Below are positions 1 through 64,000 of a stretch of DNA of 64,000 nucleotides, piece after piece; the stretch's first letter is position 1; the number at the start of each line of letters is the position of its first letter. The translations under genes and the position numbers were made by a program. Source of the DNA: Methylobacterium sp. 17Sr1-1 (lineage in GTDB: Bacteria; Pseudomonadota; Alphaproteobacteria; Rhizobiales; Beijerinckiaceae). The stretch spans positions 1,009,001 through 1,073,000 of the forward strand of contig NZ_CP029552.1 of the NCBI RefSeq assembly GCF_003173775.1. The letters run 5' to 3'. The notes beneath the pieces were generated by a model. The model saw only the letters and a program-made list of their open reading frames with translations, did no database searches and was not told the DNA's origin.

Positions 1-1739
1 GGATCGTCGTGCAGACCGGGCAGCCCCTCGTCTTGGAAAACGTCCAGGAGAGCATCGCGCCCCGCTACGACGTAGCACGGCAGGCCGGCATCGACGCCTT
101 TGCGGGCTACCCCATTCAGAGCCACGGTCGGACCGTGGGCGTCATCTCGTTCTGCGCCTCGGACGAGGCGGTTTTCGATGCGGAGGCTCTGGCCTTCTTC
201 GGCACCATGGCCCGCTTCCTCTCCGTGGTCCGCGAGCGCCTGGACGACGAGAAGGCGATGCACGGGAGCGAGGAACGGTACCGGGCGCTCCTCGCTACCG
301 CGGGTTCCTCAATCTACCGCATGAGCGCGGACTGGAAGCGCGTACTCGATCTCGACGGCGAGGTGCATCTCCAATCCCCCGAACCCGACATGGATTGGCT
401 GGAGCGCTACAACGAGCCCGCCGACCGCCCGGGAATCATGGCCGCCGTCGAGGACGCGATCCGGCGACAAGGCCCGTTCGAGCACGAGCACCGCGTGCGC
501 CGCGCCGATGGCAGCATCGGCTGGGTTTTGTCCCGCGCCGTCCCAATCCTCGACCAGCACGGCACGCTCGTCGAGTGGTTCGGCTCCGTGACCGACATCA
601 CTGAGCGGCGCGAGGCCCAGGAGGCGCTACGCGAGAGCGAGGCGCAGGCCCGTGCCGCGGCCGTCCGCCGGAAAGCGCTGATCGACTTGGGCGACCACCT
701 GCGGGATGCCAAGACGGACCGCGAGATGAGCCTGAAGGCGGCCGAGATCGTGGGCCAAACCCTCGGCGGCAACCGCGCCGGCTACGGGGAGCTGGACCCT
801 ACCGTGACCTTCGTCACGATACGACAAGACAATGCCTCACCGGGAGAGGTCAGTGTCGTCGGTAATCACAGCTTCGCGAATTACGGCGACGTCGGCCCCG
901 AAATCGCGCGCGGCGAGCCGGTCATCGTCTATGACGTCGCGGCGGATCCTCGAACCGTCACCAAGGTCGACACGTTCGCCGCCATCAACCTCAAGGCGAT
1001 GCTCAATGTCCCGGTACAGGAACGCGGTCGCACGGTAGGACTGATCTTCGTCCACAGCCCGGTCGAGCGCGCCTGGACCCAGGAAGAGGTGGCCTTCGCG
1101 CGCAACGTGGCCGACCGGGTGCAGGTCGGTATCGCGCGGCTACGGGCCGAGGAGCAGCAGGTGATACTGAACGGCGAGCTGTCGCATCGGCTCAAGAACA
1201 CGCTCGCCATGGTCCAGGGGATCGCGAGCCAGACGCTGCGGTCCGTTCCGGACCAGGCACCGGTCCAGGCGTTCACCGAGCGCCTGATCGCCCTGTCCCA
1301 AGCGCACGACGTCCTCATGCAGGACAGTTGGGCGGAGGCGCCGATCCGGTCCGTCGTGGACAAGGTCCTGGCTCTCCAGACATCCCTCGATCGTTTCCGG
1401 ATCGAGGGGCCGAGCCTCGCGCTGTCACCGCAGGCGACGCTGTCCCTATCGCTCCTCCTACACGAGTTGACCACCAACGCCGTCAAGTACGGGGCGCTCT
1501 CCGTAGAAGGCGGCATAGTGCACGTTGCATGGCGCATCGAGGAGGGCGTCGACAGGTCGGTGGTGCTGACGTGGAAGGAGCGCGGCGGTCCGCCAGCCAC
1601 GGCGCCGACGCGGCGCGGTTTCGGGGCCCGCCTCATCCAAGTCGGTCTGGTCGGCACGCGCGACACGCGCCTGAGTTACAGCGCCACGGGCCTGGACGCA
1701 GAGTTCCGCGCACCCATCTCCCAAGTGGTGGCATCGTGA
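1..1739 (+). CDS. HWE-family sensor histidine kinase, GAF-PAS-GAF, 5' end outside the window
   Basis: The frame is open to the left edge, so the N-terminus is missing; the visible part is about 576 residues. Domains in order are the end of a GAF domain (about 1-80), a PAS domain with PAC-type ending around 90-205, a second GAF domain (about 220-380), then an HWE kinase core. The phospho-acceptor His is at about visible residue 393 in GELSHRLKNT, and the N-box reads LLHELTTNAVKYGALS, followed by a RGFGARLI G-box. HWE kinases usually act in light, stress or general stress signalling in alphaproteobacteria and phosphorylate separate response regulators. No membrane segment is visible, so it is probably cytosolic. 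A response regulator gene starts 34 bp downstream and is a likely partner or operon mate. The stimulus cannot be read from the sequence. Confidence 0.88.
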   Translation, partial: IVVQTGQPLVLENVQESIAPRYDVARQAGIDAFAGYPIQSHGRTVGVISFCASDEAVFDAEALAFFGTMARFLSVVRERLDDEKAMHGSEERYRALLATAGSSIYRMSADWKRVLDLDGEVHLQSPEPDMDWLERYNEPADRPGIMAAVEDAIRRQGPFEHEHRVRRADGSIGWVLSRAVPILDQHGTLVEWFGSVTDITERREAQEALRESEAQARAAAVRRKALIDLGDHLRDAKTDREMSLKAAEIVGQTLGGNRAGYGELDPTVTFVTIRQDNASPGEVSVVGNHSFANYGDVGPEIARGEPVIVYDVAADPRTVTKVDTFAAINLKAMLNVPVQERGRTVGLIFVHSPVERAWTQEEVAFARNVADRVQVGIARLRAEEQQVILNGELSHRLKNTLAMVQGIASQTLRSVPDQAPVQAFTERLIALSQAHDVLMQDSWAEAPIRSVVDKVLALQTSLDRFRIEGPSLALSPQATLSLSLLLHELTTNAVKYGALSVEGGIVHVAWRIEEGVDRSVVLTWKERGGPPATAPTRRGFGARLIQVGLVGTRDTRLSYSATGLDAEFRAPISQVVAS

Positions 1740-1773
1740 TCGGGGCAGACGCAGGTCCTCGAAGGAGGACATC

Positions 1774-2154
1774 GTGACTTCGACGACAGGACGCCGGGCC
1801 ATCGTTCTCCTTATCGAGAACGAGCCGGTCCAGATGATGGCGTTGTCCGACCTCATCGAGGAGGCGGGATGCGACGTCGTCGAGGCGACGACCGCCGAAA
1901 AGGCCATTCAGATCCTCGAACGACGCACCGATATCAGGGTCGTGGTTGCCGACCTCGACGTGCGCGGGTCGGTGATGGGGTTGCAGTTGGCGACGATGAT
2001 CCGCGACCGCTGGCCGCCGATCGAGTTGATCCTGACGGGATCGGTCAAGCCAGACCTGTCGCGCATCCCAGCGCGGGGCGTCTTTCATGACAAGCCCTTC
2101 GACCAGCGCAAGGTCGTCCAGAGCATTCAATCTTTCGTGTCGACAAGCCCGTAA
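1774..2154 (+). CDS. Single-domain response regulator (CheY/FixJ-receiver type)
   Basis: This 126-residue protein is a lone receiver domain without an output domain. The start is a GTG at 1774, supported by a strong AAGGAGGA ribosome site at 1762-1769. The acidic pocket is IENE near residues 14-17, the expected phospho-acceptor is Asp60 in VVADLDV, and the conserved Lys is in FHDKPF near the C-terminus. It lies just behind the HWE kinase and is probably co-transcribed with it. Single-domain receivers of this kind act as phosphate sinks or relay partners for HWE kinases. The pattern around the acceptor (DLDVRG in place of the usual DxxMPG) is slightly unusual but keeps the key Asp. An ISL3-type transposase remnant begins directly after its stop codon. 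Confidence 0.88.
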   Translation: MTSTTGRRAIVLLIENEPVQMMALSDLIEEAGCDVVEATTAEKAIQILERRTDIRVVVADLDVRGSVMGLQLATMIRDRWPPIELILTGSVKPDLSRIPARGVFHDKPFDQRKVVQSIQSFVSTSP

Positions 2155-2476
2155 GCTGCGCCTCGCCAAGCCGCCGCGTGCGCTGGGCGTGCGGTGCGAG
2201 GAGGTCCGTAGGCGTCTCCGCGAAGGTGCGGCGTCGGCAGGTCGGATTGCGGCAGTAGAACCGCCGCACCTCGATGCGGAGCCTGGTCTGCGATGTTGAC
2301 AGCGGCAGATCGGAGGGATGGCGGTGGTAGCGGCTATGGACGGACCGGCTCGCATGCCCGCACTCTGGGCAGCAGCCTGTGGCTGCGTCCAGTCGCACCG
2401 GGACGACGAGGTGATCGTCGTATCGTTCGACGAGATGCGCAACGCGGCACTCGGGGATGGCGAAGGGAATGTTCAT
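2155..2476 (-). pseudogene. ISL3-family transposase, N-terminal remnant
   Basis: Reading leftwards from an ATG at 2474-2476 (GGGAAGGC ribosome site just upstream), the frame gives a zinc-finger N-terminus with CPECG and a CRNPTCRRRTF motif, typical of ISL3/IS1096 transposases. The homology stops after about 105 residues near 2155, directly behind the response regulator stop. The helix-turn-helix and DDE domains are absent, so the element is dead. The open frame runs on into the response regulator gene, but that part is antisense and not transposase-like. Confidence 0.75.
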
Positions 2477-2780
2477 GCCTTCCCACGATGGGGAGGGCGG
2501 ATCAGACCATCATCGGTCCGAGGCGATCCACCGCCATCCACGCAAAGTGAGCAAGAACCCGTTTTACTGACACCTGGTACGCGGGGTTTTGGACCTGAGT
2601 TATGCGCTTGACCGACCGTTGGACCCCGCCAGCATCCGGCGTACCCACGACTGGTGAGTTTTGAGCATCATGGCTACAAGCCTGTTGCGGGCAACCTAAA
2701 GCCAAGCTTGGCTGGAACAGCCCAAAGCATCGTCAATTGCGTTGTGTGTGCACCGAGTTAGCCTCAAGGAAGAAATTGGT
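2477..2780. other. Non-coding stretch: outer end of the ISL3 remnant and leader of the LOV hybrid kinase
   Basis: About 300 bp without a convincing gene. The first part (to roughly 2570) looks like the outer end of the dead ISL3 element. The remainder should hold the promoter of the LOV hybrid kinase, but I see no clear -35/-10 pair. A purine-rich AAGGAAGA at 2766-2773 is the likely ribosome site of the next gene. Confidence 0.45.
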
Positions 2781-5700
2781 TTGCCCAATCAAGATTTAGA
2801 CGCGCTTACGCGGGAAGAGCTGAAGGCAGAGGTTCTGCGCCTCCAGGCACTCCAAGAGCAGAACTCGCCCACCGCGTTCGGCCGCCCGATCCAATCTACC
2901 CCGGTTGGTCATGACGAGCTGCTTTCGGCGATCGAAAAAACCCGCATGCCGATGATCCTGACCGATCCCCGGCAACCTGATGATCCGATTATTTTTGCCA
3001 ATCGCGCTTTTCAACAACTCTCCGGTTACAGCTCAGAAGAACTTTTAGGTCGCAACTGCCGCTTCCTTCAGGGGCCAGACACCAACCCTGCAGATGTACG
3101 AGCCATCCGTGACGCCCTCAAAGCCAAACGCGATCTTGCGATCGATATTCTAAATTATCGTAAGGACGGTTCCCCATTTCTCAACGAGCTATATATCAGT
3201 CCGGTCTGCGATGCGGATGGAGAGCTGCTCTATCACTTTGGCAGCCAAGTCGATGTGACCGGCTACCGCAAGGATCGGCGAACGCTGGAAGAAAGCGAGC
3301 GTCGTAAGCGTTCTGTGTTCGACAGTGTGCTCGACTTCGCCATCGTGGTTACCGACCGCGATGGGATTGTCACCGACTGGAACAGCGGTGCCGCGCACGT
3401 GATGGGCTGGACCGCAGAGGAGATGTGCGGTCAGGATGCCTCACGTTTCTTTACGCCCGAGGATAACGCGAACGGGCGGCCCGCCTACGAGATGACCACT
3501 GCTTTGCGTGAGGGGCGTGCCCCGGACGAGCGGTGGCACGTGCGTAAGGGCGATGAGCGGTTTTGGGCCTCCGGCGAGATGATGCCGCTGCGCGACGAAA
3601 CCGATGCGCACATCGGGTTCGTCAAGATCATGCGCGACCGCACGGCCGAGCACCTGGCCGGAGAGGCGCTGCAACGGGAGGAACGGCACCGCCAGGCATT
3701 GCTTGAACTCAGCAACCAGCTAACCGAGCACGACGGCGACGCCGCCAGCCTGGCCGACATAGCAACCAGCCTCCTCGGTCGAACCCTTGGCGTGCAGCTT
3801 GTTGGCTACGGTTTAGTAGACCCCGAGGCCGAAACCATCACCGTTGAACGCGACTGGACCAGCGGCGGCGCGCACCCCATCGCTGGCACGCACCGCTTTC
3901 GGGATTTCGGCACGTACATCGAGGACATCAAGCGCCGCGAGACAGTCGTTGTCACGGATGCTCGCCTCGATCCGCGCACGAGCGCCTATGCAGAGGCGCT
4001 GGAGGCGATCAGCGCACGGGCGCTCGTCAACACGCCCGTGTTCGAGCACGGCCGTTTTGTTTCGCTCCTGTTTGTCTGCAGCGCTGAGCCGCGTGAGTGG
4101 CTTGAAGACGAGCTGATCTTCATCCGCGAGGTGGCGACACGGACCCGCGCGGCCATTGCGCGGAGACAGGCAGAAACCGCCTTGCGTGCGAGTGAGGAGG
4201 AACTGCGGCTGGTTGCCGACGCCCTCCCGGTCCTCGTGGCGTTCATCGACCGCACGCTGACCTACCGGTTTGCCAATGCTGCCTACAAGACGTGGTTTGG
4301 GCAGGACCCGGAAACCGTGATGGGGCGGACCGTGGTCGATCTGGTCGGGGAAGACGGCCTGGCCGCGCGCCGCGCGGGGATCGGCCGGGCGTTGGCCGGA
4401 GAGACGGTCCAGATGGATCTAGACTGGCCCTGGTGGGACGGTCGGCGACGTATTGCCGATATCCGCTATACACCCCGGCGTGACGCGAGCGGCGCGGTCG
4501 ATGGCTTCTATGTCTTCGTGCAGGACGTGACCGCGCAGCGCGACGCGGCTGCGTTGCTGGCCGAGCGTGCCGACACCCTGGAACGCGAGGTCGCTGAACG
4601 CACCGTCGATCGCAATGCCCTCTGGATGCTCTCGTCCGACATCATGCTCCGCTGCACATTCGAGGGCGTGATGACTGCCGTGAACCCCGCCTGGACCGCA
4701 GTGCTGGGCTGGCGCGAGGATGAACTGCTCGGCCGCACCATCTTCGAGTTCATCCACCCCGACGACGTGGCGCACACGATTGAGGGTGCCAAGGCCTCGT
4801 CCGAGGGGCACGCGTACAGCCGCTTCGAGAACCGCTACCGCTGCAAGGATGGCAGCTACCGCTGGATCACTTGGTCAACCAGCCCCGCCGAGGGCATGAT
4901 CAACGCGGTCGGCCGCGATTTCACCGCTGACAAGAACCAGGCCGACGCCCTCGCGCAGACGGAAGACGCTCTGCGCCAGTCGCAGAAGATGGAGGCGGTC
5001 GGCCAGCTGACCGGCGGCGTCGCGCACGACTTCAACAACCTGCTGACGATTATCCGCTCATCGGTCGACTTCCTGCGCCGTCCGGACTTGCCAGAGGAAC
5101 GGCGCAGACGCTATATGGATGCGGTCTCTGAAACGGTAGACCGCGCAGCCAAGCTGACCGGACAGCTACTTGCGTTCGCCCGGCGGCAGGCCCTTAAGCC
5201 GGAAACCCTCAATGTTGGCGAGCGACTGCGGGCAATCGGCGATATGCTCGACACCGTGACCGGTGCACGCGTGCGGGTGGCGATCGATTTGCCCGGAACA
5301 CCCTGCTTCATCAAGGCCGACCTCAGCCAGTTTGAGACCGCGCTGGTCAATATGGCGGTCAACGCCCGGGACGCGATGGAGGGTGAGGGTACCCTGACCA
5401 TGCGCCTGAGTTGCGGTGGCTCGATGCCCCCCATCCGGGGTCACGGTGGCGGCCCTGGACCGTTCGCTAAGATCGAGCTGCGTGATACCGGCAGCGGGAT
5501 CGCTGAGGCGGACCTGGCACGGATCTTCGAGCCGTTCTTCACGACCAAAGAGGTCGGCAAAGGGACCGGCCTCGGCCTGTCGCAGGTGTTCGGGTTCGCC
5601 AAGCAATCCGGCGGCGATGTAGACGTGCACAGCGTCGTGGGTGAGGGGACCACGTTCACCCTGTACCTGCCTGAGGTTGAACCGAAGGCTCCGCCAGCGT

Positions 5701-6107
5701 CCAACGATGATGCGAGCGGACCGGTACCAGGGGGCGTGGGCCTCAAGGTGCTAGTGGTCGAAGACAACATTGAGGTCGGCAAGTTCGCCACGCAGATCCT
5801 CGAGGATCTAGGCTACCGGCCGGAGTGGGTCGCCAACGCCGAAATCGCGCTCGATCGTCTCGGCGCGGAGGGCGACGGGTTCGACGCGGTGTTCTCGGAC
5901 GTGGTGATGCCGGGGATGGGTGGGATCGCCTTGGCGCAGGAGTTGCGCCGTCGCTTGCCCAGGCTGCCGGTCGTGCTGGCTTCGGGCTACAGCCATGTGT
6001 TGGCCGAGAACGGTGATCATGGCTTCGAGCTGCTGCACAAGCCGTATTCCGCTGACCAGCTCTCCCGCGTGCTGCGCCGGGTCAACCACGCCAGGCGAGG
6101 GCGCTAA
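2781..6107 (+). CDS. LOV-domain hybrid histidine kinase (LOV-PAS-GAF-PAS-PAS-HisKA-HATPase-REC)
   Basis: I chose the TTG at 2781 because AAGGAAGA lies at 2766-2773; an upstream in-frame TTG at 2742 has no such site. The first domain is a LOV domain: GRNCRFLQG contains the Cys that forms the flavin adduct in blue-light receptors (TGC at 3057-3059). Then follow a PAS, a GAF and two PAS domains, a HisKA dimerisation helix with His in GGVAHDFNN (CAC at 5025-5027), a HATPase with [11 protein letters not shown] and GTGLGLSQ, and a receiver with Asp in FSDVVMPG (GAC at 5898-5900). The protein has about 1108 residues and no membrane segments. It probably senses blue light plus other cues and passes phosphate from His to its own receiver. 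The kinase core is the classic HisKA type, unlike the HWE kinases around it. A lone receiver gene lies downstream on the other strand. Confidence 0.93.
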
Positions 6108-6340
6108 TCGCTGCCCTCGGTGGCTTCGTGGTCGGCGATTGCGAGAGCTGCCAGGTTGCCACGTAGCTCGAGGCCTTTGACCCGGCGGGCACGGCTTGTG
6201 GCCCGGATGGTCTCTGCCGTTGCATGGTGGCCGTCGACATCCATCCGGTGGGCAAACTCAGCCAGTTCTTGGGCCGTGCCCTCATGCTCGATGATCTCGG
6301 CAATTATCGCATCCACAAGACGTCTGCGTGCGTCGATCAT
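6104..6340 (-). CDS. Small conserved-looking hypothetical protein, 78 aa
   Basis: The frame runs from an ATG at 6338-6340 to a stop that overlaps the end of the LOV hybrid kinase tail to tail. The product is charged and probably helical (MIDARRRLVDAIIAEI, later LAEFAHRMDVDGHHAT), with no signal peptide or membrane segment. It sits between the kinase and the response regulator at 6472-6885 and reads in the same direction as the regulator. I do not recognise a family. Codon use and amino-acid balance look like a real gene rather than a shadow, but I cannot confirm this. Confidence 0.5.
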   Translation of the reverse strand: MIDARRRLVDAIIAEIIEHEGTAQELAEFAHRMDVDGHHATAETIRATSRARRVKGLELRGNLAALAIADHEATEGSD

Positions 6341-6471
6341 CCATCGCCGCCTAAAATGCTGGTCACGCGTAAATCGCGAACATTTGACCAGGGCGCAAGG
6401 CAAAGCCTGCTGCGCCTGGCTCTGGCCGGTCCTGCACGGCGTGCAGAACCAGCGAAGGCCAAGCCTAAGGG

Positions 6472-6885
6472 TTAGGCTCTGAGCGGTTCGGGCTTATGCT
6501 CGACCGGAACCACCTGCTTAAGGTGATGAAAGACCACCTCGGCACTGAACGGCTTACCAACGAACCGAGCACCCTCCGGCATATCATCTGGACCCGGCTG
6601 GGCGCGGCCGGAGGCGACGACGATCGAGATGTGCGGCCAATGCGCTGCGGTATGGCGGGCCAGCGCGAACCCATCCAGCGCACCGGGCATCTGCACATCC
6701 GTGAACAGCAGCACGATCGCGGGGTGGTGCTGGTGGAGGACGTTTAACGCCTCCTCGACGTGGGACGCCTCGAGGGTCTGAAACCCAGCGTCTGCCAGCA
6801 TCTCGGCAGCGTTCATGCGGATCAGGGGGTCGTCATCGACCACCAAGGCACAGGGAGAAGTGTGGGAGTCGACGTTTTTCATCAC
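6472..6885 (-). CDS. Single-domain response regulator near the LOV hybrid kinase
   Basis: This 137-residue lone receiver has the acidic pocket VVDDD (residues 15-19), acceptor Asp63 in LLFTDVQMPG and Lys111 in FVGKPFS. It starts at GTG ATG at 6880-6885. It is a clear paralogue of the receiver at 16349-16762, sharing LEDAGFQTLEAS-like and SIVVASGRA segments, and that second copy lies next to the other LOV kinase of the window. This repeated pairing suggests that each lone receiver is the output or phosphate sink of the neighbouring LOV kinase, or of an HWE kinase. No output domain is present. Confidence 0.88.
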   Translation of the reverse strand: MMKNVDSHTSPCALVVDDDPLIRMNAAEMLADAGFQTLEASHVEEALNVLHQHHPAIVLLFTDVQMPGALDGFALARHTAAHWPHISIVVASGRAQPGPDDMPEGARFVGKPFSAEVVFHHLKQVVPVEHKPEPLRA

Positions 6886-7202
6886 AGGTTAATCCCGCGA
6901 GCGGCGGAAAAGTTCGCCCAGTCGGTGCCACGCACGGGTTGCCCTGCGCGGGGTCGTCAAAAAAGAGAGGCCACTCCCGAACGAGCGGCCCGAAGTCTAG
7001 GGAGGAAACGCCCATAAGGGCTGCATAACCGTGATCCCGTCGCGGCGATGCAAGGCTTTCATCCACGCTCTGCTGCACCGCACAATGCGGCTACTGGCCA
7101 AAGCAATTATGCAAGGCGCTCATGGTTGGTTACGCCATCGACCCCCGAGATGCAGCGGCTTATGCCCCAGGGAAGGCACTCAGCGATCGCCACTGAGCCG
7201 CT
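6886..7202. other. Non-coding stretch upstream of the response regulator
   Basis: About 315 bp with no gene I can support. It should contain the promoter of the minus-strand response regulator at its left side. The open frames seen here have no family features, and I see no clear hairpin or promoter. Confidence 0.4.
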
Positions 7203-7376
7203 TCAGTCCTGCGGAAACAGGATCGCGTCGTAGTCCTGCGCTCCGTTAAGGATGTGCAGCACCTCGATCACCGCAGCCCGCTCATCGACGCAGTAGAAAA
7301 TCAGGTAGTCCCGATGCGGGCGGCGGATGCCGGTGCCCCTGGTTCCATACGCCTCCCTTACGCGAATGGGCGCGGA
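7203..7376 (-). pseudogene. ParE/RelE-type toxin, C-terminal remnant
   Basis: Reading leftwards from about 7376, the frame encodes GIRRPHRDYLIFYCVDE followed by VIEVLHILNGAQDYDAILF and a TGA at 7203-7205. This is the typical C-terminal strand pair of ParE toxins (HRxYLIFYRV, then VxVLxILHGxQD). The N-terminal helices are not recognisable upstream in any frame, and no antitoxin gene is adjacent. I read it as the remains of a ParDE toxin-antitoxin pair. Confidence 0.65.
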
Positions 7377-7598
7377 GATTGTAGCGCAACCTGCGAAGCT
7401 TGAAGGCTCAGTGTCGGGCTTCGAGCAGCAGTCTGACGACCCGGACCGAACGTCCGTAACCGGCGCATGGCCGACTTGGAGGAATAGAAATTATTTCCCA
7501 ATAACAAACTCTGGCGATTCCGTTTAACGGAAAAGGACACTGCCTTGACATTGGCTGGCCACTCAACGGCCATCAAGCTCTTGAACGTCCTGGCAGGC
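7377..7598. other. Non-coding stretch with a perfect 15-bp palindrome
   Basis: No gene is supported here. The one clear structure is the palindrome TTCCGTTTAACGGAA at 7518-7532, repeated exactly at 28641-28655. It precedes the flagellin-derived repeat copy that follows. Confidence 0.4.
7518..7532. promoter_or_regulatory. Perfect palindrome TTCCGTTTAACGGAA, copy 1
   Basis: Fifteen bases, perfectly symmetrical around the central T, typical in size for a dimeric regulator's operator. The identical sequence appears at 28641-28655. I cannot name the binding protein. Confidence 0.4.
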
Positions 7599-7925
7599 CG
7601 TCGCTGTTTTTGGCGAGCCAGGCCGGCAAGGACATCCTTCAGCTGCTGCGCTGATCGACGTGGACGATAGCAGCAGAGCCTTCTGGGGCTTTGCTGCCGC
7701 CATGAGTGGCGAGCGCACGGAGATGTCGAGGGCTCGCAGCGAGCAGCATCACAAGGGGTCAGTTCACCCCATGCCCAGCGAAGGGTAGGGCGGTTAGCGC
7801 TCAAGCGCCAGGAGCGTCGTGCAGCGTGTTCGATGGCCTGCCAGATGCAAGGGCGCTGCTGCGTGGATCCGGCGGACCTCAGGCATTCTGAGCCCAGCAC
7901 GACACTTTCAGCTCTCGTGGGGCAG
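7599..7925 (+). repeat. Dispersed repeat copy A, with the 3' end of a lost flagellin gene
   Basis: The first part encodes ASQAGKDILQLLR and a stop, matching the C-terminus of the flagellin at 61844-63133 (ASQASQGILQLLR). Homology to the flagellin flank then continues through a block with CTGCCGCCATGAG, GCGCCAGGAGCGTCGT and CAGCGTGTTCGA, up to GAGCCCAGCACGACA. It is the degenerate tail of a second flagellin locus together with its downstream element. Copy B is at 13311-13510 and copy C at 63085-63393. Confidence 0.7.
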
Positions 7926-8109
7926 CTTTGCTAGGAGCGTGCCTCTTGGGCCTAGCCGGATATGGCCCCAATCGGACCCCCGATCCGCCGCCATCGAGAT
8001 ACCTGATGGAGTGGGGAGCAGTTCGCTGGTTGCGAGGGACCGTCCGATTTGGAGGTGGGAAGCAGAACCCGACTGCCCTGGACAAGGTGTCACCGAACTC
8101 GGCCGTAGG

Positions 8110-8931
8110 TTAGCTTGCTGAGGTCAGCGGCAGGCTCATTCCAGCCTGAGAAGGGAAGGTCTGAGTAGGAGCGACCACAATGCGGTTACGGCCGGCGGTC
8201 TTGGCGCGGTAGAGCGCCTGATCGGCCTCGACATACAGCGCCTGAAACGACTGGTTCGGTCTGCGTGTCGCAACCCCGGCCGAGATCGTGATCGATACGA
8301 TCGTCGAGCCGACATGGACCGCCGTCCGGGCTATCGTTTCCCGGAAGATGTCGAGCTGGCGAAGCAGGCTGTCCTTATCGCAGTCATTGGAGATCAACGC
8401 GAACTCTTCGCCTCCAAGACGGCCGATCCGACCGATCGCGCCGAGCTCGCGCTGCATGATGTCGGCAACGGCACGAATGACGTGATCGCCCACGAGATGG
8501 CCGTGCCGGTCGTTGACCGATTTGAAGTGATCGATATCGACGATCAGCAGTGCCATTAGCGTCGAACGATCCTCCACCCCTTCGAGCAGGGCTCGGCGGT
8601 TCAACAACCCGGTTAACGGGTCGGTCTGGCTAGCCTGAAAGAGAGTGAGATGCGCTTTGCCGATTGCGCGCGTGGCCGGTGCTGCAACGACGATTACGAC
8701 AAGAACGGTGATCACCCACGAACGGAAAGCAGATGGCCAGTCCTGAAAGAACACAAGCTGTTGAATGATATCAAGTGCGAGTGCAACGCTGATGCAGAAT
8801 GAAGTGGTCCGGATCGTATATATAACCAAAGATCTCGCTCCGTCGCGATGCGAATCTTCCGAAGCAGGTTGAATGTGAGAGGCATATCGAAACAACAAGG
8901 GCAGAGCGGTACGTGCATGCTGATCTAACAA
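8110..8931 (-). CDS. Membrane diguanylate cyclase (GGDEF)
   Basis: This 273-residue protein has two predicted membrane helices (about residues 40-62 and 70-90) and a C-terminal GGDEF domain beginning at TDPLTGLLNRRAL. The active-site motif is GGEEF in RLGGEEFALIS, a functional variant, and the DIDHFKSVND metal/substrate motif is intact. It therefore should make cyclic di-GMP from two GTP molecules at the inner membrane. The usual inhibitory RxxD site upstream of GGEEF is not present. No large sensor domain is visible, so the short membrane part may be the input. It is divergent from the GAF-EAL gene at 9371, which should degrade the same messenger. Confidence 0.9.
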   Translation of the reverse strand: MLDQHARTALPLLFRYASHIQPASEDSHRDGARSLVIYTIRTTSFCISVALALDIIQQLVFFQDWPSAFRSWVITVLVVIVVAAPATRAIGKAHLTLFQASQTDPLTGLLNRRALLEGVEDRSTLMALLIVDIDHFKSVNDRHGHLVGDHVIRAVADIMQRELGAIGRIGRLGGEEFALISNDCDKDSLLRQLDIFRETIARTAVHVGSTIVSITISAGVATRRPNQSFQALYVEADQALYRAKTAGRNRIVVAPTQTFPSQAGMSLPLTSAS

Positions 8932-9370
8932 GGCCGTTTAAAGCGAAGCATAAGATTTAGCGTGAAGGAGATATAAATCTCCGGTCCTCAAGGATCGTTT
9001 GGCCGCCGCAGCGATACAAGGTGCTCGTGGCTGGGCTGTGCCGCCGCCCTGTCCCCAATCCAGTGCGTCGACACGGTACCGTGAATAGGCCAGGGATTGC
9101 GCGAGGCCTGCACGGCGCAATTGCACCGGGGTAGCGGACGCGTGGTATCTCGGGTCACCGCCAAGGCTATTCGTTCGTGCCTTCGAGGAGCAGGCTTAGA
9201 TTTTGCCCGTTCATTATTCGCTGACGATATCTTGAGATCCGGTTGCGATTGCCACCACCTGGGCAGGGACTGGTAAGGTCTAACGGGGCAGGTGAGGGCC
9301 CGCGAGTTGAGGCCTGGAGTGAGCGGAGCACTGCCCACTGCTTCTCCTCGCGGAGGATAGCGGTCGCCCG
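8932..9370. other. Divergent intergenic region between the cyclase and the GAF-EAL gene
   Basis: About 440 bp with no supported gene. It must hold the promoters for both divergent c-di-GMP genes. The clearest element is the perfect hairpin GGAGAT-ATAA-ATCTCC at 8967-8982, which reads the same on both strands and could be an operator or a leader structure. I see no certain sigma-factor boxes. Confidence 0.4.
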
Positions 9371-11167
9371 ATGTCTGGAATCCCTTGCCGCGAGCGTCTC
9401 GAAGAAGAGCGTTTGAATGCTCTTCAGACCCTCAACCTCCTCGACACGCCGCCGAGCGAGAGCTTTGACCGCATCACGCGGATGGCCAGCCAGATCTTCA
9501 ACCTGCCCATCGCCGCGGTATCGCTGACAGATCGTGATCGGCAATGGTTCAAGTCGCGTGTCGGCGTCGACCACCATTCCATCCCACGCGACAAGGCGCC
9601 ATGCGCGCAGGTGGCCGAGAGCTCCGACGTTCTGGTCATCCCCGATTTCGCGCAGGATGCCTGCTACGCCGAAAGCTTGCTCGGTCGCTCCGGCATCCGC
9701 TTCTATGCCGGCGCGCCGCTGGTCACACGCGAGGGCTACGGTCTCGGTGCCCTGTGCGTGCTGGGAACCGAACCGCGCACGATCGCCGCCTTCGAGATGA
9801 CCGCCCTTAAGGATCTAGCCGCCATTGTCATGGCGCAAATCGAGTTGCAGCACGCTTTCGGCCGGGTTGACCCCTTGAGTGGGTTGCCCACCCGGAACCA
9901 GTTCCTGGACGACTTGGCCGATCTTGCAGCCGAGCATCCGCACGAGACGAGGCTCGCCGTGCTCGTAGATCTCGCTCGACCCGAGCAGATCAGCGCTTAC
10001 TCCCGCGTCATGGGCCCAGATCGCGTCGACGATCTGGTGCGAGATGCCGCCCGGGAATTGCGGCGGCTCGTAGGCATGGATCGTAGGGTCTACCACACGG
10101 CGGCCACGCAGTTCGCCTTCCTGGCAGCCCCGGACGTCGAGCAGGACGACTACTTTCATCGACTGACCGACGGGCATCGCTCGGCACGCCAGCGTTCGAT
10201 GACCGGCATGCTCCTGACCAGTGCCATCGGTGTGAGCGTGTTCAAGCCATCCGAGATGGCACCGCAGGACGTGCTGCGCTCCCTCTACAGCGCGGTCCAG
10301 GACGCGCGCGCGTCGTCTGATCTCGTCGGCGTCTACTCGTCCGCGGCCGACGAAGCCTACAAGCGCCGGTACCGGCTGCTCCAGGATTTTGGTCCTGCCC
10401 TCCGGGCTGACAACCAGTTGCGCCTCGTCTTCCAGCCGCGCATCGACTTGTCTACGGGGCGATGCGTCGGGGCGGAGGCGCTACTTCGCTGGGACCATCC
10501 GTGCCTGGGTCCTGTAGCCCCCGGCGAGTTCGTGCCCGTCATCGAACACTCGCCCAATGCACAAGCCATGACCGCTTTCGTCCTGGACCGAGCGGTCGCA
10601 CAGGCACGCCGCTGGCAAGAAGACGGGCACAGGCTTGTCATGTCGGTCAACGTCTCGGCTGCCAATCTCCACGAGGCGACCTTCAGCGGCTCGGTCGAGG
10701 CCGCTCTCCGGCGCCACGGCCTTGCTCCGGAGCGGCTGGAACTAGAGGTGACCGAGAGTGCGATCATGCAGGATGCCGAACAGGCGCGGCGTCAGCTAGA
10801 AGCGCTTGCCGCAGCGGGAATTCGTTTGGCCATCGACGATTTTGGCACCGGCTACAGCAGCCTCGCCTATCTCCAAAACATCCCGGCTCACGTCGTGAAG
10901 ATCGACCAGAGTTTCGTGCGCAAGCTTGGGGACGGTGAGCGGGAGCAGTCGCTGGTCCGCTCGATGATCAGCCTCTCGCACGAACTCGGCTACCGGGTGG
11001 TCGCGGAGGGCATCGAGACAGCCGCGGCAGCCGACCAGCTCCGGGGAATGGCCTGCGACGAAGCGCAGGGCTATCACTTCGCCCGCCCGCTGGAGATCAG
11101 CACGTTCGCGTCCTGGCTCCGGGAACATCAACAGGACACCTCGCACGAGGCGGCGCTTGCCGGCTGA
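9371..11167 (+). CDS. GAF-GGDEF(degenerate)-EAL cyclic-di-GMP phosphodiesterase
   Basis: The protein has 598 residues. A GAF domain occupies about 10-160 (FYAGAPLVTREGYGLGALCV). A GGDEF-like domain follows (DPLSGLPTRNQFLDDL), but where GGDEF is expected the sequence is TAATQFAF, so this part cannot make c-di-GMP. The C-terminal EAL domain is complete: GAEALLRW, NVSAANLHE, LELEVTESAI, AIDDFGTGYSSLAYL, KIDQSFV and the late EGIET motif. It should hydrolyse c-di-GMP to pGpG, with the GAF and inactive GGDEF parts as regulatory inputs. It lies divergently from a cyclase and near a chemoreceptor and an MHYT protein, consistent with motility control. Confidence 0.92.
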   Translation: MSGIPCRERLEEERLNALQTLNLLDTPPSESFDRITRMASQIFNLPIAAVSLTDRDRQWFKSRVGVDHHSIPRDKAPCAQVAESSDVLVIPDFAQDACYAESLLGRSGIRFYAGAPLVTREGYGLGALCVLGTEPRTIAAFEMTALKDLAAIVMAQIELQHAFGRVDPLSGLPTRNQFLDDLADLAAEHPHETRLAVLVDLARPEQISAYSRVMGPDRVDDLVRDAARELRRLVGMDRRVYHTAATQFAFLAAPDVEQDDYFHRLTDGHRSARQRSMTGMLLTSAIGVSVFKPSEMAPQDVLRSLYSAVQDARASSDLVGVYSSAADEAYKRRYRLLQDFGPALRADNQLRLVFQPRIDLSTGRCVGAEALLRWDHPCLGPVAPGEFVPVIEHSPNAQAMTAFVLDRAVAQARRWQEDGHRLVMSVNVSAANLHEATFSGSVEAALRRHGLAPERLELEVTESAIMQDAEQARRQLEALAAAGIRLAIDDFGTGYSSLAYLQNIPAHVVKIDQSFVRKLGDGEREQSLVRSMISLSHELGYRVVAEGIETAAAADQLRGMACDEAQGYHFARPLEISTFASWLREHQQDTSHEAALAG

Positions 11168-11554
11168 GCCGCTGCCTATCGGGCGCGTGCATTCCGCCAA
11201 CGTCACGCGTTCGATGCGGACGGACTTGTCCGGCTGACGGCAGTCGACGTGCGCAACGGAGCGATCGTTTGCTTGGCCACGGATGCGCTGACCTGGCCTT
11301 GCGCACCTCATGATACATGCCGCACAACTCTAGATGCCCGCTAATATAATTCGAGGATTTTCGAGGTGCGCCTAGATCGACATTGAAATTTCGCTCATTT
11401 ACTAACGTTTAAGCCTGACGCCGATAATTCTGTGCTTGCAATCAGCTTTACGCCGGGTGCTGCGTTCTTGATCTGACAGGATCGAGCCGCATGATGGCGT
11501 CCGCCTGTCGCAGCAGGCCCCGATCCGACGCGGGGCGAACCATGACAGGCATCC
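11168..11554. other. Intergenic region before the chemoreceptor gene
   Basis: About 390 bp without a supported gene. A relatively AT-rich patch near 11340-11410 is the most likely site of the chemoreceptor promoter, but no box is clear enough to mark. Confidence 0.35.
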
Positions 11555-13231
11555 ATGATCTCCCGCATTGGCAACCGCATCCAGCTCATCACTGTGACTG
11601 CCCTGGTCGGCATGACCCTGCTCATTGGCTTAGCCGCTTGGGATCTCTCGCGGTCCGTTACCGACGCACGCGAGATCCAGACGCGCAACCTCGTTGAGAC
11701 CGCCCACAGCATGCTCGGGTATTTCGAGAGGGAGGAGCGCTCAGGCCGCATGAGCCGTGACGCCGCGCAGCGGGCCGCCATCGCGGCGGTTCGGGAGCTG
11801 CACTACGCGGGTACAGAGTATTTCTGGATCCAAGACATGCAGCCGCGCATGGTCTTCCACCCCAAAGCGGAGCTGATCGGCCGTGACGTCGGCGCGATGA
11901 CCGATCCGAACGGGAAACAGCTTTTCTCCGAGATGATCGCGCAGGTGAAGCGGTCGGGCGCCGGCTTCGTTCCCTATATGTGGTCGAAGCCCGGCGCCGA
12001 TATCCCAGTTGCCAAGATCTCATACGTGCAGGGCTTCGCACCCTGGGGCTGGATCATTGGATCGGGCATCTACGCCGACGATACGGCATCTCAATTGCAA
12101 CCGACTTTGATCCGGCTGTTTGGCAGTGCCGCCGTTGTGGCCTGTGTCCTCGCTGTTCTGGCGATGCTAATCGGACGGGGGGTTACGCGTCCGCTTCGCG
12201 CTCTGACCGAGGTCATGGAAGGGCTCGCCTCAGGCGATCTCGCTCGTTCGGTGCCGCGGTCTACACGAGCCGACGAGATCGCGCGTATGATCAGTGCGGT
12301 TCGGGTGTTCAAGGACAACCTTATCCGCACGCGTACACTGGAGGAAGAGAACGCACAGGCGCGGCTTGCTGCCGAGGAGCAACGTAAGGCGGGCATGCGG
12401 CAGATGGCCGACGGCTTCGAGGCTGCGGTCGGCAGCATCATCGGCATGGTCTCTTCCGCGGCGACAGAGTTGCAGGCCACCGCCAAAACCATGACGGCCA
12501 CAGCCAACGAGACGGCGAGCCAGTCCAACAGCGTGGCGGCGGCTGCAGAAGACGCGGCCTCCAACGTCAGTACAGTCGCGGCCGCGGCCGAAGAACTTGG
12601 TTCGTCCGTTCAGGAGATCGGCCGGCAGGTCAACGGCTCGGCTCAGCTCGCCCAGGCTGCGGTGGACGAGGCGGCTCAGACGACCGAACTCGTGCAGGAA
12701 CTCAGCGGGGCGGTGGCCAAGATCGGCGATGTGGTCACGATGATTTCAACCATCGCCGGGCAGACCAACCTGCTAGCCTTGAACGCCACAATCGAGGCGG
12801 CACGCGCTGGCGAGGCCGGTCGAGGGTTTGCGGTCGTCGCTAGTGAGGTAAAGGCGCTGGCCAGGCAGACGGCGCGGGCTACTGAAGAGATCGCAGGTCA
12901 GATCGCCCGGATACAAGGCTCCACGGGTCAAGCTGTGTCGACCATCAGCTCGATTGCCGTGCGAATTCGGGAGATCAGCGGAGTGAGCACCACCATCGCT
13001 GCAGCGGTGGAGGAGCAGGGTGCGGCCACGCATGAGATTGTGCGCAACGTGGCACAGGCTGCGATGGGCACCACCGCTGTGACGGGCAACATCGTGGGTA
13101 TGGCCAGTGCGGCTGAAGAGACGGGTGCAGCTGCTCGTCAGGTTCTCGGGGCAGCTTCAGAGCTATCGCACCAGTCCGAACACCTTGCTGCCGAGGTTGG
13201 GCGTTTTCTCGCAACGGTCCGAGCAGCCTGA
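11555..13231 (+). CDS. Methyl-accepting chemotaxis protein with single Cache domain
   Basis: This 558-residue protein starts with a membrane helix (about 10-30), followed by a periplasmic sCache_2-type domain (about 35-185) with YFWIQD, MVFHPK and GWIIGSGIY segments. A second helix is at about 188-210, then a HAMP linker (about 212-265), and the signalling domain runs to the end. The conserved hairpin tip contains [20 protein letters not shown] and [12 protein letters not shown]. The Cache domain probably binds small carboxylates or similar ligands, but the ligand cannot be read. It should control CheA and the flagellar motor. No che genes are adjacent, so it is an orphan receptor. A dispersed repeat copy follows the gene. 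Confidence 0.95.
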
Positions 13232-13310
13232 GATCCAGCGTTTGGGCCCATCATCAAGCGCTACCCGGAAGACTGGCCCACCTGGCTAATCCGGTGGCGA
13301 GCACGGGCGG

Positions 13311-13510
13311 CTGATCAACGCGGACGTCAGCAACGACGCTCTCCGAGGCTTCGCTGCTGCCATGAGCTGCGGGCGCAGGGAGTTGTCGGGGGCGCTCTCA
13401 GCGCGCGGCCTCCCAGGGGCCAGTTCGCTCCCACGCCCGGCGTGGGGGAGGGCAGGCAGCGCTCGCGAGCCAGGAGCGTCATACAGCGCGTTCGAGGGGC
13501 GTCCTGCTGC
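13311..13510 (+). repeat. Dispersed repeat copy B, downstream of the chemoreceptor
   Basis: It matches copies A (7599) and C (63085) from GCTGATCAACG through TTCGCTGCTGCCATGAGC and GCCAGGAGCGTCATACAGCG to GGGCGTCCTG. It lacks the flagellin codons. It fills most of the 350-bp gap between the chemoreceptor and the MHYT gene. A small open frame starting at the shared ATG (13362) is present but may be chance in GC-rich DNA. Confidence 0.7.
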
Positions 13511-13578
13511 TGGCAGAGCTCACAATCGTCATACAAAATTTAACTCATATACCCTCCAGTCGGTTTGGAGAGGTCCTA

Positions 13579-15942
13579 ATGCAAGCAATATTAACGTGCA
13601 TTACCCAGAACCATGACGAGAAAATTTTGTTTCTCGCCGCGGTCGTCTGCGCGATCGGCATATACGCCTCGTCAGCAATCGCGTTGCATGCTGCCCGATC
13701 CGAGGGTCTAGCGCGACGTCACTGGGCCCTCGCCAGCATTGTCGCTTCTGGCTGTACCGCGTGGGCGACACACATGATCGCCCTGCTCGCGTTCAAGCCT
13801 GGCATGGCAGCCGGCTTCGAGCCTCTTCTCACCGCCCTATCCCTCCTTCTGGTGATTACCGGCATCGGCGCTGGTGTCTGGCTCTCTCTCGGTGAGCGCC
13901 GCCGGACGCGCCGTTTCGCTGCCGGCGTGATCCTCGGGCTCGGCATCACAATCCTGCACTATGTCGGGCAGGCCTCCTATCGAGTGACCGGACAGGTTGC
14001 GTGGGACATGCGCCTCGTCTCCAGCTCAATCGTGGTCAGCCTGCTCCTGTCCGGGGCAGCACTGGTGGCCGCCGGGGAGCGAGGCCGCCTTTGGCGCCGC
14101 AGCACCGCACCGCTGCTGCTTGCGTCGATCACCATCCTGCATCTCGGCGGGATGACGGCGTTGACCTTGGCTTACGATCCGCGGATCCCACTGCCGGTCA
14201 CCGCGATCGCCCCCTCGACTATTGCCCCGATCATCGCGACCGTTTCGATCGGGCTGCTGATGCTCGCCGTCCTCGGCCTGCGCATGACCCTGAATGCGCG
14301 GGCTCAGCTACGCCGGGACCGTGAGCGTTTGCGCGAACTCGCCAGTCTCGCACTCGAAGGGCTCGCGGTCTGCGAGGACGGCACGATCACCACCGCCAAT
14401 CGCAGCCTCGAGCTTCTGTCGGGCCTGTCCCAGGTGGAGCTGATCGGCTGCAGCATCGCCCGCTTGCTGCCGGGCCTTGTCCTCGCCGAGTTGCCGGAGC
14501 AGGAGGAGCGGGATGCAGAGCTGATTGATGCGGGCGGCCAGGGCGTACCTGTCCGGGTCCTGCGTAAGGACATCGCAATTGGCCACAAGCGCCAGACCGT
14601 CGTCGCCTTCCGCGACCAGCGCGAGCGCCTGCGCTCGGAGGCGCGGCTGCGGACCCTAGCCTTCACGGATGTTGTGACGGGTCTGGCCAACCGGGCGCGG
14701 TTCGGCGACGTGCTAATGCACCACGCCACGGCCCTTCAGGGGCGGGACGGCACGGGCATTGCCGTGCTGATGCTCGACCTCGACCGGTTCAAGGCCGTCA
14801 ACGACACGCTGGGACACGGGATGGGGGATGCGCTCCTACGCAAGGTCGCGACCCGCTTGCAATCGATCGTTGGCGAGGCGGATGTCGTTGCCCGCTTCGG
14901 CGGCGACGAGTTCGCCGTGCTGCTGCTCGGGGTTACGCAGGACGGCCATTCCCGGAATGTGGCCGCGCGCATCGTCGAAGCGATCGGCCGCCCCTTCCTC
15001 CTCGACGGGCAGCTCGTCCATGTCGGTGCCAGCGTTGGCATCGCGACCACGCTCGCGGGCGCGAGCGGACCCGAAGAGCTGCTGCGCAACGCCGATCTCG
15101 CCCTCTACAAGGCCAAGGAAGAGGGGCGGGGCACCTTCCGGATGTTCGAGCCAGCCATGGCGGAGCGGATGCAGGCCCGCAGCCGGATGGAGGCCGACCT
15201 GCGCCGGGCCCTGAGCGCCGGCGAATTCGAGCTGCACTTCCAGCCCCTCGTCGATGTTCGGACCGGGGCGGTGACGGCAGCCGAGGCACTGGTTCGCTGG
15301 CGCCACCCCGAGCAGGGCCTGGTCTCACCGGCGGACTTTATCCCCCTCGCCGAGGAGACCGGGCTCATCGTCCCGCTCGGCGCCTGGGTGCTGCGCACGG
15401 CTTGCCTCCAGGCCAAGTCTTGGCCGCAGACGATCAAGGTTGCCGTGAACCTGTCCCCGGTGCAATTCCGCGACGATCGGCTGCCCGAGGCGGTGGCCGA
15501 GACCCTGCGGGCGACAGGCCTGGAGGCCGACCGGCTCGAACTCGAGATCACCGAGGGGGTCCTGCTCGATGATGAGGAGCGCACGATGGCAATGCTGACC
15601 CGGCTCCGGACCATCGGCGTCGGCCTCGCGATGGACGATTTCGGGACGGGTTACTCCTCGCTCAGCTACCTGCGCCGGTTCCCCTTCTCGAAGATCAAGA
15701 TCGACCGCTCCTTCGTCCGTCTTCTGCCCGACGATGCGGAGAGTGCCGCGATCATCCGGGCTATCATCACCATGGGGGCGGGCCTCGGCATGGTGACGAC
15801 GGTGGAGGGAGTGGAGACCGCAGAGCAGTACGCCTTCGTAGCGGCCGAGCGCTGCGGGCAGGTGCAAGGCTACCACGTGAGCCGACCGCTCCCCGGCCCA
15901 ACGTTCCTAGGCTACGTAACTGGTATGGAGGCAGCAGCCTGA
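13579..15942 (+). CDS. MHYT-GGDEF-EAL membrane signalling protein
   Basis: The protein has 787 residues. The N-terminal ~240 residues form about seven membrane helices with three MHYT-like repeats (ATHMIALL, LHYVGQAS, LHLGGMTA), a domain thought to sense a diatomic gas through a metal. A short PAS-like segment (about 250-345) leads into GGDEF (TDVVTGLANRARF, DLDRFKAVND, RFGGDEFAVLL) and EAL (AAEALVRWRHPEQG, AVNLSPVQF, ELEITEGVLL, AMDDFGTGYSSLSYL). Both catalytic motifs look intact, so it may make or degrade c-di-GMP depending on the signal. The ATG at 13579 is preceded by a GAGAGGT ribosome site at 13568-13574. Confidence 0.93.
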   Translation: MQAILTCITQNHDEKILFLAAVVCAIGIYASSAIALHAARSEGLARRHWALASIVASGCTAWATHMIALLAFKPGMAAGFEPLLTALSLLLVITGIGAGVWLSLGERRRTRRFAAGVILGLGITILHYVGQASYRVTGQVAWDMRLVSSSIVVSLLLSGAALVAAGERGRLWRRSTAPLLLASITILHLGGMTALTLAYDPRIPLPVTAIAPSTIAPIIATVSIGLLMLAVLGLRMTLNARAQLRRDRERLRELASLALEGLAVCEDGTITTANRSLELLSGLSQVELIGCSIARLLPGLVLAELPEQEERDAELIDAGGQGVPVRVLRKDIAIGHKRQTVVAFRDQRERLRSEARLRTLAFTDVVTGLANRARFGDVLMHHATALQGRDGTGIAVLMLDLDRFKAVNDTLGHGMGDALLRKVATRLQSIVGEADVVARFGGDEFAVLLLGVTQDGHSRNVAARIVEAIGRPFLLDGQLVHVGASVGIATTLAGASGPEELLRNADLALYKAKEEGRGTFRMFEPAMAERMQARSRMEADLRRALSAGEFELHFQPLVDVRTGAVTAAEALVRWRHPEQGLVSPADFIPLAEETGLIVPLGAWVLRTACLQAKSWPQTIKVAVNLSPVQFRDDRLPEAVAETLRATGLEADRLELEITEGVLLDDEERTMAMLTRLRTIGVGLAMDDFGTGYSSLSYLRRFPFSKIKIDRSFVRLLPDDAESAAIIRAIITMGAGLGMVTTVEGVETAEQYAFVAAERCGQVQGYHVSRPLPGPTFLGYVTGMEAAA

Positions 15943-15979
15943 GCGAAACACAATTCGAGACGCGTCACCGCCGGGCCAT

Positions 15980-16123
15980 TCACAGAAGTCCTCGCTGAGT
16001 GGGTTTGATGGCGAGGAGCCTGTCTCCGGCGAGGGCTTCTCGGATTGCGCGCAGCGGTCCGGGGGCATCTCTCACGAAGTGGAGCATGGCCGCCTCCACG
16101 CCGCGCACATAACGCTCGATCAA
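15980..16123 (-). CDS. Possible very small protein at the end of the receiver/HhH operon
   Basis: A TTG-started frame of 47 codons (LIERYVRGVEAAMLHF to the end) lies 9 bp behind the stop of the helix-hairpin-helix gene and reads the same way. An internal ATG would give 35 residues. The composition looks protein-like and helical, but there is no ribosome site and no family I recognise. It may be a remnant. Confidence 0.25.
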   Translation of the reverse strand: MIERYVRGVEAAMLHFVRDAPGPLRAIREALAGDRLLAIKPTQRGLL

Positions 16124-16132
16124 CGATGATTT

Positions 16133-16333
16133 TTAGGGGCTGCTCGGGCGGCCGACCGTCACCTGTTCCGCGACACCCTCAGTCTTGCCGCTCAAGCCTG
16201 GTACCTCGTCGAGCTGCCGCAGGCTGGTGAACCGCCCGCGCTCCGCGCGGTAGCGCACGATCTCGAACCCGTGACCTTTGAGCACCGGCACGCTGTCCAG
16301 CTCCTCGGCGGTGGCTGCGTTCAGGTCGATCAC
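16133..16333 (-). CDS. Helix-hairpin-helix protein (ComEA/T2SK-like), 66 aa
   Basis: The product is one helix-hairpin-helix unit: DLNAATAEELDSVPVLKGHG near the N-terminus and FTSLRQLDEVPGLSGK further on, as in ComEA-type DNA-binding domains. The start is a GTG at 16331-16333 with an AAGGAG ribosome site 8 bp upstream, and the gene begins 15 bp behind the stop of the response regulator, so the two form an operon. It has no signal peptide, unlike ComEA. A role in binding DNA non-specifically is likely from the fold, but its link to a receiver gene is unexplained. Confidence 0.75.
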   Translation of the reverse strand: MIDLNAATAEELDSVPVLKGHGFEIVRYRAERGRFTSLRQLDEVPGLSGKTEGVAEQVTVGRPSSP

Positions 16334-16348
16334 CCGCGTTACTCCTTC

Positions 16349-16762
16349 TCAATCTTCACGTAGCAGCTGGGGCTTCTGCCCATCCGGCAGGATCTCGTTG
16401 AGGTGCGCGCGGACCACCTTGGCCGAGAAGGGCTTGTTGATAAACACAGCACCGTCCGGCATGTCGCCAGGAGCGGGGTAGGCCCGCCCGGAGGCCACGA
16501 CGATCGAGATGTGCGACCAAAGGTCGGCGGTCTCACGCGCGACGGCATAGCCGTCACGGGAGCCCGGCATTTGCACATCGGTAAATAGCAGGGCGATCGT
16601 GGCGTGCTTCTCTGCCAGCAGGGCTATCGCCTCATCGCCGGTGCTGGCTTCCAAGGTCTGAAACCCGGCATCCTCAAGGATGTCCGCTGCCGTCATACGA
16701 ACCAGAGCATCATCATCGACCACGAGGGCGTAAGGTGCGGACGTGGCAGGTGGCTGGGTCAT
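16349..16762 (-). CDS. Single-domain response regulator next to the LOV-HWE kinase
   Basis: From the ATG at 16760-16762 this is a 137-residue lone receiver with VVDDD (14-18), acceptor Asp62 in LLFTDVQMPG and Lys in FINKPFS. The frame is open a little further upstream, but the extra residues are not receiver-like. It is paralogous to the receiver at 6472. It is divergent from the LOV-HWE kinase at 16963, with 200 bp between them that must hold both promoters. It probably receives phosphate from that kinase. A helix-hairpin-helix gene follows in the same operon. Confidence 0.88.
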   Translation of the reverse strand: MTQPPATSAPYALVVDDDALVRMTAADILEDAGFQTLEASTGDEAIALLAEKHATIALLFTDVQMPGSRDGYAVARETADLWSHISIVVASGRAYPAPGDMPDGAVFINKPFSAKVVRAHLNEILPDGQKPQLLRED

Positions 16763-16962
16763 CGCTCGATAAGCGCCATGCCACGTTAAAGATCCACCCA
16801 AAAGGGATCGGGGCCTATTTGGTTGGGGAAAATTCTATCGCAGCATCCGGTTCCGTTGCCTTGCCGCTAATTTTCTGAGCAACAAATCCATCATTTGATA
16901 GTTCTAGCTCGGGCTTATGGGCATCCTGAGCCATCGGAGGCCACAAGGAGAGGCGTAGCGCT

Positions 16963-18441
16963 TTGCCGGATCGTTTTGAGCAAAATCGTATCGATACTGA
17001 GATCGGTCGCACTGATCCCAGCAACGATCCGTTTGCGTCCGCTGTGCGGGCCACCCGAATGCCGATGCTCATTACCGATCCACACAAACCCGATAATCCC
17101 ATCGTTTTCGTCAATGACGCCTTTTACAAACTGACCGGTTATACGCGCGAGGAAGTTCTTGGGCAAAACTGTCGATTTCTGCAAGGCCCAGACACTGACC
17201 GCGCCGATGTCGCCAAGCTGCGTGGTGCCATCGAGCGTCAAACCACGATTGAGCTTGAACTTCTCAACTATAAGAAGAACGGCGAGACGTTCTGGAACCG
17301 GCTACTGATTTCTCCGGTATTCGACCAGGATGGGGAAATCACCTTCTTTTTTGCCTCGCAGTTTGATGTGACCCTTGAGCGAGAAAAGCTGACCCGCATC
17401 CAACGTGATCGGGATGCCCTGGAACAGGAGGTCGAGCGGCGCACCCGCGACCTGAGGCTGAGCGAGGAACGCTTGAGCTTCACTTACCAGGCAGCTCGCC
17501 TCGGTTCATGGACCCTAGAGCTGGCCGACATGCGCCTGCTGTCGTCGGATGGTTGCAAAGCCGCCTTTGGTCGCCGCGCCAACGAGCTGATCACCTATCA
17601 GGACGTGTTGGAAGCGATCCTGCCGGAGGATCGCGACCGGATGCAAACGGCGATACAAACCGCGATCGAGACGCGCACCGACTATGAAGTCGAGTACCGC
17701 GTGCGTCATCCGAACGGCGACGTGCGCTGGGTGCAGGCCCGGGGACGCGCTTCCTATACTGCGGATGGCAAGCCCCTGAGCATGGCGGGGGTCACAATCG
17801 ACGTGACGGACCGCAAACGAGGGGACGAACATCGGGCGCTGCTGGCCGCTGAGCTGAACCACCGGGTCAAGAACTCGATGGCGACGATGCAATCCATCGC
17901 AAGCCAGACCCTACGCGGTGCGGCGTCGCTTGAGGAGGCGGAGCGGACGCTCAACGCCCGGCTGCAATCCCTGTCGGCTGCCCATGATGTGCTGACGCGC
18001 GAGAGCTGGGCAGGTGCGACGCTCGAGGAGATCGCAGAGGGGGCGTTGCAACCGTTCCGCAACGGAACGGGCACGCGGTTCAAGATTGGCGGCCCGCCCG
18101 TGCGTCTGTCGCCGCGCCAGGCATTGGCATTCGTGATGGCGCTGCATGAACTGGCTACCAACGCCGTGAAGTACGGCGCACTGTCCAACGACAAGGGCCG
18201 GGTTATGCTCAACTGGGATATCGTGGACGGATCGAAACCCGACCGTCTGTGGCTGCGCTGGGAAGAAATTGGCGGTCCGGCCGTTACGCCGCCGCAGCGG
18301 CGTGGGTTCGGTTCGCGGATGATCGAGCGAGCGCTCGCGGCAGAGCTGGAAGGCACGGCTGAGATTGACTACCGCCCGCGTGGCCTGGTGTGCACGGTGG
18401 AAGCGCCGCTACCGGACAATGCTGGGCCCGTTCAGAGCTAA
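16963..18441 (+). CDS. LOV-PAS HWE histidine kinase (blue-light receptor)
   Basis: The 492-residue protein starts with a TTG at 16963, with an AAGGAG site at 16945-16950 a little far upstream. The LOV domain is complete, with [13 protein letters not shown] carrying adduct Cys70 and the neighbouring ELLNYKKNG and FFFASQFDVT segments. A PAS domain with PAC ending spans about 165-290. The HWE kinase core follows, with acceptor His300 in AAELNHRVKNS, N-box LHELATNAVKYGALS and G-box RRGFGSRMIE. This layout matches the LOV-HWE kinases of Brucella and Erythrobacter, in which light raises autophosphorylation. The divergent lone receiver at 16349 is its probable partner. It is soluble. Confidence 0.94.
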   Translation: MPDRFEQNRIDTEIGRTDPSNDPFASAVRATRMPMLITDPHKPDNPIVFVNDAFYKLTGYTREEVLGQNCRFLQGPDTDRADVAKLRGAIERQTTIELELLNYKKNGETFWNRLLISPVFDQDGEITFFFASQFDVTLEREKLTRIQRDRDALEQEVERRTRDLRLSEERLSFTYQAARLGSWTLELADMRLLSSDGCKAAFGRRANELITYQDVLEAILPEDRDRMQTAIQTAIETRTDYEVEYRVRHPNGDVRWVQARGRASYTADGKPLSMAGVTIDVTDRKRGDEHRALLAAELNHRVKNSMATMQSIASQTLRGAASLEEAERTLNARLQSLSAAHDVLTRESWAGATLEEIAEGALQPFRNGTGTRFKIGGPPVRLSPRQALAFVMALHELATNAVKYGALSNDKGRVMLNWDIVDGSKPDRLWLRWEEIGGPAVTPPQRRGFGSRMIERALAAELEGTAEIDYRPRGLVCTVEAPLPDNAGPVQS

Positions 18442-18685
18442 CCGGTACAGCTCGGATCCGAACCGGATATATGAACCGGGCAAGTGCCTCGAATAGCGCC
18501 GCTCCGGAAGCGGTGCGAAAATTATGAGTTTTCCACCAAGCAGATGCACCTGCGTCCATACGCCAAGCTTATGTGCTCAGCACCCGGATTTAATTTCCAG
18601 ACACGCTAACCTTGCAGGTTTAAGTGGCTGGAAAACCGTCGTTTTTCATACAAGTGCGCGCGTGTAGTGGAATGAACGATCGGGG

Positions 18686-19909
18686 TCAAGCATGGCCGGC
18701 CGGCTCCGAGGCCTGCCCGAGGGTGGGCCGGGGCTTCCTGGGGCTGAGGCCTCGCAGGATCCGTAGAGCCCGCGCCCCGTACTGCAGCCCGGCGAGCAGC
18801 ACCTGCGCCCCGCGGATGTGCCGCGGCAGCGCGCTTGGGCTTAGCGGCCGCGCGGACAGGAGCGGGCTCTCCGCCTTGATCGCTGCCAACCGGGCGCCGA
18901 GGGTCGGGAGCGCCGCGATGCGGCGGGCCGCATCCGCCCCGATCTGCAGCCAAGGTGCCCACAGCCCGGTGCGGTCGAGCCGCCCGGCCGCGTGCAGGCG
19001 CCGGAGCCGCCGCTGCCAAGCGAAGCGGAACAGGGCGCGCCAAAGCGGTTCGAGGCGCGGGTCGCACGGGCCCTCGGGAACCTCGCAGCGCCGGCGCATC
19101 GTATCGGCTGCGCCCCCAGGGGCACGGCCGTCGAGCCTGCCCGAGGTGACGACCACAATGTCGGGAGCGTGGCGCACCCGGGCATCGGCCGCCAACAGCG
19201 CCGCGACAAAGGCCCGGTCCTCGCCGAGCAGGATCGCCGGCATGCCACCGGCCGCGCGGTAGGCCGACAGGCGGACCGCTAGGGTCGCGCCCGAGCGGGT
19301 GGCATGCCGCGGCCAGGGATCGTGCGCGACCGGATCGATCTGCGCTTCGATGGCGATCAGGGCGGCCTCGTAGGCGCCCTCCAGCCGGCCGCGGGCGTGG
19401 AGCGCCTCCGGCAGGCATGCGGCCTCCGCCGCGTCGAGGGCGATGGTGCCGGCCACCGCGTCGGCGCCCTGCGCCAGGGCCGCGAGGTTGCGCGCCACCC
19501 AGTCAGGCGGCACCCGGCTGTCGGCATCGGTGGTGAGGATCACCCCTTCCAGCGCCGTCTCCTCGTCCAAGCTTTCGTCGAGCCAGGCCGCGGCCGCCTC
19601 CATCGCTTCCCGCCGAGCCCAGCCGGCATGCGCCCCAGCAAATTCGCGTTCGATCACCCGTACCTGCACCCGCAGGACAGGCGTTAGCTCCGCTACAGCC
19701 TCCGCTGTGCCGTCGGTGCAGTTGTTGAGGAAGAGGACGATCCCTAGGGCTTCCGGTTCGATCTCTTCCTGAACAGCCAGCGCATGTAGGCAGGCGCCGA
19801 TCCTATCGAGCTCGTTGCGGACCGGCACAGCGATGACGCAGTGCGGCGCAAGGGGATTTGGCTCCTGAAGCTGATCTCCGCTCTGGTCCTGACCCTCTGT
19901 GTCTGTCAC
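18686..19909 (-). CDS. Family 2 glycosyltransferase
   Basis: I chose the GTG at 19907-19909 because GGGAGA lies just upstream; the frame is open for 23 more codons. The product (about 407 residues) has a GT-A fold: HCVIAVPVRNELDRIGACL, FLNNCTDGTAEAV, and the metal site TTDADSRVPPDW, then LLGEDRAFVAALL with the catalytic-type ED. It should move a sugar from a nucleotide donor onto an unknown acceptor. No membrane helices are obvious, and no polysaccharide genes are adjacent. The C-terminal 130 residues are Arg/Ala-rich helices. It is convergent with the LOV-HWE kinase and divergent from the disrupted MFS gene. Confidence 0.82.
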   Translation of the reverse strand: MTDTEGQDQSGDQLQEPNPLAPHCVIAVPVRNELDRIGACLHALAVQEEIEPEALGIVLFLNNCTDGTAEAVAELTPVLRVQVRVIEREFAGAHAGWARREAMEAAAAWLDESLDEETALEGVILTTDADSRVPPDWVARNLAALAQGADAVAGTIALDAAEAACLPEALHARGRLEGAYEAALIAIEAQIDPVAHDPWPRHATRSGATLAVRLSAYRAAGGMPAILLGEDRAFVAALLAADARVRHAPDIVVVTSGRLDGRAPGGAADTMRRRCEVPEGPCDPRLEPLWRALFRFAWQRRLRRLHAAGRLDRTGLWAPWLQIGADAARRIAALPTLGARLAAIKAESPLLSARPLSPSALPRHIRGAQVLLAGLQYGARALRILRGLSPRKPRPTLGQASEPAGHA

Positions 19910-19975
19910 GCGCCGTCTCCCAATGGCCGATCCCGTCGCACTGGCGGCCCTTGGAAACTCACATATGTCATACCC

Positions 19976-19995
19976 CACCCCAGTTCTCTGGGGTG
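19976..19995. promoter_or_regulatory. Hairpin in the divergent glycosyltransferase/MFS promoter region
   Basis: CACCCCAG-TTCT-CTGGGGTG is a perfect 8-bp stem with a 4-base loop. It lies between the glycosyltransferase start and the MFS start at 20031. It may be an operator; no T-run follows, so a terminator is less likely. Confidence 0.35.
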
Positions 19996-20030
19996 CGGCC
20001 TAATCGATCCCAAAATTCTGAAAGGCTCGT

Positions 20031-20667
20031 ATGCAGCCCACAACGAGCCTTCTGGCCCTGAACTTCGCCCTGGCAGGCGCGCGGGAGGGCTTTGGCCCGT
20101 TCCTCGGCGTCTACCTGCAGCAGCAGGGCTTCGCCCCCGCCGCAACCGGTCTCGCTATGGGGCTCGCAGGCCTCGCTGGGCTTCTGGCGACGACGCCTGT
20201 CGGAGCGCTCATCGACCGCACCCGTGCCAAGCGCGGTCTGCTTGCCGGCGCAGTCGGGGCTCTCGCCCTCGGAGCCGTCGCCCTCGTGGCGACGAAAAGC
20301 CTGTGGCTGATCGCGCTGTCGCAGCTCGTCATCGGGATCGCCGACAGCAGCATCGCCCCGCTGGTGGCCGCCTTGACTCTCGGGCTTGTGGGCCAGGCTG
20401 CCTACGGTCGGCAGGTCTCGCGCAATGAGGCATTCAACCACGCCGGCAACGCCGCCAATGCAGCGCTCGCTGGCCTCCTTGGATACACCTGCGGCCTCAG
20501 CTACGTCGCGATCGCCATCGTGGCGATGGCAGTGGCCTCGTGTGGTGTGCTCCTCACCTTCGACGCGACGCAGATAGACCATAATGCAGCGCGGGGCGGT
20601 GAGCAGGATGAACGCTCGACTTTCCGAGTGCTGTTCGAGACGCGGCCACTTCTCCTGCTGGCAGCTA
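20031..20667 (+). pseudogene. MFS transporter, 5' half, interrupted by an IS630-family element
   Basis: The first 212 codons encode about six membrane helices typical of a 12-helix MFS exporter, with GALIDRTRAKRGL as the loop 2-3 motif. The frame is broken at codon 213 by the element at 20668-21804. If the element and one TA are removed, the frame joins exactly to 21807-22375 and gives a 401-residue protein (LLLAAS|VLAFQTANG). The gene is therefore recently inactivated rather than decayed. The neighbouring gene at 22375 is a paralogue. Confidence 0.88.
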
Positions 20668-21804
20668 GTGCATTGACTCATTCGGATAGTGCAGCTTTGC
20701 CATTGACGGCATCGAGGATGGCCGTGGCCGGCTTGGTCCAGACGAAGGGCTTCGGCCTGTCGTTGTGCTCGGCGATGTAGCGGTTGATCGCTGCTTGCAG
20801 GTCGACGATCCCGCTGAAGCTGCCCCGTTTCAGCCTTCGCCGGGTCAGGGCGGAGAAGAAGCCCTCGACCGCGTTCATCCACGAGGCCGAGGTCGGGGTG
20901 AAGTGGAAGATCCAGCGCGGATGCCGGGCCAGCCAGGCTCGCACCTTCGGGTGCTTGTGGGTGGCATAGTTGTCCAGGATCACATGGATCAGTTTGCCGG
21001 CCGGCACCGCGGCCTCGATGGTGTTGAGGAAGCGCAGGAACTCGTCGTGGCGGTGACGCTGCATGCAGCGGCCGATCACGGTACCCTCCAGCACGTTGAG
21101 CGCGGCAAACAGCGTCGTAGTGCCGTGACGGACGTAGTCGTGGGTCTGGGTCTCGGGGCGACCTGGCATGAGCGATCGGCTCGGACGGGTGCGCTCCAGG
21201 GCCTGGATCTGGCTCTTCTCGTCGAGCGAGAGCACGACGGCGTGGCGCGGCGGGTCCATGTACAGGCCGACGATGTCCTCGACCTTCTCGGCGAAGGCCG
21301 GATCGTTCGAGCGCTTGAAGCTGCGCACCCGATGCGGCTGGAGGCGATGGGCATCCCAGATACGCTGGACGGACCGCAGCGAGATCCCGACGGCTTGCGC
21401 CAGGGCGCGGCCGGTCCAGTGGGTGACCTCACCGGGCGGCTCGGAGCAGGTCAGCGCCAGCACCTCGGCGACGGTGTCGGTGGAGTGGGGCGGCTTGCCG
21501 GGCGGACGGGTCTTGTCGCGCAACAGTCCCTCGACGCCTTCTTCGGCGTAGCGCTGTTGCCAGCGCCACACCGCGGGTCGGCTGACGCCGGCCTGCTGGG
21601 CGACGTCGAGGACGGAGAGGCGTTCGGCCGAGAGCAGGACGATGCGGGCGCGCTGAATATGCTTGAGGGGCCGCGCCCGATCGGCGACGATGGCGGACAG
21701 GTCCGCCAAGTCGGCGGCGCTGGGGATCACGCAGACAGTCTGAGCCATACCTCAGACTCGCATACCTCACGCCTGCCGTGAATCCTCTGAATGCGTCAAT
21801 GCAC
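20668..21804. mobile_element. Complete IS630-family insertion sequence, 1137 bp
   Basis: The element is bounded by imperfect inverted repeats (GTGCATTGACTCATTCGGA at the left, GTGCATTGACGCATTCAGA on the other strand at the right). It is flanked by the target duplication TA at 20666-20667 and 21805-21806, as expected for IS630/Tc1-mariner transposition. It holds one intact transposase gene on the minus strand. The clean junctions and open frames on both sides suggest recent insertion. Confidence 0.92.
20678..21748 (-). CDS. IS630-family DDE transposase
   Basis: The 356-residue protein has an N-terminal winged/helix-turn-helix region (VLDVAQQAGVSRPAVWRWQQ) and a second DNA-binding helix (AQAVGISLRSVQRIW). 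The catalytic core shows all three acidic residues in context: LSLDEKSQIQ, VILDNYATHKH and ASWMNAVEGFF. It is full length and should catalyse cut-and-paste transposition into TA sites. It lies opposite to the MFS gene it interrupts. No frameshift is present, unlike many IS630 members that need one. Confidence 0.95.
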   Translation of the reverse strand: MAQTVCVIPSAADLADLSAIVADRARPLKHIQRARIVLLSAERLSVLDVAQQAGVSRPAVWRWQQRYAEEGVEGLLRDKTRPPGKPPHSTDTVAEVLALTCSEPPGEVTHWTGRALAQAVGISLRSVQRIWDAHRLQPHRVRSFKRSNDPAFAEKVEDIVGLYMDPPRHAVVLSLDEKSQIQALERTRPSRSLMPGRPETQTHDYVRHGTTTLFAALNVLEGTVIGRCMQRHRHDEFLRFLNTIEAAVPAGKLIHVILDNYATHKHPKVRAWLARHPRWIFHFTPTSASWMNAVEGFFSALTRRRLKRGSFSGIVDLQAAINRYIAEHNDRPKPFVWTKPATAILDAVNGKAALSE

Positions 21805-21806
21805 TA

Positions 21807-22375
21807 GCGTGCTGGCATTCCAGACAGCCAACGGTGCGATGTTGCCGTTCCTCGCCCAAGCCCGCACCGCCGCTGGCGCCGACCCCAGCATCACCACCGG
21901 CGTCATGACCGTTGTGGCGCAGGCTACGATGGTCGTGGCCGCTCTGGCATCCGCTCGCCTTGCCAAAGGGCGCGGGCACGCGGGGGTTCTGGCGCTGGCT
22001 CTCGCGCTCGTGGCGGTACGCGGTGGCCTGGCCGCCTTTGCTGTTTCCTGGTGGCTGGTCATCCCGGTCCAAGTATTGGAGGGTCTCGCGATGGGCCTCG
22101 CTGGCGTCGCCATCCCCGCCCTTGTCGCAGAGATCATGGAAGGAACCGGCCACGCCAATGCCGGGCTGGGCGGGGTTATGACGGCCTACGGCGCCGGCGC
22201 TGCATTGAGCCCAGCGCTTGCCGGCTTTGTCGCTCAATACCTTGGCTTCATGGCCTCGTTCCTCGTCCTCGCAGCTGTTGCTGGCATCGGGCTCCTGCTG
22301 TGGACAGCTGGTCGGCGCCTGCCAGGCATGCACCTGTCCAGTCGTCAGAATAAGACGGCGGGAGAGGTTGCCTGA
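21807..22375 (+). pseudogene. MFS transporter, 3' half behind the IS630 element
   Basis: This part encodes the last six membrane helices of the interrupted MFS protein. An in-frame ATG inside the IS end (21791) could allow a half-protein to be made, but that would lack the N-terminal bundle. Its stop TGA overlaps the ATG of the next MFS gene by one base (TGATG), indicating translational coupling in the intact ancestor. Confidence 0.85.
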
Positions 22376-23583
22376 TGGGGATCACCGAACGATGGCGGGG
22401 CGAGACCGCGGCTAAAGGGACTGAGCACAGCACACTCCTGCGCAGCTCGTTCCCGGCCTTTGTATGCCTGCAGGGGGCCCTCTACGCTGCCTATGGCATC
22501 GAGTCGCCCTTCCTGCCGAGTTTCCTTGGCGAGCGGGGGCTGTCGTCTGGCGAGATTGGCCTCGTGCTCGCGGCCGGCACCCTGGTGCGTCTCGCAGCCG
22601 GGCCAGTCGCGGGTCACATCGCAGACCGCTACGCGGCCACGCGCCTTGTCCTCGGCTTCGCAGCCGCAGCGGCAGGTGTGATCTCCTTCGGCTACCTCGC
22701 GGCGCATAGCTTCTGGACGCTACTCGCCGTCAGCATGGCCCACTCCGTCGCCATCGCAGCATTGGCACCCCTCGCTGACGCGCTCGCCCTGACGGCCGCC
22801 GAACGCGAACGGAGTTTTTCGTATGGTTGGGTGCGGGGCGCGGGCTCGGCGGCGTTCGTTATCGGCACGCTCGCGGCCGGACAGCTCGTTGGTGCGCTAG
22901 GTCTCGCCAGCATCATCCTGGCGAGCGGGCTGATGTTCCTCGCCATGGCTGCGGCCACCAGCCGTGTGCCGGCGGCGCCCGCGCGGCGCGAGGCCCCAAT
23001 CGAGGGATTGGCTGGGGTGAGAACGCTGCTGGCGCAACCGCTCTTCCGAAGGCTCTTGCTAGTGGCAGCTCTCGTGATCGGCAGCCATGCCCTGAACGAC
23101 GGCTTCGCGGTGATCCTCTGGCGCGAGGCGGGCATTGGCGTGGGCACGATCAGCCTGCTCTGGTCTGAGAGCGTCGCTTCCGAAGTTGTCGTGTTCGTGC
23201 TCGCCGGCCCCTGGCTTCTGAAGAGGTTTAGCCCAGCTCAGGCCGCTCTGCTGGCCGCCTTGCTCGGGATCCTACGCTGGGTCGTGATGGCCACCACGGT
23301 CGCGGTTCCAGTGCTCGCCGTAAGCCAGCTCACACACGGCTTGACTTTCGCGCTGCTGCACCTCGCGAACATGCGGTTGATCGGCGAGATGGTACCCGAT
23401 CATCTCTCTGCCACTGCGCAGACTCTCTACGGCACGCTTGGCCTTGGCGTCGCCTCCGCAGTGCTAACCGGCATATCCGGCCTTCTCTATGGTTGGCTGG
23501 GCGCAGGAGCGTTTTGGGTCATGGCCGGGCTCTGCTGCCTGGCCCTGCCTCTCGCGCCAGGCCTTCGTCGCAAAGGAGCTTAG
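22375..23583 (+). CDS. MFS transporter, intact paralogue of the disrupted one
   Basis: The 402-residue protein has about twelve membrane helices, the loop 2-3 motif GHIADRYAATRLV, and MFS_1 features throughout. Its start overlaps the stop of the upstream MFS gene, so its translation was coupled to that gene and may be affected by the insertion, although an outward promoter from the element could rescue it. Length and topology are nearly the same as the disrupted neighbour, suggesting a tandem duplication or a two-protein transporter. The substrate is unknown. Confidence 0.88.
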   Translation: MGITERWRGETAAKGTEHSTLLRSSFPAFVCLQGALYAAYGIESPFLPSFLGERGLSSGEIGLVLAAGTLVRLAAGPVAGHIADRYAATRLVLGFAAAAAGVISFGYLAAHSFWTLLAVSMAHSVAIAALAPLADALALTAAERERSFSYGWVRGAGSAAFVIGTLAAGQLVGALGLASIILASGLMFLAMAAATSRVPAAPARREAPIEGLAGVRTLLAQPLFRRLLLVAALVIGSHALNDGFAVILWREAGIGVGTISLLWSESVASEVVVFVLAGPWLLKRFSPAQAALLAALLGILRWVVMATTVAVPVLAVSQLTHGLTFALLHLANMRLIGEMVPDHLSATAQTLYGTLGLGVASAVLTGISGLLYGWLGAGAFWVMAGLCCLALPLAPGLRRKGA

Positions 23584-23851
23584 TGGCGTCCCAATGCAAG
23601 GTTGCCCGGCCGATCATAGCTGCGTCGGACCGGGCGTTCGTTACGGACGATGCCACCGCCATTGATTAGTGTCATAGGCGAGCCACGCTCTCACAGCGAA
23701 GGTCACCAGGGGGCCGCCGGCCAGTGCGTAGAACTCGAACCACGTCATTCCTTGGGCCCTCCTTGAACGTCTGCCGGGGGTGGGAAGCAGGCATTGATGG
23801 GGAGGCTGAAAGCGGATGTTCGGCTCAGGACCGAAGTCGGACGAAACTGCG

Positions 23852-24739
23852 CTACGGCGCTTTTATGAAGCGTAAGAAAGCCGCCAGTGCCGGATCGCGG
23901 CGGTGGCTTCGAGGAAAGTAGATACGTGGTCCGTCAAACTCCTGTGGCCAGTTGCTAAGTAGAACGGTGAGTTCACCCCGCTGGATATGAGGTGCGACGA
24001 ACTCTTCAAAGGCGAACAAGATCCCATGTCCGGCTACGGCTGCGGCGATCTGGATGTCGCTGGAGCCTGTCGTCAGCCGCCCCTGCGGCTTTACTTTGAT
24101 CCGTTCGCCGTTCCGCTCGAACTCCCAATCTGATACCCGACCACTCGGAAACAGGTGCCCGATGCCTACGTGGGTTGCCAGTTCCGCCGGATGGTGTGGT
24201 GTGCCGTGTGCGGCCAGATACGCGGGCGACGCCACGCCGACATACCGTTGACGCCTTGGTCCAATCGGTACTGCCATCATATCGGCCGCAATGTGCTCGC
24301 CGTAGCGAATGCCAGCGACGCATCCTGCCGCCATCACATCGACCAAGCCGTCGGTCACGCTGATCTCAAGCTGGATCCGAGGATGGGCGGTGAGGAAGGC
24401 CGCTGCGATTGGCGGGAGGATGTGGCGTGCGACGACGCCTGGCACGTCGAGTTTCAGCGTTCCGCCGGGCTCGCCGTCTTGTGTCACGCCCTCATAGGCA
24501 ACGGTGATCTCCGCCAGGGCGGGGCGCACCCGGTCGAGGAGCCGCTGACCTGCCTCTGTCGGCACGACGCTCCTGGTGGTCCGATTGAAGAGGCGGACAC
24601 CGACCGCTTGTTCCAACCGCTGAACGGCATCGCTGAGTGAGGACGCCGAAATCCCGTGGCGCTGAGCGGCAGCCCGAAAGCCGCCCGCGTCGGCGACCCG
24701 CATGAACGAACTCAGGTCACCCAGATCGGGGACTGCCAT
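23852..24739 (-). CDS. LysR-family transcriptional regulator
   Basis: The 295-residue protein has the LysR winged helix at the N-terminus (FRAAAQRHGISASSLSDAVQ, then LEQAVGVRLFNRTTRSVVPT) and a periplasmic-binding-like effector domain from about residue 90. It is divergent from the aldo-keto reductase at 24852 with 112 bp between, the classic layout in which the regulator controls the neighbour and itself. A GGACA-N9-TGTCC repeat in that gap is a likely binding site. The effector is unknown. Confidence 0.93.
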   Translation of the reverse strand: MAVPDLGDLSSFMRVADAGGFRAAAQRHGISASSLSDAVQRLEQAVGVRLFNRTTRSVVPTEAGQRLLDRVRPALAEITVAYEGVTQDGEPGGTLKLDVPGVVARHILPPIAAAFLTAHPRIQLEISVTDGLVDVMAAGCVAGIRYGEHIAADMMAVPIGPRRQRYVGVASPAYLAAHGTPHHPAELATHVGIGHLFPSGRVSDWEFERNGERIKVKPQGRLTTGSSDIQIAAAVAGHGILFAFEEFVAPHIQRGELTVLLSNWPQEFDGPRIYFPRSHRRDPALAAFLRFIKAP

Positions 24740-24783
24740 TGTCCGGCCCCGCGAACGCCTCGTTCTGACGGACCCGTCTTATC

Positions 24784-24802
24784 GGACAATTGGTTGATGT
24801 CC
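24784..24802. promoter_or_regulatory. Candidate LysR operator, GGACA-N9-TGTCC
   Basis: An interrupted inverted repeat (24784-24788 and 24798-24802) with the size of a LysR site, between the LysR gene and the reductase gene. Position and symmetry support it; there is no binding evidence. Confidence 0.5.
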
Positions 24803-24815
24803 TAATGATGCTTCA

Positions 24816-24835
24816 GAACCTCGCGGCAGAGGTTC
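24816..24835. promoter_or_regulatory. Hairpin GAACCTC-N6-GAGGTTC before the aldo-keto reductase
   Basis: A perfect 7-bp inverted repeat ending 16 bp before the reductase ATG. It overlaps the expected leader or ribosome region, so it may be a second half of the operator or an mRNA hairpin. Confidence 0.4.
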
Positions 24836-24851
24836 AGGACCGGAGAGCATC

Positions 24852-25808
24852 ATGGAAATGCGTCGTCTCGGCTTGAACGGACCGAGCGTGTCAGCGATCG
24901 GCCTCGGTTGCATGGGCATGTCGGAGTTCTACGGCCATAGCGATCGTACCACCGCCCTCGCCACGATCGCAGCGGCGATCGAAGCCGGGGTCACCATGTT
25001 TGATACGGCCGATTTCTATGGCATGGGCCATAACGAAACGCTCTTGGCCGAAGGACTGCGTGGCAAGCGCGATCGAGCTTTCATCCAGGTGAAGTTTGGA
25101 GCGCAGCGAGGACCGGACGGTGCGTTCCTGGGGATCGATGCACGTCCAGGAGCGGTGAAGACCGCCCTGGCCTATTCACTGCGTCGTCTCGGGTCCGATC
25201 ACGTCGATCTCTATCAGACGTGCCTGGATCCGGCTGTTCCGGTCGAGGATACGATCGGAGCGATCGGAGATCTCGTGCGGCAGGGATATGTCCGGCACGT
25301 GGGCATCACGAATGTCGATGCCGCAACCCTTCGGCGAGCCCATGCGGCGCACCCGATCACGGCACTGCAATTCGAGTATGGCCTCATGTCCCGTGACATC
25401 GAGAGTGAGGTTCTGCCGACGTGCCGCGAGCTTGGCATCGGCGTTACAGCCTATGGCGTCCTCGGCCGCGGCCTCCTGACAGGAAGCTCGGGGAGCGGCG
25501 TAGGCGACTACCGGTCGATCGTCTTCCCGCGCTTCCGCGAGGCTAACCGCGCTCACAACGGAGGGCTTGCGGACGCACTACAACGCGTCGCCCAGAGCAA
25601 CAGGATCACGGTCGCACAGGCAGCGATTGGTTGGGTAGCAAGCCAGGGTGATGACATCGTCCCTCTGGTCGGCGCTCGCACGCCAGAGCGTCTTACCGAA
25701 GCGTTGGCGGCACCATTACATCTCCAACCTGAGACCCTGTTTGCTATCGAGGAGGCCGTTCCGCAAGCAGCAGTTCGTGGGAGCCGTGAGATGAGTGCAC
25801 ACAGTTGA
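24852..25808 (+). CDS. Aldo-keto reductase
   Basis: The 318-residue protein has the TIM-barrel motifs of the family: LGLGCMGMS-type start (IGLGCMGMSEFYG), FDTADFYGMGHNE with the catalytic Asp and Tyr, VKFG with the catalytic Lys, and VGITNVDAATLRRAH. It should reduce aldehydes or ketones using NADPH. In strand 4 it reads LYQTCLDP where many members have a His; related QxAR-type members also lack it, so this is a subfamily trait. The last expected NADP-binding segment (VGARTPERL) is present. It is probably controlled by the divergent LysR protein. Confidence 0.93.
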   Translation: MEMRRLGLNGPSVSAIGLGCMGMSEFYGHSDRTTALATIAAAIEAGVTMFDTADFYGMGHNETLLAEGLRGKRDRAFIQVKFGAQRGPDGAFLGIDARPGAVKTALAYSLRRLGSDHVDLYQTCLDPAVPVEDTIGAIGDLVRQGYVRHVGITNVDAATLRRAHAAHPITALQFEYGLMSRDIESEVLPTCRELGIGVTAYGVLGRGLLTGSSGSGVGDYRSIVFPRFREANRAHNGGLADALQRVAQSNRITVAQAAIGWVASQGDDIVPLVGARTPERLTEALAAPLHLQPETLFAIEEAVPQAAVRGSREMSAHS

Positions 25809-26002
25809 GTAAGAGCGAGCGCGGAGAATAGATCAACAACGGCTGTGCGCTCACCCGGCCCGTATCCCCTACACAGCGGCCGAGCTTTGCGACTTCAACG
25901 AGCGACCTAACAGCGAACATTCTCACTGACCGCTCAGGGTGGAGAGCTGTCATCGGGTAGCTGCCCGGAAGCCGACGTTGGGTTGCGCACGGGCGCGGCG
26001 CC

Positions 26003-28498
26003 GTGCTCACTCGACGAATGGATGAGCGCACGATCATCGCCGACCTCGAACGCCGCCTCGCGGCGGCGGAGGCGGCTTTGTCGGAGGAGATAGCCCTCCG
26101 ACGGAGCGAGGAGCTTCGCCGCACTACCGTTGAAGGTGGTCCTACAAGAAGCGTCGATACCACAGAACAGCAAAGGGCCAAGGACGCTCTCCGCGACAGC
26201 GAAGCCCGCCATCGCGAACTGTTCGAACGCATGGCCGAGGGCTTCGCCGAGTTGGAGGCGGTGCGCGACGATGAAGGAAACCTGACAGACTTTCGCCATC
26301 TAGCCCGAAATCCAGCAAGCACGCGCGTGACGGGACTCCGGGACGAACAGGTCTTGGGTCGTCTAGTCGGCGAGGTGCTGCCGCCTAAGGATGCGCGCTT
26401 TTGGATAGACGCCTATTCACAAGTCTTCGTCTCCGGCCAGCCTTCACATTTTGAGAACTTTATCCCGAATTTGGACCGCTGGTTTGGCATCAACGTCACT
26501 CCCTTCGGAAGGAATGGTGTCGGCGTGTTCTACGAGGACATCACCGACCGCAAACGCTCCGAACTCGCCGCGCGGGAGAATGAAGAGCGACAGGCGTTTC
26601 TGCTGAAGCTCAGCGACACCTTCCGAAAGCAGATGGACGCAGCCTCGCTCATCAGCGCGGCGGCTCGTTTGCTGGGCGAGAAGATGGACGCGTCTCGCAT
26701 CATGTTCGCCGAATTCGACGTGGGACGTGGCGTTGCGGAAATTTTCTTCGGATGGTTCGCCGACGGTGCTGAACCTTTCCCAACCACAATGAGCCTTGAC
26801 GAATACAAGGGTTCTATCGTCGATGACCTGCTCGCCGGCCGCACGGTGCGGATTAACGATACGGGCTCACCTTTCGATCGGCCAGATCTTGCTGCGATAG
26901 CAGAGATAGGCGTCAAGGCTCTACTGAGTGTTCCGGTTGTGGCCCCTGGCCGTCGTGTCGTAAATTTAAGCGTTCATCAGCACACGGCCCGACACTGGAC
27001 CGATGACGATGTGGCGCTCGTCAACGAAGTCATCCAACGTCTCTGGTCGGACCTCCAGCGGATGCGATCGGAGGGCGCCCTGCAAGCCAGCGAGGAGCGC
27101 TTCCGCCAGTTTGCCAACGCCTCGGCTGCCGGTCTCTGGATGAGGAAGACCGACACGCTGGTGATGGAGTTCACCAGCCCCGCCATCGCGACGATCTACG
27201 GCGTGGAGGCCGATGCCCTGCTGGGAGAGGTGGCACGCTGGGCCGCGATGATCGTGCCGGATGATCGCGAGGCCGCCCTCGGTCGCCTGGCGGAGGCATG
27301 CTGCGGCGAAACCGTCGTCCACGAGTTCCGCATCCAGAGGCCGTCCGACGGTGCATTCCGCTGGATCAGGAACGTCGATTTCCCGCTGCGCGACAACGGC
27401 CACATCCTGCGCATCGGCGGCATCGCGCAGGACGTCACTGAGGCCAAGCTCGCCGTCGAGCACCAAGCCGTCCTCCTGGCCGAACTCCAGCATCGCGTGC
27501 GCAACATCATGGCGCTCCTGCGCTCCATCACCGCCAGGACAGGCGAGAGCGCCCAGAGCGCGTCGGAATACAGGGACATGATGATGGGCCGGCTCCTCGC
27601 CTTTGCCCGCGTCCAGGCGCTGCTCACTCGCGCGGCGAATGTCAACGTCGGCATCGCCTCCCTCGTCCACGACGAGGTCAACGTGCAGGCCCAGCACGAA
27701 GGCCAGTACGTTCTCGATGGCCCCAATGTCACGCTCTCGCCGAAGGCCGCCGAGGTGCTGACGCTGGCGGTCCACGAGTTGGCAACCAACGCGCTGAAGT
27801 ACGGGGCGCTTTCCGTGCCCACCGGCCGGGTCACTGTGCGCTGGTCGACCTTCGAGAAGCGCGGCGGCACTTGGCTCGCCTTCGACTGGACTGAGGAAGG
27901 CGCCCCCGTACGAGCGCAGCCCACACCTGACACGCCGCGCCACCGCGGCTTCGGCTCGGAGCTAATTGAGGCGCGCATCCCCTACGAACTGCGGGGTCGC
28001 GGGCAGGTCACCATTGAGCCCGGAGGCGCGCGCTGCCACCTGGAATTCCCGCTCCAGGAGGGCGCCAGTATCCTGGAGACGGGCGCGCCGCAGCGCGCGA
28101 GCGTATTTGGAGGAGCGATCGACATGACGGGCGAACCGGACCTGACCGGCCGCCGTGTGCTGGTGGTGGAAGACGACTACTACCTCGCCACCGATGCAGC
28201 GCGGGCGTTGCGGGGTGCTGGGGCGGAGGTGCTTGGCCCCTGCGCGACGGAGGCGGATGCGAGGGCCGAACTAGTGGAACAGCGCCCCGACGCGGTCGTG
28301 GTCGACATTAACCTCGGGCCGGGACCGTCCTTCAAGTTGGCGGAGGCGCTAAAGGATCGCGGCATCCCGTTCGTTTTCACGACGGGCTACGACGCGGAGG
28401 TGATCCCGGCGGAGTTTGCGGAGGTCGAGCGCCTGGAGAAGCCACTTCAGCTACGACAAATCGTGGGTGCGATCGCGAAACTGACGACGGCCGCATAA
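26003..28498 (+). CDS. PAS-GAF-PAS HWE hybrid histidine kinase with C-terminal receiver
   Basis: The gene may start at the GTG at 26003 or the ATG at 26018; neither has a strong ribosome site. A short coiled-coil (about 10-60) leads to a PAS domain (about 70-190), a GAF domain (about 200-355) and a second PAS (about 365-485). The HWE core has acceptor His497 in LAELQHRVRN, N-box VHELATNALKYGALS and RHRGFGSELIE. The receiver (about 720-831) has VVEDDYY, Asp768 in VVVDINLGPG and Lys in RLEKPL. The receiver being fused suggests internal phosphate transfer or feedback. It is soluble and its stimulus is unknown. Confidence 0.93.
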   Translation: MLTRRMDERTIIADLERRLAAAEAALSEEIALRRSEELRRTTVEGGPTRSVDTTEQQRAKDALRDSEARHRELFERMAEGFAELEAVRDDEGNLTDFRHLARNPASTRVTGLRDEQVLGRLVGEVLPPKDARFWIDAYSQVFVSGQPSHFENFIPNLDRWFGINVTPFGRNGVGVFYEDITDRKRSELAARENEERQAFLLKLSDTFRKQMDAASLISAAARLLGEKMDASRIMFAEFDVGRGVAEIFFGWFADGAEPFPTTMSLDEYKGSIVDDLLAGRTVRINDTGSPFDRPDLAAIAEIGVKALLSVPVVAPGRRVVNLSVHQHTARHWTDDDVALVNEVIQRLWSDLQRMRSEGALQASEERFRQFANASAAGLWMRKTDTLVMEFTSPAIATIYGVEADALLGEVARWAAMIVPDDREAALGRLAEACCGETVVHEFRIQRPSDGAFRWIRNVDFPLRDNGHILRIGGIAQDVTEAKLAVEHQAVLLAELQHRVRNIMALLRSITARTGESAQSASEYRDMMMGRLLAFARVQALLTRAANVNVGIASLVHDEVNVQAQHEGQYVLDGPNVTLSPKAAEVLTLAVHELATNALKYGALSVPTGRVTVRWSTFEKRGGTWLAFDWTEEGAPVRAQPTPDTPRHRGFGSELIEARIPYELRGRGQVTIEPGGARCHLEFPLQEGASILETGAPQRASVFGGAIDMTGEPDLTGRRVLVVEDDYYLATDAARALRGAGAEVLGPCATEADARAELVEQRPDAVVVDINLGPGPSFKLAEALKDRGIPFVFTTGYDAEVIPAEFAEVERLEKPLQLRQIVGAIAKLTTAA

Positions 28499-28640
28499 GC
28501 CGGGAGCGGACCTAATCAGGGTCTGCAACGGGTCGAATGCGGCGGTTCCGCACCTGCCGACCTGATGGTGGCTTTTAATGCAAAGACGGCATCGGAAGTT
28601 GGCCAGTGAGCCCGGCTCCTCCATCATCGATCACGCGCGC

Positions 28641-28655
28641 TTCCGTTTAACGGAA
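28641..28655. promoter_or_regulatory. Perfect palindrome TTCCGTTTAACGGAA, copy 2
   Basis: Identical to the copy at 7518-7532. Here it lies 140 bp behind the HWE hybrid kinase. Its function is unknown. Confidence 0.4.
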
Positions 28656-28727
28656 TTCGCCAGCGGTGCTTCCGTCGGCCTAGATGCTCGAATGCCAGCA
28701 GCGTGCTTGAAGGCCGCGGAGGGCGAT

Positions 28728-28747
28728 CTAGCGCGCTCCTAGCGCAG
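28728..28747. repeat. Paired direct repeat 1 (two CTAGCGC units 11 bp apart)
   Basis: CTAGCGCG at 28728 and CTAGCGCA at 28739. It lies left of the tRNA fragment. The 11-bp spacing places both units on one face of the helix, as for integrase arm-type sites. Confidence 0.6.
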
Positions 28748-28795
28748 CTTGAAAAAAGCTCTGTCCGATCAGCAGGGTAGGGGGCTTTCAGCTCA

Positions 28796-28841
28796 GATCA
28801 TAATCCTTGTGTCGGGGGTTCAAATCCCTCCTCCGCTACCA
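28796..28841 (+). repeat. 3' fragment of elongator tRNA-Met(CAU), probable att core
   Basis: The sequence from the anticodon loop (ATCATAATCC) through the T-arm (GGGGGTTCAAATCCCTCC) to the encoded CCA end matches an alphaproteobacterial elongator tRNA-Met. The 5' acceptor strand, a proper D-arm and the 5' half of the anticodon stem are missing, so it is not a working tRNA. Integrases of this type commonly insert at the 3' half of tRNA genes, and an integrase gene starts 200 bp downstream. Confidence 0.75.
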
Positions 28842-28852
28842 GAATTTTTCAA

Positions 28853-28879
28853 CCCCGCTAAGCAGTTAGCGGGGTTTTT
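28853..28879 (+). terminator. Rho-independent terminator behind the tRNA fragment
   Basis: CCCCGCTAA-GCAG-TTAGCGGGG forms a perfect 9-bp stem, followed by five T residues. It is probably the tRNA gene's own terminator carried along with the attachment site. Confidence 0.88.
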
Positions 28880-28915
28880 CATTGCCTTGCCCTTGCGCCA
28901 GAACGGCAATATTTC

Positions 28916-28935
28916 CTAGCGCAGTGCTAGCGCAG
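28916..28935. repeat. Paired direct repeat 2
   Basis: Two CTAGCGCA units start at 28916 and 28927. It lies right of the tRNA fragment, on the integrase side. Confidence 0.6.
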
Positions 28936-28988
28936 ACCAAAAAATTGCCCTGCTCCCGTAACGGTTTGCTGGGGGGTCAGAAAGCACT

Positions 28989-29008
28989 CTAGCGCACTCC
29001 TAGCGCAG
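28989..29008. repeat. Paired direct repeat 3
   Basis: Two CTAGCGCA units start at 28989 and 29000, ending 35 bp before the integrase start. The position could also allow it to regulate the integrase promoter. Confidence 0.6.
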
Positions 29009-29043
29009 TCATCTGCACCGCAGTAACCAGACAGAGCCACCCC

Positions 29044-30366
29044 TTGAGACCCCCTGGCAACGTCCCCGACGAGCGCTTCCAGCTGTTCCAGCGCAAGGGC
29101 AGCGCCAAGTGGCAGATGCGCTTCAGCATCCGAGGACAGGGGCAGCTCAAGCGCTCCCTGGATACCGACGATCTGCGTGAGGCGCAGCGGCGGGCGGAGG
29201 CCATCTGGTACGAAGCAACCTACCGGGCTCAGCAGGGGCTCACTGCCCGCGCGCACACGTTCGAGAGCGTGGCTGAGGAGTACATTGCGCAGATCCTGCG
29301 CGAGGTGGAGCGTGGCGAACGTCGAGCCGACCAAGGCAAGAGCGAGCCGGCGGTGATCCGCCGGTACTTCGTGGGCTACTTCGGCCAGAAGCCCGTGGAT
29401 GCCGTCAGCGAGGCCGATCTGGAGCGTTATGCGGAGTGGCGGCGCACCTACTGGACCGAGGGCCCTGGCAAGCTTGTCACGCACATCGAGTACGAAAGGG
29501 GAGGCCACTGCCTTCGTCGGCCCGTACGCCGCTCAGCGCCTTCTCTGAGCCGCCAGAGGGGCGAGTTGGTGGTGCTGAGGCAGCTGCTACGCTGGGCCTC
29601 GCGGCAGGGCTACCTGAAGACGCCGCCCGAGGTCACCATCAAGGCTCGGCGCATGCCGGACAATCGGCGACCCAGCTTTGAGCCCCATGAGTTCGCCCAC
29701 CTACAGAAGATCAGCCTCAGCCGGCTCGTGGACCCCATCATGGACGGCAGCGGAGCTATGGTGGAAGCAAGCGACAAGCGGCGCTGGCGCATTAAGCGGC
29801 TGGACGACCACACACGGCGTGATCGCACCCTGCTGCATGCGTACGTGATGATTGGCGCGTTCTCCGGTCTCCGGCCCACCGAGATGTACAATCTCACGTG
29901 GGGCGACGTGCTGGGCTATCGAGCAGGGCGGGGCAAGCCCGTGGATCAGCGCGACATTCGGTTGCAGGTGCGAGGCAAGGGCAAGAGCGGCAAAGCGATC
30001 CCGCAGAAGGCGGCGATCCCGTGGTTCGACACCCTGTGGATGCTGTTCGAGCGCGCAATGGGTCGTGAACCCGTGGATGCCGATCCGGTGTTTGCGAGTG
30101 AGGCGGGCAAGCGGATCACGTCGGTGGCCAACGGCTTCACCGAACTGCTTAAGGCGGCTGGGCTGGAGCGAGACCACCGCGGGATCAAACGCACGCCGTA
30201 CTCGCTCCGGCACTTCTACATCAGCGAGCAGCTGGCCAACGGCTCGGAGGTGCTGGATGTGGCTCGCAACTGCCGCACGTCCCTGGCCATGATCGACAAG
30301 CATTATGGGCAAGTGCGACTTGAACGTGTAGTAGATCGACTACGGCCAGAGTGGAAGCGAGCATAG
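29044..30366 (+). CDS. Tyrosine recombinase/integrase, full length
   Basis: The 440-residue protein starts at a TTG (29044). The first ~60 residues form a small arm-binding domain (FQLFQRKGSAKWQMRFSI), followed by a SAM-like core-binding domain (about 75-200) and the catalytic domain. The tetrad is visible: Arg in GAFSGLRPTEM, His and Arg in YSLRHFYISEQL, and the Tyr nucleophile in MIDKHYGQV. It should integrate and excise an element at the tRNA-Met site just upstream. It is tail to tail with the short recombinase at 30404. Confidence 0.93.
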   Translation: MRPPGNVPDERFQLFQRKGSAKWQMRFSIRGQGQLKRSLDTDDLREAQRRAEAIWYEATYRAQQGLTARAHTFESVAEEYIAQILREVERGERRADQGKSEPAVIRRYFVGYFGQKPVDAVSEADLERYAEWRRTYWTEGPGKLVTHIEYERGGHCLRRPVRRSAPSLSRQRGELVVLRQLLRWASRQGYLKTPPEVTIKARRMPDNRRPSFEPHEFAHLQKISLSRLVDPIMDGSGAMVEASDKRRWRIKRLDDHTRRDRTLLHAYVMIGAFSGLRPTEMYNLTWGDVLGYRAGRGKPVDQRDIRLQVRGKGKSGKAIPQKAAIPWFDTLWMLFERAMGREPVDADPVFASEAGKRITSVANGFTELLKAAGLERDHRGIKRTPYSLRHFYISEQLANGSEVLDVARNCRTSLAMIDKHYGQVRLERVVDRLRPEWKRA

Positions 30367-30403
30367 GCTGAGCGACCAAAACAAACATGATTGCACTATG
30401 TTG

Positions 30404-30994
30404 TCAGAGGGTCTCAACGGCCGCACGCATCATATCATCGTTCACATCGATGTAGCGCTGAGTGGTCGAGAGATGCCGGTGGCCAGCGAGCATCATGATG
30501 GCCTTGGGCGATATGCCCGCGTGCGCAAGACGGGTGATGAACCACCGGCGACCACTATGGCTGGAACCGCCGTCCAGACCCGCCTGATCGTACCAGCCCC
30601 GCATGAGCTGACAGAGGGTATTGGCGTTGAACGCCGCGCGCTTCTGCGTGACGAGCACCGGCTGCTCGCGGGGAGGGGAGGAGGGCAGGGACGATCGGTA
30701 CTGCTCGATCTCGCGTCGCAGCCGGGCATTGAGGAACACCACGCGCGCGTGCCCGCCTTTGGTGACAGCCGCGCTGAGGCGCAGCTGTTCCCGCACCTTG
30801 CCCTCTCCCTCGAGGAGGTCGCTCCAACGGAGTGAGGCGATCTCGCCCACCCGGAGCCCTGCCAGATAGCTCAGCATGAGAGCCATCCGGTTACGGGGGC
30901 CGTAGCGCCCTTGGCTCACCACGGCTGTGAGGCGTCGGAACTCGGCCTCCGTCGGCACCCGTGCTTGCTTCAATGAAAGCTCCGTATCAATCAT
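30404..30994 (-). CDS. Short tyrosine recombinase, catalytic domain only
   Basis: This 196-residue protein starts directly in the catalytic domain: PTEAEFRRL, then Arg in LAGLRVGEIASLRW, Lys in VTKGGHAR, Arg/His box HSGRRWFITRLA, and the nucleophile in AGHRHLSTTQRYID. It lacks both the arm-binding and the core-binding domains of normal integrases. Its ATG lies inside a near-perfect inverted repeat that may be its own recombination site. A truncated relative of its N-terminus is at 37480-37600, beyond the restriction-like operon, so the two flank that cargo. Confidence 0.88.
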   Translation of the reverse strand: MIDTELSLKQARVPTEAEFRRLTAVVSQGRYGPRNRMALMLSYLAGLRVGEIASLRWSDLLEGEGKVREQLRLSAAVTKGGHARVVFLNARLRREIEQYRSSLPSSPPREQPVLVTQKRAAFNANTLCQLMRGWYDQAGLDGGSSHSGRRWFITRLAHAGISPKAIMMLAGHRHLSTTQRYIDVNDDMMRAAVETL

Positions 30995-31020
30995 TATTTA
31001 GTAATCATTGATACACCCAA
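30990..31020. promoter_or_regulatory. Inverted repeat with 7-bp spacer at the short recombinase start
   Basis: Arms GTATCAATCATT and AATCATTGATAC (one mismatch) around spacer ATTTAGT have the layout of a tyrosine recombinase core site (two arms of 11-13 bp and a 6-8 bp spacer). They could equally be an autoregulatory operator because the recombinase ATG lies in the left arm. A third half-site, AATCATTGATAC, is near 31117. Confidence 0.5.
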
Positions 31021-31285
31021 TAATGTTTACGGGCGAGTATATATCTGATATTATTGCAAAAATAATAAACTCTCAACTAAATAGACTTCAATGCATATGG
31101 GAAAAACCAGCGTATAATCATTGATACCAGAGTAGCGTCTAAAAAAACAAATTTGATGCGAAAATGAGATTATAATATTTCATTAGAATTATGTCTTATG
31201 CCTTGCAGGCGCAAGATTGCGATATAAATAACATCACAAAAAGCAAATATGGATTGGTTTCGCATCAACAAGCCTCGCCATAATA
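30995..31285. other. AT-rich non-coding stretch between recombinase and HNH gene
   Basis: About 290 bp, much richer in A and T than the flanks. Apart from the inverted repeat at its right-hand recombinase end and one extra half-site near 31117, I see no gene. It may hold the recombinase promoter and the terminator of the restriction-like operon. Confidence 0.4.
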
Positions 31286-32149
31286 TTATGCAGGAGTTGC
31301 TAAAAGTCGATCAATCCATCTGCGGTTGGCTCCTTGGTTCAATTTTAGTATATGAGTTGTGAGCATTGAATATTCCTCATCTTGACCCCGCATCTCACCC
31401 AACTCATCCATGATCTGACCCGCCCTACTTATTGCATCCAGGGCTGCTTGCTCATTTCCAGTACCATGCCGACGAATTGCTAAAGCTAGTTGTAAGGTTA
31501 CTTCAGCTATCTTACGGCGGATTACGAGCGCTTTTTGCTCCCTACGTCTTCGTATATATGCATGGTTTAGATGATATATGCGTATTGAGGCACGAGCACG
31601 CTCGAAGTAAACTGGCTCATCTTCCCTTGAAGCCTGAGGTGTTGCCACCCCTAGATCATTGAATCCAATAAGCCCCACCTCATCGCCGCGATACGGATCG
31701 ATAAGCGCAGGGTACTCATCTCGAAGGATATCGTCGGGTTTGGTAGCGCGTATGCCACCTTTCAATAGTGGAAATTCCGAACTTTTACCACCCCCACCAA
31801 CTATAGCACCGTTACTAACCCGCCGCTCATTGCAAAATCGGCAGGCAAAGCGCAAGTTAGACACTTCGAACGCGAGCCACCAATAGCCTCGGTGTCCGTT
31901 AGCCTCTACGCCACTCTTTGGACGGTAGTGGTCAACTTGATAGTCGTCGCGAACGCGCACTGTCTCGCAATAAAAACATTTATTCTTAGAAATTTTACTC
32001 AGGTTTTCCTTGAGCTCTCCCCAGACATTTGAAAATTCGCCAATTGTCTTTGGTTTATCTAAAGATTTCGCTACAGCCTTTTCAGCCGCCAACTTTTTGG
32101 CGTTCCAACCTGGCGGCAATACAAGATTATCTGAGGGAATTTTTCTCAT
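31286..32149 (-). CDS. HNH endonuclease (PtuB/TIGR02646-like), last gene of the M-S-ATPase-HNH operon
   Basis: The 287-residue protein has a zinc-bound HNH domain at about 55-110: KCFYCE (Cys58, Cys61), YQVDHYRPKS with His74, a Trp-rich segment GYWWLAFEVSNL, and ACRFCNE (Cys103, Cys106, Asn107). This order matches HNH nucleases paired with SMC-like ATPases, such as PtuB of Septu. The remaining ~170 residues are helical and not recognised. Its start overlaps the end of the ATPase gene by 4 bp (ATGA), so the two are translated together. I infer that it is the nuclease effector of the operon. Codon use is more AT-rich than in the signalling genes, a sign of transfer. Confidence 0.82.
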   Translation of the reverse strand: MRKIPSDNLVLPPGWNAKKLAAEKAVAKSLDKPKTIGEFSNVWGELKENLSKISKNKCFYCETVRVRDDYQVDHYRPKSGVEANGHRGYWWLAFEVSNLRFACRFCNERRVSNGAIVGGGGKSSEFPLLKGGIRATKPDDILRDEYPALIDPYRGDEVGLIGFNDLGVATPQASREDEPVYFERARASIRIYHLNHAYIRRRREQKALVIRRKIAEVTLQLALAIRRHGTGNEQAALDAISRAGQIMDELGEMRGQDEEYSMLTTHILKLNQGANRRWIDRLLATPA

Positions 32150-33714
32150 TTTTTATCACCAAATAATTCGTCGAGAATTTTATCCATCAGCTCATCACGC
32201 TCCTTTAATTGCTTACGCGTCAGCGTTGTCTCCGATGCGATGAAAGCCGCTTCGCGCTCCATGATTCTTTTGACAAATTCGGCATACAGCGGATCTGGTA
32301 ATGACGCGCTCACATCAACTTCCGATAAGCGCTGATTTACTCTATCCAACTCTGCAGATTGTGCAGGGGACCGATCATCTCCGAGTGCAACAAGGTGGTG
32401 CTTTTCGTTGACATCTTTCTGCACAGATGGAGCCATAAGCGAATCTAAGCCGAACATCTCGCTCATCAGCACGCCTGGCACGCCAAGTTTGCTCGGGTCC
32501 TCTGACGGCTCTCGCGCTTCAATCTTGCCATCCTCCGATTTGGTAAGCAATCTCACTTGCTTGCGATTTGACATAGCAACGGCCACGGGGTCGTGCGTCA
32601 CAAAAAGCAAGTGACGGCTTTTATCTTGCCCTACAACTTTATCAACTAATTCAAGAAATTTGAGACCCCATACAGGATTCAAATGAGTATCAGGCTCGTC
32701 GAGGAGAAACAAACTTTCTTCGTCCTTGGTAAACCTTAAAAGACCTAAAACCATAAGTAACTGTTGCTCTCCCTCACTTAATTCACGAAACCCTATGCTA
32801 CCATCTGCGCCCGTCTTACGAATTGTTACGACAATATCGTAAATCAGATCCGAAACGAACGCACTTTCTAAAAGCCTAAAAAGGCTACGCGATCGCGGTT
32901 CTTTTTTTGGCTTAAGATTGTCGACAATACGTCGTAAGTCTTCAACTTTCCTTATGAATAGATATATTCTTTGTCGATTTGATTTAGTGTTTATTCCTGT
33001 ACGTTCTTTAGCAAGGACTTGAAGCGGAGCTAGTGATGCATCATAAAGTTGATTTAAGAATTTTCTGACAACACCCTTAGCATTCCAGAACTTAGATTTG
33101 TCTTTGACCGATTGATTTGCGCCCCAAGAGGGTTTTTGCAGCACGAATAACGCGCTTGCCAGCTCTTCAATGCCCAATTCTTCATGAAGCACAGATAGTG
33201 CTTCGGCATCCTGATCAATTAGAAATGCCAACAGAACAAAGCGACTATGTATCGCACGCCCGTAAATGAGACTTTGATGGGCTGATATATCGCCAGCTAT
33301 CATTTTGTCGCGAAATAATACAAGAGACCTATCAAAAAGTTTGCTTAATCTATCGCTAGCGCCTGAGTAATATGCAAACAGAGTTCTAGGAAGCAACCCA
33401 TTTTCTGTCAAGTATAGCGCATTCACGTTATTTCCCTCGACATTAATATTTGTTCGGACTCTTTCTCTATTGGGATCATGATCGATTAAAATTTTTATGT
33501 TTTTGATTTCATAAATTATATTGTATGAGAAATCAGTCTCTGTATGGCGACCTTCAATCAGGTCTCGAAAGATAATGACGAGCGCTTCAATGAGATTCGA
33601 TTTTCCTGCTCCATTATTGCCAATTAGCAAAACATCCGGTATATTCTCATCAAAATTTATTTCAAAATCGAAAAGATTCTTATATCGCGGAAGTGTAAGC
33701 TTGAGAACTTTCAT
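32146..33714 (-). CDS. SMC/ABC-like AAA ATPase (PtuA/RloA-like)
   Basis: The 522-residue protein begins with a RecF/SMC-type nucleotide-binding fold: LPRYKNLFDFEINF, Walker A GNNGAGKS (32-39), the ABC signature FRELSEGEQQLL (about 305-316), Walker B LFLLDEPDTHLNP (about 335-347) and a switch His in LFVTHDPVAVAM. The central 200 residues are a helical insert. There is no TOPRIM domain, so it is not an OLD nuclease. In Septu, such an ATPase complexes with an HNH partner and controls DNA cleavage. Here it overlaps hsdS on one side and the HNH gene on the other by 4 bp each. I infer that it links recognition by the HsdM/HsdS subunits to the nuclease. Confidence 0.85.
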   Translation of the reverse strand: MKVLKLTLPRYKNLFDFEINFDENIPDVLLIGNNGAGKSNLIEALVIIFRDLIEGRHTETDFSYNIIYEIKNIKILIDHDPNRERVRTNINVEGNNVNALYLTENGLLPRTLFAYYSGASDRLSKLFDRSLVLFRDKMIAGDISAHQSLIYGRAIHSRFVLLAFLIDQDAEALSVLHEELGIEELASALFVLQKPSWGANQSVKDKSKFWNAKGVVRKFLNQLYDASLAPLQVLAKERTGINTKSNRQRIYLFIRKVEDLRRIVDNLKPKKEPRSRSLFRLLESAFVSDLIYDIVVTIRKTGADGSIGFRELSEGEQQLLMVLGLLRFTKDEESLFLLDEPDTHLNPVWGLKFLELVDKVVGQDKSRHLLFVTHDPVAVAMSNRKQVRLLTKSEDGKIEAREPSEDPSKLGVPGVLMSEMFGLDSLMAPSVQKDVNEKHHLVALGDDRSPAQSAELDRVNQRLSEVDVSASLPDPLYAEFVKRIMEREAAFIASETTLTRKQLKERDELMDKILDELFGDKK

Positions 33715-35252
33715 GACAACTTACCCGTGACGCGCCCAATTAAATTTTTTTCGCTATCTTCAAATACTGTGCCAGCGTCTATAAGGGCGCTGAGTTCCGA
33801 ATAAAAATTCTCTAGATCTTCTATATCATAGTGTGATGCTGTGAACAGTTGCTCTGGTGATAATGGCTTCTCTGCGGTGATGAGTATACTCGCTAGAGAG
33901 GGTCTTTGCTTTGAGTGCATGGCATTCAACGATCCAGAATTTATTTGACGGACGGTGCGAGACCGCTGCGATTTGACCCGTACCGATATGGGCTGAATTG
34001 GCACATCGGACGGGATGCTTCGGTCGCCACTTAATGCCTCCCCTAACATTTTAGGCCGGATCGCGCCTAAAAGATGACGCGCTTGCTGCACCTCTCTCTG
34101 AAGATTTTCAATTTCTGAAATCGTAAGAGTCAATGCGTTATCGATTTGTGTAACCGTATCTCGGGGTGGTATAGGAACAATAAGGGATTTTACAGCCCGA
34201 GCGCTAATCGAAGCCAGATTGCTTGTTTGCGTTCCTGCAGCCTCAAGATAGCTATGTGCAACGTAGTTGGTATATCGTGCAAGAAATAGAGGAGATATAA
34301 TATCAGAATTTAATCGAACCCTGAATACATGATTTTGATGTATGCAATTTGATATCTGTCCTTCCCAGATCCAACCACGACCTAACTTATCACGATCACC
34401 ACCCTCGTTCATCAAAACGTCGCCAACCTCCAAAAGTAGACGATCTACCTCGGTTTTACGCACCATTATGCTTTTAACATCTTTCAGATCTAATCTGCCG
34501 CGCTGCACGTTCGCAACCCGTAAGTAAGGGAGCTCGACTAAATCATCGTTAGGCGTATATTTTCGCCCAAGAGTTATGCCGCCCTGAACTGACGCTATAT
34601 CTCCGAGTGATTCTTCGGTCCAGCCTTCGCGCGAATTGTAAGCATTCTTAATATGCCTATCGAAATAATTGGAAATCTTTTGGGCCGCAGAGGATGCCTC
34701 AAAGTCGGCTTGACGAATCGCACGGTCGACGTCTTTCATAAAGGTAATAATTTCGTCTTGCTCAGATAATGAAGGCTGTGGTAATGGTATAGATGAAATG
34801 GTACGTGTTGAGAGATGCTTTACTGTGACGGAGGATGTATTGGCGTTAATTGCTTTGAGATAGCCTGGCAATATAAGCTCGAGGAACGATTGGCGGTATA
34901 TTGGAGAATCGACTGTAATCTTGGCAACGCGTTGATTTAAAAGGGCTCGAGGTCCATTCCAGTTCGCCGATCGAAACTCACCATCGAGCCCGACGAGATA
35001 ATCGCCTGTATTAACCCAAAAATCGTCAGTAATAGGTCCTGAGTAAAGCGTTTCAGCCGTGTTTTTGCCAATATCTCGAATTCTTATCAGAGGGGTACCA
35101 CTCAATTCATTGAAATATCGCGAAGAATACGCAAAGCCTGATTTTATCTCCGCAATTTTGCCAAGTTCCACACGAGGCCATCGCTCCGCGCAATTAAGAA
35201 GTGGATCGGTGGATGATTGTATGAATTCGAAATTTGGCGATCTGAGAGTCAT
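33711..35252 (-). CDS. hsdS: Type I restriction specificity subunit HsdS with C-terminal extension
   Basis: The 513-residue protein has two target-recognition domains in tandem: the first from about 25-195 (WPRVELGKIAEIKSGFAYSS) and the second from about 215-390 (ESLGDIASVQGGITLGRKYT, LPYLRVANVQRG), each followed by a helical spacer (QDEIITFMKDVDRAIRQAD and ITQIDNALTL-like). This gives a bipartite DNA target. The last ~90 residues (PSLASILITAEKPLSPEQLF onward) resemble a small winged helix and are extra compared with classic HsdS. It overlaps hsdM and the ATPase gene by 4 bp each. The extension could be the docking site for the ATPase. Confidence 0.88.
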   Translation of the reverse strand: MTLRSPNFEFIQSSTDPLLNCAERWPRVELGKIAEIKSGFAYSSRYFNELSGTPLIRIRDIGKNTAETLYSGPITDDFWVNTGDYLVGLDGEFRSANWNGPRALLNQRVAKITVDSPIYRQSFLELILPGYLKAINANTSSVTVKHLSTRTISSIPLPQPSLSEQDEIITFMKDVDRAIRQADFEASSAAQKISNYFDRHIKNAYNSREGWTEESLGDIASVQGGITLGRKYTPNDDLVELPYLRVANVQRGRLDLKDVKSIMVRKTEVDRLLLEVGDVLMNEGGDRDKLGRGWIWEGQISNCIHQNHVFRVRLNSDIISPLFLARYTNYVAHSYLEAAGTQTSNLASISARAVKSLIVPIPPRDTVTQIDNALTLTISEIENLQREVQQARHLLGAIRPKMLGEALSGDRSIPSDVPIQPISVRVKSQRSRTVRQINSGSLNAMHSKQRPSLASILITAEKPLSPEQLFTASHYDIEDLENFYSELSALIDAGTVFEDSEKNLIGRVTGKLS

Positions 35253-36667
35253 TGGACGCTTATATCATTGTCTGTCCGGGCAGCGAGGACCTCCACGGCG
35301 GCTGACGCTCGCTGCAAGTGTTCTCTCACGGCTTCGAGAAGATCATTAACATCTTCTAATATGTCTTCACTGGCGTCTGGCTCTGTCAACCATACTACGT
35401 CCAGGGTGTCATCTCTGCATGCTAAGTCGTCCCGGGAGAATCTTCGAAACCGGCTCAGCTCGGGTTCAGCCTCGGGGGGCCGAATTGACCCGTCCGGAAG
35501 TTCGCCAAATTTTGAAATAAAATCTGAGAAATCTTCATACCGTAACGGTCGAGATCGTCCGAAGGCGGGAAGCCCTGCCCTGAGATCGTAAAACCAAGTT
35601 GCCGAAGTAGAACTTCCTGGAATATAATTAAAAAATAGTACGCTAGTGCGTATTCCTTGGGCATAGAAAATGCCGGACGGAAGACGAAGTATTGTGTGCA
35701 GCACGAAGTTATCTAATAGCCAAGTCCGTACCTGACGAGCAACGCCACCAGCGAAGAGAACATTATCAGGAACAATAACAGCTGCCCGGCCGTTAGGGCT
35801 CAATCCTCTGCCTATATGTTCGATAAAAGCGAGTTGCTTATTTCGGCTAGCGCCAGTGAGCGTTAAATTGGCACGTTCCGGCTTCCGACCGCGTTTGGAT
35901 ACCCCGAATGGTGGATTGCTCAAGATCACATCTGATCGCGGTAAAGCGGCTCCTGCCTCCGCCATGGCATCGCCCGATATCAGCCCTGATACATCCATAT
36001 CATGAAGCAGGAAATTCATAAGTAATAGTCGAAATGTCTCTGGCACAATCTCGCATCCGACAATCTTTGCCCTGTTTTTAATGGGGGATGACTGTCCATT
36101 GATCGCACGACTGGCGGCTACTAAGAAGCCACCAGTTCCCGCGGCAGGATCTTGTATTATTTCGCCTTCTTTTGGCCGCATAACCGTGATGATGCAGTCA
36201 ATTAGGGGTCTAGGCGTAAAATATTGTCCAGCGCCACTTTTTCTATCTGTTGCAATTTTTTCAAGTAAGCCTTCATAAATCTCGCCGACAACTTCGAAAT
36301 CAGAGGCATACCATGACATCGAGTTGATTACGTTTAATATCCTTTGGAAGTTATCACTGCTGCGAATGGAGGTTCTTGCATTTAAGTAGATGGAAGATAT
36401 TGTAGCATTCTCGTGTCCATCAAGCGCCTTAAGCATAGCATTATAATTTTTGAGAGAGAGATCCGGGCTGCAGTCTACAAGCATCTTCCATCGGACATTG
36501 TTGGGTAGCCTATTGTCTAAATTTCGCTCGCTCAGCAATTTCAAGAAAAGGATGTATGTTAATTCTGTTAGGTAATCCTGCGACGTCACACCATCATTTC
36601 GCAAAATATCGCACAGTGCCCAGAGTTCATTGACAACATCACGCGGGGATGCCTCAGGCTCGATCAT
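35249..36667 (-). CDS. hsdM: Type I N6-adenine DNA methyltransferase HsdM
   Basis: The 472-residue protein has the helical N-terminal domain (VNELWALCDILRNDGVTSQD), the GAGQYFTPRPLI segment, SAM-binding motif I DPAAGTGGF (173-181) and catalytic motif IV NPPF (251-254). All are intact, so it should methylate adenine in the target chosen by HsdS. It is the first gene of a four-gene overlapping minus-strand operon. No hsdR gene is present nearby or elsewhere in the window. An IS5-family fragment ends just upstream of the start, so the original promoter region, and possibly an upstream gene, may have been lost. Confidence 0.93.
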   Translation of the reverse strand: MIEPEASPRDVVNELWALCDILRNDGVTSQDYLTELTYILFLKLLSERNLDNRLPNNVRWKMLVDCSPDLSLKNYNAMLKALDGHENATISSIYLNARTSIRSSDNFQRILNVINSMSWYASDFEVVGEIYEGLLEKIATDRKSGAGQYFTPRPLIDCIITVMRPKEGEIIQDPAAGTGGFLVAASRAINGQSSPIKNRAKIVGCEIVPETFRLLLMNFLLHDMDVSGLISGDAMAEAGAALPRSDVILSNPPFGVSKRGRKPERANLTLTGASRNKQLAFIEHIGRGLSPNGRAAVIVPDNVLFAGGVARQVRTWLLDNFVLHTILRLPSGIFYAQGIRTSVLFFNYIPGSSTSATWFYDLRAGLPAFGRSRPLRYEDFSDFISKFGELPDGSIRPPEAEPELSRFRRFSRDDLACRDDTLDVVWLTEPDASEDILEDVNDLLEAVREHLQRASAAVEVLAARTDNDISVQ

Positions 36668-36739
36668 CGCAGCAACTCATATCCGCATGGTACGTTCGTC
36701 ACTGCTTCGTTTAGCGCAGCTGCGCTGTCTCGCGCTAGG

Positions 36740-37166
36740 GCGTCTCTCCAACCCGCCCTGGCTGCGCCCGAGCGCCTCGCCCACACCCTCGACCGTGCCC
36801 TCACCCCCCGATGGCGCCGGACCGGCGCGCACCGGCGGCGTGGCGGTGGGCGCGCACCACCGTCGCGTCCACGAAGTGCAGGTCCCAGTCGAGATCGCCA
36901 CGGGCATCGGCCTGCGCCTGCAGGCGCTGCAGCACCCGGTCGAACACGCCGGCTTTGCGCCAACGATAGAACCGGCTCGACACGGTTCCGACCGCGCCGT
37001 AGCGCGCCGGCAGATCCTCCCACGGCGCGCTCGTGCGCAGGATCCAGAGCATGCCGTTGAGGCCCCGACGGTGATCCTCCGCAGGCCGGCCGGTACGCGG
37101 CTTCTGCGGCGGCAGCAGTGGGGCGATCTGCTCCGACTGCGCGTCGGTCAGTTCAAAGCGTCGCAT
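36740..37166 (-). pseudogene. IS5-family (IS427-like) transposase fragment
   Basis: From an ATG at 37164-37166 the frame encodes MRRFELTDAQSEQIAPLLPP, RGLNGMLWILRTSAPWEDLP and VDATVVRAHRHAAGARR, the N-terminal half of IS5/IS427 transposases. It then shifts frame; EALGRSQGGL, the next family motif, is in another frame. Homology ends near 36740, and the rest of the DDE domain is missing. Its break lies about 70 bp from the hsdM start. Confidence 0.82.
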
Positions 37167-37771
37167 TCCAATCACGTGGGCGCTCACCCCGCCCATGTGA
37201 ACCCCTTTGCAGAGACGCCCTAGGCGCTCGGGCGTTGCCAGGGCCGGCTCTCGACCAAAGCTGCATCTGCGTGCCGAGCGCGGAGGCTTATAGCGGCTGC
37301 CCTGACGCCTGACTTGCGGCAGGAGCATTTCGCCCTGGATGCGCTTATGGAAAAGGGCGTCGTACGACGAGGGCGCTGCCGCCCCGGCTTCCACCTAAAG
37401 CCGAGTATCACAGCTTACAAGCGAGGCTACGCCAGCCTAGTCGCCCGGCGCTGGCTCGTGCAACGACGGGGCGATCAATCCGATGGCGAGGATCGTAGCG
37501 CCCCTTGCTCTCTACCGCCGCGAAGCGCCGGAACTCGGCTTCAGTGGGTACCGTCGCTTGCTTCACCGAAACCTCATACTTCAAGCTGTTTCGCTGCAAA
37601 GTATGATGTTTCCGGGCATGTGCGAGGTCGAGCACGCAGGTACGCTCAATGAGATCAACGGCTTAGCCGCAAACATCACAGAATTCTACTTTTATGATGT
37701 TTTGCCCGTGCAGCTGATCCGCCCTCCAAGCTCGCGCTCCCTCGCCAATGGCTGCACGGCTTCCTAACGCC
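37167..37771. other. Junction region: IS5 leader and truncated recombinase
   Basis: About 600 bp with no intact gene. The left part is IS5-associated. The right part holds the truncated short-recombinase copy (37480-37600) and, just behind it, the inverted pair CATACTT and AAGTATG near 37577-37607. This marks the right border of the accessory module. Confidence 0.45.
37480..37600 (-). pseudogene. Truncated copy of the short tyrosine recombinase (N-terminus only)
   Basis: The minus frame encodes VSVKQATVPTEAEFRRFAAV and SKGRYDPRHRI, matching LSLKQARVPTEAEFRRLTAV and SQGRYGPRNRM of the recombinase at 30404-30994. The similarity then stops. It is the same orientation as the intact copy, and the pair brackets the restriction-like operon and the IS5 fragment. 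Confidence 0.8.
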
Positions 37772-38140
37772 ATGAGCGAGGAGCCTCTTATGCGCCTGAT
37801 CGATGCCGCCACCCGTGAACTGCTGCTGGCCAACGGCCGGGATCGCGACGGTGACCACCACCCAGTGGTCAAGCTGTTCAACCCCATGGGGCCTGCCACG
37901 TGGTTGATCTGCGCGATGGAAGCAGATGGCGACACCCTCTTCGGGCTGTGTGATCTCGGCTTCGGCGAGCCCGAACTCGGCTATGTGAGCCTCGCTGAGA
38001 TCGAGGAGGTGAGCGCGGGTCTCGCGATTGGCTTGGAGCGGGATACCTCGTTCCGACCTACTCATGCCATATCCGTCTATGCACGTGCGGCGCGCGAAGC
38101 CGGGCGGATCGTCGACCTTAGTTCCTCCCGCTCAGTGTAA
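37772..38140 (+). CDS. DUF2958 domain protein
   Basis: The ATG at 37772 gives 122 residues. The segments VVKLFNPMGPATWLICAME, LFGLCDLGFGEPELGYVSL and LAEIEEV are diagnostic of DUF2958, a small family common on plasmids and integrative elements of proteobacteria. Its biochemical role is not known. It lies directly behind the accessory module border and ahead of other plasmid-type genes. An upstream in-frame start at 37748 exists, but the ATG at 37772 fits the family's usual N-terminus better. Confidence 0.88.
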   Translation: MSEEPLMRLIDAATRELLLANGRDRDGDHHPVVKLFNPMGPATWLICAMEADGDTLFGLCDLGFGEPELGYVSLAEIEEVSAGLAIGLERDTSFRPTHAISVYARAAREAGRIVDLSSSRSV

Positions 38141-38211
38141 CCGAGCGAGAGATCCTTCGGGGTGTGGGGCGCCCCCGTTTCGATTGATCGAAGCCTGCAC
38201 AAATATCCCAA

Positions 38212-38472
38212 TTATATGATGTTCCCGTGATGCACCCCTTCATTAAATGCCTCGCGGAGCATTTCAATCCCGGCTGGGTCAACAATTTCCGACCCATTTC
38301 CAGTTCCTGCACGTATCCAAGGTACCCGACCAGGATGCGCAGCTTGCTCTTGGGGTGATTGAGCTGCTTGTATAGCTTGGCGGAGTGTCGGGTAGATCGT
38401 TTGCGGCTGGTAGGATGGACGAGGATCGGTCGCCGGCTCGACCCAAACCACCGCTATATCTCTGACGGGCAA
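38212..38472 (-). CDS. Small hypothetical protein, 86 aa
   Basis: The start is a TTG at 38470-38472 with a good TAGGAG ribosome site 6 bp upstream, which argues for a real gene. The product (DIAVVWVEPATDPRPSYQPQ, later GIEMLREAFNEGVHHGN) is soluble with no recognised domain. It is convergent with the DUF2958 gene and divergent from the SRAP gene. Function unknown. Confidence 0.55.
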   Translation of the reverse strand: MPVRDIAVVWVEPATDPRPSYQPQTIYPTLRQAIQAAQSPQEQAAHPGRVPWIRAGTGNGSEIVDPAGIEMLREAFNEGVHHGNII

Positions 38473-38630
38473 TATTATCTCCTATCAGTCAGTCGTTAGA
38501 TGCGAGCGCAGAGCAGACCGTATTGCGCCTTGTCGGGGCCTGCAACGGGCCGGAGCAGCCCCTCAGTGGGACATGGTCCCTTGAGCTGTATCAGGGGACT
38601 GGTGGGGCTCGATCGGCTACGATCCCGTCC

Positions 38631-39275
38631 ATGTGCAACCTCTACAGCAGTTCCCGCTCCCAGGATGAGATCCGGCGCACCTTCGCGGTCGATCGCGACG
38701 AGACCGGCAACCTGCCATCGCTGCCCGGCATCTTTCCGGACCAGATGGCGCCCGTCATTCACGCCTCTGACGGTGAGCGGGTACTGACTATGATGCGCTG
38801 GGGCTTCCCACCGCCCCCGAAGCTTGGCACGCAGCCGGTCACCAACGTGCGCAACGTCGCCTCGCCCTACTGGCGACCCTGGCTCAAGCCGGCCCACCGC
38901 TGCCTCGTGCCGGTGACCTCGTTCAGCGAGTACGCCGACACCAAGCCCCGTAAGACGCCGGTGTGGTTTGCCCTTGACGAGAGCCGGCCGCTGTTCGCCT
39001 TCGCGGGGATCTGGCGACCCTGGACGGGCGTGCGTGGACCGAAGCGGGACGAGCCCGTGCCGGAGGAGCACCGGCTGTTCTCGTTCCTGACGACGGAGGC
39101 CAACGGGATAGTCGGTCCGGTTCACCCCAAGGCGATGCCGGTCCTCCTGACGACCCCTGAGGAGTGGCGCGCGTGGCTCGAAGCGCCAGCCGAGGAGGCG
39201 CTTCAGCTACAACGGCCCCTGCCGGATGAGATGATGACCGAGGTCGCTCGGGGCGAGCGGAAGGATGGAGGATAA
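38631..39275 (+). CDS. SOS response-associated peptidase (SRAP/HMCES-YedK family)
   Basis: Starting at the ATG at 38631, the second residue is the Cys that becomes the free N-terminal nucleophile and crosslinks to abasic sites in single-stranded DNA (MCNLYSS). Other family motifs are MRWGFPP, NVRNVASPYWR, RCLVPVTSFSEY (with the active-site Glu), FAFAGIWRPW and the late HPKAMPVLL with the catalytic His. The protein has 214 residues, normal for the family. It should protect abasic sites during replication. It sits in a plasmid-like stretch and some 6 kb from umuDC. No SOS box is visible directly upstream. Confidence 0.92.
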   Translation: MCNLYSSSRSQDEIRRTFAVDRDETGNLPSLPGIFPDQMAPVIHASDGERVLTMMRWGFPPPPKLGTQPVTNVRNVASPYWRPWLKPAHRCLVPVTSFSEYADTKPRKTPVWFALDESRPLFAFAGIWRPWTGVRGPKRDEPVPEEHRLFSFLTTEANGIVGPVHPKAMPVLLTTPEEWRAWLEAPAEEALQLQRPLPDEMMTEVARGERKDGG

Positions 39276-39324
39276 AGATGAGGCTTCGAGAATGCTGGCG
39301 GCGGCTACTCACCAGCCTTCTCCC

Positions 39325-39600
39325 TCATTCCGAGGTCGAGCCGGTGTTCCCGGCTTCCGCGGTCGTAGGTGCAGGCAAGCCACCCTGCGCGGTGGCGATC
39401 TCTACAGCTTCCTGCGCATGAGGACCCACAGGGTGCTGGTGCCGTTCGAGATAGGTTTTCGCCGCCGCCAGCCGATCAAGGGCCGCGCTCGGCTTCCGGT
39501 ACTGCTCCGCCATGAGATCTTCGGTCATGGCGAAGGCAAGCTCTTCCGCCAGTGCGGCTATGAGCGGAAGGGGGTCAGTGAGGGCAGGTTGCGCGATCAT
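39325..39600 (-). CDS. Small hypothetical protein, about 91 aa
   Basis: From the ATG at 39598-39600 the product is mostly helical (PLPLIAALAEELAFAMTED, ALDRLAAAKTYLERH) with a low-complexity tail. No signal peptide, membrane segment or known domain is visible. The frame extends 24 codons further upstream without a better start. It is convergent with the SRAP gene. Confidence 0.45.
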   Translation of the reverse strand: MIAQPALTDPLPLIAALAEELAFAMTEDLMAEQYRKPSAALDRLAAAKTYLERHQHPVGPHAQEAVEIATAQGGLPAPTTAEAGNTGSTSE

Positions 39601-39761
39601 GATGCATCCTCGGTGCCCCATCTCAATTCTATTTAGGGCGATCTTCTCTTTCTCAAAGGGACAGATCCACACAGGCGGTCGCCTGAGCCGCCACTCATCG
39701 TGGGTAGCCGACGGCTGTCACCTCGCTGGTCATGCGGTAAGAGGCAATCGGCTGCTCTCGC

Positions 39762-40709
39762 TCAGTCGAGATCATGCAGTTTCGCGATCGCTGGCTCAGT
39801 TGGTACATCACGGGCTTTCGACCTCCGCCCCAACTGCTGCTCCCGCAGGAAGATGAAGAGACCGCTGGCAAAGATGATGCCGGCTCCAGCTATTGTGAGC
39901 GGACCAATCATCTCGCCAAAGAACATGTAGCCGAACAGCATGCCCCATAGGATCAACGTGTACTGATAGGGCACGACCGTCGTCGCAGGCGCCAGCCGGA
40001 GCGACTGGTTCACGCATAAATTTCCCAACAGCGATCCAACGCCCAGCAGCAGCATCAGCGCGAAGTCCGTGGGTCCGGTGGAGGTCCACCCATAGGCCAG
40101 CACCAGAACCGCACCGAAAATCAGCGACGACACCAGCTGGCCCGTCATCAGAACGGTGCCGGGAACAGCCGCTAGCTTGCGGGTGGTGATGAGGAACAGC
40201 GCGTAGAAGAAGCTGCCGGCGAGGGCGCACACCGCTCCCACGGACAACGATCCCGGTGAGGGATGGAGGGCAAGGGCGACCCCGCAGAAGCCCACCCCGA
40301 TGGCGGCCCAGCGACGCCAGCCAACGCGCTCGCCTAGCAGCAGGGGAGAGAGAGCGGTCACATAGATTGGACCCGCCATGTAGTAGGTCATGACCTCAGC
40401 CAGGGGCAGCGTGCTGACGCCCCAGAAGAAGAGCGAGGCTTCGAGCGTCGAGAAGCCCGCTCTCACCAGCTGCAATCCGGGGCGCGGTGCATCGCGGAAG
40501 CCGCTGAGCCCGACCCGGTGAATGGCAGGCGCCATCACGCACAGGCCGGAGATGCTGCGGACCAGCATGAGCTGACCCACCGCGTAGGTGCCGAGCAGCC
40601 ATTTGCCCATCGTGTCGTTCAACGCGAAGAACAGCACGCCGAGCAGCATCATCACGATGCCACCGATGGCGCCCACCGGCACGGCGGCACGCCCCACACT
40701 CACAGCCAC
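39762..40709 (-). CDS. EamA/DMT-family transporter
   Basis: The 315-residue protein has ten predicted membrane helices arranged as two EamA repeats (first about 15-145, second about 160-295). Typical segments are FFALNDTMGKWLLG at helix 1-2 and TTVVPYQYTLILWGMLFGYM in the second repeat. It should export or exchange a small metabolite such as an amino acid or purine. It starts at a GTG. It is divergent from the large MFS gene at 41028. No regulator is adjacent. Confidence 0.9.
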   Translation of the reverse strand: MAVSVGRAAVPVGAIGGIVMMLLGVLFFALNDTMGKWLLGTYAVGQLMLVRSISGLCVMAPAIHRVGLSGFRDAPRPGLQLVRAGFSTLEASLFFWGVSTLPLAEVMTYYMAGPIYVTALSPLLLGERVGWRRWAAIGVGFCGVALALHPSPGSLSVGAVCALAGSFFYALFLITTRKLAAVPGTVLMTGQLVSSLIFGAVLVLAYGWTSTGPTDFALMLLLGVGSLLGNLCVNQSLRLAPATTVVPYQYTLILWGMLFGYMFFGEMIGPLTIAGAGIIFASGLFIFLREQQLGRRSKARDVPTEPAIAKLHDLD

Positions 40710-41027
40710 GGTTTCCTACCCTTCGTCGTTTTGGAGCAGCGGGGGGCAATCAGAGTTCGGCGACCGATCCGCCCTGGTCGTGCGACCAATCGCGCCGCAT
40801 CCCGCCGATCCGGTTACCCCCGGGATGCATTCCGGTGGCCGCGCCGACGCCATACCCGACCGAAGCCACCCACTCCACCGTGATGATTAGGGACGGCATC
40901 GGCGGACGATCTGGCCTTGATGTGCGTGCAACCGCGGCGAGCAGCGGGGCCATATCTCCGCCTGCCACATCCGTGTACCGCTCTCCCCAACCGCCACCGC
41001 CAGCCCTGTCCCAGCTGGTCCGATCTG

Positions 41028-42488
41028 AGAATGGCACCGATGAATTTGCCGCTCCGGCGAGTGTTTCCGCCCATCCTGCTCCCAACATTCGTAGCCGTGG
41101 TTGACGGTACCATCATCACGGCGGCGCTGCCGGCGATGGCGAGCGAGTTCGGCGACGTGGAGCGGGTCTCCTGGGTGGTCGCATCCTACTTGGTGGCCAG
41201 CACCGTGGCGGCACCCGTCTACGGTCGGCTGGGGGATGCTCTCGGGCGGCGACGCATGCTGCTGCTGGCCCTGGTGCTGTTCGTCACGGCGTCCGTGCTG
41301 TGCGCCTTGGCTCATAGCCTCCTGACGCTGGTTGGGGCGCGCATTCTGCAGGGCTTCGGCGGCGGAGGCTTGATGGTGCTGAGCCAGGCGGTGCTCGCCG
41401 AGAATGTCGCGCGCCATCAGCTCGGTCGAGCCCAAGGGTTCATGGCCGCCGTGATCGTGGCCTCCTCAACATTCGGTCCGGTGGCAGGCGGGGCGCTGAC
41501 GCAGGCGTTCGGATGGCCTTCGGTCTTCCTGGTGAACCTGCCGCTCGGCCTGCTGGCTATGGTGCTTCTTGTGCGGCTACCCAGCCGCGAAGGCAGCGGC
41601 GAGCGCGGGAAGTTCGACTGGCCGGGCCTATTCCTGTTTGCCGGATCGGTGGTGCCGCTCCTGTTGGCGCTGGAACAGCTACAGAGCGTCGAACCTGCGA
41701 CGCTGCTCGGGATCGGGATGTCCCTGGTCTGCCTCGTGCTGCTGTGGCGGCAGGAGCGGCGAGCGGCGCACCCGCTGTTCCCGCTGGACCTGCTGCGTCG
41801 CCCGGCCATGTGGCGAGCGAACGCCATGGCTGCCTGCTCCGGCGCGTTGCTGGTGAGCGAAGCGACGATCCTGCCGATCCACTTGCGAGCGGTGGACGGG
41901 GCTTCGGCAGGAGAGATCGGGCTGATGATGCTGCCTCTGACTGCGACGGTTGGGGTAGGATCGCTGATCACGGGGCGACTGGTCTCGCGTACTGGGCGTG
42001 TCGCCATTTTCCCCGCAGTGGGTCAGACCGCAGCCGCGCTGGGCTTGCTGCTCGTGGCGTTCGGGATGGGTCCGGTCGGGGCAGTGCTCGGCCCCTGGGG
42101 TCTCCCGGCGATGCTGGCGGTCGTGGCGGTGTTTCAGGGCTCGGCTATGCCGGTGGCTCAAATCACCATGCAGTCGCAGGCTCCACCCGCCATGCTGGGT
42201 GCTGCGTCTGCGTCCGTGCAACTGTCGCGGTCGGTTGGCTCGGCCATCGGCGTCACCATCGCGATGGGGGTGCTGTTCGTGGCGCTGGGTCGGAACGCCG
42301 CGATTGCTGATGTCTTCGCCGACGCCGTTCGACACGGTCCCGCCGCCCTGGCGAGCTTGCCAGAGGCGTCGCGCGGTTCAGCAATGACACACATTCAAAG
42401 CGGCTTCTCAGCCGCCTTCTCGACCATCGCACTCTTCGCTATAGCCAATGCAGTACTGGCGTGGACCCTGCCGGTGCGGCGGCTCTAA
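41028..42488 (+). CDS. MFS drug-exporter (DHA2/EmrB-like)
   Basis: Starting at the ATG at 41028, the protein has about 486 residues and some 14 membrane helices, the DHA2 number. Motifs are FVAVVDGTIITAALPAMASE at helix 1, GRLGDALGRRRML at loop 2-3, and GGGLMVLSQAVLAE with GFVAAVIVASSTFGPVAGG-like motif C near helix 5. It should export toxic compounds using the proton gradient. The frame is open upstream to 40917, but the extra residues are not transporter-like. No adaptor (EmrA) gene is next to it. Confidence 0.9.
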   Translation, partial: RMAPMNLPLRRVFPPILLPTFVAVVDGTIITAALPAMASEFGDVERVSWVVASYLVASTVAAPVYGRLGDALGRRRMLLLALVLFVTASVLCALAHSLLTLVGARILQGFGGGGLMVLSQAVLAENVARHQLGRAQGFMAAVIVASSTFGPVAGGALTQAFGWPSVFLVNLPLGLLAMVLLVRLPSREGSGERGKFDWPGLFLFAGSVVPLLLALEQLQSVEPATLLGIGMSLVCLVLLWRQERRAAHPLFPLDLLRRPAMWRANAMAACSGALLVSEATILPIHLRAVDGASAGEIGLMMLPLTATVGVGSLITGRLVSRTGRVAIFPAVGQTAAALGLLLVAFGMGPVGAVLGPWGLPAMLAVVAVFQGSAMPVAQITMQSQAPPAMLGAASASVQLSRSVGSAIGVTIAMGVLFVALGRNAAIADVFADAVRHGPAALASLPEASRGSAMTHIQSGFSAAFSTIALFAIANAVLAWTLPVRRL

Positions 42489-42579
42489 AGACAACTAGTG
42501 GAGCATGCTTCTGCTCACTCCGACCTGGCTAAAAGCTGGAGGATCATAACAACTCATCAGCGGCGAGCCTGGAATTAAA

Positions 42580-42890
42580 CTAGAACTCTTTTGCTGCCTG
42601 ACCCAGGCACAGCGTGTGAAACGTTTCTATAGCAACAGGGTAACCCGAGGTGCTTGATCCATCGAGAATTTTGCCATCCTCGAAAATTCGATAAGATCCA
42701 GAGACATCATCAGAGGCCTTTGCCAGCCCAGCAAATTCATATGTTCCGCCGTTAAAAATTGTAAATGAGCCTATCTTGCAGTTTCCAGCAAACTGATCGC
42801 TTAAGCGCGTTTCCAGCAAGGCGTCGTCTATACGTTTTCTTGAAATATTTTGAACATAATCGGTACAGTAGCCCTCGGCAAGGTACCGTC
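42580..42890 (-). pseudogene. Fragment or orphan short gene, C-terminal part only
   Basis: The AT-rich minus frame runs from about 42890 to 42580 and reads YLAEGYCTDYVQNIS, IGSFTIFNGGTYEFAGL and SGSYRIFEDGKILDG, which is protein-like. No ATG or GTG is available near its upstream end; only a TTG at 42817-42819 gives a 79-residue product. I think it is the 3' remainder of a transferred gene. No family is recognised. Confidence 0.4.
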
Positions 42891-43161
42891 ACGGGAGGTC
42901 TTACGCTCCACCTTCATCAATCACACGAGCACCCCGCGCCCAGCAAAGCGGCGGCGGTTTCGTACGTGCGCTGTCGGCGCGGCGCAGTGATGCAGCGACG
43001 CCCGGCAACAAAGCGCGCACTAATTAGTTGGTGGGGACTGTTACCGATGATGGCCAGACACGGATCTCGCTAGATGTATCATCACATAGCCAGCATTGCC
43101 CATCTCGCAAACTGCGCTAGCATGGTTCTGGCTTGGGCGCCGTGCAGCTAGGGGGACTATA
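42891..43161. other. Intergenic region before the SIR2-like gene
   Basis: About 270 bp without a supported gene. Base composition drops from GC-rich to AT-rich around 43080, marking the left edge of the SIR2-like insert. An AGGGGGA at 43149-43155 serves as ribosome site for the next gene. Confidence 0.4.
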
Positions 43162-44232
43162 ATGATAAACAGAAAGATTGTCTTTGTGATTGGAGCGGGC
43201 TCAGGCTTTGACATCAACATGCCACTAGGCACGAAACTAGCCGAAAATATATCAAATTTGACGGCAGTTAAGAACGGCGCCTATGGCATGCCAGAGCCAT
43301 GCGATCAGAAATTTTCTGATATGCTTCGATACTATGCTCATAATAACGATGATATGGAAGACCCGGATGTAATTGAAAAATACTATAAAATTTCTAGTGA
43401 TATTAGTCTCGGGATCAATCTTGCTAAATCAATTGACGACTTTGTAAATACTCATCAGCAAAACAAAAATCTGGTCGCTGTGGCTAAGATAGCAATCGCA
43501 GAATGTATTCTTAAAGCAGAAAGAAATTGCTTGTTGTATAATGAGTTCAACGGAAGACAATTTGTCGATTTTTCTCAAACGAAGCGCACATGGTACAGTA
43601 GTTTGTTCTCTACCCTGACGCACGGCGTGCCATCTTCAAACATGGCAGACGCATTCAAGTACATAACGTTTATAAACTTCAATTATGATAGATGTCTGGA
43701 GTTCTTTCTAACAAATGCACTTCGGCAATATTTTTTATGCGACACTGAATATGCCAATAATGTAGTTAAAAATATAAAGATACTGCATCCATACGGACAA
43801 GTTGGCTTCTTGCCTGGCTCCGCAGGCACTAGGAATATTATAAAATTTGGAGGATGCGACGACTATCCTCACAGCTCAGTCAAAGCAGCAAATGAAATAA
43901 TAACTTACACGGAGAACATACAAGATGGAAATTTGCGGTCGGATATTCTTGAGGCGATATCTGGTGCGCAGAGCATCGTGTTTCTCGGGTTCGGATTTCA
44001 TGATCAAAATATCAAGATATTGACACCGCCACCCTCCCAAATTGTCTTCAACAAGCAGATATTCGCTACTGCGATGGGAATTTCAAAACCAAACGCAAAG
44101 GTTTTGATGCATAATCTAAGAACGATGTGTTTGCCGCCTAACTCTGGAGCGCAATCCGATAATGCAATTTTCCTAGAAAGGGAACTAGATTGTACTGGCC
44201 TGCTTTCCGATTATGATCTTGTACTGAAGTGA
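43162..44232 (+). CDS. SIR2-like domain protein, candidate stand-alone defence gene
   Basis: The ATG at 43162 has a good AGGGGGA ribosome site; the product has 356 residues. It carries SIR2-family marks: FVIGAGSGFDINMPLGTKL at the NAD pocket (Gly11-Gly13), FINFNYDRCLEFF (Asn174, Asp176), the HPYG segment with His209 where SIR2 enzymes have the catalytic His, and VFLGFGFHDQNI near the C-terminus. This pattern is that of the divergent SIR2-like proteins found in antiphage systems, which destroy NAD on infection. It is strongly AT-rich against the flanks and has no partner gene, so it was probably acquired alone. The NADase role is inferred. Confidence 0.75.
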   Translation: MINRKIVFVIGAGSGFDINMPLGTKLAENISNLTAVKNGAYGMPEPCDQKFSDMLRYYAHNNDDMEDPDVIEKYYKISSDISLGINLAKSIDDFVNTHQQNKNLVAVAKIAIAECILKAERNCLLYNEFNGRQFVDFSQTKRTWYSSLFSTLTHGVPSSNMADAFKYITFINFNYDRCLEFFLTNALRQYFLCDTEYANNVVKNIKILHPYGQVGFLPGSAGTRNIIKFGGCDDYPHSSVKAANEIITYTENIQDGNLRSDILEAISGAQSIVFLGFGFHDQNIKILTPPPSQIVFNKQIFATAMGISKPNAKVLMHNLRTMCLPPNSGAQSDNAIFLERELDCTGLLSDYDLVLK

Positions 44233-44628
44233 TGGCGAGACCTTATCACTTCGCCCTGCAGCGGACAAACACGAGCGTCTGGCGTCCGCCCTAAAAGTGG
44301 GTAGAACGCATCTCAGGGACTATGCCGCCCTGCGACGTGGGGATCAGGCGGGCCGTGTAGGCGTAGCGCGCCCCACCGCCGATCACGCGACATCGCCGCC
44401 CGGCGTCAGCTGCCGTGACAGGTCATCCGCAGATTGATGGTGCTGTGCGCACGACGGGATGGGGCGCAGCTTGTCCAAGGCCCGAGGCATGCTCGGGCTC
44501 ACCCGCATCCGGCGGATCTCGCATATCTACGCCATCGCGACCATCGCCCTCTCACAATCACCTGATCGAGCCGTCCCCGCTCCCCACCGACCCAAGCTCG
44601 GCCTTGACCGGGAACCACGGGCCTGTTT
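44233..44628. other. Intergenic region between the SIR2-like gene and the SOS box
   Basis: About 400 bp. A short minus-strand frame near 44295-44400 (VIGGGARYAYTARLIPTSQ) is open but under 50 codons and is not recognised. Nothing else is supported. The right end leads into the LexA box of umuDC. Confidence 0.35.
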
Positions 44629-44643
44629 GTTCTCTTTTCGTTC
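44629..44643. promoter_or_regulatory. LexA (SOS) box GTTC-N7-GTTC upstream of umuDC
   Basis: Two GTTC units at 44629-44632 and 44640-44643 with exactly 7 bases between them match the alphaproteobacterial LexA direct-repeat site. It lies 19 bp before the umuD start, so LexA would block transcription of the operon until DNA damage. Confidence 0.85.
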
Positions 44644-44661
44644 TGAAACGGAGAGCGCCAA

Positions 44662-45126
44662 GTGGGTTTCTACCGGGTCGGCGAGGAGGCAGCAGATGGC
44701 AGCGGGCTCGTCCGCGTGCCGTTCATGCGGACGACCCTGTGCGCGGGCTTCCCGAGCCCCGCTGAGGATTTCATCGAAGGCGCGCTGGAACTGCCGCGCT
44801 GGCTGGTCCCCAACCCACCTGCCACCTTCATCTGGCGCGTGCGGGGCTGGTGCATGAAGGGCGCCGGCATCCACGACGAGGATCTGGCCGTGGTGGATCG
44901 GTCGCTGTCGCCCACCTCCGGCGCTGTCGTCGTTGCGGTGGTGAATGGCGAGATGAGCATCAAACGCCTGCTGATGACGGGCAACCGGCTGAGCCTCACG
45001 TTCGACAATCCCGACATGGATCAGGAGTTCGCCCTGGAGGATCTGGAGGAGGGGCTGCTCTGGGGTGTGCTGCTGTTCTCGGTGCGCTGGCACCATGTGA
45101 AGGCCCGCTCGGGTGTTGCGCGATGA
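44662..45126 (+). CDS. umuD: UmuD-like S24 peptidase with Cys in place of the catalytic Ser
   Basis: The 154-residue protein starts at a GTG. The self-cleavage region is [11 protein letters not shown] (Ala-Gly bond), as in UmuD. The catalytic Lys is in [10 protein letters not shown]. Where the family has GDSM with the nucleophilic Ser, this protein has GWCM (in [13 protein letters not shown]), so Ser is replaced by Cys and the preceding Asp by Trp. [13 protein letters not shown] is normal. UmuD must cut itself to UmuD' to activate polymerase V; a Cys might still act as a nucleophile, or the protein may be uncleavable. Its stop overlaps the umuC start by 4 bp. Confidence 0.88.
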
Positions 45127-46421
45127 GCCGAGCCCTGGCGCTCATCGACGGCAACAGCTTCTATTGCTCCTGCGAGCGCGTGTTCGACCCCAAGCTTTCC
45201 GGCGTGCCGGTGATCGTGCTGTCCAACAACGACGGCTGCGCCATCGCCCGCACCGCCGAGGCCAAGGCGCTCGGCATCCGCATGGGCGAACCCTACTTCA
45301 AGATCCGTGACCTATGCCGGCGGCAGCGGGTGCGCGTCTTCAGCAGCAACTACGCCTTGTATGGCGATATGAGCGCTCGTGCCAACACGGTGTACCGGCA
45401 GTTCGCGCGGGACGTGGAGGTGTACTCCATCGATGAGAGCTTCCTCGACCTCTCCGACGTGCGGGAGCGTGACCGGGTGGCGCTGGCTCGGGATCTCCGC
45501 TCCACCGTGCGCCGATGGACCGGCCTGCCCACCTGCGTGGGTATCGGCCCTACCAAGACCCTCGCCAAACTGGCCAACCACATCGCCAAATCGATCCCGG
45601 AGCTTGGCGGCGTGTGCGACCTCTCCGACGAGGCGGAACGTGCAGCGTGGATGGTGGGGATCTCGGTAGGGGAGGTATGGGGCATCGGGCGTGCCTCGCT
45701 AGCCCGGCTTACTGCGATGGGCGTGGATACGGTAGCTGATCTGCGCGACCTCGATCCCCGGCCGGCACGTCAGTCGCTAACGGTGGTGGGGGAGCGCATC
45801 ATCCATGAGCTACGCGGACGGTCGTGCCTGCCGCTCGAGATCGTGCCGGCCCGGCGCAAGGGCTGCGCGGTGACCCGTAGCTTCTCCACCCGGATCATCA
45901 AGCGGGATGTGCTTGAGCAGGCCGTTGCCGCACACGCAACGCGGCTCGGGGAGAAGCTGCGCCGAGATGGGCTCGCCGTGTCGGCGGTCACGGTGTTCTA
46001 CCACACCAGCGAGCATGACCGCGGCGACCCCATGCGGTCCGTCTCGACGGTCGTTCATATGCCCGAGGCGACCAACGACAGCCGGCACCTGATCCAGGCG
46101 GCGCTGCGGGGGGTGGAGAGGACCTGGAAGGAGCAGGGGCCATCCCCCTGGCGCTACAGCAAGGCCGGGCTCGTCACCACGGACCTCGTGCCGCTGGACG
46201 ACGCTCCCCGCCCGCTGTTCGACGCACATGACCGGGAGAAGTCCGGTGCGCTGATGGCGGCAATGGACGCCTGCAACAGCCGGTTCGGGCGCGGAGCCGT
46301 GGTGCCTGCGCGGGCGGGTTTGGTGGAGAAGCGTAGCTGGTCCACCAAGTTCGAGATGCGCTCACTGCGTTTTACCACACGGCTAAATGAGGTGCCGACG
46401 GCCAGTGCGACGGTGCAGTGA
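45123..46421 (+). CDS. umuC: UmuC, Y-family translesion DNA polymerase (Pol V catalytic subunit)
   Basis: The ATG at 45123 overlaps the umuD stop (ATGA), giving 432 residues. Y-family motifs are [18 protein letters not shown] with the first metal Asp, [17 protein letters not shown], and [12 protein letters not shown] with the catalytic Asp-Glu pair. The helix-hairpin-helix segment [16 protein letters not shown] and a C-terminal little-finger domain with a UmuC-type tail are present. It should copy past DNA lesions with low fidelity after SOS induction. The operon is controlled by the LexA box at 44629. Confidence 0.95.
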
Positions 46422-46476
46422 TTGCGCCGTGCTCCGGCGGAACGGGGGAGCTGCGAAGGCGCCTCACTCTGCAGCC

Positions 46477-49080
46477 TCAGGGCTTTGGAACAGTTTGCTC
46501 CTTGGGCTGATCCCAACAGCGATCGTAAAATTCTGACCTATCAAACGACTTGTTCTCGGGATCCGCTGGGTCCTTCATCCTCAACCCGAAATGCTTGTAC
46601 ATCTCTGCAATTCTCACATGCGCGGCCCGCATATTTTCGCGGCGATCCTTCTCGAAATAGCTCGGCCCATTGAGTTCGAGCAGCACGATGTTGGCACACA
46701 TCATGACCGTATAGCCCAGCGATATAGCCTCTGTCGCGAGCAGCGTATCCTCTCCATGGATGTCATACGTGGGGTTGGGGAAGACTTCACGACGGCCTTC
46801 TTTTCGGAAATTGCGCAAAACGAATAGGCTACCTTTTAAGTCGGGATTTTTGTGAAAAATGTGATTGGTGTCGTAATCTCGACCGGCTTTATTCCAGAAC
46901 GCGGCGGGGTGCCGTGGGTCTTTTCCGTCCCAGTAGGGAAAGAAAATATCTACTCCAGCGTAGGCCGAGGGGCCATTCGAAGCCATTTCATCAAAAAACG
47001 TTATATCAGTGCTCTTATGATATTTGGTTCCAAGAATGGCATCGTCATCCATCATGATGCCCCAGTCGTACGTACTGCTGTAAAACCATTCCAAGCATTC
47101 AATACGGTTGGTGATGAGCGGTCGTCCCTCAACTTCGCGAATGGCAGCATCACCAAATCGGGCCTTCAATTCGTCGAAGATACCATTGCCTTGGACGTTG
47201 AAGCTGTCAATGTCGTTCTGGCTCCACCCACTAAGCAATATCGCTATGGATACGTCGGTTTCCTCCATCCACCAATTCAGCTGCTCAAGGAAATTCGCGC
47301 TCCTTAGCTGCCACTTAGCTGGATCAGGCGAACGGTACGACGTGATATAGGCACAGAATTGCGCTTCTGCTCCGGCGAAATTTAGCACGCTGCCGGGCGC
47401 CGTCTTGCTGAAGGGCTCGCAAGCGTGTCGGCGGAGCATGGATGCCGACTTGACGGTGGGTACCATGTAGCGGACCCGACTATCAGGGGTGGAAAACTCA
47501 ACCAGCAAAGCGGCTTGGCGGTCGTCCGTATTTACGAACTGCGCTTTCGCTCCCACATTGTGTTCCTTGAGGAGCTTGCACAGGCCTGCCATTTCCAGGA
47601 CTGGCAGCCGAACATCTTGATCGATGGGAACTGGTCCCACGGCATCGAACAGCCGGCACTTCATGTTGTCTGCGCGACTATCGCAAGGCAACACGGATGT
47701 TGCAAAGTGATGCACGTCGATGTAATATTCTGTTACCGTTTTTTCTCTTTCATTATTGTAGCTTGAGCTACTTTCTAGCGGTACCTTATAGGTCAAGCTA
47801 TCGCTTGAAAGATCAAGAGCGCGAGGTATTTCAACCTTTCCAGGCATTTGATATTCGTATGAGCGATGATCGAGATGCTTGTTTGTCGATGGCACGTGCA
47901 TTATCGTCCGCGCGCCATAAGTGATATGACGGTTCTGCCTCCATAGATTTGACAAAACTGCTTGATGTCGATCAATTTGATGTCGTACTTCTTGTCGTAG
48001 CTGACGAGCTTTGAATTTGATGCTGCCGGTTATGATGTTGTGCCATTTCAAAAAAGAGGTCGCTCGTTCTGCCGTCAGTTGTAAATGCGGGCCATAACCG
48101 ACTGGGACAGCCATATGTTGAAAATCTGTGTCCATATCATTGAACACTTCTGCGACAACCCGAACTCCGTTAGAGGCAGAAAATTCCACGTGATCCACGG
48201 CAATTGTGGCATTCCATCCGGATGCAATGGGAAAATTAAATGCCAGGCGGTCAGCCTCACGGAACGAGAGCGTGTACCAGCGATCCCCCAACTCCGCCCA
48301 CTCAAATGGCAAAGTCACTCGTGCCGTTGTAAACGTGTAAGTCGTATCTATATTCTCCAAGCATAAGAACGTCTCGCCCCCAATAGACATGTTCCGAATG
48401 AGAATTTTCCGTTTATCGGCACCGCTGCCTCTTTTCTCTTTTCCGTCAACGAGCCGCTTGATCGTGACCCAGCCCTGAAGGATGTTAGAGATAATGGTTT
48501 GCGGCGGCAGCAAGACGGCGGCAGGCGCATGTGTGGAAGCTGGCAGATTGGCACTAGCAGTTGGCGACGCACCTCCACTTGAGGCTGTGATATTCATTGC
48601 AGGTTGCGGCGCTGTAATGGGAACGTGACCGGAACCGAGTGCAGGCCCCTTAGTGGCGCTCCTTACGCTATCATAAACATCTGATGGGCTGCCGATGCTT
48701 TTGATCCATCCGACTAGATCGACTGGTGCTTTCCCCAGTCGATCTGCTTCAAGAAGCGTGGTGGCATACTGCGTTACAGCTGTAGCGCTTCGCGCGTTCT
48801 TGAAACACAGCTGGACGGGCGCATAAAATCGGTTGTTTAGCTTAATACTATTGCATTTGAGCCCATGACGATCGCAATAGGCTCTAATTAGATCGTCGTT
48901 ATTGATCAGGGGCTGCCAGACCTCATAGATGTCATGCAGCGCCGCATACACGCGCGACCAAAACGCGTCCTCGTGCTTGCGAGCCTTGCCCGCGTGACGT
49001 TGAGCGGCGCTCAGCCGGCTATCAATATCGTCCAGCTCCTTCTTCAGGGAGGGTTGCTGGGTGTTATGGCTTGCGCTCAT
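46477..49080 (-). CDS. Large protein with C-terminal GT-A glycosyltransferase domain, phage-type
   Basis: The 867-residue protein has at least three parts. Residues 1-150 are helical and charged (coiled-coil at 10-40). A Pro/Ala/Ser linker lies at about 155-200. A middle region of beta-rich character (about 205-590) is not recognised. The last ~270 residues form a GT-A domain: QFCAYITSYRSPDPAKWQLR, WGIMMDDDAILGTKYH with the metal-binding DDD, YAGVDIFFPYWDG, and DIHGEDTLLATEAISLGY with the likely catalytic acid. It probably transfers a sugar to a macromolecule, perhaps a modified base. It is divergent from the DpdA-like operon across a 103-bp gap holding a palindrome. The function of the N-terminal two-thirds is unknown. 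Confidence 0.65.
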   Translation of the reverse strand: MSASHNTQQPSLKKELDDIDSRLSAAQRHAGKARKHEDAFWSRVYAALHDIYEVWQPLINNDDLIRAYCDRHGLKCNSIKLNNRFYAPVQLCFKNARSATAVTQYATTLLEADRLGKAPVDLVGWIKSIGSPSDVYDSVRSATKGPALGSGHVPITAPQPAMNITASSGGASPTASANLPASTHAPAAVLLPPQTIISNILQGWVTIKRLVDGKEKRGSGADKRKILIRNMSIGGETFLCLENIDTTYTFTTARVTLPFEWAELGDRWYTLSFREADRLAFNFPIASGWNATIAVDHVEFSASNGVRVVAEVFNDMDTDFQHMAVPVGYGPHLQLTAERATSFLKWHNIITGSIKFKARQLRQEVRHQIDRHQAVLSNLWRQNRHITYGARTIMHVPSTNKHLDHRSYEYQMPGKVEIPRALDLSSDSLTYKVPLESSSSYNNEREKTVTEYYIDVHHFATSVLPCDSRADNMKCRLFDAVGPVPIDQDVRLPVLEMAGLCKLLKEHNVGAKAQFVNTDDRQAALLVEFSTPDSRVRYMVPTVKSASMLRRHACEPFSKTAPGSVLNFAGAEAQFCAYITSYRSPDPAKWQLRSANFLEQLNWWMEETDVSIAILLSGWSQNDIDSFNVQGNGIFDELKARFGDAAIREVEGRPLITNRIECLEWFYSSTYDWGIMMDDDAILGTKYHKSTDITFFDEMASNGPSAYAGVDIFFPYWDGKDPRHPAAFWNKAGRDYDTNHIFHKNPDLKGSLFVLRNFRKEGRREVFPNPTYDIHGEDTLLATEAISLGYTVMMCANIVLLELNGPSYFEKDRRENMRAAHVRIAEMYKHFGLRMKDPADPENKSFDRSEFYDRCWDQPKEQTVPKP

Positions 49081-49095
49081 CCTGGGCCTGCAACT

Positions 49096-49111
49096 TTTTA
49101 GATATCTAAAA
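49096..49111. promoter_or_regulatory. Perfect palindrome TTTTAGATATCTAAAA in the divergent promoter
   Basis: Sixteen bases of perfect twofold symmetry, in an AT-rich patch between the glycosyltransferase gene (start 49080) and the DpdA-like gene (start 49184). The position fits an operator that controls both transcription units. Confidence 0.5.
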
Positions 49112-49183
49112 TTTTTTTGGAGACCCTGGGTATCGCTGCGGCATTAGCGGCATGTTAATAGGCACGCGCCGACACATGTCTAC

Positions 49184-50719
49184 ATGTTGGATACCCTTTT
49201 CCCTCACCAAACCAATGTGGCTCGCTACCTGCCGGCGATTAGCCACGGGTATGCCAAATCCGCGAATGATGTGACGTGGCAGGCGGAGGGCCTGCTAGGT
49301 CCAATGCTTAACTATCTGCGGTCAGGTAGTATGTTTCACTACCCAGCAACTCTCGCGAGTGCCGGGCAAGTGATGCAGGAGAGCGGCAGCCTCAGCACGG
49401 CGCGCACGAACATCACCGAGCGCAATCGCAAAACCTCGTTCGTGGTCGCGGATAGTGGAGGTTTTCAGATCCAGCAGGGCACGCTGGGACCCTGGCGCTA
49501 CACGCACACCGTGTTGCAATCACTCCGCTGGCAGGAGGAGCACGGCGATTTCGTGATGGCCCTCGACTTCCCGACCGGGGGGATCGCCACGGGCAAAATG
49601 GCCGCGCACATTCATCGGCTCATCCATGTGGACGGCGAAAACCTCGAGGCCATGAGCCGAGCCAACGGATTGAGCGTGGCATTCAACGGATGCCTTCGGC
49701 AGACTTACATCAACACGGAGACCATGCTGATCCACCGGCAGCCCGAGCGAGGTTTTCTCGTGGTGCTGCAGGGCACGAGTGAGCCCGAGAGCCGCGAGTG
49801 GTATCGTGTCCACCAGCCGCTCATTGATGCCGCCGAGGGCATCGCGTTCGCTGGTACCAGCAATATCAGCTACCGACTGATGCTGCGCCGCCTCGTCGAT
49901 ATGCGCGACGACGGCACGCTCGCGCGCATCAAGCACATTCATGTTCTTGGAAGGGGTACGCTTGCAAGCGCATGTGTGCTGACGACGATCCAGCGATGCA
50001 TTCGAGCAAGCATCAATCCAGACCTTCAGATCACTTTTGATACGGCTACGCCATTTCAAGAGGCGAACGAGCGCTACAGCCTGCTCGCCTATTATGTGGC
50101 TGATAACAAATCACTTTCGATCGAATATAATCGCCCATCCGACGCTGAACTCAGCGAGTTTCGGCATCATAGCGAGCTGACGTTCGCTATCAACGATTGG
50201 TGTCACGCCCGCGCGCAGGCTGAAGCACACAGGCTAATCAAAGACGCGCAGGGCTCATATCCCGCCATGCATGGCCGGGCTACGCCTAATGCCGGTATCA
50301 GCATCATCGGCCAGCACCTTGCGGTGAATGATATTGCGGTGGTGCGGCATGATCGCCAGGACCCAGATCCCCGCAACTTTATCGTCAAGCCAGATAGTAA
50401 GACTTCACTGCTCATGTGCGCGCACAATGTGGATGCCGCAACGCGGGCGCTTGAACAAGTGACTGCCAACTGGCTCAGCGACGATGGCGAGACACGGAAT
50501 AATTTCCCCGTCGATCTCCTGGTGATCCGCAGCCTTATCGAAATAATTTTTGCACCCAACCGCGTGCTCGGCCTTATGGATGAGCTGAACGAACAGCCGC
50601 CGCTGGAGGTGGACTATCCAACGGCGGAGTTCCCGTCGCCGATAGCAAGTGTCTCGCCCTACAAGGCGCATGATTTCATCGAACAAAATCGACAGCGTTT
50701 GGACGCGCTCGTTTTGTAG
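49184..50719 (+). CDS. DpdA-like guanine transglycosylase (TGT fold), candidate DNA base-exchange enzyme
   Basis: The 511-residue protein shows the TGT active-site order: FVVADSGGFQIQQG with base-binding Asp90, MALDFPTGGIA, GFLVVLQGTS, IAFAGTSNIS, IHVLGRGTLAS and ITFDTATPFQEA with nucleophile-type Asp286. In tRNA-guanine transglycosylases this last segment is FDCVLPTR. The CxCxxC zinc motif of true TGTs is not visible, and the protein is longer than bacterial TGT (about 375). DpdA enzymes swap guanine in DNA for a 7-deazaguanine; this gene is followed by a precursor transporter, a QueD-like protein and a glycosyltransferase, which supports that role over tRNA modification. The natural substrate is inferred. 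Confidence 0.72.
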   Translation: MLDTLFPHQTNVARYLPAISHGYAKSANDVTWQAEGLLGPMLNYLRSGSMFHYPATLASAGQVMQESGSLSTARTNITERNRKTSFVVADSGGFQIQQGTLGPWRYTHTVLQSLRWQEEHGDFVMALDFPTGGIATGKMAAHIHRLIHVDGENLEAMSRANGLSVAFNGCLRQTYINTETMLIHRQPERGFLVVLQGTSEPESREWYRVHQPLIDAAEGIAFAGTSNISYRLMLRRLVDMRDDGTLARIKHIHVLGRGTLASACVLTTIQRCIRASINPDLQITFDTATPFQEANERYSLLAYYVADNKSLSIEYNRPSDAELSEFRHHSELTFAINDWCHARAQAEAHRLIKDAQGSYPAMHGRATPNAGISIIGQHLAVNDIAVVRHDRQDPDPRNFIVKPDSKTSLLMCAHNVDAATRALEQVTANWLSDDGETRNNFPVDLLVIRSLIEIIFAPNRVLGLMDELNEQPPLEVDYPTAEFPSPIASVSPYKAHDFIEQNRQRLDALVL

Positions 50720-50751
50720 AGCACTCAAATCCGAACGACACGGCCCCAGCA

Positions 50752-51435
50752 GTGCCAGATCCGCTGCGAATGCAAGCCTGCCTTAAGCCGCCCGTGATCG
50801 GTCGCAAGCCTAATAGCCGCGGAATTATCGAGATGATTAGACGAAGAGAGCTTACTGGATTTTTTCGAGGCGATTACAAGCCTCGATGGAATGATAATAT
50901 CGATCTTACGATCATGCTCATTGTGATGTATGTTGCATCTGGTGTGGCGGTCAATGCATTCGCGAAATATCTGCCCGTATACCCCGTAAAAGTTCCATTC
51001 AGCGGCAACCCGCCGGTGTCGTTTCCGCTCATTCCCGGCACGCTGCTGGTGGGCCTGATATTTGTAATGCGCGACTACACGCAAAGGCTCATCGGCGATT
51101 GGGTCGCAGCGTTCATGCTCATAGCGACCATCATCGTATATTTCTGCGTAGATCGAGACCTGGCCTACTATAGTGCACTGGCGTTTCTCGTAAGTGAGGG
51201 GATCGACCAGATAGCCTTCCATTTCCTCAAAAAAGAGGATCTCAAAGATCGCATCCTTTGGTCGTCCGCCGTCGCAACGTTGTTCGACGGGGCCCTCATA
51301 CTGTATGGGCTTAATGAGCTCACCTGGCCCAATTATATCTCACACTACGCAGGAAAAATGCTGGCCACATTCGTGATCTGGCTGGTTCTCTGGCATCTGC
51401 ACAACAAGCGTAGCTCTCTAGCCCCGGCTGAATGA
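50752..51435 (+). CDS. VUT/YhhQ-type queuosine-precursor transporter
   Basis: From the GTG at 50752 the protein has 227 residues; an internal ATG at 50833 would remove 27 non-conserved residues. Six membrane helices are predicted. Segments such as FPLIPGTLLVGLIFVMRDYT and YYSALAFLVSEGIDQIAFHF match the VUT family (YhhQ/QPTR), which imports preQ0, preQ1 or related precursors. It lies 32 bp behind the DpdA-like gene, and its end overlaps the next gene by 4 bp. This placement suggests that it supplies the 7-deazaguanine base for the transglycosylase. Confidence 0.75.
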   Translation: MPDPLRMQACLKPPVIGRKPNSRGIIEMIRRRELTGFFRGDYKPRWNDNIDLTIMLIVMYVASGVAVNAFAKYLPVYPVKVPFSGNPPVSFPLIPGTLLVGLIFVMRDYTQRLIGDWVAAFMLIATIIVYFCVDRDLAYYSALAFLVSEGIDQIAFHFLKKEDLKDRILWSSAVATLFDGALILYGLNELTWPNYISHYAGKMLATFVIWLVLWHLHNKRSSLAPAE

Positions 51436-51827
51436 ACATGACCGCTGCTGCAACAATCGCATCCGCTACCCCGCTTCGAATGATCTGGGTGACGTTCCAG
51501 CGCGCCGGCTTCCATCGTTGGCCCGAGGCATCTGGGGACCGCGCGTACCTTTCCGCCACCCACCGCCACCTGTTCAAATTCCGTGTGTGGATACAGGTAT
51601 GGCACGGTGATCGTGAAGTAGAATTCCATACGTTTCTCGAATGGCTGGAGGGGCTATATCAAAGCAGTATACTCCAGCTGGATGGAAAGAGCTGCGAGAC
51701 AATTAGTGACGAGCTGTACGAAAACATTGCCGCTAACTACCCCGGCCGCGATGTTTGGATCGAGGTAAGCGAGGACGGAGAGTGCGGTAGCTACTCGCAG
51801 TACTCGGCCAGCGAGCAACGCAAGTGA
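51432..51827 (+). CDS. QueD-like protein (6-carboxytetrahydropterin synthase family)
   Basis: The 131-residue protein carries the phage-type QueD pattern: FHRWPEA, ATHRHLFKFRVWIQV with the zinc-binding His pair, DREVEFHTFLEWLE, SCETISDELYENI with the Cys, and VWIEVSEDGECGSY with the substrate Glu. QueD makes the 6-carboxy-pterin intermediate of preQ0 synthesis. No QueE, QueC or FolE gene is in the window, so host enzymes would have to complete the path, or this protein has another related task. It overlaps the transporter and the following glycosyltransferase by 4 bp each. Confidence 0.7.
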   Translation: MNMTAAATIASATPLRMIWVTFQRAGFHRWPEASGDRAYLSATHRHLFKFRVWIQVWHGDREVEFHTFLEWLEGLYQSSILQLDGKSCETISDELYENIAANYPGRDVWIEVSEDGECGSYSQYSASEQRK

Positions 51828-52891
51828 CCATTTGGATTTTGCCCATCGAGGGCCATGAGCAGCGTTACACGGGGCAGTGGCTGCACCATCTCCCCGTGCA
51901 GCTGGCGCAGGCAGCCGCGGCACGCGGCGTGCCGGCGAGCGTGATCCAGATCGAGGGTGAAATGCCCCCGCCGGTGCCCCTGGCGGGCGCCTTCCTCGAT
52001 TTCGCCGGCACCAACATCTTCAAGAGCACGCAGATCGCCGAGGTCGCTCGGCGGTTCCAGCGGGGGGAGGTGCAGCCGGGCGACACGTTCCTGATCACCG
52101 ACGCATGGCATCCCGGCGTGCATCAGATCCGGTACATGAGCGCGCTGCTCCAGAAACCAGTGCGCCTGATCGGACTGTTCCACGCCGGTCATTATGACCC
52201 CAACGACTTCCTCGGCCGGATCGCACCCCGGGACGTCGCATGGGCGAAGGCAATGGAACGCGCGCTGTTCGAGGCCTACGATGTCAGCATGTTCGCGACG
52301 CAAGCCCATGCCGAGCTGTTCCGCGCAGGGGTGAGCGTGGCGGCGGATGATCCGCGAGTGGCCGTGTGTGGGTGGCCCATGGAGTACCTGGCGGCGGAGC
52401 TACAGCCGCACCTCGGGCAGCCCAAGGAGAACATCGTGCTGTTCCCCCACCGGCTGGCACCCGAGAAACAGCTGGAGATCTTCAAGGATCTGGCGGGGTC
52501 GTTCCCCGGCTGGCGGTTCCTGACGTGCCAGGAGATGGCTCTCACCAAAGGGGATTACCACGACCTGCTCGCTCGGAGCCGGGTGGTGTTCTCGTGCAGC
52601 CTGCAGGAGACCCTGGGCATCGGCTGCTATGAGGGGATGCTGGCGGGGGCAGTGCCGATGGTGCCGGATCGTCTCAGCTACCGCGAGATGTACCCCGAGG
52701 AGTTCCGGTACCCCGCGGAGTGGACAGCCAGCTGGGCGGCGTACCAGCGGCACAAGCCGGCATTGGTGGCGCATCTCTCGGCCGTGCTGGATCGCGTGGT
52801 CAGCGGTGGGTACAGCCTGACAGCATGCGAGCAGCAACTCTCGCGTTTCTTCTCCGGAGAAGCCCTCTACGATCGCGTGCTCGCCGCGTGA
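51824..52891 (+). CDS. GT-B-fold glycosyltransferase in the DpdA-like operon
   Basis: The GTG at 51824 overlaps the previous stop. The 355-residue protein has a two-lobed GT-B layout: WILPIEGHEQRYTGQWLHHL at the start, FLITDAWHPGVHQIRY, then in the C-terminal lobe VLFPHRLAPEKQLEIFKDLA and SCSLQETLGIGCYEGMLAGA, which is the nucleotide-sugar site with the paired Glu. It is related to GT4-type and phage DNA glycosyltransferases. Translational overlap with the QueD-like gene suggests that it decorates the product of this operon. Sugar and acceptor are unknown. A strong hairpin follows. Confidence 0.75.
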   Translation: MTIWILPIEGHEQRYTGQWLHHLPVQLAQAAAARGVPASVIQIEGEMPPPVPLAGAFLDFAGTNIFKSTQIAEVARRFQRGEVQPGDTFLITDAWHPGVHQIRYMSALLQKPVRLIGLFHAGHYDPNDFLGRIAPRDVAWAKAMERALFEAYDVSMFATQAHAELFRAGVSVAADDPRVAVCGWPMEYLAAELQPHLGQPKENIVLFPHRLAPEKQLEIFKDLAGSFPGWRFLTCQEMALTKGDYHDLLARSRVVFSCSLQETLGIGCYEGMLAGAVPMVPDRLSYREMYPEEFRYPAEWTASWAAYQRHKPALVAHLSAVLDRVVSGGYSLTACEQQLSRFFSGEALYDRVLAA

Positions 52892-52919
52892 GATCGAGAC
52901 GGATACCAACGTGCTCCTT

Positions 52920-52948
52920 CGACGGCACGGTCGCCGACCGTGCCGTCG
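52920..52948 (+). terminator. Strong hairpin at the end of the DpdA-like operon
   Basis: CGACGGCACGGTC-GCC-GACCGTGCCGTCG is a perfect 13-bp stem with a 3-base loop, 29 bp behind the glycosyltransferase stop. It lacks a clear T-run, but position and strength suggest a terminator or mRNA-stabilising end. Confidence 0.65.
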
Positions 52949-53027
52949 ATCCATTTGGAAGGCAGGCATGATAGGGTAGGGTGGCAAGAAGGCCGCGCTG
53001 GATCGAAGGAGCGGAACTCCAGGCCCT

Positions 53028-54173
53028 ATGAAAGCCCATGGTGACAGCAGCCTCGTCTTCGGTGAGACGCCGGACGGTGCCATCGTCCACATCACTGAGG
53101 TCGCCTCTGGGCTGGCCTGCGGATGTCGGTGTCCCGGCTGTGGCGCACCTTTGGTTGCTCGCCGGGGCGAACACCTCGATCACCATTTCGGCCACTACGG
53201 CTGGGCAGACGGCAGTGGCTGCGCGACCGGGCCCGAGACAGCCCTTCATAAATTCGCTAAGGCATGTCTCGCTCGACGTTTGGAGCTGGTCCTGCCCGGC
53301 TGGCAGGAGACGGAAGGCGCAGGTGGCAAGGGCTACCCCGGTGGAGCCCTTCGTCTCGATGAAGTGGCCTTGGAGCACCGGCTGAGCGGCATCGTTCCGG
53401 ACGTGATCGCTCGCCGAGGTGGCCGCGACCTGCTGGTGGAGTTTCGCGTCACACACCCCTGCGATGCGACCAAAATCGCGAAGTTCGTCAAGCTGAACGT
53501 GGCGGCGGTTGAGATTGACCTGTCGTGGGCCCCGCGAGATGTGAGCCGTAGTGGGTTGGAGGAAGCAATCCTCAAAGAGGCACCGCGGCGCTGGCTACAC
53601 AACCCCAGGCTGCTGCTATCCAACGCGCTCCGGCCAGCGAGTGTGGACCTGCTCAAGCCGTCTGCCGCGGTAAATGCTGTGTCGTTGGCTCGAACATACC
53701 GCGCAGCTCACGCGGAGGCGCGAACAAGCCGATCGATCACGATGGCGGCTAGTCGCCTCGCCACCGATTTCCCTCAGGCGATCGGCATGGCCGTCCCGGG
53801 CATTGGCTGCTTTACGGTCTCGCCCTCCGATTGGCAGGCCGCGATCTTGGAGCAAATGATCGACCGAGCCCTCGCGGGGGGACGACCTGTCATCACCCCG
53901 GCAGATGCCCTCCGGCAACTCAAACAGAGAGGTTGGCTTCGGTCGCGCTTCGCACGGCTCACGACGGCTGACGCCCAGGCTTTGAAGCAGGTCGATCCCT
54001 CCTTCGCTCTACCCGCAGAGGCCATCAAGGCCTGGATGAGCGCTGCGGCACATGCCGGCATCCTCATACCCGCGGGCGGTGCCGAGCGATGGACCCTTTG
54101 GCCTGACGTCATGTCGAGGGTCCGCGACGAACGCCGCAACCGCTCCGCTATGGGTACTCGATGGCGCGCGTAG
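53028..54173 (+). CDS. CoiA-like protein with zinc finger and nuclease-like core
   Basis: The 381-residue protein has a CoiA-type N-terminus: CGCRCPGCGAPLVARRGE followed by HHFGHYG and CATGPETALHKFAK, which forms a zinc-binding unit. A core similar to PD-(D/E)XK nucleases follows, with VPDVIARRGGRDLLVEFRVTH (Asp and Glu, but Arg at the usual Lys). The remaining 200 residues are not recognised. CoiA relatives are nuclease-like proteins linked to DNA processing and often occur in phages. It stands alone between the modification operon and the convergent RecD2-like gene. Confidence 0.7.
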   Translation: MKAHGDSSLVFGETPDGAIVHITEVASGLACGCRCPGCGAPLVARRGEHLDHHFGHYGWADGSGCATGPETALHKFAKACLARRLELVLPGWQETEGAGGKGYPGGALRLDEVALEHRLSGIVPDVIARRGGRDLLVEFRVTHPCDATKIAKFVKLNVAAVEIDLSWAPRDVSRSGLEEAILKEAPRRWLHNPRLLLSNALRPASVDLLKPSAAVNAVSLARTYRAAHAEARTSRSITMAASRLATDFPQAIGMAVPGIGCFTVSPSDWQAAILEQMIDRALAGGRPVITPADALRQLKQRGWLRSRFARLTTADAQALKQVDPSFALPAEAIKAWMSAAAHAGILIPAGGAERWTLWPDVMSRVRDERRNRSAMGTRWRA

Positions 54174-54205
54174 CCCGCGCCGGAGAGCTGCTGCCGGCGG
54201 CAGCG

Positions 54206-56419
54206 TCACCGCCGTTGATGTTCCACGACCGCGATGGATAACCACTCGCGCAGCTTCGTGTACCGGCGCTTTGCAGCGCCCCCGCGCACAGCCATGCCGA
54301 TCGCCTTGCGCTGTCCGATCAGCACCACCAGGCGCTTGCCGCGCGTCACGCCCGTGTAGAGCAGGTTGCGCGCCAGCATGGTCCAGTGCTGCGTGGCGAT
54401 CGGGATCACCACCGCCGGGTACTCCGATCCCTGGCTCTTGTGGATCGTCGTCGCGTAGGCGGGCACCAGCGTGTCGAGTTCCCCATAGGGATACACCACC
54501 TCCCGCCCGTCGAACTCCACCACGAGCGCCCCCTCATCATCGTCGATGCGCAGCACGGCGCCGAGGTCGCCGTTGAACACCTCGCGGTCGTAGTCGTTCT
54601 GCGTCTCCATCACCCGATCGCCAGGGGCGAATTTCCAACCGAACCGCTCCACCATGGCAGGCGGATTGGGGTTCAGGACCGCCTGGAGTTCGTGGTTGAG
54701 GTTGCGGGCGCCGAGCACGCCACGGTTCATCGGCGTGAGCACCTGGACATCCCGAACGGGATCGAAGCCAAACCGCTTGGGTATACGCCGCGTCACCACC
54801 TCGATGAGCTTGGCCACTCCCTCTTCAGGCTCGGCAATCTCGATGAGGTAGAAATCCGTCTGCTCGCCGGCCCCGGCCGGTTGGGGCATCTTCCCAGCGT
54901 TGATCCGATGGGCATTCACCACGATCCGGCTCTCGGCGGCCTGCCGAAATACCTCCGTGAGACGTGCCACGGGAATACGCCCGGATGCGATCACATCGGC
55001 CAGCACCTGCCCTGGGCCCACCGATGGCAGCTGATCGACATCGCCCACCAGCAGTAGCCCTGACCGTTCCGGAACGGCCTTGAGCAGCGCGTTCATCAGC
55101 GGCACGTCCACCATTGACGTTTCATCGATCACCAGCAGGTCGCAATCCAGAGGGGTCTCCTCGTTGCGCGAGAAGCCGCCGTGCTTGGGGTCGATCTCCA
55201 GCAGTCGGTGGATGGTCTTGGCCTCCAACCGGGTCTGCTCCGTCATCCGCTTAGCTGCGCGGCCAGTGGGGGCGGCGAGGACCACGCGAACCCCTTTGGC
55301 GATGAGAATGCGCAGCACGGTGTCCAGCGTGCTCGTCTTGCCCACACCCGGTCCGCCGGTGATCACCGAGAGCTTGGACGCCAGCATCACGCGCACCGCC
55401 TCGGCCTGGGAGGGAGAGAGCACCTTGCCGGTCTTCTGCTCCACCCATGGCCGCGCCTTCTCCAGGTCGATCTGAGGCCAGGGAGCCGATCCCGCGGCTC
55501 TCGCGATCAAGCGCTCGGCGATGCTGCGCTCCGCCGCATGCAGGCCCTTCAGGAATACGCAGGGTTCGTCGCCGATCGTGTCGGCGATCACCTCTTCCCC
55601 GCGTAGCAACTCTTCGGCGATGGCCGCGCGGATCAGCTGGGGTTCGACCTCCAGCAGCTTCTGAGCCAGCACCGTGAGGCGTTCAGCCGGTAACGCGCAA
55701 TGCCCTTCATCCATGGCCGTCTGCAAGGCGAAGGAGACACCCGCTCGCAGCCGGGGAGAGGCATCCCGCTGCATGCCGAGCCTCATGGCGATCGCGTCGG
55801 CGGTGCGGAAGCCGATGCCGCGTATATCGCGGGCGAGCCGATAGGGGTCCTCGGTCATCACCTGAATGGATTGATGGCCATAGGTCTTGAAGATGCGCAC
55901 GGCCCTGGCCGTGCCAACACCGTGGGCGTGCAGGAAGATCATGATCTCACGCACGGCCTTCTGCTCGGCCCAGCCCGCGATGATCTTCGCGGCCCTCCAA
56001 GGGCCGATGCCGGTGACCTCCTTGAGCCGATCAGGCTCGGCCTCGATGATCTCGAAGGTGTTCTCGCCGAAGACGGCCACGATGCGCTTGGCCATGGCAG
56101 GGCCGATCCCTCGCATGTGGCCGGAGGCGAGGTACTTCTCGATGCCTGCTGCTCCCGTAGGGGGCGTGGCCTTCAGCGTCTCGGCCTTGAACTGCAAACC
56201 GTGAGTGCGATCGGAGATCCAGACACCGGTGGCGGTGATCCACTCTCCAGCGCCGATGGCAGGGGCGTGGCCAATCACCGGTACGAGGTCGCGCTTGCCT
56301 CGGGCCTGCACCTTGAGCACGCAGAACCCGGTCTCTGGCGAGTGGAAGGTGACACGCTCGACCGTGCCCGCGAGAGCCTCGACAGGATTGGCTCTGTCGA
56401 CCTGCCTCGGTGGGCCCAT
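54206..56419 (-). CDS. recD2: RecD2-like 5'-3' DNA helicase
   Basis: I chose the ATG at 56417-56419, with GAGAGGAAG upstream; the frame also allows 56512. From it the protein has about 737 residues, normal for RecD2. After an OB-fold and two helix-hairpin-helix units (GHMRGIGPAMAKRIV, VTGIGPWRAAKIIAG) comes the helicase core: Walker A ITGGPGVGKTSTL, LVIDETSMVD, LVGDVDQLPSVGPGQVL, and the C-terminal YATTIHKSQGSEY and LYTGVTRGKRLV. RecD2 unwinds DNA 5' to 3' and works without RecBC. It is a likely plasmid or phage copy. Confidence 0.93.
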   Translation of the reverse strand: MGPPRQVDRANPVEALAGTVERVTFHSPETGFCVLKVQARGKRDLVPVIGHAPAIGAGEWITATGVWISDRTHGLQFKAETLKATPPTGAAGIEKYLASGHMRGIGPAMAKRIVAVFGENTFEIIEAEPDRLKEVTGIGPWRAAKIIAGWAEQKAVREIMIFLHAHGVGTARAVRIFKTYGHQSIQVMTEDPYRLARDIRGIGFRTADAIAMRLGMQRDASPRLRAGVSFALQTAMDEGHCALPAERLTVLAQKLLEVEPQLIRAAIAEELLRGEEVIADTIGDEPCVFLKGLHAAERSIAERLIARAAGSAPWPQIDLEKARPWVEQKTGKVLSPSQAEAVRVMLASKLSVITGGPGVGKTSTLDTVLRILIAKGVRVVLAAPTGRAAKRMTEQTRLEAKTIHRLLEIDPKHGGFSRNEETPLDCDLLVIDETSMVDVPLMNALLKAVPERSGLLLVGDVDQLPSVGPGQVLADVIASGRIPVARLTEVFRQAAESRIVVNAHRINAGKMPQPAGAGEQTDFYLIEIAEPEEGVAKLIEVVTRRIPKRFGFDPVRDVQVLTPMNRGVLGARNLNHELQAVLNPNPPAMVERFGWKFAPGDRVMETQNDYDREVFNGDLGAVLRIDDDEGALVVEFDGREVVYPYGELDTLVPAYATTIHKSQGSEYPAVVIPIATQHWTMLARNLLYTGVTRGKRLVVLIGQRKAIGMAVRGGAAKRRYTKLREWLSIAVVEHQRR

Positions 56420-56733
56420 TACGCTCACGCTTCCTCTCGGGTTCTCGACCCGTTGCCGCTGCCATAGCTTGGCAAGGCGGTTACCGCCGATCCAGGGCAG
56501 CGCTGGTGCCATGAACGAGAATATATTTCTTGGTTCGTTCTTTCGCCAGAACTGCGACGCAATCCGGCCGATAACGGGTCATCCGATCAAATGCCGGTGC
56601 TCCGCTCCCGGCTCACATCGCAAGAAACTTACGCGGTGGCTATTCGGATGCACCCTTGCGCTGCTGCCACCGAATTGCGACCGCATAGATCAGTCAGAAG
56701 ATAACGGAAGGCGAATTATATCAAATATTTCGT
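56420..56733. other. Intergenic region upstream of the RecD2-like gene
   Basis: About 310 bp with no supported gene. It should contain the RecD2 promoter on its left. GTTC and GAAC words occur near 56530 but not with the 7-base spacing of an SOS box. Confidence 0.35.
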
Positions 56734-57069
56734 TTATGGTCGCCTTGTTGCCCGAGGGACATTCTTGGGGACCTGCCAATTAAATTCATCCGCGCCGTGG
56801 AATGTCATAACGAACATCTCCAGCGCGTGATTGATTTCCTTCATTCTCCGTTCTGTCTGGGCCTCTCGATCGAACATCACATAAGCAGCCAGCAAAACAC
56901 CGACATCCCACACCGCGCACATGCAAATTCGAAGTGGCTCGGCGGTCACCCAATCGATTACCTCCTGCGTTTTGTCGCCTTGCACCGCATAAACGTACCG
57001 GCCATGACTGCGCATGCCTAGCTTCTGCATGGCATCCACCTCGTCCAATAGCTTAATAGTCGTATCCAT
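56734..57069 (-). CDS. Small hypothetical protein, 111 aa
   Basis: The ATG at 57067-57069 has a GGGAGG ribosome site about 7 bp upstream, which supports it over the earlier in-frame start at 57084. The product (TIKLLDEVDAMQKLGMRSHG, later LRICMCAVWDVGVLLAAYVM) is a mixed soluble protein with one hydrophobic stretch around 55-70. No family is recognised. Gene size, spacing and setting are phage-like. Confidence 0.6.
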   Translation of the reverse strand: MDTTIKLLDEVDAMQKLGMRSHGRYVYAVQGDKTQEVIDWVTAEPLRICMCAVWDVGVLLAAYVMFDREAQTERRMKEINHALEMFVMTFHGADEFNWQVPKNVPRATRRP

Positions 57070-57249
57070 GTCGAAACCTCCCATCTGAGCAGATAGTAGC
57101 TAGATTGGTAAGGAAACGATATCAGTGAGCCTTTCCACTGAGTTGACGACCGGGGTCTGAGGATGACAGTGGCCCGGAGCAAAAATGCAAGCCGGGCCAT
57201 TCAATTGTTTGTCTCCAATTTGGGATATGGTCGTGCTTAGAAGATCGGC

Positions 57250-57831
57250 TTACAAATTTGAAACCACAACATTTTGCGGAAGAGGGTGACTACCAAGCAT
57301 TGCAGCCATTGCTGTTGCTTTGTCTTCCCTCACCTTCGCCCAGCGCCTACTAGCCGCCTCACTCATATTCTTTCTTGTTTCAGCGCTTTTTGGAGCGCCC
57401 GAGAGGGAAGCGCTGATGGCCTGCTTGGTGGCGTCTGACTGCTTGGTACCGGTTCGCGCATCCCTAATTTTGTCCTTGCTTTCTTGGCTGTGAGTGTCGC
57501 CGCTTTGCATGTGGCACACGCGCTTGCTCATCTCCTTTGTTTTGATTTCCATCGTATGGACGCTGCAGATGCCGTCCATGAAAGCATTTTTGTTTTTCCA
57601 GCTTAGGACGTAGCCATCATCGCTAAGCATGAAACCCATGGGATCTCCAAACAGCATTTTCTGCTTGAGCACGTTGTAAAAATACCGTTGACGCTTCCAC
57701 AAGACGAGGTACTCATCCCATGAAATATCAAAAACTCGACCCTCGCTTTCCTGATATGCCTTGCTGCTTTCATAGCGACCTCGAAGAAATTTCTCCAACT
57801 CCTGATCGCGTTCCGATTTGAATTGTGTCAT
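57250..57831 (-). CDS. NUMOD3-containing protein (homing-endonuclease-associated modules)
   Basis: The 193-residue protein has a conserved-looking N-terminal half (FDISWDEYLVLWKRQRYFYN, AFMDGICSVHTMEIKTKEMS) and then two NUMOD3 DNA-binding modules, SQESKDKIRDARTG and KSAETRKNMSEAASRRWAK, with another between them. NUMOD3 modules normally tether GIY-YIG or HNH homing nucleases to DNA. No GIY-YIG or HNH motif is evident in the N-terminal half, so the nuclease may be divergent or lost. This type of gene is common in phages and supports a phage origin of the region. Confidence 0.7.
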   Translation of the reverse strand: MTQFKSERDQELEKFLRGRYESSKAYQESEGRVFDISWDEYLVLWKRQRYFYNVLKQKMLFGDPMGFMLSDDGYVLSWKNKNAFMDGICSVHTMEIKTKEMSKRVCHMQSGDTHSQESKDKIRDARTGTKQSDATKQAISASLSGAPKSAETRKNMSEAASRRWAKVREDKATAMAAMLGSHPLPQNVVVSNL

Positions 57832-58541
57832 TTGGCTCTCCTTGTTAGACGATATACCCTTTTAGCGGCGCACCACGCCAGTTTGCGATATTTTCTTTTC
57901 CGTCGAGGATCTGATGGCGTTGTCACAGTAGGCTGCGCCGAGCGTTGCAATAATAGGTTAGTTGTATGTATATTTAGAGGAGGTAACATTCGCACTAGAT
58001 GGAAGTAATAGATTGGATCCATCTTCTACGAAGTAGAAGATAGACACAACCCACTACCACCCAAACTAGCACAAATATCACCGTCCTTACCTGCGAGTTC
58101 TCGCGGCGTGTTTGCTCGCGCTGCTCGCAACCCACTCGCGGGAACTTCGCCGGTTAGGCGCTGTCGCACCTCGTCTTGCCAGACGAGGGCTGCTCGCGGC
58201 GCCACTTCGCTGACGCTCCGTGGAGAGCGCCACTCGCGGACTTCCAGTCTACCCATCTGGTTTTGGGTCGTAATGGCTTTGGGAGAGGGTGCCGCGGGCG
58301 AGCATGCACCGCAGTGGCACTAAAGAGCCCGAAATTGCGAAAAATTAGAGCGCAAAATCAACTACTTAAGAATTGGATCCTGACTGGACAGTGTCCTTGT
58401 GCGTTCTGGTGCATTTTGCGATCAATCACGGATGGAGCGGCGTCCTAGATCATCACGTTCTAATCTCAGGTTGAACAGCAGGACAACGGCAGTAATGTTC
58501 TGGACATGAGAACTGGTCGTGCTCAAGCAAAGGACACACAC
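57832..58541. other. Long gene-free stretch with a hairpin
   Basis: About 700 bp without a convincing gene. The left half is mixed in composition; the middle (58090-58260) repeats CTCGCGG-like words. The only clear structure is the hairpin at 58169-58188. The right end should hold the promoter of the next gene. Confidence 0.4.
58169..58188. other. Hairpin CCTCGTCT-TGCC-AGACGAGG
   Basis: A perfect 8-bp stem with a 4-base loop and no T-run. It lies in a gene-free region, so it may be an operator, part of a small RNA or a dead repeat. Confidence 0.35.
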
Positions 58542-59006
58542 ATGTCGGTGCTCAAGACCCTCAAGCTCAGCGCTGCTGCTCCCGCCGTGTCGGCCAACGA
58601 CCCCCTCGCGCGGGCGCGGGAGAAGCTGCTGGGCCAGCTCGCCGAGCAGAAGGAGATGGTGACGGCCACCCTCGAAGGCCGGGTGTACCAGCCCCCCAAG
58701 ACCCTTGGCATGCGCAAGGACGCCCAGGGCCAGCGGGTACGCATGGAGGTCAACCGGCGTGTGCGGCGCGGTTGGTTCCAGGACGAAGCCGGTACCACGC
58801 ACTTCATCCTCCGGGTCGGTGGCAAGCCCATGCCGCTGCAGCCGGGCAAGGCCGCAATCGGCATCGGCACCCTCGACAAGCTACCGGCGATCATCGACGC
58901 CCTGATCAACGCGGTGAGGGCAGGGGAGCTGGACGCCCAGATCAAGGAGGCTGCGGTGGCCCGGGGTCTCATGATGGCGGAGCGCCGCAAGAAGAAGGCG
59001 GCGTGA
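58542..59006 (+). CDS. Conserved hypothetical protein (DUF6641-like), 154 aa
   Basis: From the ATG at 58542 the protein starts SVLKTLKLSA, continues with ARAREKLLGQLAEQKEMVTA, then NRRVRRGWFQDEAGTTHFIL and ends in a Lys/Arg-rich tail. This resembles small plasmid-borne proteins of the DUF6641 type, whose role is unknown. A slightly earlier in-frame ATG at 58506 exists but seems less likely. It is followed by a gene-free stretch. Confidence 0.65.
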   Translation: MSVLKTLKLSAAAPAVSANDPLARAREKLLGQLAEQKEMVTATLEGRVYQPPKTLGMRKDAQGQRVRMEVNRRVRRGWFQDEAGTTHFILRVGGKPMPLQPGKAAIGIGTLDKLPAIIDALINAVRAGELDAQIKEAAVARGLMMAERRKKKAA

Positions 59007-59542
59007 CCCCGTTGCGGTGACGGCGCACGTACATGGGGGCGGCGCCGTCACCCCGAGATGCGGTGATCTCCGCGTGGCGCAGTGTCGTCAAAACCGCCGA
59101 TCCCGCAGAAAAAACGAGCGATCCCACAACAGCTTAGGCGCGCGTCGGCTCACCCAGCACAGCAAGTGCGCGAAATCGGGTTTTGGTCGCAGATAGCCGG
59201 CAGCATCAGATGCAGACTGCCGCAGCGCGATCTACGGCGGCCCACACGTACAGCCGGCGCAAGTACGTAACGTAGGCATTCTAGTACGCAGCATATGCAA
59301 ATGCATTGCATGCCTTCTGATCGATAACGGGCGCAGCAACACGCTCAACGCAAACTCCACTCGTCCTCGCGACACCGCCAAGACAGAGTGATCTTCTGAA
59401 AAATGAGCCAGATTGGCCAGATTTCGGCATCGCCATGCCGAGATGCACTCTCGCGCGTGTGCGTGAGCGCCCGGCATTCCCAGGTGCAGCTTGAGCCGCA
59501 GGGCACCCGCTGCGGCCGGCAGCTCACCACGGCAGCCACGCC
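59007..59542. other. Gene-free stretch before the AraC regulator
   Basis: About 535 bp with no supported gene; open frames here look like shadows. The region probably holds the AraC gene promoter at its right end. Confidence 0.4.
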
Positions 59543-60535
59543 GTGATCCTCGAACATCGCTTCGAGCATATCGCCGAACCCGGTCGACGCCGCCGGGCCT
59601 GGATCACCAGCCTCGCCCCCATCTTCGATGCCACGGTTCCCACGGAGGCCGAAGTGCCGATCACGGCATTTCAGCGCTACCAGCACCTCGGCCAGATGGT
59701 GCTCGCCGCGGATGAGGTGCCAGCCCAATCGGTGAGGCGAGGCCCGGAACGCATACGCGATCAGGGTCTGGATCATCTGGTGCTGAGGACGACGGTCAGC
59801 GGCAGCATCCGGGTCGATGTGGGTGGCAGTCCCGTCGAGGCCGCTCCCGGCGATCTCCTCGTGCTGGATTTGGCTAGGCCCATCCGCATGGAAACGGGGC
59901 AGGGCCGGGGAGCAACGCTGTTCCTACCGCGACGCATTTTCGGGGATCGCGCCGACGAACTCGCCTTCCGGCACGGCGGCGTTCTCCCCGGGTCTGCCTA
60001 CCCCTTGGCCCAGCTGCTGTCGGACTTCCTGCGGCATTTCAACGAATGCGCCGTGTCGGCGACACCCGGGCTCACGCACCATCTGGTGCCGGCTACGGTG
60101 GACCTGTGCCGGGCATTGGCCTGGGAGGTCAGCGGCAGCGCCATGGCAGCGCCCCCGGAGGAAACCCAGCTGCGGTTCGCCGTGCAGCAGTTCATAGAGC
60201 AGCATCTGGCGCAGGTAGACCTGCCCATGCTGAGCGCCCAGTTCGGGCTCTCCCGAACGCCGCTGTACCAGCTGTTTGCCCCTGATGGCGGCGTTTACGC
60301 GTATATCCGGGACCGCCGGCTGGCTGAGGCCATGCGGCGGCTGCGGCACAGCGAGGGCCGGCGGCCCAAGATCGCGCGGCTCGCTCACGAATGCGGCTTC
60401 CACAACGATCTCGTGTTCAGCCGGGCCTTCCGGCGTAAGTATGGAATGAACCCCAGCGAGGTGCAGCCCGGTCCCCAGGTACGAGCACCACAGCCTGCTG
60501 ATGCCCCATTGTTGGGATGGCTGAGAGAGCTTTAG
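59543..60535 (+). CDS. AraC-family transcriptional regulator
   Basis: The 330-residue protein starts at a GTG. The N-terminal ~200 residues form a cupin-like sensor (LVLRTTVSGSIRVDVGGSPV, GDLLVLDLARPI). The C-terminal AraC double helix-turn-helix is complete: LPMLSAQFGLSRTPLYQLFA and IARLAHECGFHNDLVFSRAF, then FRRKYGMNPSEV. It resembles the AraC_binding_2 group of regulators. No divergent metabolic operon lies next to it, so its target is unknown. Confidence 0.9.
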   Translation: MILEHRFEHIAEPGRRRRAWITSLAPIFDATVPTEAEVPITAFQRYQHLGQMVLAADEVPAQSVRRGPERIRDQGLDHLVLRTTVSGSIRVDVGGSPVEAAPGDLLVLDLARPIRMETGQGRGATLFLPRRIFGDRADELAFRHGGVLPGSAYPLAQLLSDFLRHFNECAVSATPGLTHHLVPATVDLCRALAWEVSGSAMAAPPEETQLRFAVQQFIEQHLAQVDLPMLSAQFGLSRTPLYQLFAPDGGVYAYIRDRRLAEAMRRLRHSEGRRPKIARLAHECGFHNDLVFSRAFRRKYGMNPSEVQPGPQVRAPQPADAPLLGWLREL

Positions 60536-60713
60536 CGCGCTTAGCATTGCCGCTGACCTGGCTGATAAGATTGTAGCGGCGTTGCCACTTCGATGCTGGC
60601 AACGGGCAGGTCAAGACGGGATCCGCCTTACGCGAAATTTAGATCTTCCATTCGTTATTGCCGAGCGCGATATTGACTTATCGGCTTTAGAAACGGCGAG
60701 TGCAGAAACAATG

Positions 60714-61607
60714 TCCAAAACCTACGAGATCGCCCAGGATCTGCACGGCAAGAAACTGTACCAAGAGCGGGCACGAAGGATATTGCCTATTTTGGTAAGG
60801 CAAGCGGCTTCGAAGCGGCCTCTATCATACGAAGCCCTCGCCGATGAGCTAAGCATGACGAACCCCCGCGTGTTGAATTATCCGCTAGGATGTGTTGGAA
60901 GGGCCCTGATCGAGCTAGCAGAAAGCTGGGGCGGGACCATACCACATATTCAATCACTTGTTGTTAATAAACAAACAGGCTTGCCGGGATCTGGTTTTGA
61001 CGGGTTTCTAAATGACGAGGGTTATACATGGAGTGATAGCTCGGAAAGAAGATCTGCAATTGAGCAATACAGAACAAAAATTTACGAATATCCATACTGG
61101 AACGATGTCCTATCAGAGCTAAATCTGATCCCTGCCCCAAATTATGTGGCCGATTTGATTGAGCTAGCATCTGGCTGCAAAGGTCAGGGTGAAGGGCCGG
61201 AACACAAATTATTGAAAGAATTCATCAGTGAAAATCCAGCTATCGTCGGGCTTGCGGTCAATCATCCAAAGGGTCAGATTGAAAGAGGCATCCCGTCCGG
61301 CGATAGGATCGACGTTATTTTTCATAATAGGCAGCGAATATGCGCTGTCGAGGTGAAACCCAAAAATGCACCGGCACAGGATTTAATCAGGGGCCTGTTT
61401 CAATGCGTTAAGTACCGCGCCGTCTTAGAAGCTCACGCTAGCTTCGCCGGTCTTGGTGAGGGGGTTGCAGTTTGTCTAGTCCTTGGGGGCGGGCTTCCAA
61501 AAAATTTGGTACCGCTTCGAAACAGCCTCGATGTAAAAGTTATCGAAAATATATTTGATTTAATACCCAGAAAAACTCGTCACCTCTATCTCCGTAAGTC
61601 GTTATAG
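60714..61607 (+). CDS. PD-(D/E)XK-like nuclease candidate
   Basis: The ATG at 60714 gives 297 residues; an upstream start at 60582 is possible. The N-terminal part has a winged-helix look (LSYEALADELSMTNPRVLNY). The C-terminal part carries a nuclease core: GDRIDVIFHNRQRICAVEVK with Asp200, Glu213 and Lys215, followed by the helix LIRGLFQCVKYRAVLEA typical of this fold. It should be a DNA endonuclease, perhaps a stand-alone restriction or defence gene. Composition is more AT-rich than the neighbours. A terminator follows the stop. Confidence 0.65.
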   Translation, partial: SKTYEIAQDLHGKKLYQERARRILPILVRQAASKRPLSYEALADELSMTNPRVLNYPLGCVGRALIELAESWGGTIPHIQSLVVNKQTGLPGSGFDGFLNDEGYTWSDSSERRSAIEQYRTKIYEYPYWNDVLSELNLIPAPNYVADLIELASGCKGQGEGPEHKLLKEFISENPAIVGLAVNHPKGQIERGIPSGDRIDVIFHNRQRICAVEVKPKNAPAQDLIRGLFQCVKYRAVLEAHASFAGLGEGVAVCLVLGGGLPKNLVPLRNSLDVKVIENIFDLIPRKTRHLYLRKSL

Positions 61608-61623
61608 CATTCCGGCGTTATCT

Positions 61624-61651
61624 AGGCCGACAGCAAATGCCAAGTCGGCCT
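61624..61651 (+). terminator. Terminator behind the nuclease candidate
   Basis: AGGCCGAC and GTCGGCCT form an 8-bp stem around a 12-base loop, ending in a short T-run (TTTA), 17 bp behind the stop codon. Confidence 0.7.
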
Positions 61652-61843
61652 TTACCCATTGGGTCCAGGCGGCATCGGAACAATCGCCATCACGCCGCCA
61701 AGTACGCATCGTCGGCAGAATAGTACGCTTCATCTGAATGTTAGTGCGCTTGCCGCAAATTATTTACCGCCCAACTGAGCACGGACAGCAATAATCCCCG
61801 AAGTCTTCGCGATCCACGCGAGGCCATTCCGAGGGATCAGCTC

Positions 61844-63133
61844 ATGTCGTCTTCCATCACGCTCTCCGCTGCTACTCGCCAAAACCTGCTGTCTCTGCAG
61901 GACACTGCCGCGCTGGCAGCCACCAATCAGGGCCGGCTCTCCACGGGCAAGAAGGTGAATTCCGCCCTCGACAACCCCGTCAACTATTTCACGGCGGTGG
62001 GCCTCAGCGATCGTGCGTCCGCGCTGTCGGATCTCCTCGATGGCGTTTCCAACGGCATCCAGACGATCCAGGCTGCCGCTAAGGGCGTCGATGCGGTCAC
62101 TACCGTCGTCAAGCAGATGCAGTCGGTGGTGACCCAAGCGCAGTCCAACGCCACCGCCAACCTGCCCAAGCTGCAGGGTACCCGAGCGCTCGCGACGGCC
62201 GGTGAGGCCACCGCTACGGGCAAGAGCATCTACGACGTATCGATGGGCAAGACGCTCGCCGGCACGGCCGCGGCGGCCACCTCGAGCACCCCCGGCGTGG
62301 TGGGCATCAACACGGCCAACGCCAACCAGATGCAGCTCAGCGCGGGCTTTACCACCTACAAGTTCGACATCGGCTCCACCGACACGGTGAGCGACCTCGT
62401 CAGCAACATCAACAAGTCGGGCATCGCCACCGCGACGATCGACGTGCAGGGCCAGCTGCAGATCACCGGCACCGGCTCGGACACCCTCTCGGTGGGCCTG
62501 GGCAAGACCACCTCGGGAGCCTTCGCGGTGGATGCCACGGAGACAGCCAAGCTCACGGGCGGTGCAACCCCATCGGCGGCCGGCGGCACGTCCGCTCAGC
62601 GCTCGGCCCTGGTGGGTCAGTTCAACGCGCTGCGCACACAGTTGGATCAGGCCGCCCGGGATGCCGGCTTCAACGGCACCAACCTGCTGGCCGGCGATAG
62701 CCTGAGCATCGCGTTTAACGAGAAGACCGGCGCGGCCAAATCCAAACTGGACATCCAGGGTACGTCGCTGTCCGCGTCCGCGCTGGGCATCGGCGAGTTC
62801 AAGGACAGCGCCACGGCTCAGTCGGGCGCCGACATCGGCATCCAGAACAACGCGGACCTCACCAAGGCCGCTGATGCGCTGAGCAACGCGCTGGCGAACC
62901 TGAAATCCATCTCCTCCACGTTCGGCTCCAACCTGTCGACGGTTCAGAACCGTCAGAACTTCACGAAGGAGATGATCAACGTGCTCACCACGGGGGCGGC
63001 CAACCTCACGAATGCCGACATGAACGAGGAGGCGGCGAACTCACAGGCGCTGGCGACCCGGCAGTCCCTGGCGGTGTCGTCGCTGTCCCTGGCAAGCCAG
63101 GCCAGCCAGGGCATCCTTCAGCTGCTGCGCTGA
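61844..63133 (+). CDS. Flagellin
   Basis: The 429-residue protein has the conserved flagellin N-terminus (LSAATRQNLLSLQDTAALAA, QGRLSTGKKVNSALDNPVNY) and the conserved C-terminus (NMNEEAANSQALATRQ-like, ending ASQASQGILQLLR), with a variable Ala/Thr/Gly-rich middle exposed on the filament surface. It should polymerise into the flagellar filament after export by the type III flagellar apparatus. No other flagellar genes are near; it is an isolated flagellin locus. The tail is duplicated in repeat copy A at 7599. No sigma-28 promoter is certain upstream. Confidence 0.96.
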   Translation: MSSSITLSAATRQNLLSLQDTAALAATNQGRLSTGKKVNSALDNPVNYFTAVGLSDRASALSDLLDGVSNGIQTIQAAAKGVDAVTTVVKQMQSVVTQAQSNATANLPKLQGTRALATAGEATATGKSIYDVSMGKTLAGTAAAATSSTPGVVGINTANANQMQLSAGFTTYKFDIGSTDTVSDLVSNINKSGIATATIDVQGQLQITGTGSDTLSVGLGKTTSGAFAVDATETAKLTGGATPSAAGGTSAQRSALVGQFNALRTQLDQAARDAGFNGTNLLAGDSLSIAFNEKTGAAKSKLDIQGTSLSASALGIGEFKDSATAQSGADIGIQNNADLTKAADALSNALANLKSISSTFGSNLSTVQNRQNFTKEMINVLTTGAANLTNADMNEEAANSQALATRQSLAVSSLSLASQASQGILQLLR

Positions 63134-63393
63134 TCGATGTGTGCAGCAGCAGCGGAGCCTCACGGGGCTTCGCTGCTGCCATGAGCGACGGGCGCACCGA
63201 GATGTCGAGATCGCCCTCAGCAAGCAGCATCCCAAGGGCCGGTTCGCCCCTATACCCCGCGAAGGTAAGGGCAGTCAGCGCTGATGCGCCAGGAGCATCG
63301 TACAGCGCGTTCGGGGGGCGTCCTGGTGCTGGGCAGCTGCTGCGTTCCCCTGTCGGTCCTGGGGCATCTTGAGCCCAGCATGACAGCTTCAGC
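63085..63393 (+). repeat. Dispersed repeat copy C, spanning the flagellin 3' end and its flank
   Basis: It begins in the last flagellin codons and runs through TTCGCTGCTGCCATGAGC, GCGCCAGGAGCATCGTACAG and GGGCGTCCTGGTGCTGGGCA to GAGCCCAGCATGACAG. It shares most of its length with copy A (7599) and the central 200 bp with copy B (13311). Each copy has a similar short open frame from the shared ATG, but copy A is shifted in frame. Confidence 0.72.
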
Positions 63394-63540
63394 TCCGAAG
63401 AGGCATCTCTACTGGTGACAGGCCTCTCAGGCGAAGCAGGAGATAGCTAACTGAGGTTAGCTAAACGCTTCCAATAGAAGAACGCACGGCCTATGGCGTG
63501 AACTTGAGCGTCCTTCGGATGCGTTAATCACTAATATTTC
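63394..63540. other. Non-coding gap behind the flagellin repeat
   Basis: About 150 bp between the repeat and the minus-strand gene at the right edge. No structure is evident. Confidence 0.35.
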
Positions 63541-64000
63541 TCAATCTAACTCCTCATCGTCGTCTTTTGCTGGTTCAAGCCCCTTCGCCACACGGTCTAG
63601 TCGATGAAGCTCATCGATATCTTGAGCATCAAAGGACGCTGGTAGTTTGTGAAACTGTAGATCTGTTGTGTTTAAGTTCATCATTTCGATCATCTTTAGA
63701 AAATATAAATCTGTTTTGCTCCTATTTGATTTGATTTGAAGGATAGTAGATCGATTGATGCAATAGGCAACAAAGTCAGTCAACTGCATAAGAGGTTCGG
63801 TCGAGGCAACGTACTCGCCTCGGAATTGGCCTTTCCACTTTCGGAACAGAGTTTTCCCGAATGGGGCGCCTGGCTTTCCTAGGCCTTGATCCACTAATAC
63901 CGTGAGCGGCTCTTCGCATTCGGGGAATTCCCTCTGAAATCGCATGCAGAGCAGTACCAAGCTCTGAGTATAACGATCAGTTAGATCAAGTCCATCGATC
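63541..64000 (-). CDS. DUF3800-like protein, 3' part, cut by the right edge
   Basis: The minus frame is open to the window's end, so the N-terminus lies outside; about 153 residues are visible. The segments LTVLVDQGLGKPG and PLMQLTDFVAYCINR resemble the C-terminal half of DUF3800 proteins, a nuclease-like family often on mobile elements. The tail is acidic (AKDDDEELD). The DNA is AT-rich relative to the flagellin gene. Assignment is tentative. Confidence 0.5.
   Translation of the reverse strand, partial: IDGLDLTDRYTQSLVLLCMRFQREFPECEEPLTVLVDQGLGKPGAPFGKTLFRKWKGQFRGEYVASTEPLMQLTDFVAYCINRSTILQIKSNRSKTDLYFLKMIEMMNLNTTDLQFHKLPASFDAQDIDELHRLDRVAKGLEPAKDDDEELD

Follow-up and report, generated by a model that had tools for sequence, protein, structure and literature searches.

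A putatively mobile Methylobacterium gene set as a candidate pathway for glycosylated 7-deazaguanine in DNA

Five neighbouring genes, P0001 to P0005, lie together in a part of a Methylobacterium chromosome that is low in GC (Table 1), and open reading frame calls place them as an earlier reading of the sequence alone had claimed. In the window, the whole 64,000-nucleotide stretch of DNA that was analysed, the GC content is 0.547–0.554 in the three 2-kb blocks of the 46–52 kb segment and at least 0.60 in 22 of the 32 blocks. The divergent starts of P0001 and P0002 lie 103 bp apart. The operon had been described as joined by 4-bp overlaps; these are present at P0003/P0004 and P0004/P0005, but not at P0002/P0003, where 32 bp separate the stop from the first start. 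A canonical TGT is encoded elsewhere in the host genome, as is a second DpdA gene, which accounts for two extra matches. The best reading of the locus is a horizontally acquired, mobile module. Type I restriction and SIR2-like genes are also located within the window.

Table 1. Genes of the locus and subdivisions of P0001 (positions in the window)
Feature	Positions	Strand	Assignment and basis
P0001, 867 aa	46477..49080	-	DpdA-partner protein, fused to a predicted GT-A domain
P0001 GT-A domain (residues 571-867)	46480..47370	-	TAGT-like; model, Foldseek, Pfam matches of relatives
P0001 region (residues 190-565)	47386..48513	-	Putative counterpart of the region that resembles a sliding clamp in the partner family; helix/strand order of the model, fold of homologue L110
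P0001 N-terminal helical domain (residues 9-142)	48655..49056	-	Common to the partner family; BLASTP, model
P0002, 511 aa	49184..50719	+	TGT-superfamily (DpdA-like) base-exchange enzyme; profile match, catalytic Asp motifs, tree, phage homologues
P0003	50752..51435	+	VUT/YhhQ-type transporter, presumably for a 7-deazaguanine precursor
P0004, 131 aa	51432..51827	+	QueD-like zinc protein lacking the catalytic cysteine of QueD
P0005, 355 aa	51824..52891	+	GT-B glycosyltransferase; catalytic half QTMAN-like

Direct scans of Pfam, NCBIfam and PADLOC were all empty for P0002 and P0004, with no Pfam TGT match for P0002, and both proteins were therefore studied by profile comparison. The P0002 family profile aligns with 26 tRNA TGTs over 255 columns (hhalign probability 94.2, E 1.2e-7), and both catalytic aspartate motifs, DSGGFQ and FDxxxP, are inside this alignment. 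In 36 aligned rows, D90-SGGFQ and D286 are invariant. Profile and motifs thus bear out the TGT-fold enzyme of the sequence-only reading. A tree was built from 45 rows (44 distinct, because the TGT of the host is in it twice). In it the TGT rows make up a separate clade (100/99), and P0002 falls among phage enzymes as sister to a protein of the jumbo phage Phosso, with long-branch warnings. The clustering with tRNA TGTs that would have counted against the sequence-only reading is thus not seen. The CxCxxC zinc motif, a mark of tRNA TGTs, is absent from P0002 when its sequence is read by eye. Judged by these comparisons, P0002 is a member of the TGT superfamily outside the tRNA TGT clade, and insertion of 7-deazaguanine into DNA is its candidate function. 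Comparison of the P0002 profile with the single DpdA sequence of phage 9g gave an hhalign probability of 0.1, and the tRNA TGTs themselves reach only 2.3 against 9g. A PDB sequence search with the P0002 profile retrieved nothing convincing, and viral contigs yielded no match when scanned with the P0002 sequence alone.

P0003 presumably imports a 7-deazaguanine precursor. Its Pfam Vut_1 match (E 6e-4) scores 20.6 bits and is thus under the cut-off of 27.2; it matches phrog_4899 (E 5e-18), and among the 30 listed of 72 records there are phage relatives that bear the name DUF165, with E values as low as 4e-17, or preQ0 transporter, with E values of 6e-7 to 2e-6. P0004 matches phrog_17812 (E 2.7e-28). 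Its profile aligns with 21 PTPS/QueD proteins (probability 91.4, E 9.3e-7) and weakly with a second PTPS set that includes RH18_PTPS (probability 52.7, E 1.4e-4). H28, H44, H46, SCE 87–89 and E114 are invariant in all seven rows, and the three histidines align with the PTPS zinc histidines. QueD and PTPS enzymes are marked by a catalytic cysteine and an LDHHxLN segment. In the profile alignment with PTPS, P0004 lacks both and carries KSCE in place of PTxE. The QueD-like label given earlier thus stands for the zinc histidines and fails for the catalytic cysteine, so that P0004 is probably not a synthase. The PDB sequence search with its profile likewise found nothing convincing.

From its viral gene neighbours and its sequence relationships, P0005 looks like a pathway-specific glycosyltransferase. 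EX7E, R210 and K215 are conserved without exception in 30 rows, which upholds the GT-B call. QTMAN, the mannosyltransferase of tRNA queuosine, acts on tRNA. Single QTMAN sequences match the GT-B profile in eight of eight cases (probability 94.0–97.1). The control consisted of 20 single comparisons, each with the best-scoring open frame of at least 300 aa per locus, at 20 of the 31 host loci with Glycos_transf_1 matches, and yielded probabilities of 0.2–68.2; for the catalytic half of P0005, all eight QTMANs therefore outscore all 20 tested host GT4 loci. When 20 generic GT4 segments were aligned jointly as a further control, the quality was poor (E 0.88), and this alignment was left unused. 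The likeness to QTMAN covers the GT-B catalytic half, including the RLxYxE region after EX7E. P0005 differs from QTMAN in having no Pfam match to QTMAN_N (PF12038), for which the host genome has 0 matches, and in a genomic setting of DpdA and phage DNA genes. A PDB sequence search with the GT-B profile found generic glycosyltransferases only.

GT-A and GT-B folds are common, the host genome has 31 Glycos_transf_1 matches, and both glycosyltransferases could be cell-surface enzymes placed beside a DpdA-like gene by accident. This we judge very improbable: none of the 20 tested host GT4 loci scores like QTMAN, and the linkage is repeated across unrelated phages and bacteria. The GT-B has kin in viral 7-deazaguanine clusters and resembles a queuosine glycosyltransferase, and the GT-A resembles TAGT and T4-type glucosyl-HMC transferases, which argues against the unrelated surface enzymes that the sequence-only reading had considered.

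P0001 had been read as ending in a GT-A domain, on which fold prediction and Foldseek agree. Ten-residue pLDDT blocks of this domain are mostly 80–96, with lows to 58. Among the relatives of the domain, TAGT (TET-associated glycosyltransferases) is the most frequent Pfam match, seen in 13 of 72 with E no higher than 1 and 3e-4 at best, and the relative P0106 reaches 14.9 bits against a cut-off of 27.5 for TAGT PF20691. P0001 itself has no Pfam match at E 0.1, PF20691 included, and a PDB sequence search with the GT-A profile gave nothing convincing. Among the viral fold matches found by Foldseek are three TAGT proteins and one glucosyl-HMC-glucosyltransferase. The likeness to TAGT and to T4-type glucosyl-HMC transferases thus comprises the GT-A fold and a weak profile match. 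In contrast to TAGT, no TET gene is seen in the set and the GT-A is fused to a clamp-like partner.

A point missed by the sequence-only reading is that P0001 belongs to a family of DpdA partners for which a sliding-clamp fold is predicted. Residues 7–144 match L110, the partner-family homologue from Rhizobium wenxiniae, in BLASTP (E 1.5e-8), and the N-terminal helical domain of P0001 has pLDDT blocks of 65–89. The L110 model has 343 PDB matches at E up to 10; of the 50 listed, 49 have titles that name PCNA, a beta clamp or a complex containing one of these (clamp matches at E 7.6e-5 to 3.6e-3) and one is not (8xla_E, Mismatch Repair Complex). The clamp fold is thus predicted for L110 and not for P0001 itself, in which pLDDT of the equivalent region is low after about residue 315 and much of it under 50. 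As sequence profiles of the partner family and phage clamps gave a probability of 1.2 or less, the clamp assignment is based on fold comparison. The predicted fold of this one family member resembles sliding clamps (PCNA, DnaN); the differences are an extra helical N-terminal domain, the lack of profile similarity, and the glycosyltransferase that is fused to the partner protein in P0001 and as a GT-A in 4 of 13 mapped bacterial loci. T4 alpha-glucosyltransferase binds the gp45 clamp and provides a parallel to a clamp-joined glycosyltransferase.

Relatives of the GT-B occur in at least 571 viral stretches among 600 examined. The best 80 of these at least 571 confirmed contigs, ranked by GT-B similarity, encode DpdA-like (68/80), QueD-like (71/80), FolE (47/80) and QueE (49/80) proteins, and every one has at least one other pathway gene. 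Since the alignment used to pick them itself derived from such clusters, the 80 loci give no rate of GT-Bs without DpdA. A family read as DNA polymerase is found in 56 of the 80 loci and a UDP-glucose/GDP-mannose dehydrogenase family, named by its tested member, in 20; by eye, no QueC was seen among the 40 commonest families. GT-A and VUT genes are present in 0 of 80, and a viral GT-A scan confirmed none of 35 pattern-matched stretches. In phages Paride, Phosso, ACP17 and X1, the GT-B adjoins DpdA/TGT-like, QueD-like, FolE or QueE genes. The Phosso DpdA-like gene lies apart from its GT-B neighbourhood; that one genome holds GT-A, GT-B, QueD-like and DpdA-like genes. The search for the gene set in phages, which had been proposed from the sequence, thus recovers the GT-B linked to DpdA-like and QueD-like genes in named phages and viral contigs.

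Among 41 bacterial, MAG or plasmid DpdA loci, the GT-B is present in eight, three of them viral-looking, and a VUT gene adjoins it in all five bacterial-type GT-B loci. Outside the three viral-looking loci, a QueD-like gene is found only in the near-identical M. frigidaeris locus, and the full set is therefore not constant in bacteria. GT-A is present in five of the 41 loci. Two further raw matches, in L108 and L110, were rejected, as ORF maps place them on the clamp-like tail of the query P0177 and not on a GT-A domain. Of the 13 loci mapped among these 41, 12 have DpdA next to the partner protein. As the set recurs in phages and other bacteria, chance is disfavoured as its source. What computation shows here is which protein families are present, that they are repeatedly linked and which folds are predicted for them.

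We think it probable that the locus is a mobile module which puts 7-deazaguanine into DNA and glycosylates it, with a clamp-like ring tethering one glycosyltransferase. P0002 would take guanine out of DNA by TGT-type exchange and put in a 7-deazaguanine base, supplied by the host queuosine pathway or imported via P0003. P0004 may bind the base or an intermediate and ready the base for insertion or glycosylation, and P0005 would then put a sugar on the inserted base. The proposed sliding-clamp-like ring of P0001 would keep its TAGT-type GT-A on DNA, possibly behind replication, where it could add a further or alternative sugar. As a result, DNA belonging to the mobile element or to the cell would be shielded from nucleases. 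What we infer is that DNA is the substrate, which base and which sugar it carries, how the steps are ordered and that the modification protects. The joining of precursor import, base exchange and sugar addition suggested by the sequence-only reading is thus supported as a candidate pathway, by comparative evidence rather than chemistry.

Since QTMAN acts on tRNA, tRNA is a possible substrate: P0002 would insert 7-deazaguanine there and P0005 would glycosylate it as QTMAN does queuosine. Members of the TGT superfamily mostly act on tRNA, and P0005 is nearer to QTMAN than to the tested host GT4 loci. We nevertheless hold this to be unlikely, because a canonical TGT is already present in the host, P0002 falls with phage enzymes and apart from tRNA TGTs, and the putative polymerase family recurs in the viral loci; the predicted clamp fold of the partner family and the GT-A likeness to DNA-base glycosyltransferases also fit tRNA poorly. 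Equally doubtful is a scheme in which bases are indeed exchanged in DNA but glycosylation comes first, on the free base or nucleotide, so that P0002 inserts the glycosylated precursor made by P0005. The single overlapping run of P0003, P0004 and P0005 is as expected of precursor enzymes, and GT-B homologues adjoin QueD-like and FolE/QueE genes. However, TGT-type pockets take small bases, and a second glycosyltransferase on a clamp-like ring is more in keeping with action on DNA. A role in defence or conflict, with the clamp-borne enzyme marking or damaging invading DNA instead of protecting its own, is less likely still. The restriction and SIR2-like genes of the window and the sporadic distribution of the locus would suit such a role, but no nuclease is visible in the set, none of P0001 to P0006 matches a PADLOC model, and much of the same set is viral, which fits self-protection.

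To our knowledge, the 7-deazaguanines described in DNA carry small groups. Among DNA bases, hydroxymethyl pyrimidines are known to carry sugars. In the open-licence literature, bioRxiv excepted, we found no published description of a glycosylated 7-deazaguanine pathway, which may be described outside it. In the DpdA phage pathway (9g, CAjan), a TGT-superfamily enzyme puts 7-deazaguanine into DNA; genes for preQ0 synthesis accompany it, and in some cases YhhQ as well (Hutinet et al. 2019, PMC6884629). The present set shares with it a TGT-superfamily enzyme linked to 7-deazaguanine precursor genes. It differs in its glycosyltransferases, the term glycosyl being absent from the main text of that article, in the lack of a profile match between P0002 and the 9g DpdA, and in the lack of QueC noted above for the viral clusters. 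Whether the locus represents a widespread class of viral and mobile-element DNA, in which a QTMAN-like GT-B glycosylates 7-deazaguanine and, in alphaproteobacteria, a TAGT-type GT-A covalently joined to its own clamp-like ring adds more in a processive manner, appears to us evenly balanced. If true, glycosylated 7-deazaguanine would unite 7-deazaguanine DNA with sugar-bearing DNA bases, and many unannotated genes of large viruses would be explained, given the number of GT-B-encoding stretches. It would also bear on restriction evasion by jumbo phages, and a clamp-like protein carrying a fused DNA glycosyltransferase would represent a new coupling of base modification to DNA. With Paride and Phosso among the deposited phages that bear the genes, the idea can be tested directly.

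The five open reading frames, P0001 to P0005, lie where the sequence-only reading had placed them, and P0001 is indeed divergent from the operon, with 103 bp between. The 4-bp overlaps then proposed hold for P0003/P0004 and P0004/P0005, whereas P0002 and P0003 are separated by a 32-bp gap. In the mechanism we propose, P0002 would perform base exchange with a precursor from the host pathway or from the transporter P0003, P0005 would add a sugar to the base, and a clamp-like ring would carry a second glycosyltransferase along DNA. No paper describing a glycosylated 7-deazaguanine DNA pathway was found among the open-licence papers searched.

Coordinates of the locus genes and of features in compared loci
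Feature	Source	Position (strand)
P0001, DpdA-partner protein fused to GT-A	window	46477-49080 (-)
P0002, DpdA-like enzyme	window	49184-50719 (+)
P0003, VUT/YhhQ-type transporter	window	50752-51435 (+)
P0004, QueD-like protein	window	51432-51827 (+)
P0005, GT-B	window	51824-52891 (+)
Second DpdA-like gene	L100, same genome	9773-11044 (-)
588-aa neighbour	L100, same genome	11101-12867 (-)
DpdA-like gene	L004, Azospirillum plasmid pAB510d	7824-9269
P0004 homologue	L011, phage RHph_I1_18	7971-8348
P0004 homologue	L012, phage Ahp1	7974-8366
UDP-glucose/GDP-mannose dehydrogenase	L052, viral GT-B cluster	2179-2985
Gfo/Idh/MocA oxidoreductase	L083, viral GT-B cluster	7716-8600
Alcohol dehydrogenase-like	L040, viral GT-B cluster	6978-7886
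Epimerase-family	L003, viral GT-B cluster	11425-11943
~175-aa protein	L060	8834-9361
~175-aa protein	L009, phage ACP17	6369-6767
Integrase, AAA protein, restriction subunit	window	30407-35252
SIR2-like protein	window	43096-44229
NUMOD3-motif protein, above cut-off	window, near the locus	57253-57831
NUMOD3-motif protein, below cut-off	L101, near the G021 DpdA locus	6246-6845

The acceptor of P0005 can be approached independently of gene neighbourhood. An alignment of 30 GT-Bs shows E262-x7-E270, R210 and K215 conserved, a pattern expected of a retaining GT4-type enzyme. In profile comparison, all eight tRNA-queuosine mannosyltransferases (QTMAN) score 59-81, against at most 44 for 20 of the 31 Glycos_transf_1 loci in the host genome. 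Because queuosine, which QTMAN glycosylates, is a 7-deazaguanine, this likeness points to a 7-deazaguanine acceptor for P0005; it is limited to the catalytic half, the QTMAN_N domain being unmatched.

Much of the gene set recurs in phage genomes. Relatives of P0004 occur in 27 phage records (25 among the matches listed) and relatives of P0005 in 19; both are found together in fifteen (Phosso, eleven PA5oct-type, ACP17 twice and X1), and in Phosso the QueD-like and GT-B genes overlap by 4 bp, just as P0004 and P0005 do. When five GT-Bs were used to scan viral sequences, at least 571 stretches, among 600 examined, encoded relatives. Each of the best 80 of these 571 has one or more further pathway genes: DpdA-like in 68, QueD-like in 71, QueE in 49, FolE in 47 and a second QueD in 8. 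Absences partly reflect truncation, since the contigs are often incomplete. Twenty of the same 80 carry a family represented, in the member tested, by a UDP-glucose/GDP-mannose dehydrogenase; with the epimerase-family gene of the Paride cluster, this hints at sugar-nucleotide supply. The UDP-glucose/GDP-mannose dehydrogenase, Gfo/Idh/MocA oxidoreductase, alcohol dehydrogenase-like and epimerase-family genes listed above hint at a special sugar. Fifty-five of the 80 share a conserved ~175-aa protein that matches no Pfam family; it directly precedes the QueD-like gene in L060, L118 and L121, and we read it as a putative member of the viral pathway.

Because the viral clusters contain FolE and QueE while no QueC was seen by reading among their 40 commonest families, 7-carboxy-7-deazaguanine is a possible precursor of the viral base. 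For Methylobacterium, preQ0 and preQ1 are equally possible. The host genome has its own TGT, QueC and PTPS/QueD (2 matches), with no further Vut_1 match beyond the locus.

Against a profile built from 21 PTPS/QueD proteins, P0004 reaches a probability of 91.4 (52.7 against a second, mixed set). Three zinc histidines and two glutamates are kept at aligned positions, and the catalytic cysteine and LDHHxLN segment are absent from the profile alignment. As ACP17 and RHph_I1_18 also encode a protein annotated QueD or PTPS alongside the P0004 homologue, P0004 is better read as a putative QueD paralogue binding the base or an intermediate. The homologues in RHph_I1_18 and Ahp1 lie beside or near FolE genes; these records have no P0005 match, so P0004-type proteins are not tied to the sugar step.

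P0002 has no Pfam match. DSGGFQ (D90), D128, H253 and D286 are common to 36 aligned family rows. Profile comparison links the family to 26 tRNA TGTs (probability 94.2, E 1.2e-7) and to TGT-like proteins from ACP17 and X1 (96.2). A tree of 45 rows, subject to long-branch warnings, places the TGTs in a single clade (100/99) and makes 12 of the 15 bacterial DpdA-like rows, including P0002, the sister group of the Phosso enzyme (96/93). P0002 does not cluster with tRNA TGTs in this tree. Thirteen phage records contain homologues (Phosso, eleven Pseudomonas PA5oct/Paride-type and one Vibrio phage); in the last, 7-cyano-7-deazaguanine reductase, a vitamin uptake transporter, a queuosine biosynthesis protein and GTP cyclohydrolase I are annotated a few genes away. 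The second DpdA-like gene of the same genome and its neighbour lie at about 973.8-976.9 kb of contig C1, ~83 kb from the locus. In genome G021, DpdA stands beside a 634-aa counterpart of this neighbour, followed by a GT-A gene.

Across 41 loci (40 retrieved via DpdA from bacteria, archaeal MAGs or other sources, plus one plasmid), tblastn detected GT-B in 8, VUT in 5, QueD-like in 4 and GT-A in 7 (5 real GT-A domains). VUT is present in all five bacterial-type GT-B loci (L103, L104, L107, L116, L117); the other three (L118, L121, L125; MAG contigs) resemble viral clusters. Among 13 loci mapped for close DpdA similarity or glycosyltransferases, a divergent gene of 500-895 aa faces DpdA in 11, L117 has a 610-aa gene after DpdA, and the ORF map of L116 showed no adjoining partner. 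GT-A is fused to the partner in L104, L105, L106 and L109. The partners are mostly interrelated by BLASTP (L117 weakly), and the N-terminus of P0001 belongs to the same group (E down to 1.5e-8). P0001 relatives are either fusions (867 aa; one shorter, 509 aa) or consist of the N-terminal part alone (562-563 aa), and the GT-A part exists as a separate protein in contigs of 435-480 kb and in Rhizobium and others; by these comparisons P0001 consists of two parts that join and separate.

Sliding-clamp homology of the partner family, an idea from reading the C-terminal strands, was unsupported by profile comparison. The predicted structure of the Rhizobium wenxiniae homologue (L110; mean pLDDT 73.3, 11 rows) retrieved sliding clamps, by title, as 49 of the best 50 of 343 PDB matches (E 7.6e-5 to 3.6e-3; 16 of the 343 reach 0.001), with modest TM-scores of 0.25-0.31 by query. 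The equivalent region of P0001 has a similar helix/strand order, much of it predicted at low confidence. In the GT-A part, DDD is nearly invariant (72 rows) and TAGT is the Pfam family matched most often (by 13 of 72, best E 3e-4; the next family by 2). Viral fold matches, headed by unnamed proteins, include three TAGT and one beta-glucosyl-HMC-alpha-glucosyltransferase; the PDB yields generic GT-A enzymes together with AvpGT, which in one entry has Ara-A bound. Phosso is the only phage record matching P0001, with GT-A as a separate gene. We infer that DNA is the substrate, with tRNA as the main rival, because of the predicted clamp fold of the partner, the resemblance of the GT-A part to TAGT and the occurrence in phages.

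The locus is sporadic. On the single 6.54-Mb chromosomal contig, its GC at 46-52 kb is 0.547-0.554, and 22 of 32 two-kb window blocks reach 0.60. Methylobacterium sp. EM32, M. frigidaeris and further close relatives encode counterparts of its proteins with 86-98% identity. Only 2 of 61 genomes (its own, 36 of the genus and 24 of the order) have P0002 relatives, and that of G021 is solely the second, 30%-identical type. Short nearby proteins show tyrosine-recombinase-like motifs, by reading, in 6 of 13 mapped loci (L104-L107, L110, L114), and the plasmid DpdA-like gene lies near an annotated site-specific integrase. In our reading, mobile elements carry the module as cargo.

Elsewhere in the window, a low-GC segment (0.42-0.53) encoding a tyrosine integrase, an AAA protein and a type I restriction specificity subunit is probably a restriction island separate from the locus. 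The SIR2-like protein (Pfam SIR2_2 above cut-off; weak PADLOC matches to LmuA and SIR2) is a possible defence gene.
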